Source of the DNA: Gracilaria domingensis
Taxonomy: Eukaryota > Rhodophyta > Florideophyceae > Gracilariales > Gracilariaceae
DNA length: 64,000 nt
NCBI GenBank assembly: GCA_022539475.1
Contig: VCMS01000277.1
Coordinates: 1-64,000 of the forward strand
Direction: 5' to 3'
Below are positions 1 through 64,000 of the stretch, in pieces. Both the position numbers and the translations under genes were made by a program. Each line of letters starts with the position of its first letter. Within the stretch, counting starts at the first letter, position 1. The notes under the pieces were generated by a model. The model saw only the letters and a program-made list of their open reading frames with translations. It did not search any database and was not told the origin of the DNA.

Positions 1-485
1 CTACAACTTCCGTGTACCAACATTCACGCGGATTACCAGTAGGGCTTCTTGAAGCGGCTACTTGTCGCTCAATGAATCAACCACCACTTTGAATGATATT
101 AGTGTGCCATTGTGAATCGTACACGCGTTAGAGGAGCGCTAGTAGGAACGTGCCGTGTCTCAACGCAGCCAGCACAGTCGGGATGCGTCATTCGGTGGAG
201 GTCGTGACTTGAGAATCGGAAAGGACGCGAAGTAAACGAGTATTGTGAAACGGTAGAAGTTTCGGAGATGTTTAAATGGGTGGGAAGCGTCGGAAACGTC
301 GGGAAGCGTTGGAAACAATGGTGGAGAGCGCGGTTGCGACGGACTACCGAGAACTGAGCGGGTAATGAAATAGAGAGACGAGAGTGGGATCTAAACACAT
401 CAAACCGGTGGGGCACCTCAGTATGTGCAGTGCATTATATGTCTAGTATGTAAAACCAACGTAGAAAACACTGGGTTCGTACATC
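1..485. other. Left edge, no gene recognised
   Basis: I see no convincing gene, RNA or known repeat here. The open frames present are short, of low complexity and resemble no family I know. The stretch ends where the nested inverted repeat begins. Confidence 0.5.
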
Positions 486-1115
486 TTTGAACATCGCCCG
501 AGCGCCGTGTGGGAACCGCGGTTCGCCGAGTTCATAGCCGAGATCAAAGCTATGATCTCGGCTACGAACTCGGCGAACCGCGGTTCCGGCACGGCGCATC
601 TGACGAAACGCCACGTGTATACCGCCGAAAGGACCCCCCCTGAGGACCGCCCTGGAGGACCCCTTGCTGGCGTTTATGTGGGCAGTGACGTCGAATAAAC
701 GGGAGAGCGATGGAGACGCGGATGACACTTCGGACATATTGTGTAGCAAGCGTGGAAGACGGAGGGGAAGGGCTTGAGGAGGAGAGACGATGCGGTGGGA
801 GCGGAGCAGCGCACGGAGGGCGGCGGCCATCGACGGGGCGTCACTTATTCACTGCCCACATAAACGCCAGCAACACCACCAGGTAGTGGTGGTGTGGATG
901 AGAACAGGTGCTTTGGTGCGCATTGTGTAGTAGAAGTGGTCTCCAGGGGGTCCTCAGGGAGGGTCCTTTCGGCGGTATTCACGTGGCGTTTCGTCAGATG
1001 CGCCCTGCCGGAACCGCGGTTCGCAGAGTTCATAGCGGAGATCATAGCTATGATCTCGGCTATGAACTCGGCGAACCGCGGTTCCCACACGGCGCTCGGG
1101 CGATGTTCGAAGATG
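486..1115. repeat. Nested inverted-repeat (foldback) element
   Basis: Two arms of roughly 200-270 bp face each other (about 486-690 and 840-1115); the outer 25 bp pair almost perfectly. Each arm carries its own palindrome of 76 bp (512-587 and 1010-1085), built on a CCGCGG core flanked by mirror copies of a TCGCCGAGTTC-type sequence. The structure would therefore fold as hairpins on a hairpin. The right arm has extra sequence (about 860-940) that the left lacks. It resembles a foldback or MITE-like element. I could not define target-site duplications. Open frames inside it are by-products of the palindromes. Confidence 0.8.
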
Positions 1116-1360
1116 ATGAAAGGCGGGGACAGTGGTCAACCAGACGGAATCAGACATTGATCCAACCATTTATAACCATCAGGAACTGTACCCACACTGC
1201 TCACGGGGGCATTGCAACCGTTTTGAACGTGAGTGGTTGCGTCCATTGTGCTCACGCGAGAAAGGGCGGAGATTCGAACACGAGCGGTTGCAACTTCATG
1301 GGAGCAAACGTACGATTTGAAGAACACCAGGACTCGTGTATATCACACACACTGGCACCA

Positions 1361-1433
1361 TATAATGGATATGAGGGGACTGGGAAAGGGTCAAATGAGA
1401 CGCTCTCGAAAGGTGAGAAAGCCTCGACGAACC
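1361..1433 (+). promoter_or_regulatory. TATA-like box and leader of the ParB-dioxygenase gene
   Basis: TATAAT at 1361-1366 lies about 70 bp before an ATG in a strong Kozak-like context (ACCATGG, ATG at 1434). The spacing resembles that of the TATA-like box upstream of the membrane protein gene (6762-6775). Assigned by position only. Confidence 0.35.
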
Positions 1434-4400
1434 ATGGCACCACAACTTCGGAGCGGGACCAAAACTGCTGAACCGAACGCAGCGACGGGGAACGCATCCA
1501 CAGCTATGAAGTCGAAGCCCGCACCAGGCGAAGAAGTGACCTTGTTGTTGGGAGGGGCAGGAGGGAACAAAGCAGCGATTGGGAAAGCTGTTCTCGTTGA
1601 AGCGGACGCTGGTGGAGGGAAGACAACGTTCAGAAGGAAAATGCATGGACATGCTCTGCAGGGAAAACCAGGCGAAGATGTAGTTGGTATATGGCGAGCG
1701 AAGATATCTCATGAGCTTGACACTCCCTATCCCTATCCCTTTAAGTGTACCGATGAAGATTCTGTTCCGAAGACATTGAAGGACATGAACAGGCCCGGTT
1801 TCTACGCCTGGGACCTGAACTTAATGTCTAAGGTGGGTGACGTCGTAAGCGCTGATGAAGGGGACAAGGGTGCTCCGAGTTCCAAATTCGTCGCCCCTGA
1901 GAAGCCATCGAATACTGCTGGGAAACGGGTGCGAGTGGTAGAACCTAAAACTCCATCCAGTGGCCGAAAGCGAATACCGATGAAAGTGGCTCATGTGAAA
2001 ACCCCGTCGAATGCTAAAAAACCCAAGGCAGGAAACAAGCGCCAGTACCAAAGCTGAAAACACCATCGAACGTTCACGGTGGTGGAAAGCAGATGCAAGA
2101 ATTCAAGATGACCACGACCCCAGAGAGTGCTGTATCGGCATTTCGTAAACAAATTGCTACGATTGTGCAGTCTGGAGCATCGAGGAACAGCACTGCGGAA
2201 GCTATTACTCAGGCTGGAAATCGCAGTGGAGTGACAATAGAAGTGATTGACGTGGATGAAGACGAAGACGAAGACGTGGTTCTAGTGAAGGAAAGCCTTG
2301 GAAGCAACGTCAATGAACTCTTTGATGAAGGTGATGTGATACCTCCTGATGATGTCGATACGAGTTTAGCGAGTTTGGTATTTGACTTAGATCATTACGA
2401 GTACGTGTCGGTTGAAGTCGATATTGAGCTCATTCAAGTTCCGGATATGACTGTGAGAGGGTTGTTCCGGAATCATGTCGAGGCTCTGAAAGAAGAGATT
2501 GGACGCAGGAGCTTCTCACAGGCACTTGGGACCATGAGCGTTGCTGTTCTGTCTCAGGATGTGTCCGAGAAAGACATAGTGCAGAAAAATCGCTTGAAAG
2601 TGAATTGTGTGCTGATTGATGGAGCTCATCGTCATGTAGCACTCAAAGAGCTCTGTGAATCTATGCCCAACATTAGGAATCTATGTGGAGGTCTTTCTGT
2701 TTCGCTGTGGAAGAGAAAAGATGGACAGAAGATGACCACGAGGGAAATCTTGAGCCTTGGCAATGTGCTAAACGATGGATTGAAGCAAGCTCGTCTTATG
2801 GGTTTTGCTGACAAGGTGCATTCTATTGTGTCATTTATAAGGGTCCTGGTTGAGGAAGAGAAGAAGGACTTGAGCAAGATGACGAGGACCTCTGTCGCAG
2901 GTGCACTAAGTGTTTTCGGTATCATTGGCCAGTACAATATCAAGCATTTGGCAAGATTTGCAGAGATGGGGTTGAAGGTGGCGAGAAGTCCTGGATTGCT
3001 GGAACATTTGGAGCGGATTTGTGGGGACTACCATGAGATTGGAATTTCTTGTATATCAAGTGATGAATTCTTTACCATGGATGAGCATACAACCCACTTC
3101 ACGCTCGACGCTCTGGTTGCATACTTTTCCAGGAGGCGAGTGTCGAAACTGACGGGTCGTTTTGAAGACGTACGCAAATACTTCTTTTTCTGCTGCAGGA
3201 GGCTTCAATCTTTGGCAGAGGAGCTTTCGAAGAAGAAGAAAGTTACATTGGAAGAAGCGTATGCCATGAAGGTGGAAGTGACAAAGTTTGAAATGCGCAC
3301 CGTTCGTGAGTACCTTGCAACACAGGCAGCACGAATTGAAGTACCTACGAATAAGAAGCTCTGGGAAGGAAGGATTTCGAGAAGAGTCTGGATTGCTCGT
3401 GATAAGCTGGCAAAGAGTTTAGGGGTGGATATGTTGAAACCTGCCACTGGTACTGCGCCGACTGAACCACAGTCTGAGACCAAAGCGGTAGACGAGTCTA
3501 CAACGCAGAGAATAGCCACACGTTCGGCAAGTAGGAAGGCCAAAGCGCCAGTGCGCAAGGGCTCTAAGGACTCTGATGTAGAAAGTGAAGAGAATATGCC
3601 ATCGAAGACAAGAAGCATGAGGAGTTCAAGACGAAGCCGTCGACGAAGGAATACAATGAGAGACGTGAACCCTAATCAACGGAAGAAGTCAAGGACGGAG
3701 GGTATTCAATCTGTTCAGAATAAAGTTATTAGTCATCTGCGGAGTCTTGGTGCGAAGGGGGTGAGAAACTTGTTGAAAAGTCATCAGATATCCATTGGCA
3801 GCGACACAGACTCAGATGGAGTACCAATTGTGGTCTCACAGGCAGAGGACACTGACCCGTTCGATGACACAGTACCGCAGGTGTTGGCGCCAGGTCTGAA
3901 GAAGGCTGAAGAAGTAGCATATGAAGGTGACTATTCGTGGCTAAAGTTGGTGAAGACCTTACCAAGCAAGTGGCCGACTGGAGTGGAGAATGTCATTAAA
4001 TCTGTGTACTCGTGGATGGATGCGATACATCTCCAGAAGCAACACCGAGGCCACTTGTTGGAGCCCAAGGACTTTGAAAGTGTGCACCATGCAGTCTTTT
4101 GGCATGCAGCGTATCATGGCCATAAACTCCTGAACGCGGCAATGGGAGGCATGGAGGTCGACGAGAAGACGTTATGGGGGGATGCACTGAAGAACGACTC
4201 TCTTGCGTATGTCTATTTTGTGAAGAAGAACGTCGAGCTTCGAGACAGAGGTTTCTGTATTCTGGACGGCTTTGCATCGGATGGAGAGTTGGTGAAGCTG
4301 ACAGAGAGTTTGAGCAAGCTCATTGACGGGGATGTTAGTGTGGAATTACTGGACTTCTTCCGAAGGGACTTCGAGAGGGCTCCAGACCTTAGGATACCAG

Positions 4401-5212
4401 AGAACCGAATCACGTGGATACCGATCATCAACGCAGATGGTGGGAGGTACATGACTACGAGAAGAGGCATAGTGGATGACATGGAGACAGCCGTAGAGAG
4501 ACATGTGCTTGTGAAGAAGAGAGCTTTACTGGATGCCCGACTGGGACAGATATGTGCTTTAATGGGTTTACAAGATAATAGGGTGGAAAACGAGAGGATG
4601 TATGCGCCGAAGACGGGGGGGAGGGTGTTATGCACTGCAGTTGGATGCAAGCGGCAGCAGTTACATACGGATTTCCCGACCTTGGCGAATGAGGATAAGC
4701 TGGAAGAAAAGAAGAACCCGGGGTACTTTATGATGGTGTCCGGAAGTGTGTCGTTTCCAATTTGGGTATGTGAAGGGTCTCATACACACTACGCAGTTAC
4801 TCCCAAGGCATTTGAAGGTTTGGCACGGGGGATGTTTGTGAGGAAGTTTTTCGTTCGGCCTAAGTCTATATTTATTGGAAGAGGTGATGTGTTCCATGCA
4901 GGCGCTTCAAATGAGGATGGAAGATTCCCCGAGATTCCCTTGTTTCGTTAGCACATGTACATGGTACCTGAGAAATACAACCTCCCGGATGCGGTACACC
5001 TTAACCCACACTTTCGACCTCAGTTCAAGGAGGATGAAGACCTGGTTAGTATGAAGGAGAAGAGGAAGAATCCAGAACCGTCGAATTTGGAGGAGGAGAA
5101 TGATGAGGTGATAGTAGAGGAAGGGGAAGAACAGTATGAAGAAGATGACGAAGATGAGAATTATGAAGTGGAGGAGATTGAAAACGATCTTGAGGATGGC
5201 GAAGAGGACTGA
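1434..5212 (+). pseudogene. ParB-like / 2OG-Fe(II) dioxygenase-like fusion protein, nearly intact
   Basis: About 1260 codons from the ATG at 1434. Seen in order: a low-complexity basic/Pro N-terminus with a degenerate P-loop-like ADAGGGKT (1602-1625); a hydrophobic/acidic EVIDVDEDED motif (2240); a ParB-like domain ending in DGAHRH (2618-2635); a helical middle; an Arg/Ser-rich NLS-like stretch (about 3600-3700); and a C-terminal double-stranded beta-helix dioxygenase. The last has HxD (His 4664, Asp 4670), a distal His (4895) and a following Arg (4946), then an acidic tail. ParB-fold domains bind DNA or nucleotides; 2OG-Fe(II) enzymes hydroxylate substrates, including DNA bases in the TET/JBP group. 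Action on DNA or chromatin is inference. Frame changes once near 2036, where the same lysine/proline repeat continues in the other frame, and one in-frame TAG follows the Arg at 4949. The other arm has Tyr at that codon. Confidence 0.7.
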
Positions 5213-5489
5213 GTGAATATGTGATGAAACTTTGTAGTAATCTATGTGTCGAATATAAGTTCGAAGTAAATGATCTTGTGAATCGAGAGAAAGTTTAAGA
5301 ATTGTGGAAGCGACGACTCTACCCAAGATTGAAGGGTAGGATAGGATACCATACCAAACACTTCAATCCTGGAGAGCGTCATGAACAAGTGGGAACTATG
5401 TTTGTAGAGAAGAGATTCTGTTTAGTTGAAACATGTATCAGTTATGTACTTATGTTCGTATACTACTTGTCTCGCACTTGGTGAATACG

Positions 5490-6692
5490 TCAGCCAGAAG
5501 GCAGTAGATGTTGTGTCGGGGGTCTAGGGTGCTCACCAATGGCGCACAAGTATCGCTTTGCGTTGATTCTTGGTGCGTGTTTGACAACTCCGGAGCATAC
5601 AAGTAGTACAATGAACAAGGTGTTTGTGAGGAGGGGCGGGATACCTCTGTACGAACCAAAGGATTCGGGGTCCAAAGACTCGGAGAGTGTGTGTGCGAAG
5701 AAAACTGGGACCACTCTGTTCAGAAAAAGTCTGATAGAAAGCAGGAAATCCTGAAGGAACAAAGCTTTCCGGAACGAGTTTAGAATACAACGGCAGTACG
5801 GATTTAGCCCTCTTCTCCGGTATACCACCCGATTGGAGAGCGGAACTATGTTGTTAAACGTATGTTTTGTAGAGAAATAGATCCCAAATGTGTTGATGAG
5901 AATGGTGAAGAAGCCGAAGAAGAAACCGCCGGGGAAGAAGGAAATACATACAGTTTTGAGAGACTCCATGACATCGATTGGAGGAGGACGGAGCTGATAG
6001 GTGACGAAGATAGAGAGGTTGAGGACGATAAGCCCACCGATGCCCATGCCGAGGTATTTATTCCTCAGTGCCGAAACGGTGCTGGATGTGTGCGACGGAG
6101 TCATTGGACCATATGCGAGTCTACCATACCTTGTGGCGTGGAGAGAGAATGCCAATTCAAACAGAATAATGTGAAACATAGTTTCGAGCATGCTGTACGG
6201 GATGGTGAATCCCAGTTGTGTTTGGCGGGAGGAGCGATCGTAGAGAAGAGCGTGTGTTGTGAGAGGCTTTATAATCCCATAGAGAGCTCCTATGGCTACT
6301 GAAACGAAGAGGGAGAATGCCAATAGAGAGGAAAGCGAGAGCATGTTCAGGGGATTATGTGAATAAGACCGAGCCTCTGACATGTAGTTGGGTAGCTCTG
6401 AAAGATTCCCAATTGTGTGGAAGAAGGGAGGATGTTCAAGGACTCGGTCATGAATTGAAACTTTGTGAAGTATGTCATAAACATCACTGAGTTCATCCAG
6501 CAGTTCGGGGGATAAAAGGGTCTGGACTCCTCGAACCGTGGCTTCCCCGGTGTCAACGTCGTACTTCAGTTGAAGGCAGTCGTCAAAGGTGATGTATGTC
6601 CTATGGGGAAATGCGTTGAGATGGATAGGTATGAGAGCAGTTTGGTTGCGAAGCTGTACATGCGATACCTTGTCGGTGTTTTGGAAGGCCAT
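5490..6692 (-). CDS. Multi-span membrane protein of unknown function
   Basis: An open 400-residue frame from an ATG at 6692 in good context (ACAATGG). Residues 1-115 are soluble. Then come about five hydrophobic segments, at roughly 118-145, 168-185, 213-233, 247-272 and 360-372, one of them unusually Phe/Gly-rich. I recognise no catalytic motif or family. It lies tail to tail with the ParB-dioxygenase gene and head to head with the charged helical gene. The order and orientation are the same in the other arm, so the three genes travelled as a block. A TATA-like box and a pyrimidine tract lie just upstream. The copy in the right arm is broken, so this is the better guide to the protein. Confidence 0.6.
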   Translation of the reverse strand: MAFQNTDKVSHVQLRNQTALIPIHLNAFPHRTYITFDDCLQLKYDVDTGEATVRGVQTLLSPELLDELSDVYDILHKVSIHDRVLEHPPFFHTIGNLSELPNYMSEARSYSHNPLNMLSLSSLLAFSLFVSVAIGALYGIIKPLTTHALLYDRSSRQTQLGFTIPYSMLETMFHIILFELAFSLHATRYGRLAYGPMTPSHTSSTVSALRNKYLGMGIGGLIVLNLSIFVTYQLRPPPIDVMESLKTVCISFFPGGFFFGFFTILINTFGIYFSTKHTFNNIVPLSNRVVYRRRGLNPYCRCILNSFRKALFLQDFLLSIRLFLNRVVPVFFAHTLSESLDPESFGSYRGIPPLLTNTLFIVLLVCSGVVKHAPRINAKRYLCAIGEHPRPPTQHLLPSG

Positions 6693-6775
6693 TGTGAGCT
6701 CTGCTGCCTGTGAGTAGGTAGGAAAGAGGAGAAGAAATGAAGAAAGAAGGGGCGAGGAGAAGATATATTTATTGA
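6693..6775 (-). promoter_or_regulatory. Promoter-like leader of the membrane protein gene
   Basis: On the minus strand an AATAAATATATC-type TATA-like box (6762-6775) lies about 75 bp upstream of the ATG. Between them is a C/T-rich tract ending in CTCACAG about 15 bp before the ATG. That tract resembles a polypyrimidine tract plus 3' splice acceptor, so a short 5'-leader intron or trans-splice site is possible. The same arrangement is kept at 51673-51753. Confidence 0.35.
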
Positions 6776-6920
6776 GAACGAAACGAGCAGATATTACCTA
6801 TAAAGAGGTGTATCGAAGGAGCTATATCTATGTTTTGTTTCCTTTAAGGCTTTTAAATTTGAAGTGAAGAAGGTGTTCATAAACGAGTGGCGAACTTAGC
6901 ATCTGTGATGGAAAAGCTAT

Positions 6921-7724
6921 GAGGATTCGCGTTCGAACATTAGGTGGCCGTGGGAGTCGGACGAAGGGGTACGGTCGCACAAGAAGTTAAAGAGTGTGTT
7001 CGAGGAGGAGGAAGAAAAGGACGAGCTGGACTGGTGGGCCACTGCAGTGCTGGGGTGTGCCCGAGCGATGGGGACGCGCATGGTAGAGGACGTGGGTCGA
7101 CTGACGAAGAAGGTGACAGGGTTCGTGGTTAGGGAACTGAGGGGGATGAAAGAGGAGCAGAAGGAGATGATGAAACGCATTGAGAATCTGGAGGGGAGCT
7201 CAAAGGAGGTAAATGGGAGGAAGAAGGGCGGGGTAGGGGGTGTGGAGGGAACGCCGGTAACTCTGGCGCCGAAGACGAAGATCGTGAACGGCGTTGGGGT
7301 AGGAGTGTGCATCGGAAGCGAGGACGAGGATGCGAGAGGCTTTGTACCGGCGACGGATAGTTTTGGGGCGGATGAGGTGATGGAGGGAGAATTGGTGAGG
7401 AAGAGAGGTCTGAAGAGGAAGGTTGGCGAGAAGAGGCCGATCCAACCGAGGAGTGTGGGGGTAGAAGAGGATGAAATTCAGCCGAAGGTGGAGAACAAGA
7501 AAGGAAAAGGGGATAGTAAGAAGAGGACACGGGTTGGGTTCAGGACGGTTCCGAAGCCGGTGTGGAAAGGGAGCACTGTTGTTGGATACGAGGAGAAGTG
7601 GAGCTGGGAGGATGTTGTGGAGGATGAGGAGGAAACCGTTGAGAATGATGATGGGAAAGAATTTCGTACGCTATCATTCGCGGATGTGGAGGTAGAGGAA
7701 GGAGATGAAGGTGCTTTACTTTGA
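6921..7724 (+). pseudogene. Charged helical protein gene, 5' end deleted
   Basis: The frame is open from 6921 to 7724 but has no ATG at its beginning. The right-arm copy shows that the normal start (MSDEDSRS...) and the whole upstream region were removed by a deletion of about 430 bp. The product has an acidic patch (EEEEEKDEL), an amphipathic region around MVEDVGRLTKKV and MKEEQKEMMKRIENLE that could form a short coiled coil, then a Lys/Arg-rich middle and an acidic C-terminus. No family recognised. The composition suits a small nuclear or nucleic-acid-associated scaffold, which is a guess. Unlike the right copy, its middle is free of stop codons. Confidence 0.55.
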
Positions 7725-8151
7725 TTGAGGTGATACAGTAGTTGCCGGGTTGATGGAGGTAGAAAAGCGGTGGGGGAATGGATGTGCGCAACTACCATTT
7801 CATGAATGTTGTACTAGCCAGAGTTAGTTTACATTCATTATTTGTGTTTATTTGCAATCGACAAGTATGCAAGTGCCGTTGGTAGCTTCCAGATCGAGCT
7901 ACCACCTAATCCGTCTGAGTATACTAGGTACAGAAACTTTCATGTCATCGAGGTGAACTAGCAATTATGTCCGCTTTCACTCATTCTACAAATTCTGTAG
8001 TATTGCTTGAATAAATGAAAGTATGGTATCCAAAAAATTTTTTTTTTGGCTTGCACATAGCCGTACATTCAATTCTTTGCACATTTTCTAACGATTCAAT
8101 CCACAAAATAGCATTCTAGCCTCTTTACATAGCGTTCCGGAAACACAGACG
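7725..8151. other. AT-rich tail of the left arm
   Basis: No gene. It contains an A6T10 run near 8031-8046 and is conserved in the other arm (49874-50226), including the boundary sequence. It could be a 3' flank or an end region of the original element. Confidence 0.5.
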
Positions 8152-8153
8152 CA

Positions 8154-10975
8154 GTGATTTCTGAAAGAGAAATAGAATTTGGAGAAGCTGCTGCATCAGC
8201 CTGCGGCGAAACTCTTGCAAGAGATAACAGTCCGTACCTCCCTCATACACAAAACGAGAGTGACGCAGTACAAGATGTGATACACAACTCCTGGTCTTCA
8301 AAATTCAGGAGTGTGTGTATTGATCGATTTCAATTTCAGAACGATGAAGAGCTTGATGCAGTTGCCAGCGTTGAACACAATTCTAGAGTCGTGGGGCCTA
8401 TTGTTTTGGACGAGTATTTGTTACCTTTAGTTAGGAACTTTGATGATCAAGATATCTGGAACTTTTCCATTTCCGATAACGTGGAACTCTACGTCAGTTC
8501 ACAAAGCAGCATACACCCAAAGTGTGAGAAGCAAGAAGCTTTTGAAAGACTCACCGCCTTCTTGTACACTGCCGAGATGTCGAATGTTTCGCAAAGGGCG
8601 CTTCAAAGGTTGCTGAACATCAGACCCCTGTCATCCAGGTTCTCACTTAAAAGCCTCAATTCCTATTCAATTAGAAAGCCGTTGCTGTACAATTCCAGAG
8701 CGGCCATGTGTCATCATGGGCATGGTGCTCAATGTAGAAGCGCAAAGAAAATGAATTGCTGCCCAGTATGTAGTGAACCGTTCAAGAGAGAGTCGTTCTG
8801 GTTCTTGAAAGTGTCGTCCGCACTAAAAGATCTCTGCAATGCTATGGAAACGTTCGAAGAAGTCATGAAGGCCACCGGCGAGCTTGCAGCGATATTTCAA
8901 TTCCAGGAGACCAAGAACCTCCTCATGACTACTACCTCAGTGCTGTATTCTTCAGATTGCATCAGTCAACCTTGCAGAATTGGAAAGAGAATGCGGAGAA
9001 ATTGGGTTCTTCACACTTTCGACTGATGGTTTTGAATGTAGAAAGCGCAGAGACGGAACTGCACTCTTGACATGGCCGGTAGTCTCAACAATTCTGAAGT
9101 TTGACCCAAAGGTACGAAGCGAAGCATCCAATGCAATCATTCATGCCGTTATTCCAGGTAGACATGATTCAGAATACTTCGAGACCTTTCGTGAAGAAAT
9201 TTTACAAGACATTCGGGAACTCGAAAAGGAAATACGGATATCATGTTACGATCACAAGGTGAGGACAATAAAGGCCTTTCTCTTGTACTTCCCTGCAGAT
9301 TGTCCAGCGGCTTCCAAGATGTTTGGGTATTTTGGGCATAACGCTACCATCTTCTGTCGCTTCTGTCTCAAGAAAAAGAAGTATGTAAGGCAATGTCGAA
9401 GTAGTTCTGCCGTTCCGGAAATAAGCCCTGGAAACATCAAGAACCTTCTCAGATCCGGTAACGTTCGAAAAATTTGGAACTTTATTGAAATGGAGTGCGC
9501 AGGAATGCGCCAGAGAAAAATGTGATGCTGACATGGCGCAAGATTTTCCAGACACAGCTTGATACGAAAGAGAACCAAGCATAATGGCAGAAAGTTGCAT
9601 CAAGAGACGGTCGGTGTTATCCCATTTGAAGCTCGACTATTGGTTCTCCTTTCTATATGATGCTTTGCATCTAGTTCTGTTGGGCTGGGTGAAACATGTT
9701 CTTTGTCTGGTCACAATATATCACTCTAATCTAGAAGAGGTCTCCCGAAAACCCAGTTGTTGCATATCAGATGATACTTTGGAGAAGATCAACACGTCTA
9801 TGGGAGAGTCAACTAATGCTGTACCCAGTTCATGGGGAGGATCAATTTTTCCCTGGAGCACCTTTTGAGCTACAAAGCAGAAGATTTGCGGCGTCATGCT
9901 GAGATGTACTTAGTGCCCTTTCTACACCGATATAGGGTCCGAGAAGACGTCGTTCTTCTGATGGCGGCGACAGCAAGGGTTGTATCGCCTTATTTTTCGT
10001 ATGATTGCGGACCCGAACAAGTACTCGCATGGAAATCTGCGGTGAAGGAAGCGTATGTTAGGTTTTGTGGCCTATTTTGTCAATCTTAGTCCGATTAATT
10101 TTGCTTCATGCCAAGCACGCACGCTGAACTTCATCTGCATGACCTTCCTAGAGAATGTGGACCACCTCCGCTGTCTTCGCAGTTCATGGTGGAGAGACTA
10201 CAAGGCGAGCTTGGAAGAAGAGTACAGAGCAGTTTTCATATTAGCTCCCACATATTTCACAAGAGCTTTAGAATTCTCGCTCTCAAGCTTACGAACAATG
10301 ACAGCACACCAGAGGTAGAAAATGGGTATATAAGGAATGTCCATGACCAGTACTTCTCAATCACAACAAGAAGCAGTGATAGTATAATTAACGATACTGA
10401 TGCTGCTGGTCTATGCCACGGTGTTCGATCTCCATTTCGAAATGTGTCACAAGATTTGAGAGGAGCTCTGAATCGGTTCTTGTGCGAATCATTCAACGTC
10501 CCACTCTCTTCATTTACTATCAAGTCTTCAAAGGTGTTCAGAAGCGCAACCTTAATGAGAAAGAGTGGAACGATTTCCTTGGAAACAAAGGATTGCTTCA
10601 ACGCAGTATTTCCAAGCCAAAGTCCCAAAATCTGCCCGACAAAAGTACCATGTAGCTGCCCACTTTGTACCACAGGAGGCACAACCTGACTGAGACATTG
10701 GTGAAGGAGATCTGTATTACGGTATGGTGCACCAGATATTCGAAGTCGTTCTCGAACTTCATGAGAATGGCAAAGGAAAAACGGTACGATCCATGTTCAT
10801 TGATATGTCATGGCAATATGGACTCAACATCGACTCAGCAAATGGAGTCATCTATGGGAAAGATCATGGACACAACGTGAGATCTGTGGAATGTATTGGC
10901 TGCACTGATAGGGTCATAGCCGTGATTGACATTCTGAGGCAGTATTACTTCGTACACTGGACGACAAACGACTAG
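8154..10975 (+). mobile_element. CACTA-superfamily DNA transposon (tnp2 / Transposase_21 type), decayed
   Basis: Successive frames spell a tnp2-type transposase in order. First is a Cys-rich N-terminal part (MNCCPVCSEPF, about 8750). Then DGFECRKRR and TWPVV (about 9030-9080), IIHAVIPGRHDSEYF (about 9140), FPADCPAASKMFG (about 9290) with a CRFC motif, YDALHLVLLGWVKH (about 9657, the family's D-x-[LM]-H...G-x-x-KH block), and AELHLHDLPRECG (about 10120). At least five frame changes separate these pieces, including near 9000, 9530, 9830 and 10100, so it is dead. The last open part ends at 10975. Its left end abuts the inverted-duplication arm. I could not identify CACTA-type termini or a target-site duplication with confidence. 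Confidence 0.75.
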
Positions 10976-11469
10976 ACCACTCGTAACGAAATCCACGAGG
11001 TCCTTCAAGGCGTTCAGAAGAGAATTTAAGGAGGGCGCGACGAATACAGAATGAGTGACCGATGTTGAAGCCAGGCGCGTTGCAGGGAATCCAAAATTAG
11101 TGAGAAACAAGTAGGGCGGGCTATGGAAACTAACCTCGCAAACGACGAAATAGCCTTCATCGTGAAGCTTGAGATGTTAAAGTGGGTTTTGTTGCTGTCT
11201 TCAGAAAGCGAAAGAGTAAATGCGTGCCAAATGCCGGCGTGATTAGTGGGACGTTACTTAGTGCCGCGTTACGCAGCTTCGAATACCAAATTGCGCCAAA
11301 GAAAAGTACCAATGTTGCTTTCTCCTTTAAAGAATCAAAGCTTCTTCAACAAACTGTAGAGGCAGAAGTCCCAGGTAGGTGGAAGGTGTCCAAGAAAGGA
11401 CAGAGCCAGGCACGCAGAAGAAAGGACCATGGCAAAGGACTCTGAGGAGGGCTTCTTACGGCTGCCGCT
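10976..11469. other. No gene recognised
   Basis: Flank of the tnp2 transposon, with only short open frames. Base composition shifts towards GC from about 11450. Confidence 0.4.
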
Positions 11470-12137
11470 GTAGTACAGCCACAGGCCGTGACAACGTACT
11501 ATGCCCTGATAAAGGAACAAATTGCGCAGCACCCAAGCGGGAACGAAGAAGCACTCAACGGACGTTAACAACGGGGCGCGAGATAGGCGCGCAGCACTAT
11601 TAGTGACGGTGGTATGACCCTTGTGGGAAACTAGACGATGAAAGAATCGGCTAGGGGGTGCTTGAGGTTTACCACGATGAGCTCTGCCCGGCGGGAAGTG
11701 CTTAAGTGCACCTCCCACGGGCACAAGCCACGTGTCGGAAATAATAAACTATCTACCTATAAGGGGGGGTCTCGAAGGGCGACACGACAACTGTCACAAC
11801 CTTACACGTGTGGAACCCCGAGGTGCACCATGTGTGCACTAACTAAATAAACTAATACTATGCACCCGTGTGGGCGGTGCCTCTCACTGCACTACAGACT
11901 CCCCTTCTTAGGCCTGGCCTCGTATCGAGGCTGGCCAAACATTCCCATTCGGGGAGCGACCACGATTGCAGTTCTTACTGAACACCAATTTGTAGTCCAC
12001 CAAGATCCCATTGGGATGACCATCGTACGCAACGCAACGCGCGAGGGAGCAGCCCACATCCCCCGCAGTGGGAACGTTACCCATGTGGCGAGCAGCACGG
12101 CGACCCACGTTTTGTCTTCCTTAAAATTCTCGATTGG
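11470..12137 (+). other. GC-rich leader of the 12.1-15.3 kb frame
   Basis: GC-rich, with many short inverted stretches (for example around 11905-11935, CCTGGCCTCG/CGAGGCTGG) and no long frame in phase with the downstream one. It looks like a structured untranslated leader belonging to the same insert. Unrecognised. Confidence 0.3.
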
Positions 12138-15100
12138 GTGGCGAATGGGCGCGCGAGTGCCGCGTCCGACCGACACGGCGAGTTGCCGGTCATTGGAGTT
12201 TCGGAGCGCCCAGGAGGTGCGTCCGTCCCAGATCAAAGAAGTTCCATTGCGTCGGCCGAGGGACTCAAACGACTCTTCCCGACGAGAGCGTTCGTACTCG
12301 AGGACACTGCCGTCGATTCCCCACTGGCTGCTGAGACGTGCGCGTGTCGCTGGCTTCCCGGTTGGGGCACCACGACCATTGGCAGCGGGCTTCATATTTC
12401 GTATGCCGCCGGAATGCCTATGGGTGAATGTGTCGCCCTTTCAACGACCAACGCGTCTCAGGGAGCGGAGGTGATTCCCAATGGGTCGAGGTCACGGCGC
12501 GCGAGTCTGAGTCATTAGCGAGTTCGGTTAGATCGCGCGTGTCGCTAGCCGGGCGATGGCCAAAAATTAGGGCGGGCGACAGCGCGCCATAACGGCGGTA
12601 ACCCTTACTCGGGCTGCACCGAACCCATCATGGTTACCGACCTTCGCAACATCAGGCTCGGCGCGTTCGAACGGCAGAATCCCCGTGCGGGTAGAACTGC
12701 AACGGCCACGTCCTCTGTTGACGCCGCTTCGACCGCGATGCGGACAGACACGCACAACACACCCGTTGGGGATATCAGCACGTCTCGCAAGGGTTCGCCG
12801 CTCACCGTCTCTGTTGCGGTACAGGAGCCCGTGCGGGTTGAACGCGTTGCTTCATCGTCGCTTCCCGCCACTCCGTCGTCGACGAACGCGATGTTCGATC
12901 CCGACGGGTAGATTCCGCGCGTCGCTGCAACTCCCAAAGGCAGGGCGGGGCCATCGAATGCACCGCAGCCTGCGACAATGGCGCCGACTCCTAGCACGGT
13001 GAGTACTGCTTCACAGCCGAACTGGCTGAACCCCACGAGGGCCTTCGATCATACCACGGCTCCCGGAAGGGTACACGTAGGCGCGGGACACGTCGCTATT
13101 CCCTACACGATTGACAGTTACGTTCCCATGGGGTCCATATACTTCGACGCGCGGCGCTTCGAATCTGTTCCGACCTATCAAGGATTCTCGCAGAAGAATC
13201 GCCGCTACCGCGTGGAGTCGTGGCGTGCCCGTTGGGGTCATATGCCCGTCAATCCTGCCCAGGACATCCGCACGGTCGATACCGGAAACCTTCGACCAGG
13301 CATGCCGTTTGCCCGTTGTTAGGAAGAACTTGCCTATCAGCAACGAATGACGGACATCATCGGTCGCCTTTACGCCGATTACACCCAGCTGGGGGAAAGC
13401 ATGAAGATCCCCCTGGTGGGTCATTATCTCCTCGGAGTTATCGCGTTCCAACCCCCCTATGACCAGATATACTGGCTCTACGAGCGGGAGTACTGGAGCA
13501 AATTCGTTGCTGACGATGCCCGTATCAGGGAGATGCACAAGTTCCTATTCGGGTGGCACAACCAGGAGTATTTTGACATGCCGGCGGAATCGCGTTCGCG
13601 ACATTACATCACAATTGGGGCTACCATTAGCGATATCATGTCCGTTTCTCGCTTTATGGGTATCCGGACTCCTTCGTTCACGGCGTACTACTCGAAAATT
13701 ATGTCAGGGCCGCGTAACGCATTCACCGATGCCGTCTGGCAGGTGTTTTTCGTAGAGTGGGTCCTCTCCGCCTTCATGGGGTGGCTGTACTCTGCGCGTC
13801 ATGAGGTTCCGGTGCGTACGAAATGCTGCGATTGGCGCCTGTACCACGACGACAACCTACATTCCCCGAAGGGTCGGTTGTTTCCGCTGCCGGCCGCTGT
13901 CATTCGCGACGCGCGCGCCCTTGGGGTTCAGAACATCTTGCGTGGGTCCAACTATGGTTTCGCGGACGTTCTCCATTTGCTGGACGACGTCTGACGTATT
14001 GATTGCTCCCAAACAACGAGGTTCTTGTGGTACGACTACGAGGCCGACGCGTACCACGATATGCCCCGACACTTTGCATGGAAGGACGATGGTAAGGCGT
14101 ACGCGAACATGCCGCCGTATCGTCACGTTGGGGTGAGAATGCCGAACTCGGAACACACGGAATTCGAGGATTACTGGCCCTTGGGGGTTGGGTTTGTTAG
14201 TGCGTTCTTGGAGAACCCCAATGCGCCCCCACCGGGTCCGTTTATGCCAGTCAATCCTGGTCCCGCGTTGGGTCAGAATGGGGTGGACGAGGACGAAGAC
14301 GATGTCCTCATTCCGCCGTTGGGTCCTGCTGCTCCGGTTCCGGACCTGGCTATCCCCGTGGGAGATCCAGGCGTTGCGGATGTGCCGGCTGCTAGCCCAG
14401 ATATCGCCCATGCAGGTCTCGTTCTATCTGCAGTCCCTGCGGGTTCCGCTTCAGCGCCGAGCACAATTGCGCCAGCTGGCCCTGTTGGGAGTGAGGCCGA
14501 TGCCGCTCCCGCTGCGCCTGTCATCCCATATAGTATTGGGTCCGTCGCCGGCATCGAGCTAGCACCGGGTGGTGCATTCAGTTTCGAGGTGGGTGCTGCT
14601 CTGGCCGCTCTACAGGAGGAGTGCCAGAACAGGGGCTTGAATTCCCCGGATTCTCTCTTAGGTGCTCTGACTGCCGCCCGACTCTGTGCTCGTGACTCCG
14701 CGCTGCTACGCGTTGTTTCCTAGAGGGCCATGGGACTCCGCACCGCGCTGTTGGGCGTCGTCGCTCGCCATGCAAACGTTCTCGCCGCTGACCTCTTGGA
14801 AGATATTAGCTCCCGTTTCGGTCTGCCTGCAATCCTGTTGGGTACCGCTGGGCTCGCCTCGCGGAGCGACAATGTTGGTGAGTCTGGGATGATGACCCTA
14901 ACTGGGATTGCCGTGCATCGGGAAGAGGATGCAGTGAAAGCTCTGAGCTTCAGGCGCACTCGTCCCGAAAGGCCATGTCTCGAGAATGGGGAGCCGCCTG
15001 CAGTGGTCACGCGCACGATGATAGATATCGCCCGTGAGGGGGCCAAGCGTCCGTCGGTTGCCACCGCCGCTGATCCCGAAACGGGTAACGCGGTCACTGC

Positions 15101-15287
15101 GCAAGGCCCCACTGTGGAACCTCCTGACGAGACTCCGGGTTCCCTTGTGGGAGGTGGTCCCAGTGGGTTTCGCTCACTGCCTGCGCGTGCGGAGGGTGGG
15201 TTCTCTAAGGCGTCTTCAGAATCGGACATCGACGGTCCTGCGAGTGCAGTTCGTCGTCGCCGTCGTACCCGTGGTGGGAATGCGTAG
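12138..15287 (+). other. Decayed GC-rich long reading frame, possibly a capsid-like viral fossil
   Basis: One phase stays open, with about five interruptions, over 3.1 kb and around 1050 codons. Such persistence is not expected of non-coding DNA. The inferred protein has a Trp/Tyr-rich globular centre (about 13350-13990) followed by an Ala/Pro/Gly/Val-rich, low-complexity region (about 14280-14560) and an Arg-rich end. A large globular part with an Ala/Gly/Pro-rich C-terminal tail resembles coat proteins of dsRNA viruses of the Totiviridae (Victorivirus-like). I see no polymerase downstream, so the assignment is weak. Alternatives are a linear plasmid gene or an unknown host gene. Its GC content is clearly higher than its neighbours'. 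It appears broken and old. Confidence 0.35.
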
Positions 15288-16495
15288 CGCGCCTCAGATC
15301 GTTTAAGTCAGTAAAGATCTTCAGCTTCTCCATTTTGCCTTTGCAGGACGCGTGTTCGCGGCGCGTTTGCGGTGCGTTCATCCCCTGTGAGGGCCAGCGC
15401 GTGCCCTTTGGTGGTGCGCGTGGGATCCGCAGCGTGCGGCAGGGCGCTTTTGTCGCAAATTGAGACCTGCTTGGGTCCCCTTCCCTTCTTGGAGTGCACT
15501 TGGACTCCAAGCGTCAAGACGTCCCGGCCGGGTGAGCCGGAGCGACGTTGGTGGCACGCGCGCGCCTGCACGGTGCTGCGCTCGTGCGCGCGGCACGTGC
15601 CAGCAAGGCGGCGCGGTGCACAGTAGCCGCGGCAGGCAGATAGGTATGTCCTCGATAGGTGAATAGGCCAGAAGCAGCGGGTTCCACAGAGGGTTACTTG
15701 CAAGGCGAATAAAAAAATTCGCGCCGGAAATTACCCTCCCAGATGGGGTCGAAAACGGCGATTCTTTGTTTTGCCCGTAGCTCGGAAACGCGGGCGTTTC
15801 AGCGCCTCGCAATGCCGGATTTGGGGTGCGCGGCACATCAAAATATTTAGGATGTTTTGATTGTTCCAGGCCGCGTCCCTACGGGCAATACTGTATACCC
15901 AATCGGCTACCGACAGCCGTGGGCCACGTGGCGTTTGGTTTGCTTGCAACGGCGCATGGCGGTGCGCGCGCTTGTGCATCGTGCGCGCGTGTCTCACCTG
16001 GGTATTCTGAGCGTGCAACGGCCCGCGCGTGTCTATCGTGGCCGTCCCACGCGTGCAACGGCGCATGCCAGCGAGGCCATGCGCTGCACAGGGTATGTAC
16101 AGTCCTCAAAAGGTCGCCCGCTCGGTACTGCGGGCGTTCCAAGTCGTCCTGGATCATCCCAGAGGGGTCCAAACTTCTCCGAAAGCGTGGCGACTCCTTC
16201 CAAAGGCCTCCGCGAGACCCATATGGACTTCAAATGAGCGCTATCCCGCCGGGAAAAGTTTTGGCCGCCATGGTCGGGGGGAGACTATGCCGAAAATTTT
16301 CTTACCCAAAACGGGAAAAGCACTCCAAAGTCCTCGAAAGAGGTTTCGTTCATTTGCGCGAGCGTGTGCGATCGCGGCGAGCGCGAAAGCGAGCGACAAA
16401 GTTAGAGGGAATGTTGTTGAGAGGCTCCCAGGAGTCTCTCGACGGCGGGTAACCGTACGCATGTGCATCTTGAAGGTATCACAGGCTACACTCTA
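15288..16495. other. GC-rich non-coding block with imperfect short repeats
   Basis: No gene supported. GC-rich motifs recur: GCAACGGC at about 15947, 16013 and 16050, and a related GCCAGC...GGTGCACAG/GCTGCACAG pair near 15598 and 16068. It forms the tail of the GC-rich insert. No RNA-polymerase-like motif was found in any frame. Confidence 0.4.
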
Positions 16496-19280
16496 GAGCA
16501 TGAGCAGTTTCCAACGCTGCGTAGTGGCTCTGCTTGCGTAGAAAGCGTGTTTAAAGAAAACATCAATTGTCTCTAGAAGCTTTATCGGCTTGATTTCTTT
16601 TTGAATCAATGCGCAGAAATACCACCAGTATTGCTGAAAGCGATACATAGAGCTGCGAAACGTTTGCATCTCAACAACATGAGGATGCAAGAAAATCTTA
16701 CTTCCAAAGGGGTCCCAAGAGTCACGGTGGAGTCGGTGAAGAACACCACTCTTGCGTTTGTGCCTCCCTTCCAGACTAGACAGTCGAGAGCCATCACGGC
16801 AGTGGCAGTCTCGTGCTCGTTAATATGCTCTCCTTTGTTCCGTTTGTGCTTGAAGCAAGTGCGCCAAGTGATAGATTCGTAGATGGAATCCACTTCATCC
16901 CTGTGTTTCATTCTGAAATCTTCAAAATTGTTCATTTTGAAACATTGCCCAAGATGCCACAGCCTACGAGCGGTCACGTGAAGAACAAAGTATGACAGCA
17001 CTGCGCCAAAAGTCGGTGATGCGTCGAACGTAATCACATAGTTTGATAGCCGCATAGAAGGAGACACATGAGCCATGGGAAGCAGATATGAGAGAAGTAG
17101 AGCTTCTCATTTTAAGCTGGGATACAATTCCAAATACGTGCTTTGCGATGTATCTCGATTGTGGAACTTGATCGCTGCGTTGAGGGATGAAAACATGCGT
17201 CGGTTCAGTAGAGATGCCCATATTAGCTTTTCAAGGAGTGGCTGCCATGATGCGCCAAGTGATAAGCTAAAGGAGCCACAGAGACTTGGAATCCGAGTGA
17301 GCATGTTTCTTATTTTGCATATCTCTGATCTAATCCGCTTCTACCGGAGATCCCAAACGCATCCGAGGAAAGGAATCTGGTCATGTATGATCTAACACAC
17401 GGGGCATGGTTTGGACTCCTTGATAGGAAATCTAGCCGCAGCGAACGCAGTCCTCATTATACGATGCAGCAGGCGAAGAGAGTCCGCGTGCAAACTGTGA
17501 GCTACGACCGCAATGTCATCGATGATGTTTAGGAGCAAGCATTGATGTTCTGTCAGGTAGAGAGTGCTGTTTTTCTCCTGTAGCGGCGTAAGTATATTCG
17601 CCTGAGACGGTGCTAGACGTGATTGGCAAAAGATGCAGCAGGATTCCTGGAGACGGGCATATGCAAAAGCGTGGCTCACATACACGCTCTATTTGAAACC
17701 CATAGCAAAATAGGCCGAGTATGGCCATATCACTATGTTTTGGTTGATAGGAACATGCAATCTGTCCGAGAAAACTTGACAGAGAGCTGGGTTCAAATGA
17801 CTGATCCGTACTAGAAGCAAAGGAAACCGTCTCGATTTGGCAGGTGGAAGAGTTATGTGGGAAAGCATATTCGCAACATCATCCAGGTAAATCGCTGATA
17901 ACGTTCCTTCACTACACAAAAATGACCCAAAGAAGCTTGGTTCAGGACGAGGGCGTGAACGTAGCGTCGGAAAGAACGTCGTCTTGGACTCTCGTCCAAA
18001 AAACGAAGTGATCCTCATCCCTCGACTTCCTCACTACAAAACAACAGACCACGGTAGCATTCCGGCTGTGTCAGTTTTGTGCATCAGCGATAAAAATTCC
18101 CTCCTGTATGCATGCGTTTCCGGCTTGGGGAGCTTTTGGTGTCGCGAGTTGGAGTCTTCAGAGTCGAGACTCAAGTGGTACAGACCAAGCCCGAATTCGG
18201 ATTCGCCTTTGCCACGAAAAGGATGATGCAGATCGGACGGAAGCCTCGCTATCCAGACCTCAGCATTTCGGAAGTCTGGTGGTGACCGCGAAGCGGAAAC
18301 AAAAATTCTGGCCGCATGAATCCGCTTGATTAGGCCATGTCTAAAGGCTGCTGAGGGATCTTCAAAATGTGTTGAAGCTGCATGTGAAGTGCACGCGATG
18401 ATTTCATGTTGAATAGGTGCTCTTAGGGGTTCCATTGAGACACGTGCTTTTCACACAGATTGTTCACTGTCGACATAACACAGGAGAGGACGTTCTCAGT
18501 TCCTTGGATGTAAAGTTTTGACCTTGCACGAGTGGAATGTGGTGCTGTATCTTTCAGGAAGTACGGCCCGAGATGGAGATAGGACAGAGCGTTAAGGGCT
18601 GAATTTGCGTGTAGAATAAAGGCAGAGGAGGATTAGGGGACTGCTCTTTGTTGACGTCCTCGCGATGGGTGTTGGTTGACGTTGAACTCAGCGCTGTCGT
18701 TTGTCGAAAGGCTTGCAGTTGCCACGATATGGCGATTGCGGCTGCTTCTTCGGCGTCGCTTGCTTCAAAAACCCTTGGGAACAGCGATCGATCGGCGAGT
18801 ACGGCCGAGTTCATGAGCTCGATCAGAGGGGTTGGGTTGTCTTCTGCAAGTTTTCTGATCTCCTGCGCAGATATTGACATGCGCGTTTCCACCTATTTCT
18901 GATGGTTATTCGACGTCGACGATCCTTCTGGTTCTCCTGAAGAACGCACGTCTATTAGCTGCTCCTTCACGGGAAACGGTCCGAAAGATGTCTGCATGTT
19001 CGCCGGCGCTGACTTGGATATAAGAACAAGCTGGCCATGAGAGAGTTCAGAGAAAAAGAAAAGCTTACTCTTGGAGGAAGGGTTTCCAAACAAACGATAC
19101 GAGACTTCGATGAAATCGCGGCGCTAGAATGGCGAAGGGTTTCGGTTTGCGGTGGTGGACTGACATCTGGGCACGGTTGCGTAGAAACTTGGGCAGCAAC
19201 GGGTTGGTATGAATGGACGGATGCCTGATTGGCTCGCGTGGGAGCGATACAGGGAATCAGCGGGTTGTCCATAATCACGA
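16496..19280 (-). mobile_element. DIRS-like retroelement fossil (reverse transcriptase, RNase H, possible ORF1)
   Basis: Read on the minus strand, the part order is: possible ORF1/gag-like pieces (19280-18450); reverse transcriptase palm motifs (YLDDVANML near 17890, the IIDDIAVVA active-site block near 17520, an FLGCVWDL thumb start near 17360); and RNase H (FDASPTFGAVL near 17020, HINEHET near 16820, FFTDSTVTLG near 16750). The HIN..E form of RNase H is typical of DIRS and related tyrosine-recombinase retroelements rather than Ty3 or Copia types. No recombinase was recognised. Broken, with several breaks; old. Confidence 0.6.
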
Positions 19281-21355
19281 TGACATTGGCTCGGAAGGCA
19301 AACGCCAGAGGGAAAAGAAAACGACTAATGATGCCAGGGCTGAAACAGTTACTTGTTGATTCGAAGTAGAAAACGTAAAGCGACTAGGAAAAGGCATCCG
19401 AAGAAATGTGGTGGGACCTTGAACAGAGGGTGGGAAGTTCCAGCTTCAAATGTTTATAGCTGTAAAGTAAGGCAGCCTACATTAATAATTCGATGTTTCG
19501 GTTCTGTTCTCTCAATTTCGCCGGCATGGAGGCTCATGATCGACGATTTTGGGTCGGCTGCTGAATAGAAAGAGGAACTAGGTTTAGCATCCGGGAATTG
19601 CCATTGTCACGTTGCCTGCGGAGAGAGAAAAGATTTCAATTTTCCGTCAATGGCGATTTAGCTCACAGGAACGGCCCGAATGTAATTCTCCGTTGCCTTG
19701 TCGATTCGAACAGAATGGCTGCTAATTTTCTTTTTGCGGCACACCAAAAAACTGCGAGAGGGTTTCCTTGATACCATGCTGATACCTCGGAAACGCCCTA
19801 CTTGGGGTGCCACGGGCCTGCCCACCTTCGGTGGGCTTGTACTTCTGGAGACACGTAATGCAGCCCTTGTCAAGAAAGCTGTTTCTTGCGGTTTAATGGT
19901 GCCGCAGATTGGGACGGCTCTAGGTGGCCCCGGGTCGAAATTCAGCCGCACGATAGACCTCGTTGTGTTCGCCTATGTGGCATTAATAAGAAAAACATGC
20001 AAAACCGGAATGGACATTTCAGGCTTTTGCTCTGGACGGGGGTGCACTTTGATAGCAATCCTATGTGTAGGTTGCAAGCAGCTAGTTCAGAGTAAGATTC
20101 CAGTTCGGTTGCGTGGAGCTCCATTCAATAACCCTGCGCGGCGAAACGACATACATTTGATGCGTAGAGTCGAATACGGATGCGGCCATGAGCGGGTTGA
20201 ACGCGAAGAAGCAATTCCCGGTACCAACAGCTAGAAGTCAACTACTGCTTGCCATGACGACGCAAGAATGTTCTGCGTCCTTTGTGCTTTCGGGTACGTA
20301 TTTGAACTCCTAAATTCTGTTTCGTTGCATAGGAAAGATTGCATTCAGAGCAGTGATGGCGGCGAATCTTGAGGTGAACCAATCGGTAATGACTCCTCAT
20401 CCGTTCTCGTCTTTGAAGTACCCAAACATGAGTTAGTAATGACAGAGAAATACTACTTAGGAGAAAGAGACAGAGTTCTTTTCAAAATATATTGCCGAAA
20501 AGTTTAGAAATCTGTATACTGAAGTCGTAATATTGGAATCAGGCCGATAGCATTTGCAGGACGACCAAAATATATGAATGTAGATGTTTGGGAGAAGGTT
20601 CTCAGTAGACATAGTTTTTCAATGATGTGGAGAGCGTACAACATTTTTGAGAAAAGAAAATTATGACATTCGAAAAAAGATTGAGCTAGTGAAGGAAAGC
20701 CGCAGAAAAGTTTTCATGCGCCGTTGAATAATAGTAACTTGGAATCTCTCAAGACAAATACTGAAATACAGAAGCGATGCCAGTAGGATAATATCTTTTT
20801 AATATTGAGTATCCAAATTCGAAACAGATTTAACAGTTTTATCGTATATCTTGAACTTTTTGATATCGTTGCTTACTTTTCTGTACACGAGAAAATCATA
20901 TTGTCATTTTGTCAACTGGAAACGAAGAAATAGTTAACAATAAGCGTCATACGGCGACTTCTCCAAGAAACCCAACGTAGTAGTCCTGCAAAGACAACCT
21001 GCATCCGAAGTTGCCAATAGTAGCTGGAACTGGTTTTGTTGAAAAAAACTACTTAGATCTCGGCTTCCAAAGATATGCTATTAGTGGTAAAGTCTCAAAA
21101 GAGAATCAGACCACTTTTTTAACTAGCGGTTGCTGATGCACAACTTCAAATCTTTGGAAGATTCCAGAAAGGCTTGACACGAAAGTTCACGGCAATATGT
21201 TCTCAACTTCTTCTCCAAAGGAGGAGTAAAACTCTCTAAGAATGATGTCAAAAATTGAGCAAAATGTCACCTGTGATATGGAACGTGAGAAGAACAGGAA
21301 TTAGGAAAAAATGAAATAAATCGAAGAAGGAGCAACGATCAAATGAGTCTCGGGC
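19281..21355. other. Gene-free, increasingly AT-rich DNA
   Basis: No gene supported. An open frame at 19698-20234 (+) and its antisense partner share no recognisable motif. From about 20280 the DNA is AT-rich with no open frame above about 60 codons and looks like decayed intergenic sequence. Confidence 0.45.
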
Positions 21356-21631
21356 TCAAATCTCGTGAGCTACAATGTCACGGCCCCTCTCGTTCTCCCA
21401 ATCAATAGCCTTCATGAATCTGTGGAGCAAACAGGATCCGGTAATCGACGCAAGATGATTCTCATAATGAGCACCGTCCCTTTGGGTGAAGTGGCGCACA
21501 CTATGAGTGCCAACCACATTTTCGGGTAATTTTTGGAAGACGTTTTCAAAAACCTTTGTAAGCAAATGAGACGATTGGGTCACGATTCCGAGCGGATGCT
21601 GGACCTCGTGGCCGGCCTGTACTGTTGACAT
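21356..21631 (-). CDS. Short unrecognised frame with a GTHS motif
   Basis: 91 codons on the minus strand. The stretch VVGTHSVRHFTQRDG loosely recalls the GTHSxRKG block of Crypton-type tyrosine recombinases, but the flanking Arg and Tyr pattern is not evident. More likely a fragment of a decayed element than a gene. Confidence 0.2.
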   Translation of the reverse strand: MSTVQAGHEVQHPLGIVTQSSHLLTKVFENVFQKLPENVVGTHSVRHFTQRDGAHYENHLASITGSCLLHRFMKAIDWENERGRDIVAHEI

Positions 21632-22330
21632 TCAAAGTGTACCCGCCGGGGTTGCTCGCTGGCACCCTGACACTGGGTCATACACGTGTTTGAACCTTGA
21701 AAGTACGCACCACAACTGTAGTTAGTAGTAGCCTAATTCTTCATAGATTCCTATATAAGCTCGGGCCATCTCGACCTGGAGCCCACCAAGTAACTCACTT
21801 GAGTCGCATCCTATCTCCCAGGACCGGACTATAGATATTGTTGCCTACGTAAGTTCGCTACTCCTTCAGGAGGGTAACCACGATTGGTCTCGACATATCT
21901 ACCCCTCAGGGTGCTTACGGAAGCCCACGCTTGCACCTACTGTTTGGATCCTTGCTATTGTCCCGATATCGGCTACTATCAAGCGTCTTGCCCCAAGAGT
22001 GGCGGGGCTTTGTACGGTAGCCATCCGGTTTAGATACCGCCTCCGCCCCCGTACGGGTATGCTTTGGTCCCATCGTAGCGTATCCTGTTCACAACATTTC
22101 GTGGTCGTCGCACCGCTATCGGCCCTGTCCCCGCTGGTTGGCACGGGCCGTAGCTCTGCTCCGGTGGTCGGTTCTTCGTGTACAACGTCCACACGGTTGT
22201 TGCTTCTGATCCCATCTCTAGGGCTTTCTCTCTCCTTACCGACTTGAGCTCCGCTTATTTCTCGGTTTTACCTCTATAGGTGTAGCCACTCACCGTCTCC
22301 AGTCATACAAACCGCTTGCTTCTCGTTGAG
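21625..22330 (+). repeat. Solo-LTR-like or promoter-bearing repeat
   Basis: A moderately GC-rich block that begins TGTTGACATT and carries a clear TATA box (CCTATATAAGC, about 21751) followed by a C/T-rich transcript-start-like region. This layout matches an LTR with U3, TATA and R. The right end is not defined and no second copy was seen in the window, so the call is tentative. Confidence 0.3.
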
Positions 22331-22659
22331 CACGGACAGAGGGCTTTGTCACTGAGACTGCCCATACAAGGAGCAGGACTCGGACATCCTGTGGATCATC
22401 CCCATTTCTGAGTTTGCTCTACAGAATCGGCATGGTCGTTTTTCATCTTTCAGGAGAAACAAGACACCGTTTCGAATGCTGGATGAAGAGGATTGCATTG
22501 ACATGCTTAAGCCGAAGAAGTTTCGACTGGGAACAGTATCGATGGCGAATGCTGCGGCACCTAATGGAGGTTTGGATGTCGCATTCCATGAGTTATTGTC
22601 TGAAACATGTGTGCCGTCGGGACTTAAAACAGCTTGAAGAGATGAAGTGCCGGGCGAAA

Positions 22660-22895
22660 ACTAGCGCAATCAAATGTAGTTGGAATGTCATTGGATTTTT
22701 ATTTCTTTTTGGGTCAATTTTCATTGAACCAGGTCGTGCGTCATATATCGTCACTGCATCAAAATCTAATGAAATTCTATTGAGAGCAGTATTTTAAAAA
22801 ATTTGATCCATTGAAAATGCCAAGAGCATTTACAAAAAAGTGCTTCAATACAGAAAAACAAATGAATATTCAATGATGGAAAATGTTACCTGGGT
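22660..22895 (+). repeat. Dispersed AT-rich repeat, copy 1 of 3
   Basis: Shares with 33755-34010 (same strand) and 24510-24760 (opposite strand) blocks such as GGTCAATTTTCATTGAA, CATTGAAAATGCC and AAATGAATATTCAATGA. The copies are well diverged, so the family is old. Non-coding. Confidence 0.75.
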
Positions 22896-23411
22896 ATGTT
22901 CCCGGAAGCGTGGGAATCGCACGCAGTAGAGCAAACGTCGTCTGTCCGCGTCGTCGTGGCAGCTAGAGAGCGTACCGAGACGAAATTTCCCGTCTATTCA
23001 GACTTTCGGAAGGAGTACCCTGGGGCCGGACAGCGTGTATTGTGCTTTGTAGAACCGTCAGCCTCACGTGCTCGCTCAAGCTGCAGCAGGAGCTTTATAC
23101 CATTCTTACATGAGAAGCGCGCAAGCGGCGTGTGCCGCCCAGTACAACACGCCGCACATCCCCCGCCCTTGCCATTGTGCCTCAAAACAGAGCACATCGT
23201 GTTACTTCCCATGGATTTCTTGCTACAGCATGAAGAAATCTACTGGTTGTTATTAGCCGTTCAGCGGAAAGACGTTCTGATGACGGCTAGTTGCCTCGTT
23301 CTCGAGAATTTGCTTCGCGATTTTGGCGCCTACGTCTCCTCTGCTGCGATGTGCTCTGGTCCCCGCTCTGTGACATTTGATCAAAGTAGCGCCCATATTC
23401 ATCTAGTATAA
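22896..23411 (+). CDS. Unrecognised open frame, 171 codons
   Basis: The frame is open but has no ATG at its beginning, so a GTG-type or upstream start would be needed. No motif is recognised. The antisense strand is also partly open. Probably part of a decayed repeat; reported because it is the longest frame in its neighbourhood. Confidence 0.15.
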   Translation: MFPEAWESHAVEQTSSVRVVVAARERTETKFPVYSDFRKEYPGAGQRVLCFVEPSASRARSSCSRSFIPFLHEKRASGVCRPVQHAAHPPPLPLCLKTEHIVLLPMDFLLQHEEIYWLLLAVQRKDVLMTASCLVLENLLRDFGAYVSSAAMCSGPRSVTFDQSSAHIHLV

Positions 23412-23715
23412 CTCCTCCGCCTAAGCGTACTGTGAAACGGTTTACTATGTCGTCCCATAATCTCTTCCACTGACTGAAGCTGGGCAAGATAAAAGACGCG
23501 TATAACAAAGACTTGTGAGAGCGGCGTGATTACGCCAGTTCATGGATTGCTGGTCGGTGACGAAAGAATCGCGGCTACTGGAGCGAGCTAGAATGAGATC
23601 CGAGTGGATCCCCGAGCGAAGCCGAAAGGGGTCACGAAAGCGAAGGATGAGGTAGGCAGCGGCAGCAACAGCGGCAGCGGAATCGGAAGTGGCAGGGAGG
23701 AGAGGGAGCCATAGA

Positions 23716-23764
23716 AGTTCCAAACTTGAAGGAGCTTGGCAGAAGCTCCTTCTAGTTTGAAACT
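23716..23764. repeat. Imperfect 22-bp inverted repeat (hairpin)
   Basis: Arms 23716-23737 and 23743-23764 pair with about two mismatches around a 5-base loop (GGCAG). The inner 10 bp (AAGGAGCTT...AAGCTCCTT) are perfect. There is no T-run after it; in a eukaryote it is more likely a repeat end or RNA hairpin than a terminator. Confidence 0.6.
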
Positions 23765-24509
23765 GCATTGCCCCAGGAGCATCCGGTGACGACGTCAGCG
23801 GTTCTGGCGTCCCACGATTCGTGCGTAGTGCGCAGGCACATGTAATGTGTTATTTTTATGCCCCTTGAAATAATAAGGAAATAGCCCTTACTGTTGCTCG
23901 ACGGTTGTAGCGTCTAGGTCTTGGACACGAAGGTTCAATTGCTCTACAGCAATCGCTATGGAAGCTTCGGAAGCGGCTAAGGCAGCTGTGAGCCCCACGC
24001 TAGATGCAGCAGTGTGGCACCGCAGCCATCCGTTGCTCTGCTGCTTTGGCATAGGCGCCGAAAATAGAGAGCTGACGAACAGCGCACCTTTTTGTATTGC
24101 CATGTCTTGATACCTTAAAATGATGAGTATGTATTGTGTAACCTAAATGCTTGTTCCATGATTATTGTTACGTTGATGCTCTGTGTATTTGCGTGTTTGT
24201 TCTATAATTCTAGGGGTCTGCGCCACGCCTTATATTGCGTTGTGAGGCACTCAATGAGATTTTGATCAGAGCACTGCTCACTTGTGAGCTCTGCAGCATG
24301 GTCTGTTCCGCGTTGGAACACACACGAACTGGTAGTGGATATTGTCATGTTGACTAGTAAGGGTTATTGACTGGCTGCAGCTGAGGGAAAACAACCATCC
24401 CGAGGGACTGAAAATTTTCAGACCAAAGCCAATCAGTAACACGCCTGTGTTGATCAACAGGCGATGGGGGAAATTTCTTGCTGTTTCGAAATCCGACTTT
24501 CATTAGGAT
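23765..24509. other. No gene recognised
   Basis: Only an Ala-rich minus-strand frame of 71 codons (23888-24103), without a recognisable family. I see nothing else. Confidence 0.4.
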
Positions 24510-24760
24510 TAAACAAAAGAACCCAGGTAAAACTTTCCGTCATTGAAAATTCATTTACTTTTCTGTATCTAAGCAATTTATGTAGATGTTCAAGGCATTT
24601 CCAATAAAGAAATATTTTAGAAAAACGTTTTAGTGAAGTTCAGTAGTTTTGATGCAGTGAGAACATAATGACGCATGACTTGGCCTATTGAAATTGGGCT
24701 GAATAAATAATGAAAATTCTTGATAATCAAATTAAATTTGATTACATGAGTTCTCGCTGG
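24510..24760 (-). repeat. Dispersed AT-rich repeat, copy 2 of 3 (inverted)
   Basis: Reverse complement matches the copies at 22660 and 33755, including the blocks around CATGCGTCATTATGTTCTCACTG (24640-24680 region) and the sequence near the GTTCAAGGCATTTCC stretch. Diverged. Confidence 0.7.
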
Positions 24761-24981
24761 GAAAGATTCTATAACTTTTCCTTGTCAACGACTTTGGCCC
24801 AGCAAACTTGAAAATATTAGCCTCAAAACTTTTGAGGGAAGGTATCGAATAGCTAAGAAATTTCCCTCGTAACCAGTTGAGAAACTGCGTTTCTCCTAAA
24901 CGTGTGCTGTGCAACACAAAGTAGTGCGCTGTGCAGCACATTGGCGTGCCGACGCGGCGCTTCGGCGAGTGCGGTGCTGTG

Positions 24982-25047
24982 CTATGGTGTGAGCGCCGCG
25001 TCGCTATGGCGTGTGCGCTGCGTCGCTACGGCGTGTGCGCTGCAGCC
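24982..25047. repeat. 22-bp tandem repeat, three units
   Basis: Units at 24982-25003, 25004-25025 and 25026-25047 share the core CTAYGGYGTGNGCGCYGC. They sit in a GC-rich pocket (24930-25110) within AT-rich DNA. Confidence 0.75.
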
Positions 25048-25462
25048 CATTGCTGTATGCTCCGGTGTATGCTTCGCTCTATGCTCCGCTGTTGCACACG
25101 TTCTTACTTGCCCCACCAGAATGATTGTGCTTGGCATCGCTTATAAGACTAATCATGCGCAGCGCAGGTACTGCGACGCATTAGAAGTCCGGGACCTACG
25201 CAACAAACATAAGGTTACCACGAACATTTCGATTTCACCCATCTTTGCCCCTTGTCGCTTGAACTAACTGGAGTTTTGAACTTCTACACGTGCATTTACT
25301 GCGATGCAAAGCCTCTCGCTGAGCCACAAAGCACGGTTTCGGCCATAAAAGGGCAGCGAGAACCGTCATCTGCAGTCTCCGCAACCATCTCATCGACATC
25401 TGCAACTCGAAGAGTTGTCCTCTTTTGCAACGCTTTCTATCAGTATTTGATCCAACAGCGAA

Positions 25463-25830
25463 ATGTCTACCCGTAATGTTGGCGTGGTAACGCGAAGTAA
25501 ATCCCGTCGAGCTGCGCAACCGTTCGAGAAGTCCGCTGATAAACTTGCGGATGACATGGCCCAACTGGCTCTTTCCGAAGCTTTTCATCACCCAGAATCT
25601 TCTAAGCAGCTGGATGGCCATTCTACCCATTCCGATACAGAGGAGCATTCAAAGTCCGAGCAATCGGACGGATCAGAGCAGTGGGTCGGATCCGAGCAGT
25701 AGGACGGGTCCAAGAAGTCGTACAGGTCCAATGAATCGGAGCAATCGGACGGGTCCGAGCAATCTGACGGGTCTAAGCACTTGGAGGGGAATTTGGGCCC
25801 GTTGGATTGGATTGGTGTTAGCAATCTGAG
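25463..25830 (+). CDS. Unrecognised acidic protein frame with SEQSDG repeats
   Basis: Starts MSTRNVGVVTRSKSRR, then a helical charged part (ADKLADDMAQLALSEAF), then an 18-bp coding minisatellite (about 25655-25800) that encodes variants of SEQSDG. The repeats continue in the same phase beyond the first short frame. A basic TRSK start followed by a low-complexity tract is seen in some retroelement structural proteins, but also in many disordered eukaryotic proteins. No family assigned. A further piece with a Cys-rich end (26113-26376) may belong to the same decayed unit. Confidence 0.3.
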
Positions 25831-26599
25831 TGGCATTCGCTGACCGAGCGATATTGGATCTATCGGATGGATTCAAGTATTCCGAACATTCCAATTATTC
25901 TGAGCATTTCTCTCTGTCACCGGCACTGTTCGTTCATATTTTGAACCAGACGGCTCATATTACTGCGACGTCCGGTAACTTTGATCAGCAGAGGTGGCCG
26001 GTAAACGTGAATCTATCCTTGGATAGGCAGGTTTCTGCCAGGAGAACGTCAAGAAGGTAAAAAGCGTCTTTTTCTACACATTGAAGACGGAAAATATCTG
26101 TCGCCGCGTCTGATGACGAGGTCGATAAGAGCTTTCTTGAGAAACATTAGCTCGAAACTTAGCTCTCTTACCATCATCAACATACGCACAAACTACGCTA
26201 ACTCTATTGTGCAAAAGTATCTGGAAAACAAATTTAAGAACCGTTTATCTGAGAAGCTTTTCCAAGCATGTTGCGCGAAAAATGAACCCATCAGTCGCAA
26301 TGCTGGAAGAGGTGTGTGTTCCGTTGATAAGAAAAGACTTCGAGGAAGGTGCAAAGATTGCTATGACGTACTTTAGCATGATGTGAGAGGAAGGTTTTGA
26401 TTGCATATCATTAGTTTATTCAGTGAGTAAAGCTAATACAATGTTTGCTTTTGACGTTCTTGTGTAGACCAAATTTCCTTGGGCAAGCTCAGGTGCTCGC
26501 TGTCAGGAGCGCAAAGATCAAAAGTTTCTCGATGTCACTTTTGTTAATCCCAGCAGTAGAACGTTCGCGCTAACGGGTTCACCCACTGCAGCTGCGGCA

Positions 26600-27510
26600 G
26601 CTTCAAAAGCGGAAGCGGCGAAAAATGTTTCGGACACACCGTTCTGTGACGAAAACAAGGTTAGGTTTGCTACTTTCACTTTTGATCTTCATGGAGGTCT
26701 TGAAGCCGCAGGAGACCAGTTTTCTTACCGCTTCGCATTCAGAGACACATCCTGCGGCTATGAATGGGCTCTGGATCAGGAAGATCGAAATGATGAGCGG
26801 CACGATGAACAACACAATGTACGGGATCAATGTCTGCGGAACGCGCAAAGCCACGGTTGTTGGCTGTGAAGCTGGAGGGAATTGAGTCCGGCCGCTTCCC
26901 AGCCCGCTCCGATAGGTTTTGAGCGCCTTGATCGACGTTGCTGGCACAGCCCAGAAGATGGTCTTGGGGGTCGGAAGAAGAACAAAGTTTACTCTCAAAT
27001 CCTGCGCGTATACGGTGGAATGCTGAGGTGGATCAAGTTAACGCAGCGTGGCTCGGTTGCGCTAGACATGCGACAACGGGGGCTTTGATCCTCACCGGCG
27101 CGTGGGAGCCAGCATGGCGATGTTCTTGGAGCGTAACAAGACGATGACGCAGCCAGTGAAAGGCACTGTTTTGTCAAGCGCGCGCTCTGCGTAGTGGACA
27201 GGTGCAATGCCACCTAATGCGGACTGGAGGTTCTGCAGCACGCCCTCGGCGCCCCGAGCGGTGGCGACGAGGAGAACGAGGACAACAGGCAAATGTACAG
27301 AGCGGCGTCGGACATGGTGAGTTGCAACGTTCGCGGCTCGCCGTCGGGCGGCTGCTTCTGCATCTGAAGAGCGCGAGTAAAGACTGCGGCAGGGTCAGGG
27401 ACCTGGGTTATCAGGCGATTCAAAGCACGATTATCCGCGCGAAAGCGAGGCTTTCCATCTTGCCTCCCTAGTAGAATCATTTTGGCGTGGGGTGAATACG
27501 GGGTGTACAC
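26600..27510 (-). pseudogene. Decayed membrane protein gene fragment
   Basis: Minus-strand pieces in different frames line up: 27510-27214 (basic N-terminal part), 27292-27092 (a hydrophobic PVVLVLLVATARGA segment and VPFTGCVIVLL), and 26998-26603 with the hydrophobic span YIVLFIVPLIISIFLI followed by a Cys-containing polar tail. Together they suggest a membrane protein with two or three spans, broken by at least two frame changes. Family not recognised; it could be a host gene fragment or element cargo. Confidence 0.35.
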
Positions 27511-27949
27511 GGGTGTATTTAGAAACTTAAATGTTCAAAATCCGGATGTGCGTGGATAGCGAATGGGATAGACTATCATTTTTAAACACAAAATTTCTAT
27601 ATAAACCCGTAACTACTCCGTGCATACCCCGTCTCTTTCTTCTAGGTTTCGTAACAATGACTACTGGAAAATACTAAGGAGAGTCGCCAGGCCTGATGAT
27701 CCTTGCAGAAAGCATCTTGTCTCATTTTTCTTGACGACTTCCTCATGCCTGGGTGGGAAACGTCGAACTCGGGAATGAATCGGGAGATCTGTCTCCAATG
27801 AAATTCATGCATAGTTGCAACATTTGAAGGACGAAGGTCGTACAGAGACCAGGCAACAACTTCGAAATCAGTCAGTGAAGTCGACAGAGCTTTCTGAACT
27901 TCTTCAAGAAGATGGATAGACGTTCAGAGTAATACGATCATGCTCTTGA
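27511..27949. other. No gene recognised
   Basis: Contains CTATATAAACCCG (about 27598), a TATA-like sequence, but no gene follows. I see nothing further. Confidence 0.35.
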
Positions 27950-30900
27950 TCACTTTAGCTTCTTTCGATTGTTGTGGAATAGGGTCATCCAGAACGCAAA
28001 CACGGTTCTCAATCTGCCGGGACTCATACGCTGGATCTCAGTCAGACTGGCCATCATCGGCGGGTGCAGCAACTTGCCCACTTGGATCAGCGTCATCAGC
28101 GTCATCCAGAACCAATTCAGGGAGCTCTTCATCTTCTCCAAGTGAGCGATCCGGATCATGACTCTCCGGCAATACCTTACTTAGGCCAGGGCGAGAGAGC
28201 CACTGTTCTTGAGCTTCTGGGTCGACGAAAAGATACGCTTGTAAACCAATGTCGATGTCGGGTGTGAATCACGCACCGACTGCTAGCTCTGATGCCTCCA
28301 GTGGTAAGGGATCTCCGGAGCGCAACTGTGGAAAACGACTATGAACTCGAAGATTAAGTGTCCCTGCTGGCTGGTCGGGACCACTGCTGTAGAGATGGAA
28401 GACATCATCTCCAATCGGAATAGTCAATATTGGGTCGACAGGCTCCGAATAAGCTGAGTCTTCAGAAGAAATATCGTCTTCTTCTGCGTCTTCGAATCTG
28501 CGATTCCCATCTGTGGCAGCAAAATCTTCTTCCTCAGCCTCAGAATTAATTTGAAGCTGGGATTCTAACTGTGCCAATTCCTCGGACGCAACTTTTGTCT
28601 CATCCGGTCCGTGGTTTTGCACGTCATTCTTGAACGCATCCCGAAAGACAACCTCTTCTGTTCGTCTCTTGGAACGGGCATGACCTGAAACTTCTAAGGC
28701 AGGAGCGGGAGGAACGACAGGTCCATTGTGAGGAAATTCTTCCTCTTCTTCTGAATCAGGCTGATCTTCTTCAGATTCAGACTCAGGCGGCTGTTCCGAG
28801 GAATCAGTGATCAGCACAAGGACCTCCGTACGACTGAAATCCAAAGTGTATTCTTCTGAGAAATTTTCACTCTTCATGTGTGTTAAGACAAATTCATCCT
28901 CGTCATCAGATTCAGAATCCGAAGAAAGTCAAATTTCACTGGAGTCAGAAGTGAATTCTTCACTGTCAGTATCAGAAAGTCGGGTGTACTGCTCGAGACC
29001 TGTTCTGTCATAGTCAAGTCCAAGAGTGATGGACTTTCCATCATTTTTCATCTTCACTTGCTGAGCTCCAAGGTCCGAACAAACGTGAAGCATTTCCGAA
29101 GAAGGGCAACCATTAATAACTTCGAACGGAGTTTATTTCAAGACAAAAAATTCCAGGGGAACTACGACCGAAGCGAACTTCACTAGGACTTCTCTGAGAA
29201 TACCCAAATATTCGAAAGTACTTCCGTCAGCCACGGTAATCTTCTTCTCTGTCACCGCTGGTTTGACAGAAAGCTTCTCTGCAAGATTGGCAGACATAAT
29301 GTTATGAACCGTCCTGAATGAAGTAACGCCTGTGTATACAAGCCGTTCGTCTTAACTCGAACGACTTTCAGACGACTATTCTTCACATCTGTATCTGCAT
29401 AGGCCGTGGTCCTAGAAGACTTTGGAGAAGAGATGAGACCTCAAATACTCTTATTTGATTCGTCTGCGTATTCTCGAAGTAGCTGTCCAAAGGTCAAACC
29501 AGAAGGGGTATTGGCCAATTCTTCGTAGACAGAACACTTGCCCACGTGCTCTTGAAGCTTAACATTGCTCGAGGAATTCTTTCGGATTCCAGAATTTTCT
29601 GTCTCCATCTTCTTGTTCTGTGCGGAACGAACACGTCTACTACGTCCTCTTGAGATTGGGCATTACTCCGGAATATGACCGGCAAATGTCCACTGAGCTC
29701 TTCCGTACGAGCTTGCTTCGGAAGCGGGGATCCATCTGCAGTCCTCTTAGATGTTTTCACAATGTCATCGTCATTGTTTTGCTCTGTGATGACAGAGACA
29801 TGATTCCCTTTCCCATGTAGTTCTGAAGGTGAATGGGAATCTTGAACCCTAAGCTTCTCTTCAGACTATGATTCACTCCTCGCGTTTTCAAACTTCATTT
29901 CACGCGAGTTGTCATTTAATGTTTTCTTTCAGCACGTATTCACTGAAAGGCCGAACTTTCGGCACCGGACGCAACGAGTGTCACGATGAGGGTTCAACTC
30001 ACTTCTGATAGAAGTCTGCCCTGGCTGTCGGCAAAACGAGCACATACGTTCGCTGGCTTGACGTTATTTGGCCGAGAGAACTGACTTTTCTTCATCATCA
30101 GAGAGAACTGCGCAAGCTGGTCAGAAAACTCATTCTCTTGGCCCTAAAGGATGTTAGACGAAGACTGGTTCTGCTTCTTTGGCTTCTGTAGAACGTGCTT
30201 GGCCGGGGGAAGGGCATTAAGGGCTCCATAGAAATCTAAGGTCTTCTTCCCGGAGACAAATGACTTCAAGACTTCTCTCAGAGAATTGTAGTCCTCAGCA
30301 CCACGAAACATTATAAACTGCGCTAAGTCCGCCAATTCCATGACCGCTTGACGACGAAGGGCGAGCTTGGCCTCGGAGTTGAGTCCAGATTTCTAAAAAC
30401 AGCTGTTCATCTCTTTCATCGACCCGAGCAGGTCTGTATAATCTAAACATGATGAAACTTCATGGCGAATTTTCTCCTCAAGTCCCTCACTTGGACCAAA
30501 GCGATCAATCAGCGACGACTTAGCTGCATTGTAATCTCTTGCTTTTGCAGCCAGAGAACCATCATCTGCATAGGTCTCATAATAGAAATCAAGTACCTCG
30601 CCTTCCAGAAAACCAAGAAGGCCAAGAGCACGTTATTCCTCAATCTTGCCATGCATTGCAACATTCTCATAGAAAAAGAAGAACTTTCTCACATCGACGA
30701 AAGAATCATCGAAACTGACGCCAGGTGAAGATGCTTCATTACGTTGGTGCCCTCCTCGATAGTACCATCTGAACGTCATTTGAGTGCCAAACGGAGAGGT
30801 GTTCACAAACCTTTGCACGTGTCTATCGTAGCTAGAGAGGAACTCAGGGCAGAACAATCAGCCACACAAAAAGACCAACGTGGGCCCAGAATCCACCAAA

Positions 30901-31620
30901 TAAATTAACGTATGATGCCCAGCGAAGGATCTCAGGAGAACGAAAGGAGAATGACAAACTGCTGGTGTGATAACCACCAAACGAAAGGAAACAAGCAATG
31001 GAAAGCAGCAAAATGCACTAAAAGTATGGAGCCAAACGCATTTCTCCGCGTCCAGAGACAATCGTACAGACTTCTTACGAGGTTTCCCGAGGGGAGTTAC
31101 TAGCTGAAGAAAAGTCTTCACTTTGTACCCAAGCTGACCTCTTGCAGGAGACGTTTCTTGGCACTCAAAAGAAAACCCAACGGACACCTTCCTGTCCAGC
31201 ACAAATATTCATGTAGCACCAGGTCTTTCGACTAATACCGTTATCCGAGCCAAAGCTGCGATGCGACTCACTGAGAACAAGAGTACCTTTGGTACACACT
31301 ACCCATTCCCGTCCACCCCTAGGGCACTTCGATCGGTACTGGCTTATCGTCTGAGTAGAGCAGTACTCTCACAAAAAGCGCAAGGACAAAGATGTTAGTA
31401 AGGCACACAGGCCTAGACGCAGGAATAACTTTCTTATATCCACTGCTCAGGATATTGGGAGAGGTTGAGGTTGAATACTAAAATGTTGAACGCAAGGTTT
31501 TCTTGTGTCTAGACCCGATAGGCATCTCTCCGAACCTTTATATAGAGTTCTGAACCCTTCTACATTAGTTCTAAACGCAATGAAGCACAATATTTACTAA
31601 AGTACGACAGCTGACCCCTT
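27950..31620 (-). mobile_element. LTR retrotransposon fossil (gag and protease portion)
   Basis: On the minus strand a TATA-bearing LTR-like end (about 31620-31205, with TCTATATAAAGG near 31540) is followed by a gag-like region. The gag region is helical (FDDSFVDVRKFFFFYENV near 30700) and ends in a zinc-knuckle-type CSFCRQPG...H....C (about 30040). A retropepsin-like region follows (IMSANLAEKLSV, ITVADGST, about 29300-29200), then an acidic Ser/Glu-rich linker (28877-28269). Retropepsin directly after gag suits Ty3/Gypsy order. Reverse transcriptase and integrase were not recognised, and a second LTR was not found. Truncated and broken in several places; old. Confidence 0.6.
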
Positions 31621-32516
31621 CTTGTTAATTAAGTAGGGAACACTGCACGGTCAACTAATGATTTTCGTGCTGCTGCGTGGTAGTGCATTGTCATTCGTGA
31701 CGTGGACCTACGTTTGTACCAGCCAATGAAATGTCCTGGCATTGGACAGTAAGACAACTTTGAATGTGTACCGGCACTGGTAACTCCAAGAATGAATGAA
31801 TTCGTGTTCCCATGACTAGTAAAAGTATGAAATGCAATGGCGCATAAAGATATGTAGTTGTGTAAGTAGTAGTAGTGTTTGCAGTCTGTTCTTCTTCCCA
31901 GCAACTCGCCTGCTGCCCCTTCCTTTTCTCCTTCAAAGTGGATCCTCACTCTTTCGTCGAGATGCCGTCGTGTCCACGTGTCACAAAACCGCCGATGATT
32001 ACTATGAAGACGGCTTTTGGGCGGCCTAGGAGTCTGTTTCGATACATTCGCCCAGATTCTTGGAAAGCATCATGAAGTCACGATTATGCAAGTTCGAGCA
32101 TTGATGCTGGAAATCGCTCTGAATAAGGGCCGAGCCTCTCGTACATAGAGAAAAAGACCTCCTGTCTGTGGCATTTCTCCCTCTCTTCATGAATTTCTCC
32201 GAATCGAAGAAACCCATAACACTGCAGGGCTCTTAGGTTTATTGTACATGTAGGGCAAATATATTTGGCATAGATCGAAAGAACTGTCAGACGACGAGGG
32301 AGGTCGTTAGACTCGTCCAGGCGATCCGTCAGCTGGCTGGCTTGCCCTATTCCAGCGGTCTAACGAGGGGTAATGAAGTGGAAAACTGGGAAGAAGACGA
32401 CAAATGTCTGTAGCAAAACGCTTCTGCGGTTGAATACAGATAAGGAACTAGTATTTATTGCTGCTGTTGAATGCGTGTAGAAAAATTATTTAATAGTTCA
32501 TGGCTGCGGCATAGGG
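31621..32516. other. No gene recognised
   Basis: Open frames on both strands (for example 31629-31949) overlap one another and lack any motif. I see nothing supportable. Confidence 0.4.
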
Positions 32517-33580
32517 GTGTTACAGGTTGCTGGTGTTCTTAGCATACCCCCAAGCCGCGTCCAACTGGATGCACACGATTCATATATAGTGAGAGGAAAA
32601 GAGAACTGTCGACTGCGTACACCTCCTGTATGTCGGGCGTACGGTCGAAGAGCTCACTGGGGTTATCCGCTATGGCGAACAAGAAGGGAAGGCAATTTAG
32701 TTCGGTTATGATTGTGGCAACAAAATGATTTGGGTTTTGGAGGGCATTGAACCATTTATCTACCATACCTCTCATTAGACAGTGAGTAAAAACTTCCGAA
32801 TATAAAAGAAGATTAGTCCTTTTATCGCGGAAAATGCGCGACACCCAAAAGACTTTATCTCCAACTTGTATCTTCCTTCTTTTCGCCTGGCGAAGACTAC
32901 CTCAGTCGATACGATGCTTTCTCAAAGCGCTTTGCTCCACGTCTGTCATGATAATGTCCTAGTCCGTGCGATAGTCGATGTCCATCGGGTCATCTAAGAG
33001 ATCACAAAGGATGGAAACGACAAAGCAAACATGGGCTACACGTTCCATGTTATTGTGGTAAGACGATGTTCTCAACGCTTGGCTCGAATCCGAGCCCGTG
33101 TACCTCAGGCAATTTCTATAATCTACCCGTCGGTGTGCAATGTGCACCAATACGGTACGCTGGGATGTTTCAAAACAACTTCAGTGGACAAAGTGCCTTT
33201 AAATTCTTTTCGTAAATTTAGTGCCCGTGAACAGCTTCTAGTGACCCTACACGTTGGGAACTATTGTTCTAGAAGAGAAATCTGCCATTCCTCTACCGGA
33301 GGGACACAGTTCCCGAGAAAACCTCGAGTGGCTAGAAGTCAGCGAAGGGTTTAACGTGTACGCAAGTAAGCTTCGATCTTAGTCTACGCACCTTTTGCAG
33401 AACTGTGATAAGGCTGTTCACAAAAACATTCCCGATCTCCATTCGCAGTATAATACCAGGGGTGAACTCATTGAAAGGTGTCGCATCATCCATTATAATG
33501 TCCTTTTTAAATTCAAGATCGGTGTCGCAGGGATACGAATTGTAAGACCAGCTGTTGTTCCAAAGGTGTTCGAACAAGCT
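32517..33580 (-). pseudogene. Unrecognised decayed coding fragments
   Basis: Two minus-strand frames (32844-32539 and 33577-33332) have protein-like composition, for example HFVATIITELNCLPFLFAIADNPSELFDRTP. They lie in a stretch otherwise full of stops, so a decayed element or gene seems likely. No family motif is evident to me. Confidence 0.25.
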
Positions 33581-33754
33581 CGCATGTGGCCAAAGTGCTG
33601 GATCGAGAGGATTTAGATATAGAGTTAGGGTGGCAATCGGTTTCTCCGAAGGAAAATTTTGAAAATATTATTTGCAAGCAAGATGTGATTCAAGACATGC
33701 TAAAACTGGACTCCTCTGCGGATGGGTATTGTCAACTGGACATTTAATAACATA

Positions 33755-34010
33755 ATCCGAGCCAAAACTGGTGCAATCAAATTTTAATTCGAATACCACA
33801 GTAGTTTCTTTCTTTGTGCGGTCAATTTTCATGAAGCCAAGTCGTACGTCATTATGTTCTCATCGCATCAAAATGTACTGGGATTCTGCTGAAAGCAAAT
33901 GTTCTAAAACTTTCCAGCCATTGAAAATGCCTTGAACATCTACAAAACTTTGCCTAGATACAGAGAAATAAATGAATATTCAATGACGGAAAGTCATACC
34001 TGAGAAATAT
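33755..34010 (+). repeat. Dispersed AT-rich repeat, copy 3 of 3
   Basis: Matches copy 1 (22660-22895) collinearly. Shared blocks include GCGGTCAATTTTCATGAAGC, CATTGAAAATGCC and AAATGAATATTCAATGACGG. Confidence 0.75.
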
Positions 34011-34850
34011 ATTTTCCTACTAATGTCGCTTTTGATTGCAATATTTACCATAAGCCATTTATAGTTAATATCATTCAATGATGGATGGAAACCTGTAGGC
34101 GGATTTTCTTCATTAGTTAAATCGGACTAGAAATATTATTTTCCATGTCATAATCCTTATTGACATCGATTCTGTGCAAAAGATATGGCCAAAAAGTTAC
34201 TGAAATGAAGGCGTTCATCTCAAACTTTTGTGAAAACGTGTAAATCGTGGCCGCGAACATTTTATGTTTTCGTAGATGGCCATATTTGGGCCAAATGTTG
34301 GCTTAAATTTGGCCATACGTTGGCCATACTTTTACCATATCTTTCTAAACGGAAATTGATTGTCTTGGCAAGATAGGCGTGTTCAAAAACTTTCGAGCTA
34401 AACGCCATCATTTTGGTCATGTGTCGACCATATTTGGACCAGATTCGATCATCATTGAGTAGATGTCCTTTCTCGAAAACGTTTCTCGCTCTTCAAAACA
34501 ATAAAGAGCTATTTCCAATGAGAACTACCTCCTCAATATATATTTTTTAATATCTGTTTTTGTCCTGGAAAAATTTTTTTGCGTCACCTCAATATTTCAA
34601 TTTCTTTCTTAAAATTTTAACCTTCTCTGCGATGAAGTCTAAAAATCTCTGTGTCTGTTTCTCCTTCGTATTCCTTCGCTCTGATTACTAACACATGGTT
34701 TGGGTACTGCGTTCTTTCCTTTTCGTTCATTGTTTACCTCTCCTATAACGACGATCTAGCGAACTTAAAATCTTTGCTTGTCTAGCCGGTGAGGTACCGC
34801 GTAGAAATGTAAACACATATATTATATACGGTACGACCCCTACCACATTT
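34011..34850. other. AT-rich gene-free DNA with clustered GGCCATA motifs
   Basis: No open frame of note. Between 34275 and 34440 the motif TGGCCATA/TTGGACCA recurs irregularly (six or so times), probably a decayed simple array. The rest is AT-rich. Confidence 0.5.
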
Positions 34851-34900
34851 AGTGCATTCTGTATACACCGTACATAATCTTTATATTCGATCTTTCTTCT

Positions 34901-35293
34901 GTGTTGAACCGCAAGAAGCCCGTTCTTCCTACTCTAACAAAGAATTCGGTGCTTGCGCTTGCCCGAATTCGCAATGTTTGGAAACAGAATCGACACAACC
35001 TTGGCCTTGGCCATCAAGTTATCATCTTCAAGTATGAACATCGCAAGAGCGCACACTCGACCGAAAGAGGTAGCCTTCACCCTCGCAATACCGGCAGAGA
35101 AATGCTTCGAAAAGTAGTCAATGAAGGGAAAAATCAATTCCCGATGAGCAATACTTTCGAAGAGAGAAATCGGCTTCCATACGTTTTCCTTTCGACAAAA
35201 CCTAGCCGCAACTGCCCAACGAAGGTATTGAGATATCGTCGTCCTGGTGTAAATTCACTCAGCCATTCGACGTTCGACGAAGTCTGGGCTTGA
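34901..35293 (+). CDS. Unrecognised open frame, 130 codons
   Basis: Basic (many Arg/Lys/Asn), starting MLNRKKPVLPTLTKNSV. Both strands are partly open here, so chance openness cannot be excluded. No motif. Confidence 0.15.
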   Translation: MLNRKKPVLPTLTKNSVLALARIRNVWKQNRHNLGLGHQVIIFKYEHRKSAHSTERGSLHPRNTGREMLRKVVNEGKNQFPMSNTFEERNRLPYVFLSTKPSRNCPTKVLRYRRPGVNSLSHSTFDEVWA

Positions 35294-35559
35294 AGTATAA
35301 GTTCAACACCAGGCGAATTCCAAAACAATTCTCGTTTCTAGCCCCCAGCCCTTCATACTCGAACTCAGGCGGCTAGAGCTTGGTTCGTGGACTTAATTTC
35401 GCCTCCGCACAGGTGAGAAAGTCGGGACACCTCCGTTCCACAGGACGAAGAGTCTTTAGCCACAGGCTGCGGACACTTTTCAATCGCCTCGAAGTATTAG
35501 AATTCGTGGTTTCGATCGTGTTCTCATCGTCAGTATCGAAGCCTTACCCAATTTGCCTT

Positions 35560-35850
35560 GCGAAGGTGGCTACATTCGCTGTAGTACAGTGGATACGCTA
35601 CACTGTTTAACTCCGATCGAAGAAGAGGGTGGTCGCCACTGGCGACTCCCGAGTGCTCAATGGCGATGGCCTGCGACGTTGCAAATATCAGAGATGGCTC
35701 GTGGAACGATATATAACTTTATGGTTGGATATCGAAACTGTTCCAAAAATACGGTACTTGCAAATGACATATACGGGAGAGCGCACTCAGTGTGGCACTT
35801 TTGTAGCAGTGTGGCACGTTGCGTATGACAACCAGCGTAACGGTACTAAT
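35560..35850 (+). repeat. Dispersed repeat family B, copy 1
   Basis: Diverged collinear match to 40930-41175. Shared blocks: GTTTAAC near the start, AACGATATA, GGNTATCGAAAC and CAAATGACATATACGGG followed by GAGAGC. Internal pairing suggests an old non-autonomous element. Confidence 0.65.
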
Positions 35851-35989
35851 TTCGTACCCGTTGGCGTTGATGGCACTATAGTGAGTCCTAGTAGCAGAAA
35901 CTTCGCGCTAGAGACCTGACGTGCTGTGGTTGCATCCCGCCGCAAACTGCCCTCCCAGACTGATCCCGTCTACTGCTGCAGTCAACCTG

Positions 35990-36190
35990 AGCTAATTCCA
36001 TTGCGCTCTGTGCTCCCCTTGCGCCCGGAACATACATCCAAACCCCCGGACCATGTCCACAAACAACTACGTAAGCATGAAGTTAGCTTTGTTTTATGTC
36101 ACTGAATGGCTCCACGTCTGTGTACTTTGCCCTGCTCTTTCCAGTCCCCGTTAGTTCATCTGGAGTAGTCAATTCGCCATCTATGCCATA
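35990..36190 (+). repeat. Dispersed repeat family C, copy 1
   Basis: Matches 38478-38690 on the same strand. Shared order: GCGCTCTGTGCTC, TTGCGCCCGG, a CCCCCGG..CC block, GTCACTGAAT, CTGTGTACT/CTGTACACT, CCAGTCC and the AGTAGTCAA end. Confidence 0.7.
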
Positions 36191-37009
36191 CCTCCCAGTG
36201 AGCGTGTCACTATTCTTTACTCATACAGCAACTGAACGAGATGGTATGTCTTTAATCACAAGATCCAGTATGTTCTTCAGAGGCTGACGCAACATCCAAA
36301 GTTTTATTTTTTCCATACTAGGTATATGTAATTCCCCTTTAGCCGAATCAGTACAGCAAATGCTCCCAAAGGGACTCTCTGAGGCTTTCAGGTCCCGGTT
36401 TTGGACGACGGCGGTGTCTCGACCGTAGTGGGTAAATCACCCCCATCACTTGATTGATAATGAAGAGGACTTTCTCTCAAACGGACTTTCAGCAAACCAA
36501 ACCCCAGGAAAAGAGCAGGGATTTGAAGAAGGACAAAATACCCCACGAACATCGAGTAGCAGTCGTTGCTGTTGCAGCATTCGTCGGGATCGCCATCCAG
36601 GATGTTGCGTAATTTAATAACGCCGAGGGGGATATTGGATTGGAAACGGGTGAAGTTGGTGGGGTCGACGCTGGAGTTGAGTTGAACGACACTGACGGGA
36701 TTTTTACGTCATTAGCTTCGCTCAGGATTTCGCAGAAGTTTCGCGATATCGTAAACATTTGAAAGGAGAGCATCATAGTCTGCTCGTCTGGGGGGGGATG
36801 GAAGGGCGGATTGTACGGGAATGTATGGTAGAAAGAGTGAGCCAAATAAAGCGTGAACTGTTGTTTTGCATTTACCACATTGCTCTTTTGCTAGTGCGAC
36901 AGAACACGAAGGACTGATACCAACGACTGCGCTGTGCAAGAAACCCAGTCACCGAGGCTCAGAGGTCGTGAATCCTCTTTATGTTCACAACAGTAGGAGA
37001 GCATAAGAA
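36191..37009. other. No gene recognised
   Basis: A minus-strand frame (36878-36489) ends in a hydrophobic segment (SWGILSFFKSLLFSWGL) but has no family and is surrounded by repeats. I do not call it a gene. Confidence 0.35.
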
Positions 37010-37620
37010 AAGCCAGCGCGCGACGGCAGCACAGGATGCGGTGGCAATGGCTGTGGTAGCTGTGGTGACAGCGGGGCAATGGGAGCGAAGGGAGCGACAA
37101 AATCAATGGTTATGGCTGGAGCGTGGACGCCGGGAGGGCACCACGACGCGAAGAAGGCGACGGACATGTCTGAGGTTGATGAGGGGAGGGCGTGACGGCA
37201 GAGCACGGCCTAAGATGGAAGTAGATGTGGTGACGAGGGCATTTTAGGTGCGCAGGGAGAGACAAGGGCAATGGATTTGGCTGGCGGCGGACACCGGTAG
37301 GGCACTGGGAGGACCCAACGGCGCGATGAGGGCAACGGATGTGTCTGAGGTTGATGAGTGGAGGGCGTCACAGCAGAGCACGGCACACGACGGAAGTGGA
37401 TGTGGTGACGGCGTCACGGTAGGAGCGCAGGGAGAGACAAAAGCAATGTATAAGGCTGGGAGCGGACGCAGGTAGGGCGCAATGGAAGTAGCTTCGGTGG
37501 CTGTCGTGGCTGTGGTGACGGCCACACAATCGGAGCTTACGTAGCGATAAATGCAATGGAGATGGCTGAGGAGTGGATACCGGGAGGGCGCGACAGGACG
37601 ACGGATATTTGGGAGCATAA
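37010..37620. repeat. GC-rich minisatellite-like array, family D, array 1
   Basis: Irregular units of roughly 100-180 bp share a core of the form GCGCAGGGAGNGACAA..GCAATG....GGCTG...GCGGAC..CGGGAGGGC. Starts are seen near 37084, 37251, 37428 and 37533, and ATGTCTGAGGTTGATGAG recurs (about 37167 and 37338). The same family forms the array at 42890-43400. Confidence 0.75.
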
Positions 37621-38179
37621 AGGTACTCGAAGCTGACGTGGATGGCAGTGGAGATTCTCCACTAGAAAATCTCCATTGGAGATCATCAAACCATCTATTT
37701 GGAACAATCAAAAGCTGTAAGGCTGCAAATGGGAATTGGAGGGTTCCGCAAAGACTTCACAAAATACTGCTTTCATGCAAAATGTTGTTCTCGTTATTTT
37801 AAGCTACCTCAAGATTGCCTGCGCGACGACTAGCAGCGCTTTGAAGTTTATGCGGAAAAGAAGGTGGGGCGGCTTTGGGGCGGCCACATGGCACAGTAAT
37901 GTGCAGAGCAGAGTAGTGCCCTAAAATTTTTTGGAAGTCCAAAATTTTGACCAATTAAAATCAATTGTTTTGTACATGCAAAACTGGCTCCTACATGCAA
38001 TTACGACACGATCGAAAGCGTTTGAAGGCTCCCTTTTACTTTTAAACGCTTAAAAAGTCTTTCGTTTGAACCTGAGATTATCTCGCCGTCGCCGTCCTCG
38101 AGTTTTTGTGACGCATCCGACAGTTCTGATCAATGGCCTCTTAAGACCCGTTGACAACCGGCGCCTGCGTCATAGCTTC

Positions 38180-38460
38180 ATCTCCGGTACTCCATCGTGC
38201 CGGCATTCATCGCAGCCATTTTTGCCGCTCCCGCGCTCCCACAGCTCTGGCCACTACCGCCGCTATCGGGCGCTCCCACCGCTCCCGGTGTTCCACAGCT
38301 CCCACCAATCCCGCCACGCCTTGCACTTCCGCCACTCCCGCTGCTCATCTGCGCTTTAACCGCTCTCCTGCGCTTTCCATCCGCTCCCCTGCGCCCTCAC
38401 AGCTCCCACGGCTCTCAGTGCTTCCGCCGCGCCCTGCGCTCACACCCGAACCCGTCCACT
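38180..38460 (-). repeat. GC-rich array on the opposite strand, family D-like
   Basis: C-rich strand with repeated GCTCCCACNGCTC-type words. Read in reverse complement, its words (GGAGCGGTGGGAGC) resemble the family D arrays. Lower confidence that it is the same family. Confidence 0.4.
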
Positions 38461-38477
38461 TCGGAATTAAATCCAGC

Positions 38478-38690
38478 TAAGTCAATCGCGCTCTGTGCTC
38501 TCATTGCGCCCGGCACTTACACCCAAGCCCCGGGGCCCACGTCCACATTGAATTGCGTAAACATAAAGTCAATAGAATGCTTCTTCGCTTTTGTCTTTGT
38601 CACTGAATACCTTCACATCTCTGTACACTCACCGGTTCTTCCCAGTCCACGTTCTTTCTAAGTAAATCACCCATAGTAGTCAAGTTCCGA
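38478..38690 (+). repeat. Dispersed repeat family C, copy 2
   Basis: Collinear with 35990-36190, with small insertions. It follows directly after the opposite-strand GC-rich array, so arrays and family C may be parts of one composite repeat. Confidence 0.7.
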
Positions 38691-39228
38691 ACTCTCACCC
38701 TCCACTGTTATAACAGGCGCATACCGTGCGATTATCAACACGCTGTTTGTATGCATATCTCGTTACTTCATGAACTCAGAGCCGAGTGCAACACCCAAAA
38801 CGGTAGAAGCAAGCACGGTACCAAATATAGTTCTTCACTTGAAATTGTTCGTGAATAAATTGTTTCAGGCGAGGCTATGTTCACGGCAGCGACGACAACG
38901 AGGCCGGTTGTTTTATCGTTTATCATGGAATTGGGATGAGAAACTAAATGGTTCCTAATAGCTCGTTTCTGAAAACCAAGGACTCTCATCTTCGGATTGA
39001 AGCTCAGTCCCCTGAGATTTCGCTCGTTTTTGCCTACCAACAATGTTTCGGAGCACTGAACAAACGTTTGCGATATCCTTCTGGAGTCCTTTATGGCCCT
39101 CGGAGCAGTCCCTCTCCAAAAAAAATAATAAATGATCTGCCTTCTTCTTCGCACTTCTTGTCTCACACACCACTCGTGGGAGTAAGCAATAAACTTTTCT
39201 AGGAGTGCTTCCTTGGTAGTGCTACCAA

Positions 39229-40777
39229 CTAAGCTTCTTCTTCACAGGCATCAAACTTTGTACAGGAAGAGCAAACGATGCACCAACGAAGAAATTGGAT
39301 AATCTTGGTGATCAATTTCTTTCTTGCCTTCTGCAAGTGGTCGCTGCCAAATGTTTCTAAGACTTCTCGAAGCCCTAGACGGTTTCTTACTGTCACACTA
39401 ATCCCTCGTACACGGTACGACCTCGCTGAGTCCTTGAACGAATTTTTTATTCCTGATTCCTTGCTTCTGAAGAAGTTGGGTTCCGTCCTTTCCAAACGAA
39501 TAAACTTCCTCCTCCATGCTGTTATCGCTACCAGTGAGTCAGAAAGCACTGCACGAGATTTCTGTTTCTTTGACACGTACAAAGCTTCCATATCATCGCA
39601 GTCCTCAGCTACGTCTTCATCGTCTGGATCTTCTCTGAACTCACATTTATGCAAATCTATAACGGGCTCCAGTTGATCCTTAGTGTTGCTCACCGCTTGT
39701 CTGGCTTCACTGTGTCTTAAAGCCCCGACGGTGTTCCGTTCTTCATTATAGAAACTCAGTGTGCGTTTCATTTGTAGTCGCTTTTCGCTTGAAAGCTGCT
39801 CATCCATTCGTTCCTTATCGAAACCATCGGATACGAAATTGTCCGAAGGATCCCACTCCATCACCCGGGCAAGCGAGTCCTTACTGCACCCCACCACTCG
39901 TCTCACTTTACAAGGTATCAAGGCCTCGATAACGCCTGCATCGTCACTGTCAGTACTCAATGTGCGTTTCTTGCTTGCTGCTTTCTTTCCTGACAGCCGC
40001 TTCTCAATGCAATCTTTGTCTTGAGTTACCCAAAACCCTGTGACTCCATTCCTCGTGTCGTCCAGTTGACGAAACGCCAGACGCGAAGATTCCCTTCCTT
40101 AGCTTCGGATGCGTTGCTTGCGCTCCAGAACTCACCACCCTACCAGGAGTCATAGTTTCGATTGCGTGCTCATCGTCAGTATCAAAACCATATTCGCGTG
40201 TCAAGCTCATTGCCTTCCGGCCTGGCAGCGGCTTATCATAATCTATGTCCCGAAGGGCTAGAATCTCACGACTTCTTTGCCTACGTTGTCCAAGGCGGCC
40301 CTCACCAGATTCGAATATTTTCATCTTCTGCTTCCGATTTATATTATAATCTGTTTCAGATCTCTTCCACGTACGCCGAACACTGCCCGCCGCTTCCGAG
40401 GACAACTTTTGGGGCGTTTCATTGCCTTCGGAGCTCGAAAGCTCGATAGCAGGAATTCTCCTTCGGAGACCCCACCCATGGGTTTGTAAACGTCCTTCAG
40501 TTGAGATTTCGTCATCAGAAGACAGAAAATGGGACATTGATGCTGTTCTGAGTTCATGAAGTTTGTAAACAATAAAGTCCAAGAGCTGAAGAGTGCCAAA
40601 AGTTTCTTCCAACCCAACATCTTCATCACCTGGCTTGGTGTCCTTAAATAGTGATACCAAAAGCATGGTTGAGAAGTGTAACGGGAAGCTTAGTACATCT
40701 GTTAAGCAATACCTGGTCTGTTGGATCCAGGCGTGCCCATATGCACTTGAGTCACACACAGATTGACCATAACGCAA
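39229..40777 (-). pseudogene. Acidic protein gene with internal repeats, broken
   Basis: Two long minus-strand frames (40777-40004, 257 codons; 39960-39229, 243 codons) join through a frame change near 40010, where protein-like sequence continues upstream of the second frame. Repeated units are visible: KPLPGRKAMSLTREYGFDT followed by DDEHAIETMTPGRVV (first frame) matches KRLSGKKAASKKRTLSTDS followed by DDAGVIEALIPCKVRRVV (second). A weaker third unit follows (ERMDEQLSSEKRLQMKRTLS). Ser/Asp/Glu/Lys-rich, probably disordered and nuclear; the DSDDE-type sites look like casein kinase 2 targets. Family not recognised. The first 60 codons (from 40777) look different and may be a separate exon or flanking sequence. 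Confidence 0.45.
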
Positions 40778-40929
40778 TCTTCACCTCGTTCGCCACAAAA
40801 TATGATATTGGTGCTCACATACTCACGTACAGTTGATCTCACAACCAAGTTGGTACATAAGATAAGTCGCTGTGGTGTGTGGCGGGAAATGATGATTCAA
40901 CCCCTTGACAGCTTCCCTACCAAACGTCC

Positions 40930-41175
40930 CCGGTGACGGTGGCAACAGTCACGGTAGCCACTGTAATACAGTGTAGCTGGTACATTGTTTAACGCATAGG
41001 CAAAAGAAAAAGAGGATGGTCGACAGCGCTCGATTGCGCTCGTCGGCGACTTCGCAAAGATCATAGATCGCTCCTGTAACGATATACCTTTTTCGTCGGG
41101 TATCGAAACGGTACACAAATACTTCCAAATGACATATACGGGCGAGAGCACTGCACTTTTGCCGTAATAAACGTG
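40930..41175 (+). repeat. Dispersed repeat family B, copy 2
   Basis: Collinear with 35560-35850 (see that entry). The core CAAATGACATATACGGG is shared exactly and the flanks have diverged. Confidence 0.65.
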
Positions 41176-41813
41176 TACACCTCATAACAGCACAGTTGAT
41201 CTGGGATTCTCTCCTACATTACGCCGCTGCCGATTTTGTGCAATGGGCCGATCCAAAATCGCTGCCCCCGTCGCATCTATCCCAGTCCCCTTCGCTTTCA
41301 TCTTGCCGACATTCACCACATCCATCGCCGGCGCTCCCGACCCCCCACTCCGCTCCGGCCCTTCTCGATGAGAGTGCGTAAGCAAAAGGACCTCCATGGT
41401 TTCTCCTCTGGAGAATTTTTCAGTGGTGACGGCAAACGGGCAAAGTCTCGTAGATGCGATTACCAAGAATCTGAAGCCCGGTCAAGATAGCATGAGTGCG
41501 TCAAGGACTTGCAATTGCAATGTCCTCAGTTTTTTTAGAGCGATGGGGCAAAGCTTGCGTCACATTCGAGTATTTGGAGAGAAGGATTCACATATGCGGG
41601 AGTGAAGGGAACGATGGAGAATTGCCTTAGTATCCCTTTTTTGTATCTCGTGTTCCATAGACCAAGCAGAGAATTCTTGAAAACGAGGATGACGAATCGC
41701 ATCAAAGGCCGTGTTTCAGTGAATCTCAGTTTCTGAGGCTGGGTGCCGCACTCTCTGTTTGTCCGAAACATGATATTTACAAAGCAGAATCGCTGTTTCA
41801 TTGTGTCGCGAAC

Positions 41814-42878
41814 TTGAGTTTCGTGAAGTGTTTTGTAGATATCTGTGTTGAATGTCAGTCGCCACGGACCTTGATGCGTATGGCCTCTCACTTGAAGCTC
41901 ACCTGTGAAGTTGGATATGAATTCCTGCTCAACAAATGCGAGATCTCATCTCTGAACCAAACAGTGGTGTACATCAAATCTGTAATGAGAGCTTATAGCT
42001 ACATTTCGAGGAAGACTCCGTCTTGTAGGCCTTCAGAGCGTTTGCCGTTAAGCGTATTGAGAAATTGTGCGAGAAGAGTGGACAAAACCTTGCATGAGAT
42101 AACTGAATGGTACAAGGAGGTCAATAAACTGCAAATTCCGGTAGCGAGCTTGCCGCGGTTTTAGTTGGAGAACCTCTTCAAGTGGTGAACACCGCCGTTT
42201 GTCACGCTTCTGTTGGTACACAGCGGGGTGCAGGCTCCACAAGCATTGAAACACATCACAGCTCTTCGGGAAACACGCATTGGAAGGTATTTAAATAAAA
42301 CATTTGAGGCGGGATTTGTGTCGTTTACAACCTTGAGAGGAAAGAGGACCGCCTTGCTTTGAATGCCTGATATTGCTCTCTGAAACAAGTGCCTACCGTT
42401 CTTACGATTTCACAGTTTGGTAGTGAATCCTGCAGTAAAGTTGTTAACCAAGTGCACTTGTGGGGAGTCAAGAAATAAGCATTTGGTTCTAAGTTAGAGA
42501 ATTGGCAATCCAATGAAGTCGTGGAAAGTTTCATATGAATTCAAGATATTTGTGGCTCATTTGGATCCCAAATCAGCAAAGTATTCCATTCGAGAAATCA
42601 GAATGACCTGCATGAGAAGTTTCCTACTTGCGTACCGAAGCGGTATGTTATTAGAAGACTTTACAGAGAGCCAGATTGTTGATATCATCGCTAGAGACTT
42701 CAACACGTCGCGCCCTCAAGTCAGACGAAACGTGGGGCATCGGAGGTTGGCTGCACATGTGTCTGTGGCAAAGGAACTCATGGAACTCATAGCTAGAGTC
42801 GGGAGGGCGAGAGTTTCTGGAGGGTCGAGGGGTCGTTCTGATACTGATAACCCCGAGATGCGCCGCATAGGGCGGTAG
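41814..42878 (+). pseudogene. Unrecognised coding fragments
   Basis: Two plus-strand frames (41814-42164 and 42513-42878) have plausible protein composition, for example ESQIVDIIARDFNTSRPQVRR in the second, which could be a small helical DNA-binding-like segment. They are separated by 350 bp of stop-rich DNA. The second ends where the family D array begins. No family assigned; possibly one decayed gene. Confidence 0.25.
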
Positions 42879-42889
42879 TGGTCAGCTCG

Positions 42890-43400
42890 CTGACTACTCC
42901 CTCTTGGCGACGGGCGTGACGGAGGTGGATGGCGGGAGGGCGTAATGGCAGCACGGGATGCGGAAATAGCATGTTGAACGGAGCACAATGGGAGTGCAGG
43001 GAGCGACGAAGGCAATGAATATGACTATATGGCTGTGGTTGACGGCTGGAGAGCGCAAAGGCAGCACGGGGAGACGCAAACGAAGTGACTGTGGTAAACG
43101 GGATAAGATGGGAGCGCAGAGTGCGTCAAAGCAAATGGATGTGGCTGGGGGCGGGCGGCGCTAGGGCGGGACGGAGGCAAAGAACGTGACGGATATGTCT
43201 GAGGTGGAGGGCGGGAGGTTGTGACGGCCGCACGAGACGCGATGGAAGGGTGGAGGAGCGTAAAGGCAGCACCGAGGACGATATTGAAGTTGCTGAAGTG
43301 AGCGGGTTACGATGGAAGCTCAGGGAGCGACGAAGCCGGGGGTAGATGGCGCGTGTGGGCGACAGGAGGCGACGAACATTTAGCAGTACACGAAGCTGAG
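42890..43400. repeat. GC-rich minisatellite-like array, family D, array 2
   Basis: Same word set as 37010-37620 (GCAGGGAGCGACGAAGGCAATG, GGATATGTCTGAGGTGGAGG, GGCGGGAGGGCGTAATGGCAGCACGG). The 3' flanks of the two arrays are also alike: GTACTCGAAGCTGACGTGGATGG in array 1 and GTACACGAAGCTGAGGTGGATGG in array 2. So the arrays are internal parts of a dispersed element. Confidence 0.75.
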
Positions 43401-44590
43401 GTGGATGGAATTGGAATATTCCGAATTTGTACAAATGGACACGGAGCACCTTACAGCTTCGCGAAATAATTTCACCTTGTTTTCATTAAATTTAAAGATC
43501 CACACAGCACAGCACTTTAGAGCATCACCAAGCCGGCCGCGTCGAGCAACGTTTTCACCCTGAAAACGTCGGTGAACTGTGATTGTCAGCTTCGCATACT
43601 GGTTTTCCACGTTCAGTGCTAAGAACAGTTTGCTCCTATAATACGAACAAGAGCCTTACAGTTTCAATAAAATATGCAAAACACATTTCTTGCAGAACAG
43701 TTTCGATTAATTTAACTAAACTTAGTACAAACCTAGCTTAGATTTAAAATGAGAAATAAAATTGAACTCACCTTTCTCTTTAAAAACAGACAACAGGAAT
43801 TTCCATAAAACCGTTACCATTCCATATTTGTCTTAACAGCAATTTTTTCATCAGCTTAAAGAAATTATCTGTTCATAAATTGAAGAAGAATAAAGATGCC
43901 ATTGTATTCTATCCATTTTTCTCAGAGAATCAAAAAAATCTTTATCGTTTTTATAACACGATATTTTTACACTATAAATGGTTACAAGTAAAGCTTTTAA
44001 ACCTCAAAAACCATTGTTATCGCCATAAAAAAGTTAAACTGACGTGGATATAATCAAATGCAAGCTGTGCTATGTTTGCTTATTTCAAGGGTCATGATGT
44101 TTCGAAAAGCGTCTTAGTCCGTTATAGAAAACCCGCTCCTCAAACTCCCTCCATACATTACACAGATGATAGCCAGTAATTGATTTTCGAATCTCATTTC
44201 GGTCCGCCATGAAAAACTCATTTTTCAAAAGCATTCTGTAAGGTACGAAATTTGAAACTATTAATTGCACTTGGAATTTAGATTGTGAAACATAGTTTGC
44301 TCGAACTTCTGCTCAAACCCAAATTGAGTGTGAAAAAATATGAGAATGGTATAACACATAAATCCATATTAGCTTCACTTGGCAACAGAAGTAAAGACAG
44401 CAACAAGACATCTCATATTAGTTCTTGAAACCCTACTATGTACTGAAATAAATAAAACTTCAGGATGAGCCTTGGTAACCAGAAGCCAGATATATTCAAA
44501 AAGTAAAGGAAGAAATATTCATAAATTACCGAAATAGAGTCTAGTACGTTCATGGGTTTGCGCTGGTAAACAGATACAAGATACTAACAC
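43401..44590. other. AT-rich gene-free DNA
   Basis: No open frame of interest and no recognised RNA or repeat. Intergenic-like. Confidence 0.5.
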
Positions 44591-44593
44591 AGA

Positions 44594-45155
44594 ACATGCA
44601 AGTGCAAAACGCTCCCGGCCTCATGCTGCATTTTCTACGAGGCACTCAGTGGTGTCTCAACACCCTGCACAGAGAGTGTATTGTGGCTAGACACCCGCTT
44701 TGTGGGTGAAGAAGGCAGCAGTAGAAGAGGATATTGCGGTCGGAAGAGGTTGTAAAGGCGGTTGGATATGAGCCGGTGCGCTGCAAGATAGCCTCTGAGC
44801 GGACTCAGTGGAGTCTCTAGAGCTGGTAGAGAGAGTGTGTGCTCACTATGGAGACGGTGGTTGATTGAAAAGTGCTGTAGTGGGCGATAATTAAGGTCTG
44901 GGAAGAGAGGTGGTGAGAACAGTTAAGCATGAACCCAAACGCTACCGTGCTCATGCTGCAGTGGCTAGAGTACACTCAGTGGTGTCGCAACACCTACTAG
45001 ACGGAGTTTATTGTGCTTACAGAGCCGCTATATCTGTGAAGAACGTAGTAATAGACGAGAACTTTGCGCTCAGGAGTGGTTGTGAAGGCGGTTTGACATG
45101 AGCCGGGGCGCTGGAAGAAAGCTTCTGAACGGCGCTCAGTAGAGTATCGAGAGCA
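44594..45155. repeat. Direct duplication, period about 330 bp
   Basis: Unit 1 (about 44600-44825) and unit 2 (about 44930-45155) share AAACGCT, CTCATGCTGCA, CACTCAGTGGTGTC.CAACACC, GTTGTGAAGGCGGTT/GTTGTAAAGGCGGTT, GACATGAGCCGG/GATATGAGCCGG and CTCAGT.GAGT.TC.AGAGC. Diverged by perhaps a fifth of positions, so old. Non-coding. Confidence 0.75.
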
Positions 45156-47255
45156 TGTATACACAGAAGAAATTCTTGTAGCCTTACATATCATGGGTTA
45201 AGGCGAAGATTCACAAAATATTTTTTATCCGTTAGTCCATATCCTTCTAAATTAATAAGAGAAGCATACCCGCTTTCATGTGGACGAACGTATGGCGGTG
45301 GTGCTCTGAACACATGACAATGTTCAGCGGTAATATTGTCGAAGATTTTGAATTTTCTATCAGTGTTCCCGAAGAGCAGATCACATGTATCTCATTTAAA
45401 AGCGAAAAGGTCATTGAACGACTTCCTCGCAATAAGATCTTGTATATTCATCGTAAGTGAAACGAAATACGCAATCCGTACACAAGCAAAGTTTGCCGAT
45501 AGTTTCAATACGAAAGAGGAACACCAGGTGTAGGGAAAATGAACGACAATCGATAGGAAAAGTCAAGCTAAGAAGAATGAATCAATGTTACGCAGCGACT
45601 GGTATTACGATGTTCCTAGAAAATTGTAACGGCTTCAATAATATAGGCAAGTAGTTTGGTACTTGTGTGTTACGTACACTTCTTTACGGATTTTTGCTTG
45701 AATTATCAGTTGAAATGCGTCTTTAACAGTTACAACGCATTTTGCAGCCAATCATATAAATTGAAAACGTTTGGCAGTTTCGCTATAGAGGTGGCCAAAA
45801 TCGATGAGAGAACCCCCCATTCGCATGGAAAAAAAGAGAAACGAATTGGGCGTAAAGGTGCCAACAACTGAAATCGTGAACGGCAGAAGATTGCTGTCAA
45901 TTTCAATGAATTATCCTGAGTTCGCGAAACTGAGATGGAACCAAAAAGCCGAAACCATGAGATCGTGATACATAAGTTCAATGAAGATGTGCATACAGGG
46001 AACAAAGCTGTGGCGGGAACGAAGCGCCGAAAGACCAGATGATAAGCTTCGCACCGAGAAAAGAAATGGAAAGACATGGATCAGAACCGCTTCGAAAGAA
46101 GGCCTTGGAACAGCAAGGTTCACAGAGTACATTCGGAGGAAATGGGTTTTGGGAATTTTTGTAAGCTTGAGATCCTGCGAAGTCTAGGATGGTTCTTTTG
46201 GCGTAAGAGCAAATCATTTTGAAAGAAAATGGTAGACGATCTTTTCGATGATCTGACTGCGCAACGTTAGGGATCAATTGAAAAGTCAATCTCGGACACA
46301 CCCTCTTTGCATGAAAACCTGGTTACAGTACACTGGATGCGTCGAACCACTGACACTCCAAATCTTTTCATACGTGGTTCTTAGTGTACAACTGTTAGTT
46401 CTAAATGCGTGTGAAAATTAGGGGAACCATAGAGCAGTTTCGAAAAGGAAAAAACCAAAGAACAAGAGAGCCTCCATGTCACCGAATATCAATATGGCAT
46501 GAAGGAGACTTCGACCATTCTGAGCAACAACTGTGGAGCAATGGCCTTAGTCTTCTAAGAGGTAAAGCTTGGTTGAGAAAAAGGATTCAGACAGGCTCCT
46601 GAAGACATAGCGAACATTGACTGCGATAGAGGTTCAGGTTGGTCACCATATATGGAGCATCGACATAGTCAAGGCCAATCTGGCTCCACAAAGTAGGTAC
46701 TTTTCGCATATGAGTGGCCCATAATGCTTTCGATATTGTTCATCAATTCATTGCGTAACGTAAGTGTTTCCAATTAAGAAGCATTAATTGCACTACTTGT
46801 CACATGTTTCAGGCTTATAAGATGATAGTAAGGAGAAACCAATTTTTCTACTAAAGATTCAAAGCTCCATGATAGCTGATTCGGTATCGTAAAGGCCTGC
46901 GCAATTTCAAGACACAGAGAAACAACAAGCAAGCTAGTATTCATTGATTTTGGCGCCTTGAATCGTGAATGTTTGATTCCAGCTAAATCAACCAACGCGC
47001 CGTGGGTCCCACTTACACCACCGAAAATTTGAAATATACTACGGATTCAAATACCATCCGTATAGTACGACAAAATCAAACATATGCCTTGTCCACCTGG
47101 AATCAAAGGTTTACGTAAGCACCCAATGAGTCCCTTACATAGCAAAAGTAAATTAAAATCATTGATTCCGCTGCGAAGATATTAGTAGGACGTCCAACGC
47201 GTATCATTATCGTACAGAGGGTGTGAAACATAGATCCTAAAAGGACAAAAATAAT
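45156..47255. other. No gene recognised
   Basis: Short frames on both strands, none with a recognisable motif. Some stretches (46100-46750) have codon-like texture and may be old element remains. Confidence 0.35.
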
Positions 47256-48000
47256 TTGAAACATCTTGCGCTCATCACATTCATAACAACAATATCTACT
47301 CTACATGTCCTGTACATCTCTACTACATCCAATGGGTATCTATATGCTTGTCTGGGCCGCCCCGTAGATCTGCGTTCAAGCCACAGAGGATCTGAATCTG
47401 TACGTGTCCAGCGAGTTGCTCTCTATGACCTGCATCCAATCGCTGCAGAACAATGGAAACTACAACAAGTTGTTCCAGCTGCTGCGTCTGCTCGCACAGG
47501 CCACACTGCACGACTATCACTAAAACCGCGACATATTCCGGCCGTTGTCGGGGGCGCACATTTCAAAGCTTGGCACGCTCATGCTGGTGTCGCGGGCGTA
47601 CGCCCACAACGAGTTGAATGTACGCGCATCTGCGGGAGGCGTTGGCTGTTAGAGCCATTCCATAGGTCGAGGACGTATTGAGAGACGCCGGGTACACCGG
47701 CACAATTCGCGCCAAAAGGAACCAACATTCGGGCACAGCGAAAGTTTCGGCAGTGGAAGGGCGCGATTTCGTGATTCCAGACGCGAATCATGGAATACCT
47801 GACAAAGTAATTCCCGAACGTTCTCACCGACAGCGTTCTTCGTATTGCAACAAAAAGAGACAACATTGCCGTCGACCCTCCACGAACCTTTTGAAGTCGC
47901 GAATAGACGCCTTCCCTTAATTCATCTACTGATCGTGCAGTGGGTGTCAACTTTGGCGAGTTAGGCACAGAAAAATACAACGCGGTGCTCGCCCTGTACC
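47256..48000. pseudogene. Unrecognised GC-richer coding remnant
   Basis: Both strands carry frames of 130-140 codons (47256-47681 plus; 47980-47579 minus). The minus-strand one reads more like protein (VWNHEIAPFHCRNFRCARMLVPFG), but no family is evident. Strand uncertain. Confidence 0.2.
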
Positions 48001-48120
48001 GTCGGTAACCTATTTACCCCAAACTGGGTAAATAAAGCCACTCGTTCATTTATCCATCCCAAAATGGCGAGACCGCGACGGCGCCGCAGTGTTCGTATCT
48101 TACGATGACGATGTGGCTCG

Positions 48121-48590
48121 CTAAAAGGCGCTCATTAATCGACGCACGTGAGCGCTGCACGTAGCTGCGTGGCACGCGTCGCGTTCTGACAGCGCTGCCG
48201 AAGCTGTCACGCAGCGTGCGAGCTCGAAGCCCTCGTTGGTAGTCAATTGCTCAGCACCGTCACCACTATGAGCAAGGCAGCGCGCCTGCGCGTCGCAACA
48301 GCATGCTGGCGCCAACGCCTGTTTTCGTCAGAGCCGCCACCGCCATCGCTATCTTTCGATTCGGTCGCTGGCCCACTTTGCTGCAACCCGTCTTCGCACT
48401 CTGCGTAGGTCCCGTTGCATACTAGCTGTATCCGAGGTAGCTCGCTTACCGCCATCACCAGCAGCACGCCGTGGTTTGTGCAGCTTCACGACCAGGTAGC
48501 AGCGATCAACTAGCTCGTCGTCTAGTTGGTCTCGCAGGTTGCTTGTGCCAAGTACAATGATGCTTCCGCTCGTGGTCGAGCGGTTCACGC
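48121..48590 (-). pseudogene. Possible AAA+ ATPase fragment
   Basis: The minus-strand frame from 48588 begins with GSIIVLGTSNLRDQLDDELV followed by DRCYLVVKLHKP. This resembles the sensor-1 to arginine-finger part of AAA+ ATPases (..vigTSN..d.LD.el..R.d..i.l..P). Only this block is recognisable; no Walker A or B motif is nearby. It is broken after about 40 residues. It may be a fragment of a host gene or chance likeness. Confidence 0.25.
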
Positions 48591-48767
48591 CCTAGAGCAG
48601 CCAGTTTACCCTAAGCTTGCGCGAAAATCCTAATTGTTACACCGAAAGAGAGGGCTAGCGTCATTTTGAATACAGTATAGAAGAAACTACCCAAGGCGAG
48701 AAAATCATAATAATGTGGTAAAAACCGTATTGAAGACTCATCGAAGCGGGCACTATTGCTGAAATCT

Positions 48768-49830
48768 TTAAGTTCGTGGCAACTGCAGTGCGGAATGGGT
48801 AGAAATCTTGCACAGAGTTGCCCAGAGTATTTTCAGACCTTTGATCTGGTCCACGGCTTTCCGAAAATTTGCTTCTACAAGACTGAAAATCATTCTAATT
48901 GCAACATGCCCTGCAGTGAATGAATACAGCAATGGCAATAATCGTAATGGGAAGCTCTGGAAGACAAAGCCTGTGAAAGGATCGGTAATGGGCTGCCTCC
49001 ACATGGACCCGCTGCAGAAACTCGAGCATAGTTGTGGAGATTGATAGCATTTCCATACCGCACGAGCCCATGTTTGTACTCCAGGCAAATCAAAAACGCG
49101 CGGCCATCACAACATTCTTTGACTTTCTTGAAATGAACATGAATGGTTATAAGTTAATCATCTGTCTCTTCCTTTTCGTCGTCATCTTCAGAGTCATCTT
49201 CATTCTCCTCCATTATGACTGAGAAGTGTTTCATAGCAAGTTAGACCACTTTGTTACAGTCTGCCGTAATTATATGGACGGACCAAAATGTGGTCCACAC
49301 TAGAGTTCATACTGTTCACCAGCAACTCTAGAAACTTGTCTAGCGACAAATCATTACCGACGTCTTTGCTACAAAACGCGTGTACCATCGAAGTAACAAA
49401 GTTTGCTCTAATCGTCATGCAAGTAACGAACTGATATCGCTTGTTCATTTGAGTCATAAACGCCGTTGTCGAAGTCGTTATCTGCCTTGATTCCAATTCC
49501 GTCCCGTCTCTCGGGTACAGCAAAAGTCTGATATCGAAACCATCATCGATGAACTTATGCTTATCTCGCAAATACGCGCGAAATACATTGGGTTCATGCT
49601 CATAGGGAACATCACAAGCGGAAAATTAGCGCTTCTCTCCGTTTTGTCGCAGTTACATCTGAGGCTGAAGAAATCTCCAAATTCTGTCCTCTCTGTACGA
49701 TTAAGTTCATAGTTGTTTGGAACTTCTAATGTTGAAGTAGCGAAAGGTCGCCGTTCCCCTGCCGCAAACACAATTCCCACCAACAAATTGATACACCATT
49801 TCTGAACAATATCTTCAAAGAAATCCAATC
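48768..49830 (-). pseudogene. Unrecognised decayed coding fragments next to the right arm
   Basis: Minus-strand frames at 49828-49478, 49571-49254 and 49088-48768 read like protein (helical, hydrophobic Leu/Phe patterns). Between the last two lies an acidic stretch, MEENEDDSEDDDEKEE. Several frame changes are needed, so it is dead. A HEAT-repeat nuclear transport protein came to mind because of the acidic insert, but I found no supporting motif. Confidence 0.25.
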
Positions 49831-50300
49831 TACGAGCAAAAACGCCATTTTTTTCGCGTCGTCAAACTGACAACGTCTGTGTTTCCGGAACGCTATGTAA
49901 AGAGGCTAGAATGCTATTTTGTGGATTGAATCGTTAGAAAATGTGCAAAGAATTGAATGTACGGCTATGTGCAAGCCAAAAAAAAAATTTTTTGGATACC
50001 ATACTTTCATTTATTCAAGCAATACTACAGAATTTGTAGAATGAGTGAAAGCGGACATAATTGCTAGTTCACCTCGATGACATGAAAGTTTCTGTACCTA
50101 GTATACTCAGACGGATTAGGTGGTAGCTCGATCTGGAAGCTACCAACGGCACTTGCATACTTGTCGATTGCAAATAAACACAAATAATGAATGTAAACTA
50201 ACTCTGGCTAGTACAACATTCATGAAATGGTAGTTGCGCACATCCATTCCCCCACCGCTTTTCTACCTCCATCAACCCGGCAACTACTGTATCACCTCAA

Positions 50301-51113
50301 TCAAAGTAAAGCACCTTCATCTCCTTCCTCTACCTCCACATCCGCGAATGATAGCGTACGAAATTCTTTCCCATCATCATTCTCAACGGTTTCCTCCTCA
50401 TCCTCCACAACATCCTCCCAGCTCCACTTCTCCTCGTATCCAACAACAGTGCTCCCTTTCCACACCGGCTTTGTAACCGTCCTGAACCCAACCCGTGTCC
50501 TCTTCTTACTATCCCCTTTTCCTTTCTTGTTCTCCACCTTCGGCTGAATTTCATCCTCTTCTACCCCCACACTCCTCGGTTGGATCGGCCTCTTCTCGCC
50601 AACCTTCCTCTTCAGACCTCTCTTCCTCACCAATTCTCCCTCCATCACCTCATCCGCCCCAAAACTATCCGTCGCCGGTACAAAGCCTCTCGCATCCTCG
50701 TCCTCGCTTCCGATGCACACTCCTACCCCAACGCCGTTCACGATCTTCGTCTTCGGCGCCGGAGTTACCGGCGTTCCCTCCACACCCCCTACCCCGCCCT
50801 TCTTCCTCCCATTCACCTCCTTTGAGCTCCCCTACAGATTCTCAATGCGTTTCATCATCTCCTTCTGCTCCTCTTTCATCCCCCTCAGTTCCCTAACCAC
50901 GAACCCTGTCACCTTCTTCGTCAGTCGACCCACGTCCTCTACCATGCGCGTCCCCATCGCTCGGGCACACCCCAGCACTGCAGTGGCCCACCAGTCCAGC
51001 TCGTCCTTTTCTTCCTCCTCCTCGAACACAGTCTTTAACTTCTTGTGCGACCGTACCCCTTCGTCCGACTCCCACGGCCACCTAATGTTCGAACGCGAAT
51101 CTTCATCGCTCAT
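50301..51113 (-). pseudogene. Charged helical protein gene, right copy, with full 5' end
   Basis: Retains the ATG at 51113 (MSDEDSRSNIRWPWESDEG), missing from the left copy, and the promoter-side sequence. Residues 1-93 are open, then one TAG (50832-50834) replaces the GAG found in the left copy. The remaining 171 codons are open in the same phase to 50301. So the full protein is about 265 residues: acidic N-terminus, short coiled coil, Lys-rich middle, acidic end. Divergent from the membrane protein gene. Function unknown. Confidence 0.6.
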
Positions 51114-51672
51114 GGTCGCGTTGGTAGAAGATCTGGTAGAAGAGCAAAAGGGATATCGAAAGAAGAGAAATCAGGGAAGCCGAAAAGAACAGAACTCGCT
51201 GATCATTCCTTCGCAAACCGATCACGGTGTACCAAGGGTAGACGCTTTCGTCCCATGACACTGTAGTATCGCCGCACCCGCTCATATCCGTCCAACCTCT
51301 GCATCGCAATTATTTTCATATTTACTAGCACAATTCTTCACTTTTGAACACTCTCTATGCTTCTCATTCTCCAAGTTCTCCCAACCGTTGCGAGAAGGGC
51401 GTCCCTTTTCATACATGGTTCATGCCAGTAGTATATGAAATGAAATCATACCACTACCATCATATCATGATTCTTCCGTCCTCTTCATCGCCCTACATTT
51501 TACTCTTCATGTACTCCGTCTTTTCATAGCTTTTCCATCACAGAAGCTAAGTTCGCCACTCGTTTATAAACACCTTCTTCACTTCAAATTTACAAGCCTT
51601 AAAGGAAACAAAACATAGATATAGCTCCTTCGATACACCTCTTTATAGGTAATATCTGCTCGTTTCGTTCTC

Positions 51673-51753
51673 AATAAATATATCTTCTCCTCGCCCCTTC
51701 TTTCTTCATTTCTTCTCCTCTTTCCTACCTACTCACAGGCAGCAGAGCTCACA
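51673..51753 (+). promoter_or_regulatory. Promoter-like leader of the membrane protein gene, right copy
   Basis: TATA-like AATAAATATATC at 51673-51684, then a C/T-rich tract and CTCACAG shortly before the ATG at 51754. Matches the left-arm leader (6693-6775). Confidence 0.35.
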
Positions 51754-52932
51754 ATGGCCTTCCAAAACACCGACAAGGTATCACATGTACAGCTTCGCAA
51801 CCAAACTGCTCTCATACCTATCCATCTCAACGCATTTCCCCATAGGACATACATCACCTTTGACGACTGCCTTCAACTGAAGTACGACGTTGACACCGGG
51901 GAAGCCACGGTTCGAGGAGTCCAGACCCTTTTATCCCCCGAACTGCTGGATGAACTCAGTGATATTTATGACATACTTCACAAAGTTTCAATTCATGACC
52001 GAGTCCTTGAACATCCTCCCTTCTTCCACACAATTGGGAATCTTTCAGAGCTACCCAACTACATGTCAGGGGCTCGGTCTTATTCACATAATCCCCTGAA
52101 CATGCTCTCGCTTTCCTCTCTCTTGGCATTCTCCCTCTTCGTTTCAGTAGCCATAGGAGCTCTCTATGGGATTATAAAGCCTCTCACAACACACGCTCTT
52201 CTCTACGATCGCTCCTCCCGCCAAACACAACTGGGATTCACCATCCTGTACAGCATGCTCGAAACTATGTTTCACATTATTCTGTTTGAATTGGCATTCT
52301 CTCTTCACGCCACAAGGTATGGTAAGACTCGCATATGTCAATGACTCCGTCGCACACATCAGCACGTTCGGCACTGAGGAATAAATACCTCGCATGGGCA
52401 TCGGTGGCTTATCGTCCTCACTTCTATTTCGTCACCTATCAGCTCCGTCCTCTCCAATCGATGTCATGGAGTCTCTCAAACTGTATGTATTTCCTTCTTC
52501 CGGCGGTTTCTTCTTCGGCTTTTCACCATTCTCATCACACATTTGGATTTTTCTCTACAAACATACGTTTAACAACTAGTTCCGCTCTCCAATCGGGTGG
52601 TATACCGGAGAAGAGGGCTAAATCCGTACTGCCGTTGTATTCCTAAACTCGTTCCGGAAAGCTTTGTTCCTTCAGGATTTCCTGCTTTCTATCAGATTTT
52701 TCTGAACAGAGTGGTCCAGTTTTCTTCGCACCACACTCTCCGAGTCTTTGGCCCCGATCCTTTGGTTCGTACAGAGGTTCCCGCTCCTCACAAACCCTTG
52801 TTCATTGTACTACTTGTATGTCCGGAGTGTCAAACACGCACCAAGAATCAACGCAAAGCGATACTTGTGCGCCTTGGTGAGCACCCTAGACCCCGCACAA
52901 ATCTACTGCTTCTGTGCTTCCCGGCGACGTGA
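51754..52932 (+). pseudogene. Membrane protein gene, right copy, broken
   Basis: Identical in plan to the intact left copy (5490-6692) for the first 190 codons, with only a few substitutions. Then repeated one-base losses put it out of frame from about 52320 onward. The losses fall mostly in short runs or doublets (for example CCC to CC, GGG to GG), and almost all are deletions. Confidence 0.7.
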
Positions 52933-53439
52933 GTGTAATCTGATTGTCAATAGCCTAACTCATTCCTGTTCACCCTATAGATCGATATGGTCATGATCCG
53001 TCACAATCCGTCACCTTTCGCTCTGAGTAATTCCTCCAATCATCGTACTATAACGTCTAACTCCTATCTTCGTCACCTATTCACTCGTCCTCCTCCAATC
53101 ATGTCATAGTCTCTCAAAACTGTCGATGTTTTCCAACTAAACAGGATCTTCTTCCTTCTCACATCCAAACATTGGCCTCTCACGAACACATTTCGCTTCC
53201 ATTATAGAGGGGGTAAATGACTGCCTACAAACTCGGGAAACTTTGCCTTAGGTGTTCTGGTTATGAGACTTTCCTATACCAATTCCCAGCTTCGACACAT
53301 CTGAGTACCCGAATCTTTGTTCGTCAGCTATCCCTTCACAATTCTTAAACTTGTACTGCTCCCGGATCTCAACAAGCATCATTTACTTCGCGAACATATT
53401 CGACACATAATTACTGACAACAGTTTCACACAATATTCT

Positions 53440-55935
53440 ACTCAGTCCTCTTCGGCCTCTATCCTCACAATTCCTCACTTCAAGTCCATCTTCCATTTCA
53501 TACTGTTCTTCCCCTTCCTCTACTATCACCTCATCATTCTCCTCTTCCAAATTCGACGGTTCTGGATTCTTCCTCTTCTCCTTCATACTACCAGGTCTTC
53601 ATCCTCCTTGAACTGAGGTCGAAATTGGTTAAGGTTACCGCATCGGGAGTGTATTTCTCAGGTACCAGTACATGTGGTAACGAACAAGGAATCTCGGGAA
53701 TCTTCCATCCTCATTAACGCTGCATGAACACATCACCTCTTCCAATAATATACTAGACTTTCACAATCGTCAATGCCTTGGGAGTAACTGCGTAGTGTGT
53801 ATGAGACCCTTCACATACCCCAAATTGGAAAACGACACACCTCCGGACACCATCATAAAGTACCCCGGGTTCTTCTTTTCTTCCAGCTTATCCTCATTCG
53901 CCAAGGTCGGGAAATCCGTATGTAACTGCTGCCGCTTGCATCCAACTGCAGTGCATAACACCCTCCCTCCCGTCTTCGGCGCATACATCCTCTCGTTTTC
54001 CACCCTATTATCTTGTAAACCCATTAAAGCAACTATCTGTCCCAGTCGGCATCCAGTAAAGCTCTCTTCTTCACAAGCACATGTCTTTCTACGGCTGTCT
54101 CGATGTCATCCACTATGCCTCTTCTCGTAGTCATGTACCTCCCACCATCTGCGTTGATGATCGGTATCCATGTGATTCGTTCTCTGGTATCCTAAGGTCC
54201 GGAGCCCTCTCGAAGTCCCTTCGGAAGAAGTCCAGTAATTCTACACTAACATCCCCGTCAATGAGCTTGCTCAAACTCTCTGTCAGCTTCACCAACTCTC
54301 CATCCGATGCAAAGCCGTCCAGAATACAGAAACCTCTGTCTCGAAGCTCGACGTTCTTCTTCACAAAATAGACATACGCAAGAGAGTCGTTCTTCAGTGC
54401 ATCCCTCCATAACGTCTTCTCGTCGACTTCCATGCCTCCCATTGCCGCGTTCAGGAGTTTATGGCCATGATACGCTGCATGCCAAAAGACTGCATGGTGC
54501 ACACTTTCAAAGTCCTTGGGCTCCAACAAGTGGCCTCGGTGTTGCTTCTGGAGATGTATCGCATCCATCCACGGGTACACAGATTTAATGACATTCTCCA
54601 CTCCAGTCGGCCACTTGCTTGGTAAGGTCTTCACCAACTTTAGCCACGAATCGTCACCTTCATATGCTACTTCTTCAGCCTTCTTCAGACCTGGCGCCAA
54701 CACCTGCGGTACTATGTCATCGAACGGGTCAGTGTCCTCTGCCTGTGAGACCACAATTGGTACTCCATCTGAGTCTGTGTCGCTGCCAATGGATATCTGA
54801 TGACTTTTCAACAAGTTTCTCACCCCCTTCGCACCAAGACTCCGCAGATGACTGATAACTTCATCCTGAACAGATTGAATACCCTCCGTCCTTGACTTCT
54901 TCCGTTGATTAGGGTTCACGTCTCTCATTGCATTCCTTCGTCGACGGCTTCGTCTTGAAATCCTCATGCTTCTTGTCTTCGATGGCATCTTTTCTTCACT
55001 TTCTACATCAGAGTCCTTAGAGCCCTTGCGCACTGGCGCTTTGGCCTTCCTACTTGCCGAACGTGTGGCCATTCTCTGCGTTGTAGACTCGTCTACCGCT
55101 TTGGTCTCAGACTGTGGTTCAGTCGGCGTAGTACCAGTGGCAGGTTTCAACATATCCACCCCTAAACTCTTTGCCAGCTTATCACGAGCAATCCAGACTC
55201 TTCTCGAAATCCTTCCTTCCCAGAGCTTCTTATTCGAAGGTACTTCAATTCGTGCTGCCTGTGTTTCAAGGTACTCACGAACGGTGCGCATTTCAAACTT
55301 TGTCACTTCCACCTTCATGGCATACGCTTCTTCCAATGTAACTTTCTTCTTCTTCGAAAGCTCCTCTGCCAAAGATTGAAGCCTCCTGCAGCAGATAAAG
55401 AAGTATTTGCGTACGTCTTCAAAACGACCCGTCAGTTTCGACACTCGCCTCCTGGAAAAGTATGCAACCAGAGCGTCGAGCGTGAAGTGGGTTGTATGCT
55501 CATCCATGGTAAAGAATTCATCACTTGATATACAAGAAATTCCAATCTCATGGTAGTCCCCACAAATCCGCTCCAAATATTGCAGCAATCCAGGACTTCT
55601 CGCCACCTTCAACCCCATCTCTGCAAATCTTGCCAAATGCTTGATATTGTACTGGTCAATGATACCGCAAACACTTAGTGCACCTGCGACAGAGGTCCTC
55701 GTCATCTTGCTCAAGTCCTTCTTCTCTTCCTCAACCAGGACCCTTATAAATGACACAATAGAATGCACCTTGTCAGCAAAACCCATAAGACGAGCTTGCT
55801 TCAATCCATCGTTTAGCACATTGCCAAGGCTCAAGATTTCCCTCGTGGTCATCTTCTGTCCATCTTTTCTCTTCCACAGCGAAACAGAAAGACCTCCACA
55901 TAGATTCCTAATGTTGGGCATAGATTCACAGAGCT
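53440..55935 (-). pseudogene. ParB-dioxygenase gene, right copy, missing the ParB half
   Basis: Begins at the hairpin junction; the first codons are junction sequence (RLIRSYVASN) fused to ELCESMPNIRN. An open stretch of 621 codons (54131-55996) matches the left copy with fewer than twenty residue differences. A lost base near 54179 then breaks it; the dioxygenase block with HTDFP is still seen at about 53930-53950. At the codon that is TAG in the left copy this one has TAC, but other small losses follow. Cannot make a full protein. Confidence 0.75.
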
Positions 55936-55963
55936 CATTCGAAGCTACATAGCTTCGAATGAG
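55934..55963. repeat. Perfect 14-bp inverted repeat with 2-bp loop at the duplication junction
   Basis: Arms 55934-55947 and 55950-55963 (CTCATTCGAAGCTA and its complement) are separated by CA. It sits exactly between the end of the inverted arm and the methyltransferase gene; the first 3 bases overlap the arm. Such a hairpin is what a fold-back or template-switch joining event, or hairpin-ended intermediate, could leave. Confidence 0.9.
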
Positions 55964-55978
55964 ACGCACGGGAGACGG

Positions 55979-58420
55979 ATGGCACATGCAGTGCAAACAA
56001 TTTGTAAGGGATGGGATTTCTTTGCCTCAACCTTAGGCTTTGGTGATGGTGAGCAGATGTTGCTGCCATACCTGCTTGTAGAAAAGAAGTCGCTTGGGTT
56101 CCATGTCATTGAATCCCGCTCTGTTGGGTACAGTCCGGAGTCAGCTTTTCATACGTTGGGGGAAGAACTGAAACCCACGTTGGATGTGAACGACACCGTT
56201 TCTTGGGTTCATACTCTTCCGGATACTATCGGCGCCAACTTACGGGAGTTGGCAAAGGAATTCTTGGCAGATTTCAGCAAGATTGTGTTGAATGGCTTCC
56301 TATACAAAATGTCCCCAACGTCAAGATGGAATTTGTTGGAAAGCTTCAGACCTGGCCGCCCCGCACGAGTACCACCCCGTTTCATTGTATTCTCCGAAGA
56401 GTACGTGTCTCCTATTCGTCAAGCGATGTCTGTACATAACTTCCAACCATCTCGACGTATCCCTAGGGCCGCTCCTTCAGGGCAGGATGGAGGAAGTAAT
56501 ACCGTCACGGTTAAGGTTGAGGACTCGATACAGATTCCGAGCTCCTCCAAGAGGAACGCCGCAGGGAAAAGCTCAGTTAACTCCGATGTCATCGTCATCT
56601 TCGATAGCGACAATGAAGAGGGTGATACACCTGGTGCCTCTGTTGGGGCGAAAGATAACGTTCCAGATGGGGTTCTCCCCCCTCATGACTTTGATGACAC
56701 GCGCACGTTAAATGCTCTATATGTGGTGCGAGGAAGCATGGAGAAGCAATTCTCAATGCATTGTGTCGGATATGACGAACTGGTGGAGGCCCATGGTACT
56801 ATCTTCCCATCGGATACATCTTTGGAAGGCAACGTTCAGTTCGTGCTCACAGACCCACCATATGGCATCCGCGACAGCGAGTACGACGAATTGGCTGACA
56901 ATGATATGGACAATACTGCGGACATCATGGCATCCATGCTTCGACCAGGAGGACATTTCGTTTTGTTCTGCAGTATCGACCAGTTTGGAGACTGGGAAGA
57001 GATTTTGCGAGAGCACAAGTCGGAGGACGCAAGCGGAAAGAAAACCGCATCATTCTTAGTGGATTCGACGCCCATGAACTTCATTCGTTCTCGTTCGAAC
57101 CCCTTGAAGAACCCTGCGCGTAATACTACTCGCCTGTTTGGGGCGACGGAGTACGCCGTGCATGGCGTGAGGAATGGAAACCCGTACGCGGAACAGAAGG
57201 TAATGGTGAACGATCAGAACTTCAACTACGTTTCAGCTCGCTATCCTGGGCACTATTCTATCATTGACCAGGTTCCAAATCTTACGCCTGGGGAGAGTCT
57301 CCGATGGAGAGTGAAGAGTGGTAGAAGAATTCGAACCGCGAAGGCTCGTCCAGAACAAAAGTCGAGGCAGCTACTGATGGAGCTGATAGCGAGATTCTCG
57401 AATCCCGGGGATGTTGTGGTTGATCTCTACTCCGGAACGTTCTCGTGCGCGCTGGCATGTATGGATATTGAGGGGCCTCGGCGTTTCATTGGATGTGAGC
57501 AAGATGAGCAGTGTTTCTCTTATGCCAAGCACAATGCTATTGTGCATTACGCAAGAAAGGTGTGGCGCAATGAATTGAAGATGAAAGAACCGGTTACGAA
57601 TGAGGTAGTTCAAGCGTCTTATGTGGTGGATGCCAAATTTCCTGAACGGAAACGAAAGACTTCGACTATATGGAATGCACCCAAGAGATTCCCATCGTAC
57701 CAATCTTTCCCATTCCATATCATGTCGTACCTATCCACATATTGGAATGAACCTGGTCTTATCACTACGTACAAAGAGAAACCGTTCCATGAGTGGCCAC
57801 TTGCCTTACAAGGGAAGATGACTACGTTGGACAGTCAAACTTTACTCTCTGTCGAGGCGACATCGCTATGGCTCTATGTGAAGAAGTCGAATATCAAACA
57901 TGCAGCAAGTGGAAATGGAGTATTTACGAGTAGGGCGTTTTCCGAAGGGGAGGTTATTGGATACTTTTATGGGACCTTGGTGTATCATGATCTAAGCCGA
58001 CGCAATACCACACATTTGACGTATGGAGACGGAATGCTGGGGGCCACTGCATCTCGGTTCAGGAAGTATTGCATGCAAGTGAGGGTGAAGGGGCAAATGT
58101 ACAACACTCTCCCGCATTATGATACTGAAGTCAACGCTGGTCATGCCTGGATAGTTCCTGCTCCTTTCTGTGTAGCGGGCTAGATCAATGACGCGTCATA
58201 TCGTGAAGGTGATGAGGACAAGGAATTGGAAGAAATGGATTCTAACATGGCACGCAAACCAAATGTATTCATTCGCCAGCCCACAGATTATCAGGCTACA
58301 ACTTTGGGGCTTTTGGAGAACTACAGACTCCTCGTAGTCACGGCCTCAAGGGACATTAAGGAGCACGACTAAATTTACGTTGACTATGGACCCACATATC
58401 CTTGGGAAAGGTTAACCTAG
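55979..58420 (+). pseudogene. DNA methyltransferase (beta-class DPPY) fused to a SET domain
   Basis: 813 codons from ATG 55979 (GGATGG). Residues 1-200 are unrecognised. Residues 203-214 are DVIVIFDSDNEE, a SUMO-interaction-like motif. At 292 is DPPY (56852-56863), the amino-methyltransferase catalytic motif. Then comes the AdoMet-binding block at 482 (DLYSGTFS, 57422-57445), preceded by RPEQKSRQLLMELI and followed by GCEQD. Catalytic-before-AdoMet order marks the beta class, which makes N6-methyladenine or N4-methylcytosine. From about 600 a SET domain: GNGVFTSRAFSEGEVIGYFY (645), then IND (58184) and VDYG (58379-58390), the order used by histone lysine methyltransferases. A TAG (58181) and a TAA (58370) interrupt the SET half in phase; the methyltransferase half is open. 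A DNA-and-histone writer in one chain is inference. Its upstream DNA is the junction hairpin, so the original promoter may be lost. Confidence 0.75.
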
Positions 58421-58884
58421 GTTCTCAGACAATGTCCTTGAACTTCGTATGGGCTCATTGTAGTGAGAAAAGCTTTTTGTTGAAGTAAATTGTATTGAAC
58501 ACTTGTGCTATGATTGCAGAAATACTACTCATATGTACACTCAAGCTGTACTGTGTAACATATTGATGCATATAGTGGTATGAAAGATCGTTGAAAGTGC
58601 CGGACTTTTATATGCAGGGCGCAACATCCGGGAAAATCGGACCAAGTCCGGAATATGGACCCGGGAAAGGTCCAAAAATTGAATGCCGATCCGCCACAAA
58701 TGCTGCAGAATGCTTTTCTCCATATATGCAGTACGAGGTTAAATTCCCCTCTCCTTCACATATCAGTCCTGCACACCGAGTACGTGACCCTCACATATTA
58801 CTATCAATCATATACCTTCAGTATCGTTCACGTTTCTATATCTGTTCCGTAATACTACCGCGCACGAAGGCCGAAGGATCTCGA
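58421..58884. other. Intergenic spacer before the coiled-coil gene
   Basis: No gene. GTCC/GGACC words cluster at 58630-58675. The last 150 bp are C/T-rich and probably hold the leader and promoter of the next gene, but I see no clear TATA box. Confidence 0.4.
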
Positions 58885-61437
58885 ATGGCCCCTCAACGTG
58901 CGGAGCATGCAGGTGGTAAACCGCGAAAGGCATCGGTACCGCCGGAGCGCTGGGATACTGGGGTGGCCAAACGTAGGAGCGCGGTCGTCTCACGAAGTAG
59001 TGCTACTAATGGGAGAGGTAGCCGAAGCTGAGCACCTCGTGCTGGACTTCGCAAACCAAAATCTTCATCTACAGTATCGGAAGTAAAACCGAGGAGGAGG
59101 TCAGGAGCTTCCACATGCACTACGGAACGCACAGTAAGTGAAACCGTTCAAGCCAAGGATAGTGCAATGCGTGGGCCTGTTACACGCCACATGGCTGCAA
59201 TAGAAGAGCCAAGGGTCAGTGATGATGGAAATGTATATGTCAAAGCGATGAAAGGAAATAAGAGAAGAACGGCTGTACGTCAGAATGTAAGGAGGACAAG
59301 AGGCAGTGGAGGGACAGAAGGTCCTCGTATTGATGATTGTTTCGACAAGGTGAGAACTGCGGATGACAATGCGGAGATGGAAACCGTGGATTGCGCCATC
59401 GTGAGAGCCGAACCTAGAGCCGAACCTGGGGATAGGGAGATACCCAGAAGCGCTCCCGGAACAGAACGTAACAGTTATGATTCGAGAAAAGTGAAGAGGA
59501 ACGAGAAAATGAATGAGGGTGTCTCTCGTGCCAAGAAAGGCAGTGGAAGAAAGGAGCGGGAGTCCACGGACGCAGTAGATATCCCAAGTGACGTCGAGGA
59601 CAAGGATAACCTGGAGGCGAACGATAACGTGGACGCCGGAAATGCAACGCATATGGCTCCCATCGAAGGCAGGCATGATTCCGTCCCTCGTATTGGGTCC
59701 AGACACAAGGAAGACGAAGACGAAGACGAGATACAACCGACACCAGTCACAGGTGAGTCACAGAGAAACAGGTTCAATCAGGTCAGAAGAAGGACGAACC
59801 ATGGAAATGAGAATAGACGGGTGGGGAACGATCGGCAACCTGTCATAGCAAACGCCCGTAGAAAAGTATGGAACGATAAAGATGTTGATCGTGGTGCTTT
59901 GTCACGGAGCTTTTCCCTGCATGGTGCAATGGAAGAAGATGAAGATGAATCCCTTACTCCGCGATACGAGCTTTTGGAAAAGACCGGGAAACTGAAGGGA
60001 GATCTGTATCGTACAATAGAGGACAAGCAAAGTCTGAAAATGAGCGTACGACTTGCTCAGAAGAACATAGAGCAAGTGGAGGTTAAGGTCAGAAAACAAG
60101 AGGTTCTCATACACTCTTTGAGAGAGGCTCTCAGACGTGGAGGGAAAAGGAACGAACGTGACAGTAACAAGAGCAGGAAGCGGTACAACATTGACGTGAA
60201 CGACGAGTTTGTTGGTGTTGCGAAGACCGTCTATGACTCCATACTTCAATACGCCAAAGACGAGACAAGAGAGCTATGCTTCGAGATGAGTATACCGGCA
60301 AGGAACTGGGGCAACCGAAGTGAGACAGTTGGACCTGAGAAAGACGACAGTGTGCTGGTTGTTGATGGGAAGGAGATAGTGCCACGGTGCCCAATGGATC
60401 TTGCCATGGAGATGAGGGCGTACACGCCATCCGTACGCGGTGGAGGCGACCATTTGTTGATGCAAATTGTGGAGACGGAGGTAATGAAGCCACGTTGGGA
60501 ATCTATCCGAGGAATGAAAATGGAAGATGACTGTGTGAAACAGTTAACGTACGACATTTGTTTGCGCAGAAGGTTGAGACAGGCTTTAAGTGATGCAATA
60601 GGTGTTCGAAAACGCCATGCGAAGGAGAAGTTATTGATGGGACTAGGTTACGACATGCTTTTAAGGACCCCGATAAAAAACGATGAAAGGGAGCAGAACA
60701 AGTATGAAATACAAACCAGAGAGGTACGTGAAAAACTCCTACCCAAAGATGCAAATGGATGTGAGATTCTGTCGTCGTGGAGAACTCAGAAGGTAGAAGA
60801 TATATGTTTCTCGGGCTTTAACCCATATCATGCAACCGAAGATGAACCATGTGACTTGCTTTTTCGGAACAGCCTGAGCTTGGAGGTGCTGCGTGAGTTC
60901 ATGGGCTACGACGTTTTACAAACAAGTTCGAGGAATACCGAAGAGAGGGATCCAGTGGATGGAACAATTATGGATCTGGCACGTCTTGATGCCTGGATAG
61001 CGTCCGTTGTTCGCGCGACAGAGTCTGAACGAGGGAGAGGTGGTAAGAGACAAGTGTTGTTCTCCAACTTGTTCGGGAAATATCTACCACTGGCACTTGA
61101 GAGTATACTGAAGACCGTGAGGGTCCGCATGCAGCAGAGTTATCCAACAGAGTTCAGAAATGGCCCATCGAATGCTGAAGATGCGCGGCATGGAAATGAT
61201 GACCAGGTGGGCACTGTGGTTTACTGGATTCCGTCGAAAAGGAAAATGTACCTTGCTGTCCGAGAAGATGTGTTTATGGGAGAGATCTCTGAGAAGCTCG
61301 GAGCTGTACTGGATTGCTATGTAGGATGCTGCAGTCGGGGAGACCGTATGTTCTACGACATAACTGCAGAGAGGGATGTGAGGGAAAGGTCTGTGCAAGA
61401 AGGATTGCATGAGGAGAATCGGATAGAACGTCACTAA
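58885..61437 (+). pseudogene. Large charged coiled-coil protein, one in-frame stop
   Basis: Start chosen at ATG 58885 (MAPQRAEHAGGKPRKAS), because the frame upstream of 59167 stays open back to a single TGA (59029-59031) and then again to this ATG; total 850 codons. If the TGA is real, translation could begin at 59167 (756 codons). The N-terminal 350 residues are Arg/Lys/Asp/Glu-rich and disordered. Residues about 362-420 form a convincing coiled coil (LLEKTGKLKGDL..., QSLKMSVRLAQKNIEQVEVKV). The C-terminal 400 residues look globular, with no family recognised. It is tail to tail with the transposase gene, so probably an accessory protein of the same element (DNA binding or complex assembly), which is inference. 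Its MAPQ start recalls that of the ParB-dioxygenase protein. Confidence 0.6.
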
Positions 61438-61453
61438 TGCATTATGGTTTACG

Positions 61454-63928
61454 TTACGAAAGTTTGGTGATTGGATGGTAGTGTAAACGAGCTCGGGGAT
61501 TGCGATAGAATCTGTTAATGTAGAATCGGTGGAACTTCCAGTGCAATGGAGGGAAAAAGGGGCGTGCGGGAGAGTTTTGTCGGAGGATGTGTACCGAGCC
61601 TTTCATCGAAGAGAATGGGACGAGACCGAACCATGGGGATACAGATGCAGTTGTTGACCGTTTTAGAGAATTGGAGGTTTGCAATGTGTGATCTTCCTCG
61701 TCATCCGTGGCCCAGCGGAGGGAAATGCAGTTCAAGGATTCGTCAATGTTATCCAACGGCTCCGTTACCTCGAAGAAGCGAACAAAGGCAAATTCTGAAT
61801 CGGAATTGCTTTGGTTACATCTGCTAAAGCGAACCAGGGCAAAGACTTTGCATACCCATGCGGTCGGGAAGTCACAACCGAGAGGAGAAGTTCCATTAAC
61901 CAGGACGGTAGAGAATTTTGGGGACTTGGAAGAGCCAAAAGAAGTGGTTGCAAAAATACGTTCACACAAAGAGATCTCCGGCTCTCGCAGTCTAATGCAT
62001 TGAAAGTGACGATCGTAGTCATCCAGCGAGGGGCAGAATCCAGAAACAATGTAAGCAGAGTTAACAACGGTGATTTTGATGTCATGGGGGTTGTCCAACG
62101 GTTGAAGAGTTTCTAAGCTTAGGGTACGGAAGGAAGAGAGGTCGTCGCGAGAGATTTGGTTCATGAACTGCAATGTAGTTTTGGAGAACAAATCTGTGAG
62201 AGCAGATGACGGGACGTTTGGATGGGACCGTAGATACTTGTCGGCCGTGATGATGTCGAAGAGGTAGAATGAACTACCATCACGAACCATGGAGGGACAC
62301 CGCTGCGGCAAACGACTGGCCGAGTTGGTAGACATGGAGAAGTGTTTCCTTACCGAGATGGAGTGTAAGAAATCCTGCGACTCTTGGATTGAGTCCACTG
62401 TTTCCTTATGCGCAGTTGATCTTCTGCGAGAGGTACGGCGGTAGGGGTTCTTGAAGAGGAGATGCGCGTGCTCGTACACACCTGCATCACCGAAATGGAG
62501 GCCTCCGTATCGACGGATGTCTGGAATGATGTGATCCAGGAGATGGAATTTGAGAGTACGAAAGTTGGAGGCCTGGTATGGACCCAAAACTGAGACAGTT
62601 TGAGTCTTGAAGTTTTTGATGAGAGTCTTCAAAGAGCGTAAGCGATCATCAGTCCATTCTGGGGCAGTGTGGTAGTGAAGAACGTTATTGACGAGATCGA
62701 CGTAAGAGGTGAAAATGGTGGTTATTGGGGCGGGAGATACTTCACCGCAGCAACGGTCGAAGAATGCACCGATGAAGGGGAAGATCATGTCGAGGGCGCG
62801 ATAGTCCTTTGCTTCTAGCATGCCTCTGATTCCGTCAGTGGTGAAGAAGCCGTTGAGAGACTTACCCTTTTCAGATGTCGAGAAATCAATATGAAGCCCT
62901 GGAGCCGGAAACGAGCGTTCGATGTCAGCTAGGATGGAGTTGGCGTGAGTAAGAATAGATGTTCTGATGGACCGAAACGACCTGGAGGATCCATTGAAGC
63001 CCACGGAAGTGTGTAGAGAATCGGACTTCAGGCGTTCGATTGTGGCGAGTTTGATGAGTTTAGAGATGCCAAGGTGAAAGTTGTGAAGGGGCTCGAAGGA
63101 GAAGATTGAATAAGGAGTGAGCAGTGAAGAGATGTTGAGAAGAGGGTAAGATTCCAGAAAGGACTTGTATGGAGAGAGAGAGGTGGAGTGGAGAAGTTCT
63201 GCAGCTTCTTCTTTGAGGTTCCTTGCAACCCGTGGTCTATGGGAGAGGAGAGCAGAATCTGCCTCGAGAAGTAGGTCATCATGTCTTTTTCTGGTTTGCA
63301 AAGTGTGTGAGAGGGTTTGCTTTGTGAGAGTAGGTTGGTAGAGGTTGAGTTTTGAACGAGGGAGGAGACACCGGTGGCAGGGTTTGCTTGGCTTTGTGCC
63401 ATGAAGTTGTGCGAGAATGTCCTTGGCTTCGGGGATGTCAGCGCTGTAGTTGGAGATGACTGGATGGCATTGACGAAGGACTCCTTTGGCGTCGCGCAAG
63501 GGAAAACCCTTCATACCGATATGATACAGAGGTTTGAGGATGGTTTCTAGGGACTTCTGGACGAGCTGCATGCGCACAATGCGGGTCACGCTGGGGGTTG
63601 AGGGAGCGACTTCCAAGGAATCTGTGTCAGTGGAGGACGAGTCGGAGATGAAGGATGTGGGTATGTATCCGACGAGTGTGCAGTTCTGCGTGATGCACTT
63701 TCTGCGCAAGGAGTCATTGAAATTGAGGACGGTGATGTGAAGAGGATACGACGTAACAGAAGAACTTTTCAAAGAGGTGGAAGACTTGTCTGAATATAGT
63801 TGAACGAGGCCGACGAACGAGTCTGTGCCGGTGATACTGGGATCGTGCCAGATGACGTCGGGGTCCGGAGAATGCATGATATGCCTCTTGATAGTCGGGA
63901 CGACATGGCGGCCGAGTTCCGAAGCCAT
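61454..63928 (-). CDS. Plavaka-type transposase (CACTA superfamily)
   Basis: An uninterrupted frame of 824 codons. Family features in order: SYPLHITVLNFNDSLRRKC and TLVGYIPTSF (residues about 60-95), as in the Plavaka pattern YPvyltignipk.iRRkps...GYlPt. Then IVRMQLVQKSLETILKPL (117-134), GFPLRDAKGVLRQCHPVIS and YSADIPE (141-167), a CHRC zinc-type pair (184-187), and FEPLHNFHLGISK (278-290), the position of the family's D/E-x-x-H-x-x block. The rest is helical with a late His/Cys pattern. It excises and inserts the element. Its 3' end lies 16 bp from that of the coiled-coil gene. The frame runs close to the window edge, so an earlier start outside cannot be excluded. It is the only long element gene on the right side without a lesion. 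Confidence 0.8.
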   Translation of the reverse strand: MASELGRHVVPTIKRHIMHSPDPDVIWHDPSITGTDSFVGLVQLYSDKSSTSLKSSSVTSYPLHITVLNFNDSLRRKCITQNCTLVGYIPTSFISDSSSTDTDSLEVAPSTPSVTRIVRMQLVQKSLETILKPLYHIGMKGFPLRDAKGVLRQCHPVISNYSADIPEAKDILAQLHGTKPSKPCHRCLLPRSKLNLYQPTLTKQTLSHTLQTRKRHDDLLLEADSALLSHRPRVARNLKEEAAELLHSTSLSPYKSFLESYPLLNISSLLTPYSIFSFEPLHNFHLGISKLIKLATIERLKSDSLHTSVGFNGSSRSFRSIRTSILTHANSILADIERSFPAPGLHIDFSTSEKGKSLNGFFTTDGIRGMLEAKDYRALDMIFPFIGAFFDRCCGEVSPAPITTIFTSYVDLVNNVLHYHTAPEWTDDRLRSLKTLIKNFKTQTVSVLGPYQASNFRTLKFHLLDHIIPDIRRYGGLHFGDAGVYEHAHLLFKNPYRRTSRRRSTAHKETVDSIQESQDFLHSISVRKHFSMSTNSASRLPQRCPSMVRDGSSFYLFDIITADKYLRSHPNVPSSALTDLFSKTTLQFMNQISRDDLSSFRTLSLETLQPLDNPHDIKITVVNSAYIVSGFCPSLDDYDRHFQCIRLREPEISLCERIFATTSFGSSKSPKFSTVLVNGTSPLGCDFPTAWVCKVFALVRFSRCNQSNSDSEFAFVRFFEVTEPLDNIDESLNCISLRWATDDEEDHTLQTSNSLKRSTTASVSPWFGLVPFSSMKGSVHILRQNSPARPFFPPLHWKFHRFYINRFYRNPRARLHYHPITKLS

Positions 63929-64000
63929 AGGGTGTGCGATTGCGGTAGTTCCTGTTCTTGAAGCTTGTTTGACTGGATGAAAGAAGGAGTTGCTGTGGGA
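63929..64000. other. Right edge
   Basis: Too short to judge; upstream flank of the transposase gene. The element's right terminus is not in the window. Confidence 0.4.

What the first reader, a model, noticed from the sequence alone, without database searches (positions are those of the whole stretch)
55979..58420. DNA methyltransferase and SET domain in one polypeptide, carried by a mobile element
The frame shows DPPY (56852), then DLYSGTFS (57422), the beta-class amino-methyltransferase layout. Further on in the same phase come SET-domain landmarks (GNGVF...GEVIGYFYG, IND, VDYG). A protein joining an N6A/N4C DNA methyltransferase to a histone-methyltransferase-type domain is unusual. Placed beside a transposase, it suggests an element that writes both DNA and histone marks on itself or its target. 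The lineage of each half and the substrates are unknown.
Basis: partly seen in the sequence, partly recalled or inferred. Interest (0 to 1): 0.9.

Follow-up and report, generated by a model that had tools for sequence, protein, structure and literature searches.

The report
Red-algal transposon with DNA-histone methyltransferase gene
A very large jumping gene, most likely of a red alga, carries one protein that joins a bacterial-type DNA-methylating enzyme to a histone-methylating type (SET) domain, an unusual pairing that could let the element mark both its own DNA and the chromatin around it.

Summary

The gene sits in a giant Plavaka-type DNA transposon with 22-bp inverted ends; the window copy spans 49874-66811 of its contig. 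Cargo order: gene 2 (-), MTase-SET (+), gene D (+), Plavaka transposase (-). The host is most likely a red alga.

Best reading: the fusion lets the element write DNA methylation and lysine methylation on its own chromatin and stay expressible (about 0.4; activity and substrates untested). Against it, many SET matches lie in short frames, and one such copy read has the halves in different frames. Ten literature searches showed no description of the fusion, but likely papers were not held.

The parts
49874..64000 (.). Giant Plavaka-type DNA transposon; runs past the window end to 66811 of contig C277 (16,938 bp)
   Evidence: Inverted termini; AA on both sides; its right-hand 8.06 kb within the window is 98.1-98.7% identical to copies on C12, C22, C233, C266, C293 and 95.8% to C25
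49874..49895 (+). Left terminal inverted repeat (22 bp); preceded by the AA target duplication at 49872-49873
53668..55873 (-). Remnant of gene 2 (open frames of 1,326-1,327 aa in some other copies). C-terminal part of the gene carries HTD...FHAGA...R, the pattern of 2-oxoglutarate Fe(II) dioxygenases (motif inference only); the ParB-like N-terminal part gave no match here
   Evidence: tblastn; own-genome search; alignment with P0023; weak PHROG ParB-like match E 0.012 on the C231 copy
55936..55961 (.). Palindrome (12-bp arms, 2-bp loop) at the junction of an internal deletion of about 3.1 kb, relative to the C12 copy, that took the N-terminal parts of both divergent genes
   Evidence: sequence; block alignment WIN/C12
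55979..58420 (+). MTase-SET gene, damaged copy: about the first 230 residues missing, two stops inside SET, terminal stop 58418-58420
56834..57529 (+). N6_N4_Mtase domain (DPPY 56852-56863; DLYSGTFS 57422-57445)
57911..58390 (+). SET domain (position by homology to residues 886-1045 of L002); interrupted by TAG 58181-58183 and TAA 58370-58372
   Evidence: Pfam PF00856 on L002; 22 of 24 family members
59032..61434 (+). Gene D: 801-codon open frame (ATG 59167), charged, coiled-coil-like by eye, no credible family match; found downstream of MTase-SET in other copies
61457..64000 (-). Plavaka transposase, 3' part in window; the open frame of 1,110 aa continues beyond the window (Pfam stretch 63062-63832)
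   Evidence: Pfam PF18759 E 7.6e-23, own-genome family search, tblastn

Best explanation
This is a damaged copy of a cargo gene of a giant, multi-gene Plavaka-type DNA transposon, most likely of a red alga. The full protein has a conserved N-terminal region, a CcrM-like beta-class DNA amino-methyltransferase (most likely N6-adenine) and a C-terminal SET domain. Shown by sequence and model: the fusion, its conservation, its place in the element, the transposase and the element ends. Inferred: the protein is made; the methyltransferase half methylates DNA of the element; the tethered SET domain methylates a lysine on chromatin proteins there, giving an open, expressible state, so that transposase and cargo stay on (anti-silencing). 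The inference leans on published data that eukaryotic 6mA lies at transcriptionally permissive regions with H3K4me3 (PMC12695648, passages), on the lack of any C5-DNA-methyltransferase match in this genome, and on precedents of transposons that carry epigenetic enzymes.
Against: No methylation, expression or protein data. SET has N-D, not N-H, in 22 of 24 rows. Two of 24 members do not match SET (by these are probably P0021 and P0022). In the one frame-split copy read (L068, C163), 99.8% identical to L067, MTase and SET lie in different frames; of 142 low-scoring, element-type SET matches 26 lie in a 252- or 253-aa frame and only 22 in a frame of 800 aa or more, which suggests that a fused product in cis is not needed to spread. 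Only 2 of 32 third-subfamily rows had a listed transposase in place, and only 2 of 24 copies under 85% identity an exact terminus within 14 kb. DPPY/DPPF does not tell 6mA from 4mC. PMC12695648 also cites a proposed role of 6mA in silencing transposons in animals. Gene 2 might oxidise or erase marks rather than cooperate.
Confidence: 0.4

Rival explanations
1. The DNA-methyltransferase half serves transposition itself: it methylates the element ends or the freshly replicated element, so that the transposase distinguishes donor, hemimethylated or own DNA; SET modifies the transposase, gene D or histones at the synaptic complex.
For: The gene stands next to the transposase in 9 of 10 subfamily I/II copies examined; Dam-dependent timing of bacterial transposons is a known precedent (recalled, no call).
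Against: Many copies have a truncated, stop-bearing or frame-split MTase-SET gene, though help in trans is possible; methylation-site enrichment in the ends was not tested.
Confidence: 0.2
2. The protein silences: it puts repressive marks on host genes, competing elements or the element itself (self-limitation), as bdelloid N4CMT marks transposons through a chromodomain and SETDB1 partners.
Against: An element gains little from silencing itself (inference); 6mA goes with transcription in the AMT1-encoding species of PMC12695648 (passages read).
Confidence: 0.15
3. The SET domain methylates the fused enzyme, the transposase or another non-histone protein, or has become only a binding module; DNA methylation protects the element from a host nuclease or serves replication.
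For: N-H is replaced by N-D in 22 of 24 rows; SET-named viral proteins are among its structure matches, and such proteins need not act on histones (recalled).
Against: The asparagine before D, the later asparagine and, in 21 of 24 rows, the final tyrosine are conserved (counted by eye), and amino-acid change is held down.
Confidence: 0.2
4. The gene is passenger DNA with no current role; the reading frames are leftovers of an older function.
For: Many listed copies carry stops or are partial; frames around SET are mostly short.
Against: Stop-free copies exist in three subfamilies (L002, L048 at 64%, L067 at 25/39/44% identity to L002 in N-terminal, MTase and SET parts); pN far below pS; family members keep both domains.
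Confidence: 0.05

Closest known systems
Beta-class DNA N6-adenine methyltransferases (CcrM, M.BceJIV, MboIIA, M1.HpyAVI, RsrI)
   Different: Here embedded in a eukaryotic transposon protein of about 1,055 aa with a long N-terminal region and a SET domain; target base and site unknown
Bdelloid rotifer N4CMT (amino-MTase plus chromodomain; PMC8885841)
   Different: N4CMT is a host gene with a histone-mark reader (chromodomain); this one is transposon cargo with a putative histone-mark writer (SET)
SET-carrying transposons: HarbingerS and MuDR of Phytophthora (one sentence in PMC12730594)
   Same: DNA transposons with a SET-domain cargo
   Different: Different transposase superfamily; the sentence speaks of SET genes and mentions no DNA methyltransferase; the original Repbase reports were not seen
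TET/JBP-carrying Plavaka and other transposons of fungi (PMC12730594)
   Same: Plavaka-type transposase with an epigenetic enzyme as cargo; 2-bp target duplications
   Different: There a 5mC dioxygenase; here a DNA methyltransferase-SET fusion; termini differ (CGTCTG..CAGACG)
Giant Plavaka repeats of Amoebidium (PMC11244446)
   Same: Intron-poor multi-gene giant repeats with a Plavaka transposase; gene hits in red algae were noted there
   Different: The passages read report tyrosine recombinases and name no methyltransferase-SET fusion for these repeats; sequences not compared here
SETMAR (primate SET plus transposase; title and abstract start of PMC8704517 in the listing)
   Same: A SET domain joined to transposon-derived sequence
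   Different: Host gene with a transposase half; no DNA methyltransferase (the latter recalled)

Membership tests
Beta-class DNA amino-methyltransferase (PF01555) | Profile match above curated cut-off | tested here: met
   54.4 bits on the window ORF, 55.2 on L002, cut-off 26.7
Beta-class DNA amino-methyltransferase (PF01555) | Catalytic (D/S)PP(Y/F) upstream of the AdoMet-binding motif | tested here: met
   DPPY 56852, DLYSGTFS 57422; the same order in A2, though P0016 has DAPY
Beta-class DNA amino-methyltransferase (PF01555) | Methylates adenine N6 or cytosine N4 in DNA | not testable with these tools
   No activity or modification data
SET-domain lysine methyltransferase (PF00856) | Profile match above curated cut-off | tested here: met
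   28.4 bits (L002) and 32.4 bits (L067), cut-off 22.4; 22 of 24 family members at E 0.01
SET-domain lysine methyltransferase (PF00856) | NHS/NHxxPN motif and final tyrosine motif | tested here: inconclusive
   N kept but H replaced by D in 22 of 24 rows; final Y in 21 of 24, DYG in 9 of 24 (counted by eye)
SET-domain lysine methyltransferase (PF00856) | SET fold | tested here: inconclusive
   C-terminal blocks modelled at pLDDT 66-95; SET-named viral proteins match at E 4.8e-5 but without aligned ranges; the 50 listed PDB rows are filled by the MTase domain
Plavaka transposon (CMCT clade) | Plavaka transposase profile | tested here: met
   E 7.6e-23 window part, 6.1e-24 on the full C12 protein
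Plavaka transposon (CMCT clade) | C(2)C and H(3-4)H motifs between catalytic residues (named by PMC12730594) | tested here: inconclusive
   CHRC and HLLDH seen by eye in the C12 transposase; catalytic residues and placement not tested
Plavaka transposon (CMCT clade) | 2-3 bp target-site duplication | tested here: met
   Identical 2-bp flanks in 6 of 11 end pairs read, including the window copy; 5 of 11 differ
PlavakaA / PlavakaB subgroups | Termini TGT..ACA or CATCA..TGATG | tested here: not met
   Termini are CGTCTG..CAGACG; filed as Plavaka-type, outside both described subgroups
HarbingerS (SET-carrying Harbinger) | Harbinger transposase | not tested
   No Harbinger match among the 4 window ORFs; no specific search made
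TET/JBP-carrying transposon | TET/JBP dioxygenase gene | tested here: inconclusive
   Gene 2 shows an HxD...H...R pattern shared with P0023 but no Pfam or NCBIfam match (P0023 Pfam only)
Giant virus or provirus | MTase-SET fusion in viral contigs | tested here: inconclusive
   IMG/VR scan gave 10 loci matching residues 489-774 only, none reported over SET; viral core genes not searched

The most novel reading that the evidence does not exclude
A eukaryotic mobile element makes one bifunctional enzyme that writes DNA adenine (or N4-cytosine) methylation and lysine methylation on its own chromatin, in a host without detectable C5-DNA-methyltransferase, while a second gene of the same element (ParB-like plus dioxygenase-like) reads or oxidises those marks: a self-contained, transposon-borne epigenetic system with relatives in Chondrus and in environmental sequences.
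Probability: 0.3. Interest if true: 0.92.

Novelty: new variant of a known kind. Interest (0 to 1): 0.74.

Why it matters
Transposons with one epigenetic enzyme are known, and a eukaryotic amino-MTase joined to a chromatin reader is known; a single transposon protein that joins a DNA methyltransferase to a SET lysine methyltransferase is, as far as the ten searches here reached, undescribed. If active, it would couple DNA and histone writing physically in one enzyme, give its host a transposon-supplied DNA mark, and make it possible to test directly whether mobile elements build their own permissive chromatin.

Tried and rejected
Chance or mis-joined reading frames: rejected, because stop-free copies keep both domains at 64% (L048) and at 25/39/44% identity in the three parts (L067).

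Recoding of the two window stops: rejected, because the stop-free copies L002 and L048 read sense codons there; other copies carry stops of all three kinds at various places.

Viral origin of the whole element: not supported. IMG/VR gave matches to the MTase part only, and the element has transposon ends and a Plavaka transposase. Not excluded, because viral core genes were not searched.

5mC/RIP-like decay signature: among 8 copies, counted where 6 or more agree, G>A was 37 and C>T 15; of these 52 only 9 lay in CG. No CpG signature; small sample, shared descent not corrected.

The first structure job (6 rows of two subfamilies) failed at pLDDT 29; the second with 24 rows worked. A protein search with words from the first 500 residues found nothing; the same protein with words from residues 500-1054 found 22. 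Of those 22, 12 carry both domains in the precomputed Pfam column; my notebook's 13 is a miscount, and its 'about 30' frames of 252/253 aa was recounted as 26. PDB sequence searches of gene 2 gave nothing credible. The MT-A70 (PF05063) search gave none, but no control genome rang, so it says nothing. The lack of a C5-MTase match could also come from split exons.

Literature: ten searches showed no description of the fusion in their listings. Two papers by Iyer and colleagues (2016, adenine methylation in eukaryotes, title recalled; 2014, the KDZ/Plavaka paper) are not held and may mention relatives. Passages only were read of PMC12730594, PMC11244446, PMC8885841, PMC12695648 and PMC13297926; of PMC8704517 only the listing.

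Full report
OBSERVATION. The frame 55979-58420 holds DPPY at 56852 and DLYSGTFS at 57422. Pfam gives N6_N4_Mtase at 54.4 bits. The SET landmarks are in phase but separated by two in-frame stops (58181 and 58370), so the window ORF is 734 aa. The copy on contig C12 (L002) reads without a stop through both domains: N6_N4_Mtase 55.2 bits at residues 527-758 and SET 28.4 bits at 886-1045, both above the curated cut-offs. L002 numbering here leaves out the first methionine. A second subfamily (L048, 1,057 aa, 64% identical) and a third (L067) also have stop-free frames with both domains.

COPIES. The own genome (77.9 Mb, 680 contigs) gave 70 matching stretches to the window ORF (61 of 916 candidates scored); 35 of these are at least 85% identical and over 1 kb, and 24 are below 85% and over 1 kb. 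A search with the Chondrus relative uncovered a further, third subfamily. Family searches scored 150 N6_N4_Mtase matches (of 328 candidates) and 150 SET matches (of 311); 8 of the SET matches score 49.9 bits or more and look like host genes, and the other 142, lower, I call element-type by score alone. Of the best 70 of the 150 MTase rows (only these were compared), 46 are followed by a listed SET match on the same strand at a gap of 365-437 bases and none has one close by on the opposite strand. This is a lower bound: the known L002 SET is itself missing from the capped list.

FAMILY OUTSIDE THIS GENOME. Searching 5.8 billion proteins with residues 500-1054 gave 22 relatives at E 0.01 or better; 12 of 22 carry both domains in the precomputed Pfam column. 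With L002 and L048 that makes 24 proteins; scanned one by one, 24 match N6_N4_Mtase and 22 match SET at E 0.01. P0009 is labelled adenine specific DNA methyltransferase of Chondrus crispus; it is the only one with an organism name. By the motif table P0021 and P0022 have a degenerate SET part. Identity distances of MTase and SET correlate (23 proteins after leaving out P0021 and P0022, r 0.76, 0 of 2,000 permutations; permutation ignores shared descent). In the tree, L002 and L048 group with P0001 (support 0.885) and P0002 (0.818), and L067 with P0003 (0.997), so this genome's subfamilies are not each other's closest relatives.

THE ELEMENT. Copies share about 20 kb. Both ends carry CGTCTGTGTTTCCGG(A/G)A(C/T)GCTA in inverted orientation; 73 exact termini occur and none of the reversed control. 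Twelve inward-facing end pairs lie within 30 kb; one (C61) has two ends of the same type and is not a true pair. The other 11 (13.2-23.1 kb) were read: 6 have identical 2-bp flanks and 5 do not; about 0.7 are expected by chance (hand calculation). Six of these 11 enclose a listed MTase (15.6-22.0 kb) and 5 do not. The window copy, 49874-66811 flanked by AA, is among both sixes. Local tblastn shows MTase-SET (+), gene D (+), Plavaka transposase (-) in 7 of 7 subfamily-I copies and 2 of 3 subfamily-II copies; C231 lacks the right half. These 10 were chosen by me from the top. C264 of the third subfamily shows part of gene D and part of Plavaka before its contig ends. In the capped genome-wide Plavaka list (123 of 672 candidates scored), 15 of 35 subfamily-I genes, but only 2 of the 32 rows that I took as third-subfamily or other, have a listed transposase in place. 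Exact termini stand within 14 kb of 22 of 35 subfamily-I copies but of only 2 of 24 more distant ones, so the ends of the other subfamilies are not established. The termini fit neither of the Plavaka subgroups of PMC12730594.

GENE 2. Divergent from MTase-SET lies a second large gene (open frames of 1,326-1,327 aa without stop on C140, C61 and C434; 59 matching stretches); it is listed upstream on the opposite strand for 13 of 35 subfamily-I and 9 of 24 other copies. Its C-terminal part has HTD...FHAGA...R, shared with the metagenome protein P0023 at 30% identity over 57% of the query, the pattern of 2-oxoglutarate Fe(II) dioxygenases. The region before it has a DGxHR stretch and a weak ParB-like PHROG match (E 0.012; P0023 gave none). 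No Pfam or NCBIfam family matched. This is inference from motifs.

THE WINDOW COPY. Compared with C12, a deletion of about 3.1 kb took the ParB-like part of gene 2, the stretch between the two divergent genes and roughly the first 230 residues of MTase-SET, with a 26-bp palindrome at the junction. Its transposase frame (1,110 aa) and gene D frame are open.

HOST. One contig (C680) carries most of the phycobiliprotein matches and looks like a plastid genome. The phycocyanin beta chain is nearest to PDB chains 5y6p and 2bv8, which I recall to be from Griffithsia and Gracilaria, so the host is most likely a florideophyte red alga; the species is not established. No C5-DNA-methyltransferase family match was found while 10 of 14 prokaryotic control genomes rang.

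MECHANISM. Fusion, conservation and element membership are shown by sequence. Activity and substrate are inferred. The favoured model is self-directed permissive marking: 6mA in eukaryotes lies with H3K4me3 at transcriptionally permissive regions (PMC12695648, passages; the same paper cites a proposed silencing role in animals). Against it, the copy L068 (3 substitutions and 3 single-base gaps in 3,152 aligned bases against L067) has MTase and SET in different frames; one gap is in a run of G and could be an assembly error, the other two are not. 26 of 142 element-type SET matches lie in 252- or 253-aa frames and 22 of 142 in frames of 800 aa or more. Only one of the 26 was read. If they share its frameshifts, copies can spread without a fused product in cis, by help in trans or because the product is not needed.

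NOVELTY. The parts are known kinds. The joining of a DNA methyltransferase and a SET domain in one transposon protein was not found in ten searches of open-licence papers, but two likely papers were not held, and database entries such as the Chondrus record already show both domains. I therefore rate it a new variant of a known kind.

Noticed in passing
window 2711-8151: Part of a second copy of the same element in the opposite orientation: gene 2 at 2711-5200 (+, one internal TAG in the match) and an exact terminus at 8130-8151 (-).
   Followed up: partly
L068 (C163:112000-115800) against L067 (C164): Near-identical copy in which single-base gaps put the MTase (813-aa frame) and SET (253-aa frame) in different frames; 26 of 142 SET matches have that SET frame length.
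   Followed up: partly
gene 2, e.g. L023:1817-5704 (-): Conserved element gene with a ParB-like stretch and a dioxygenase-like HxD...H...R pattern but no Pfam match: possibly an undescribed family.
   Followed up: partly
G000 C382, three loci: SET and MTase matches in open frames of 1,169-1,170 aa with a longer SET span, perhaps a further subfamily.
   Followed up: no
whole genome G000: No PF00145 (C5-DNA-methyltransferase) match at E 0.001, while at least 150 N6_N4_Mtase matches were scored.
   Followed up: partly
window 55936-55961: 26-bp palindrome at the internal deletion junction that joins the two divergent genes.
   Followed up: no
L001-L008, MTase part: Changes among copies are strand-biased (G>A 37, C>T 15 on the coding strand) without CpG preference; cause unknown, shared descent not corrected.
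   Followed up: no
C12 and C233, outer flank of one end: The two elements share the same flanking sequence on one side (TGGGTTGTAAGGTC) and further matching blocks beyond, pointing to duplication of a region with the insertion.
   Followed up: no
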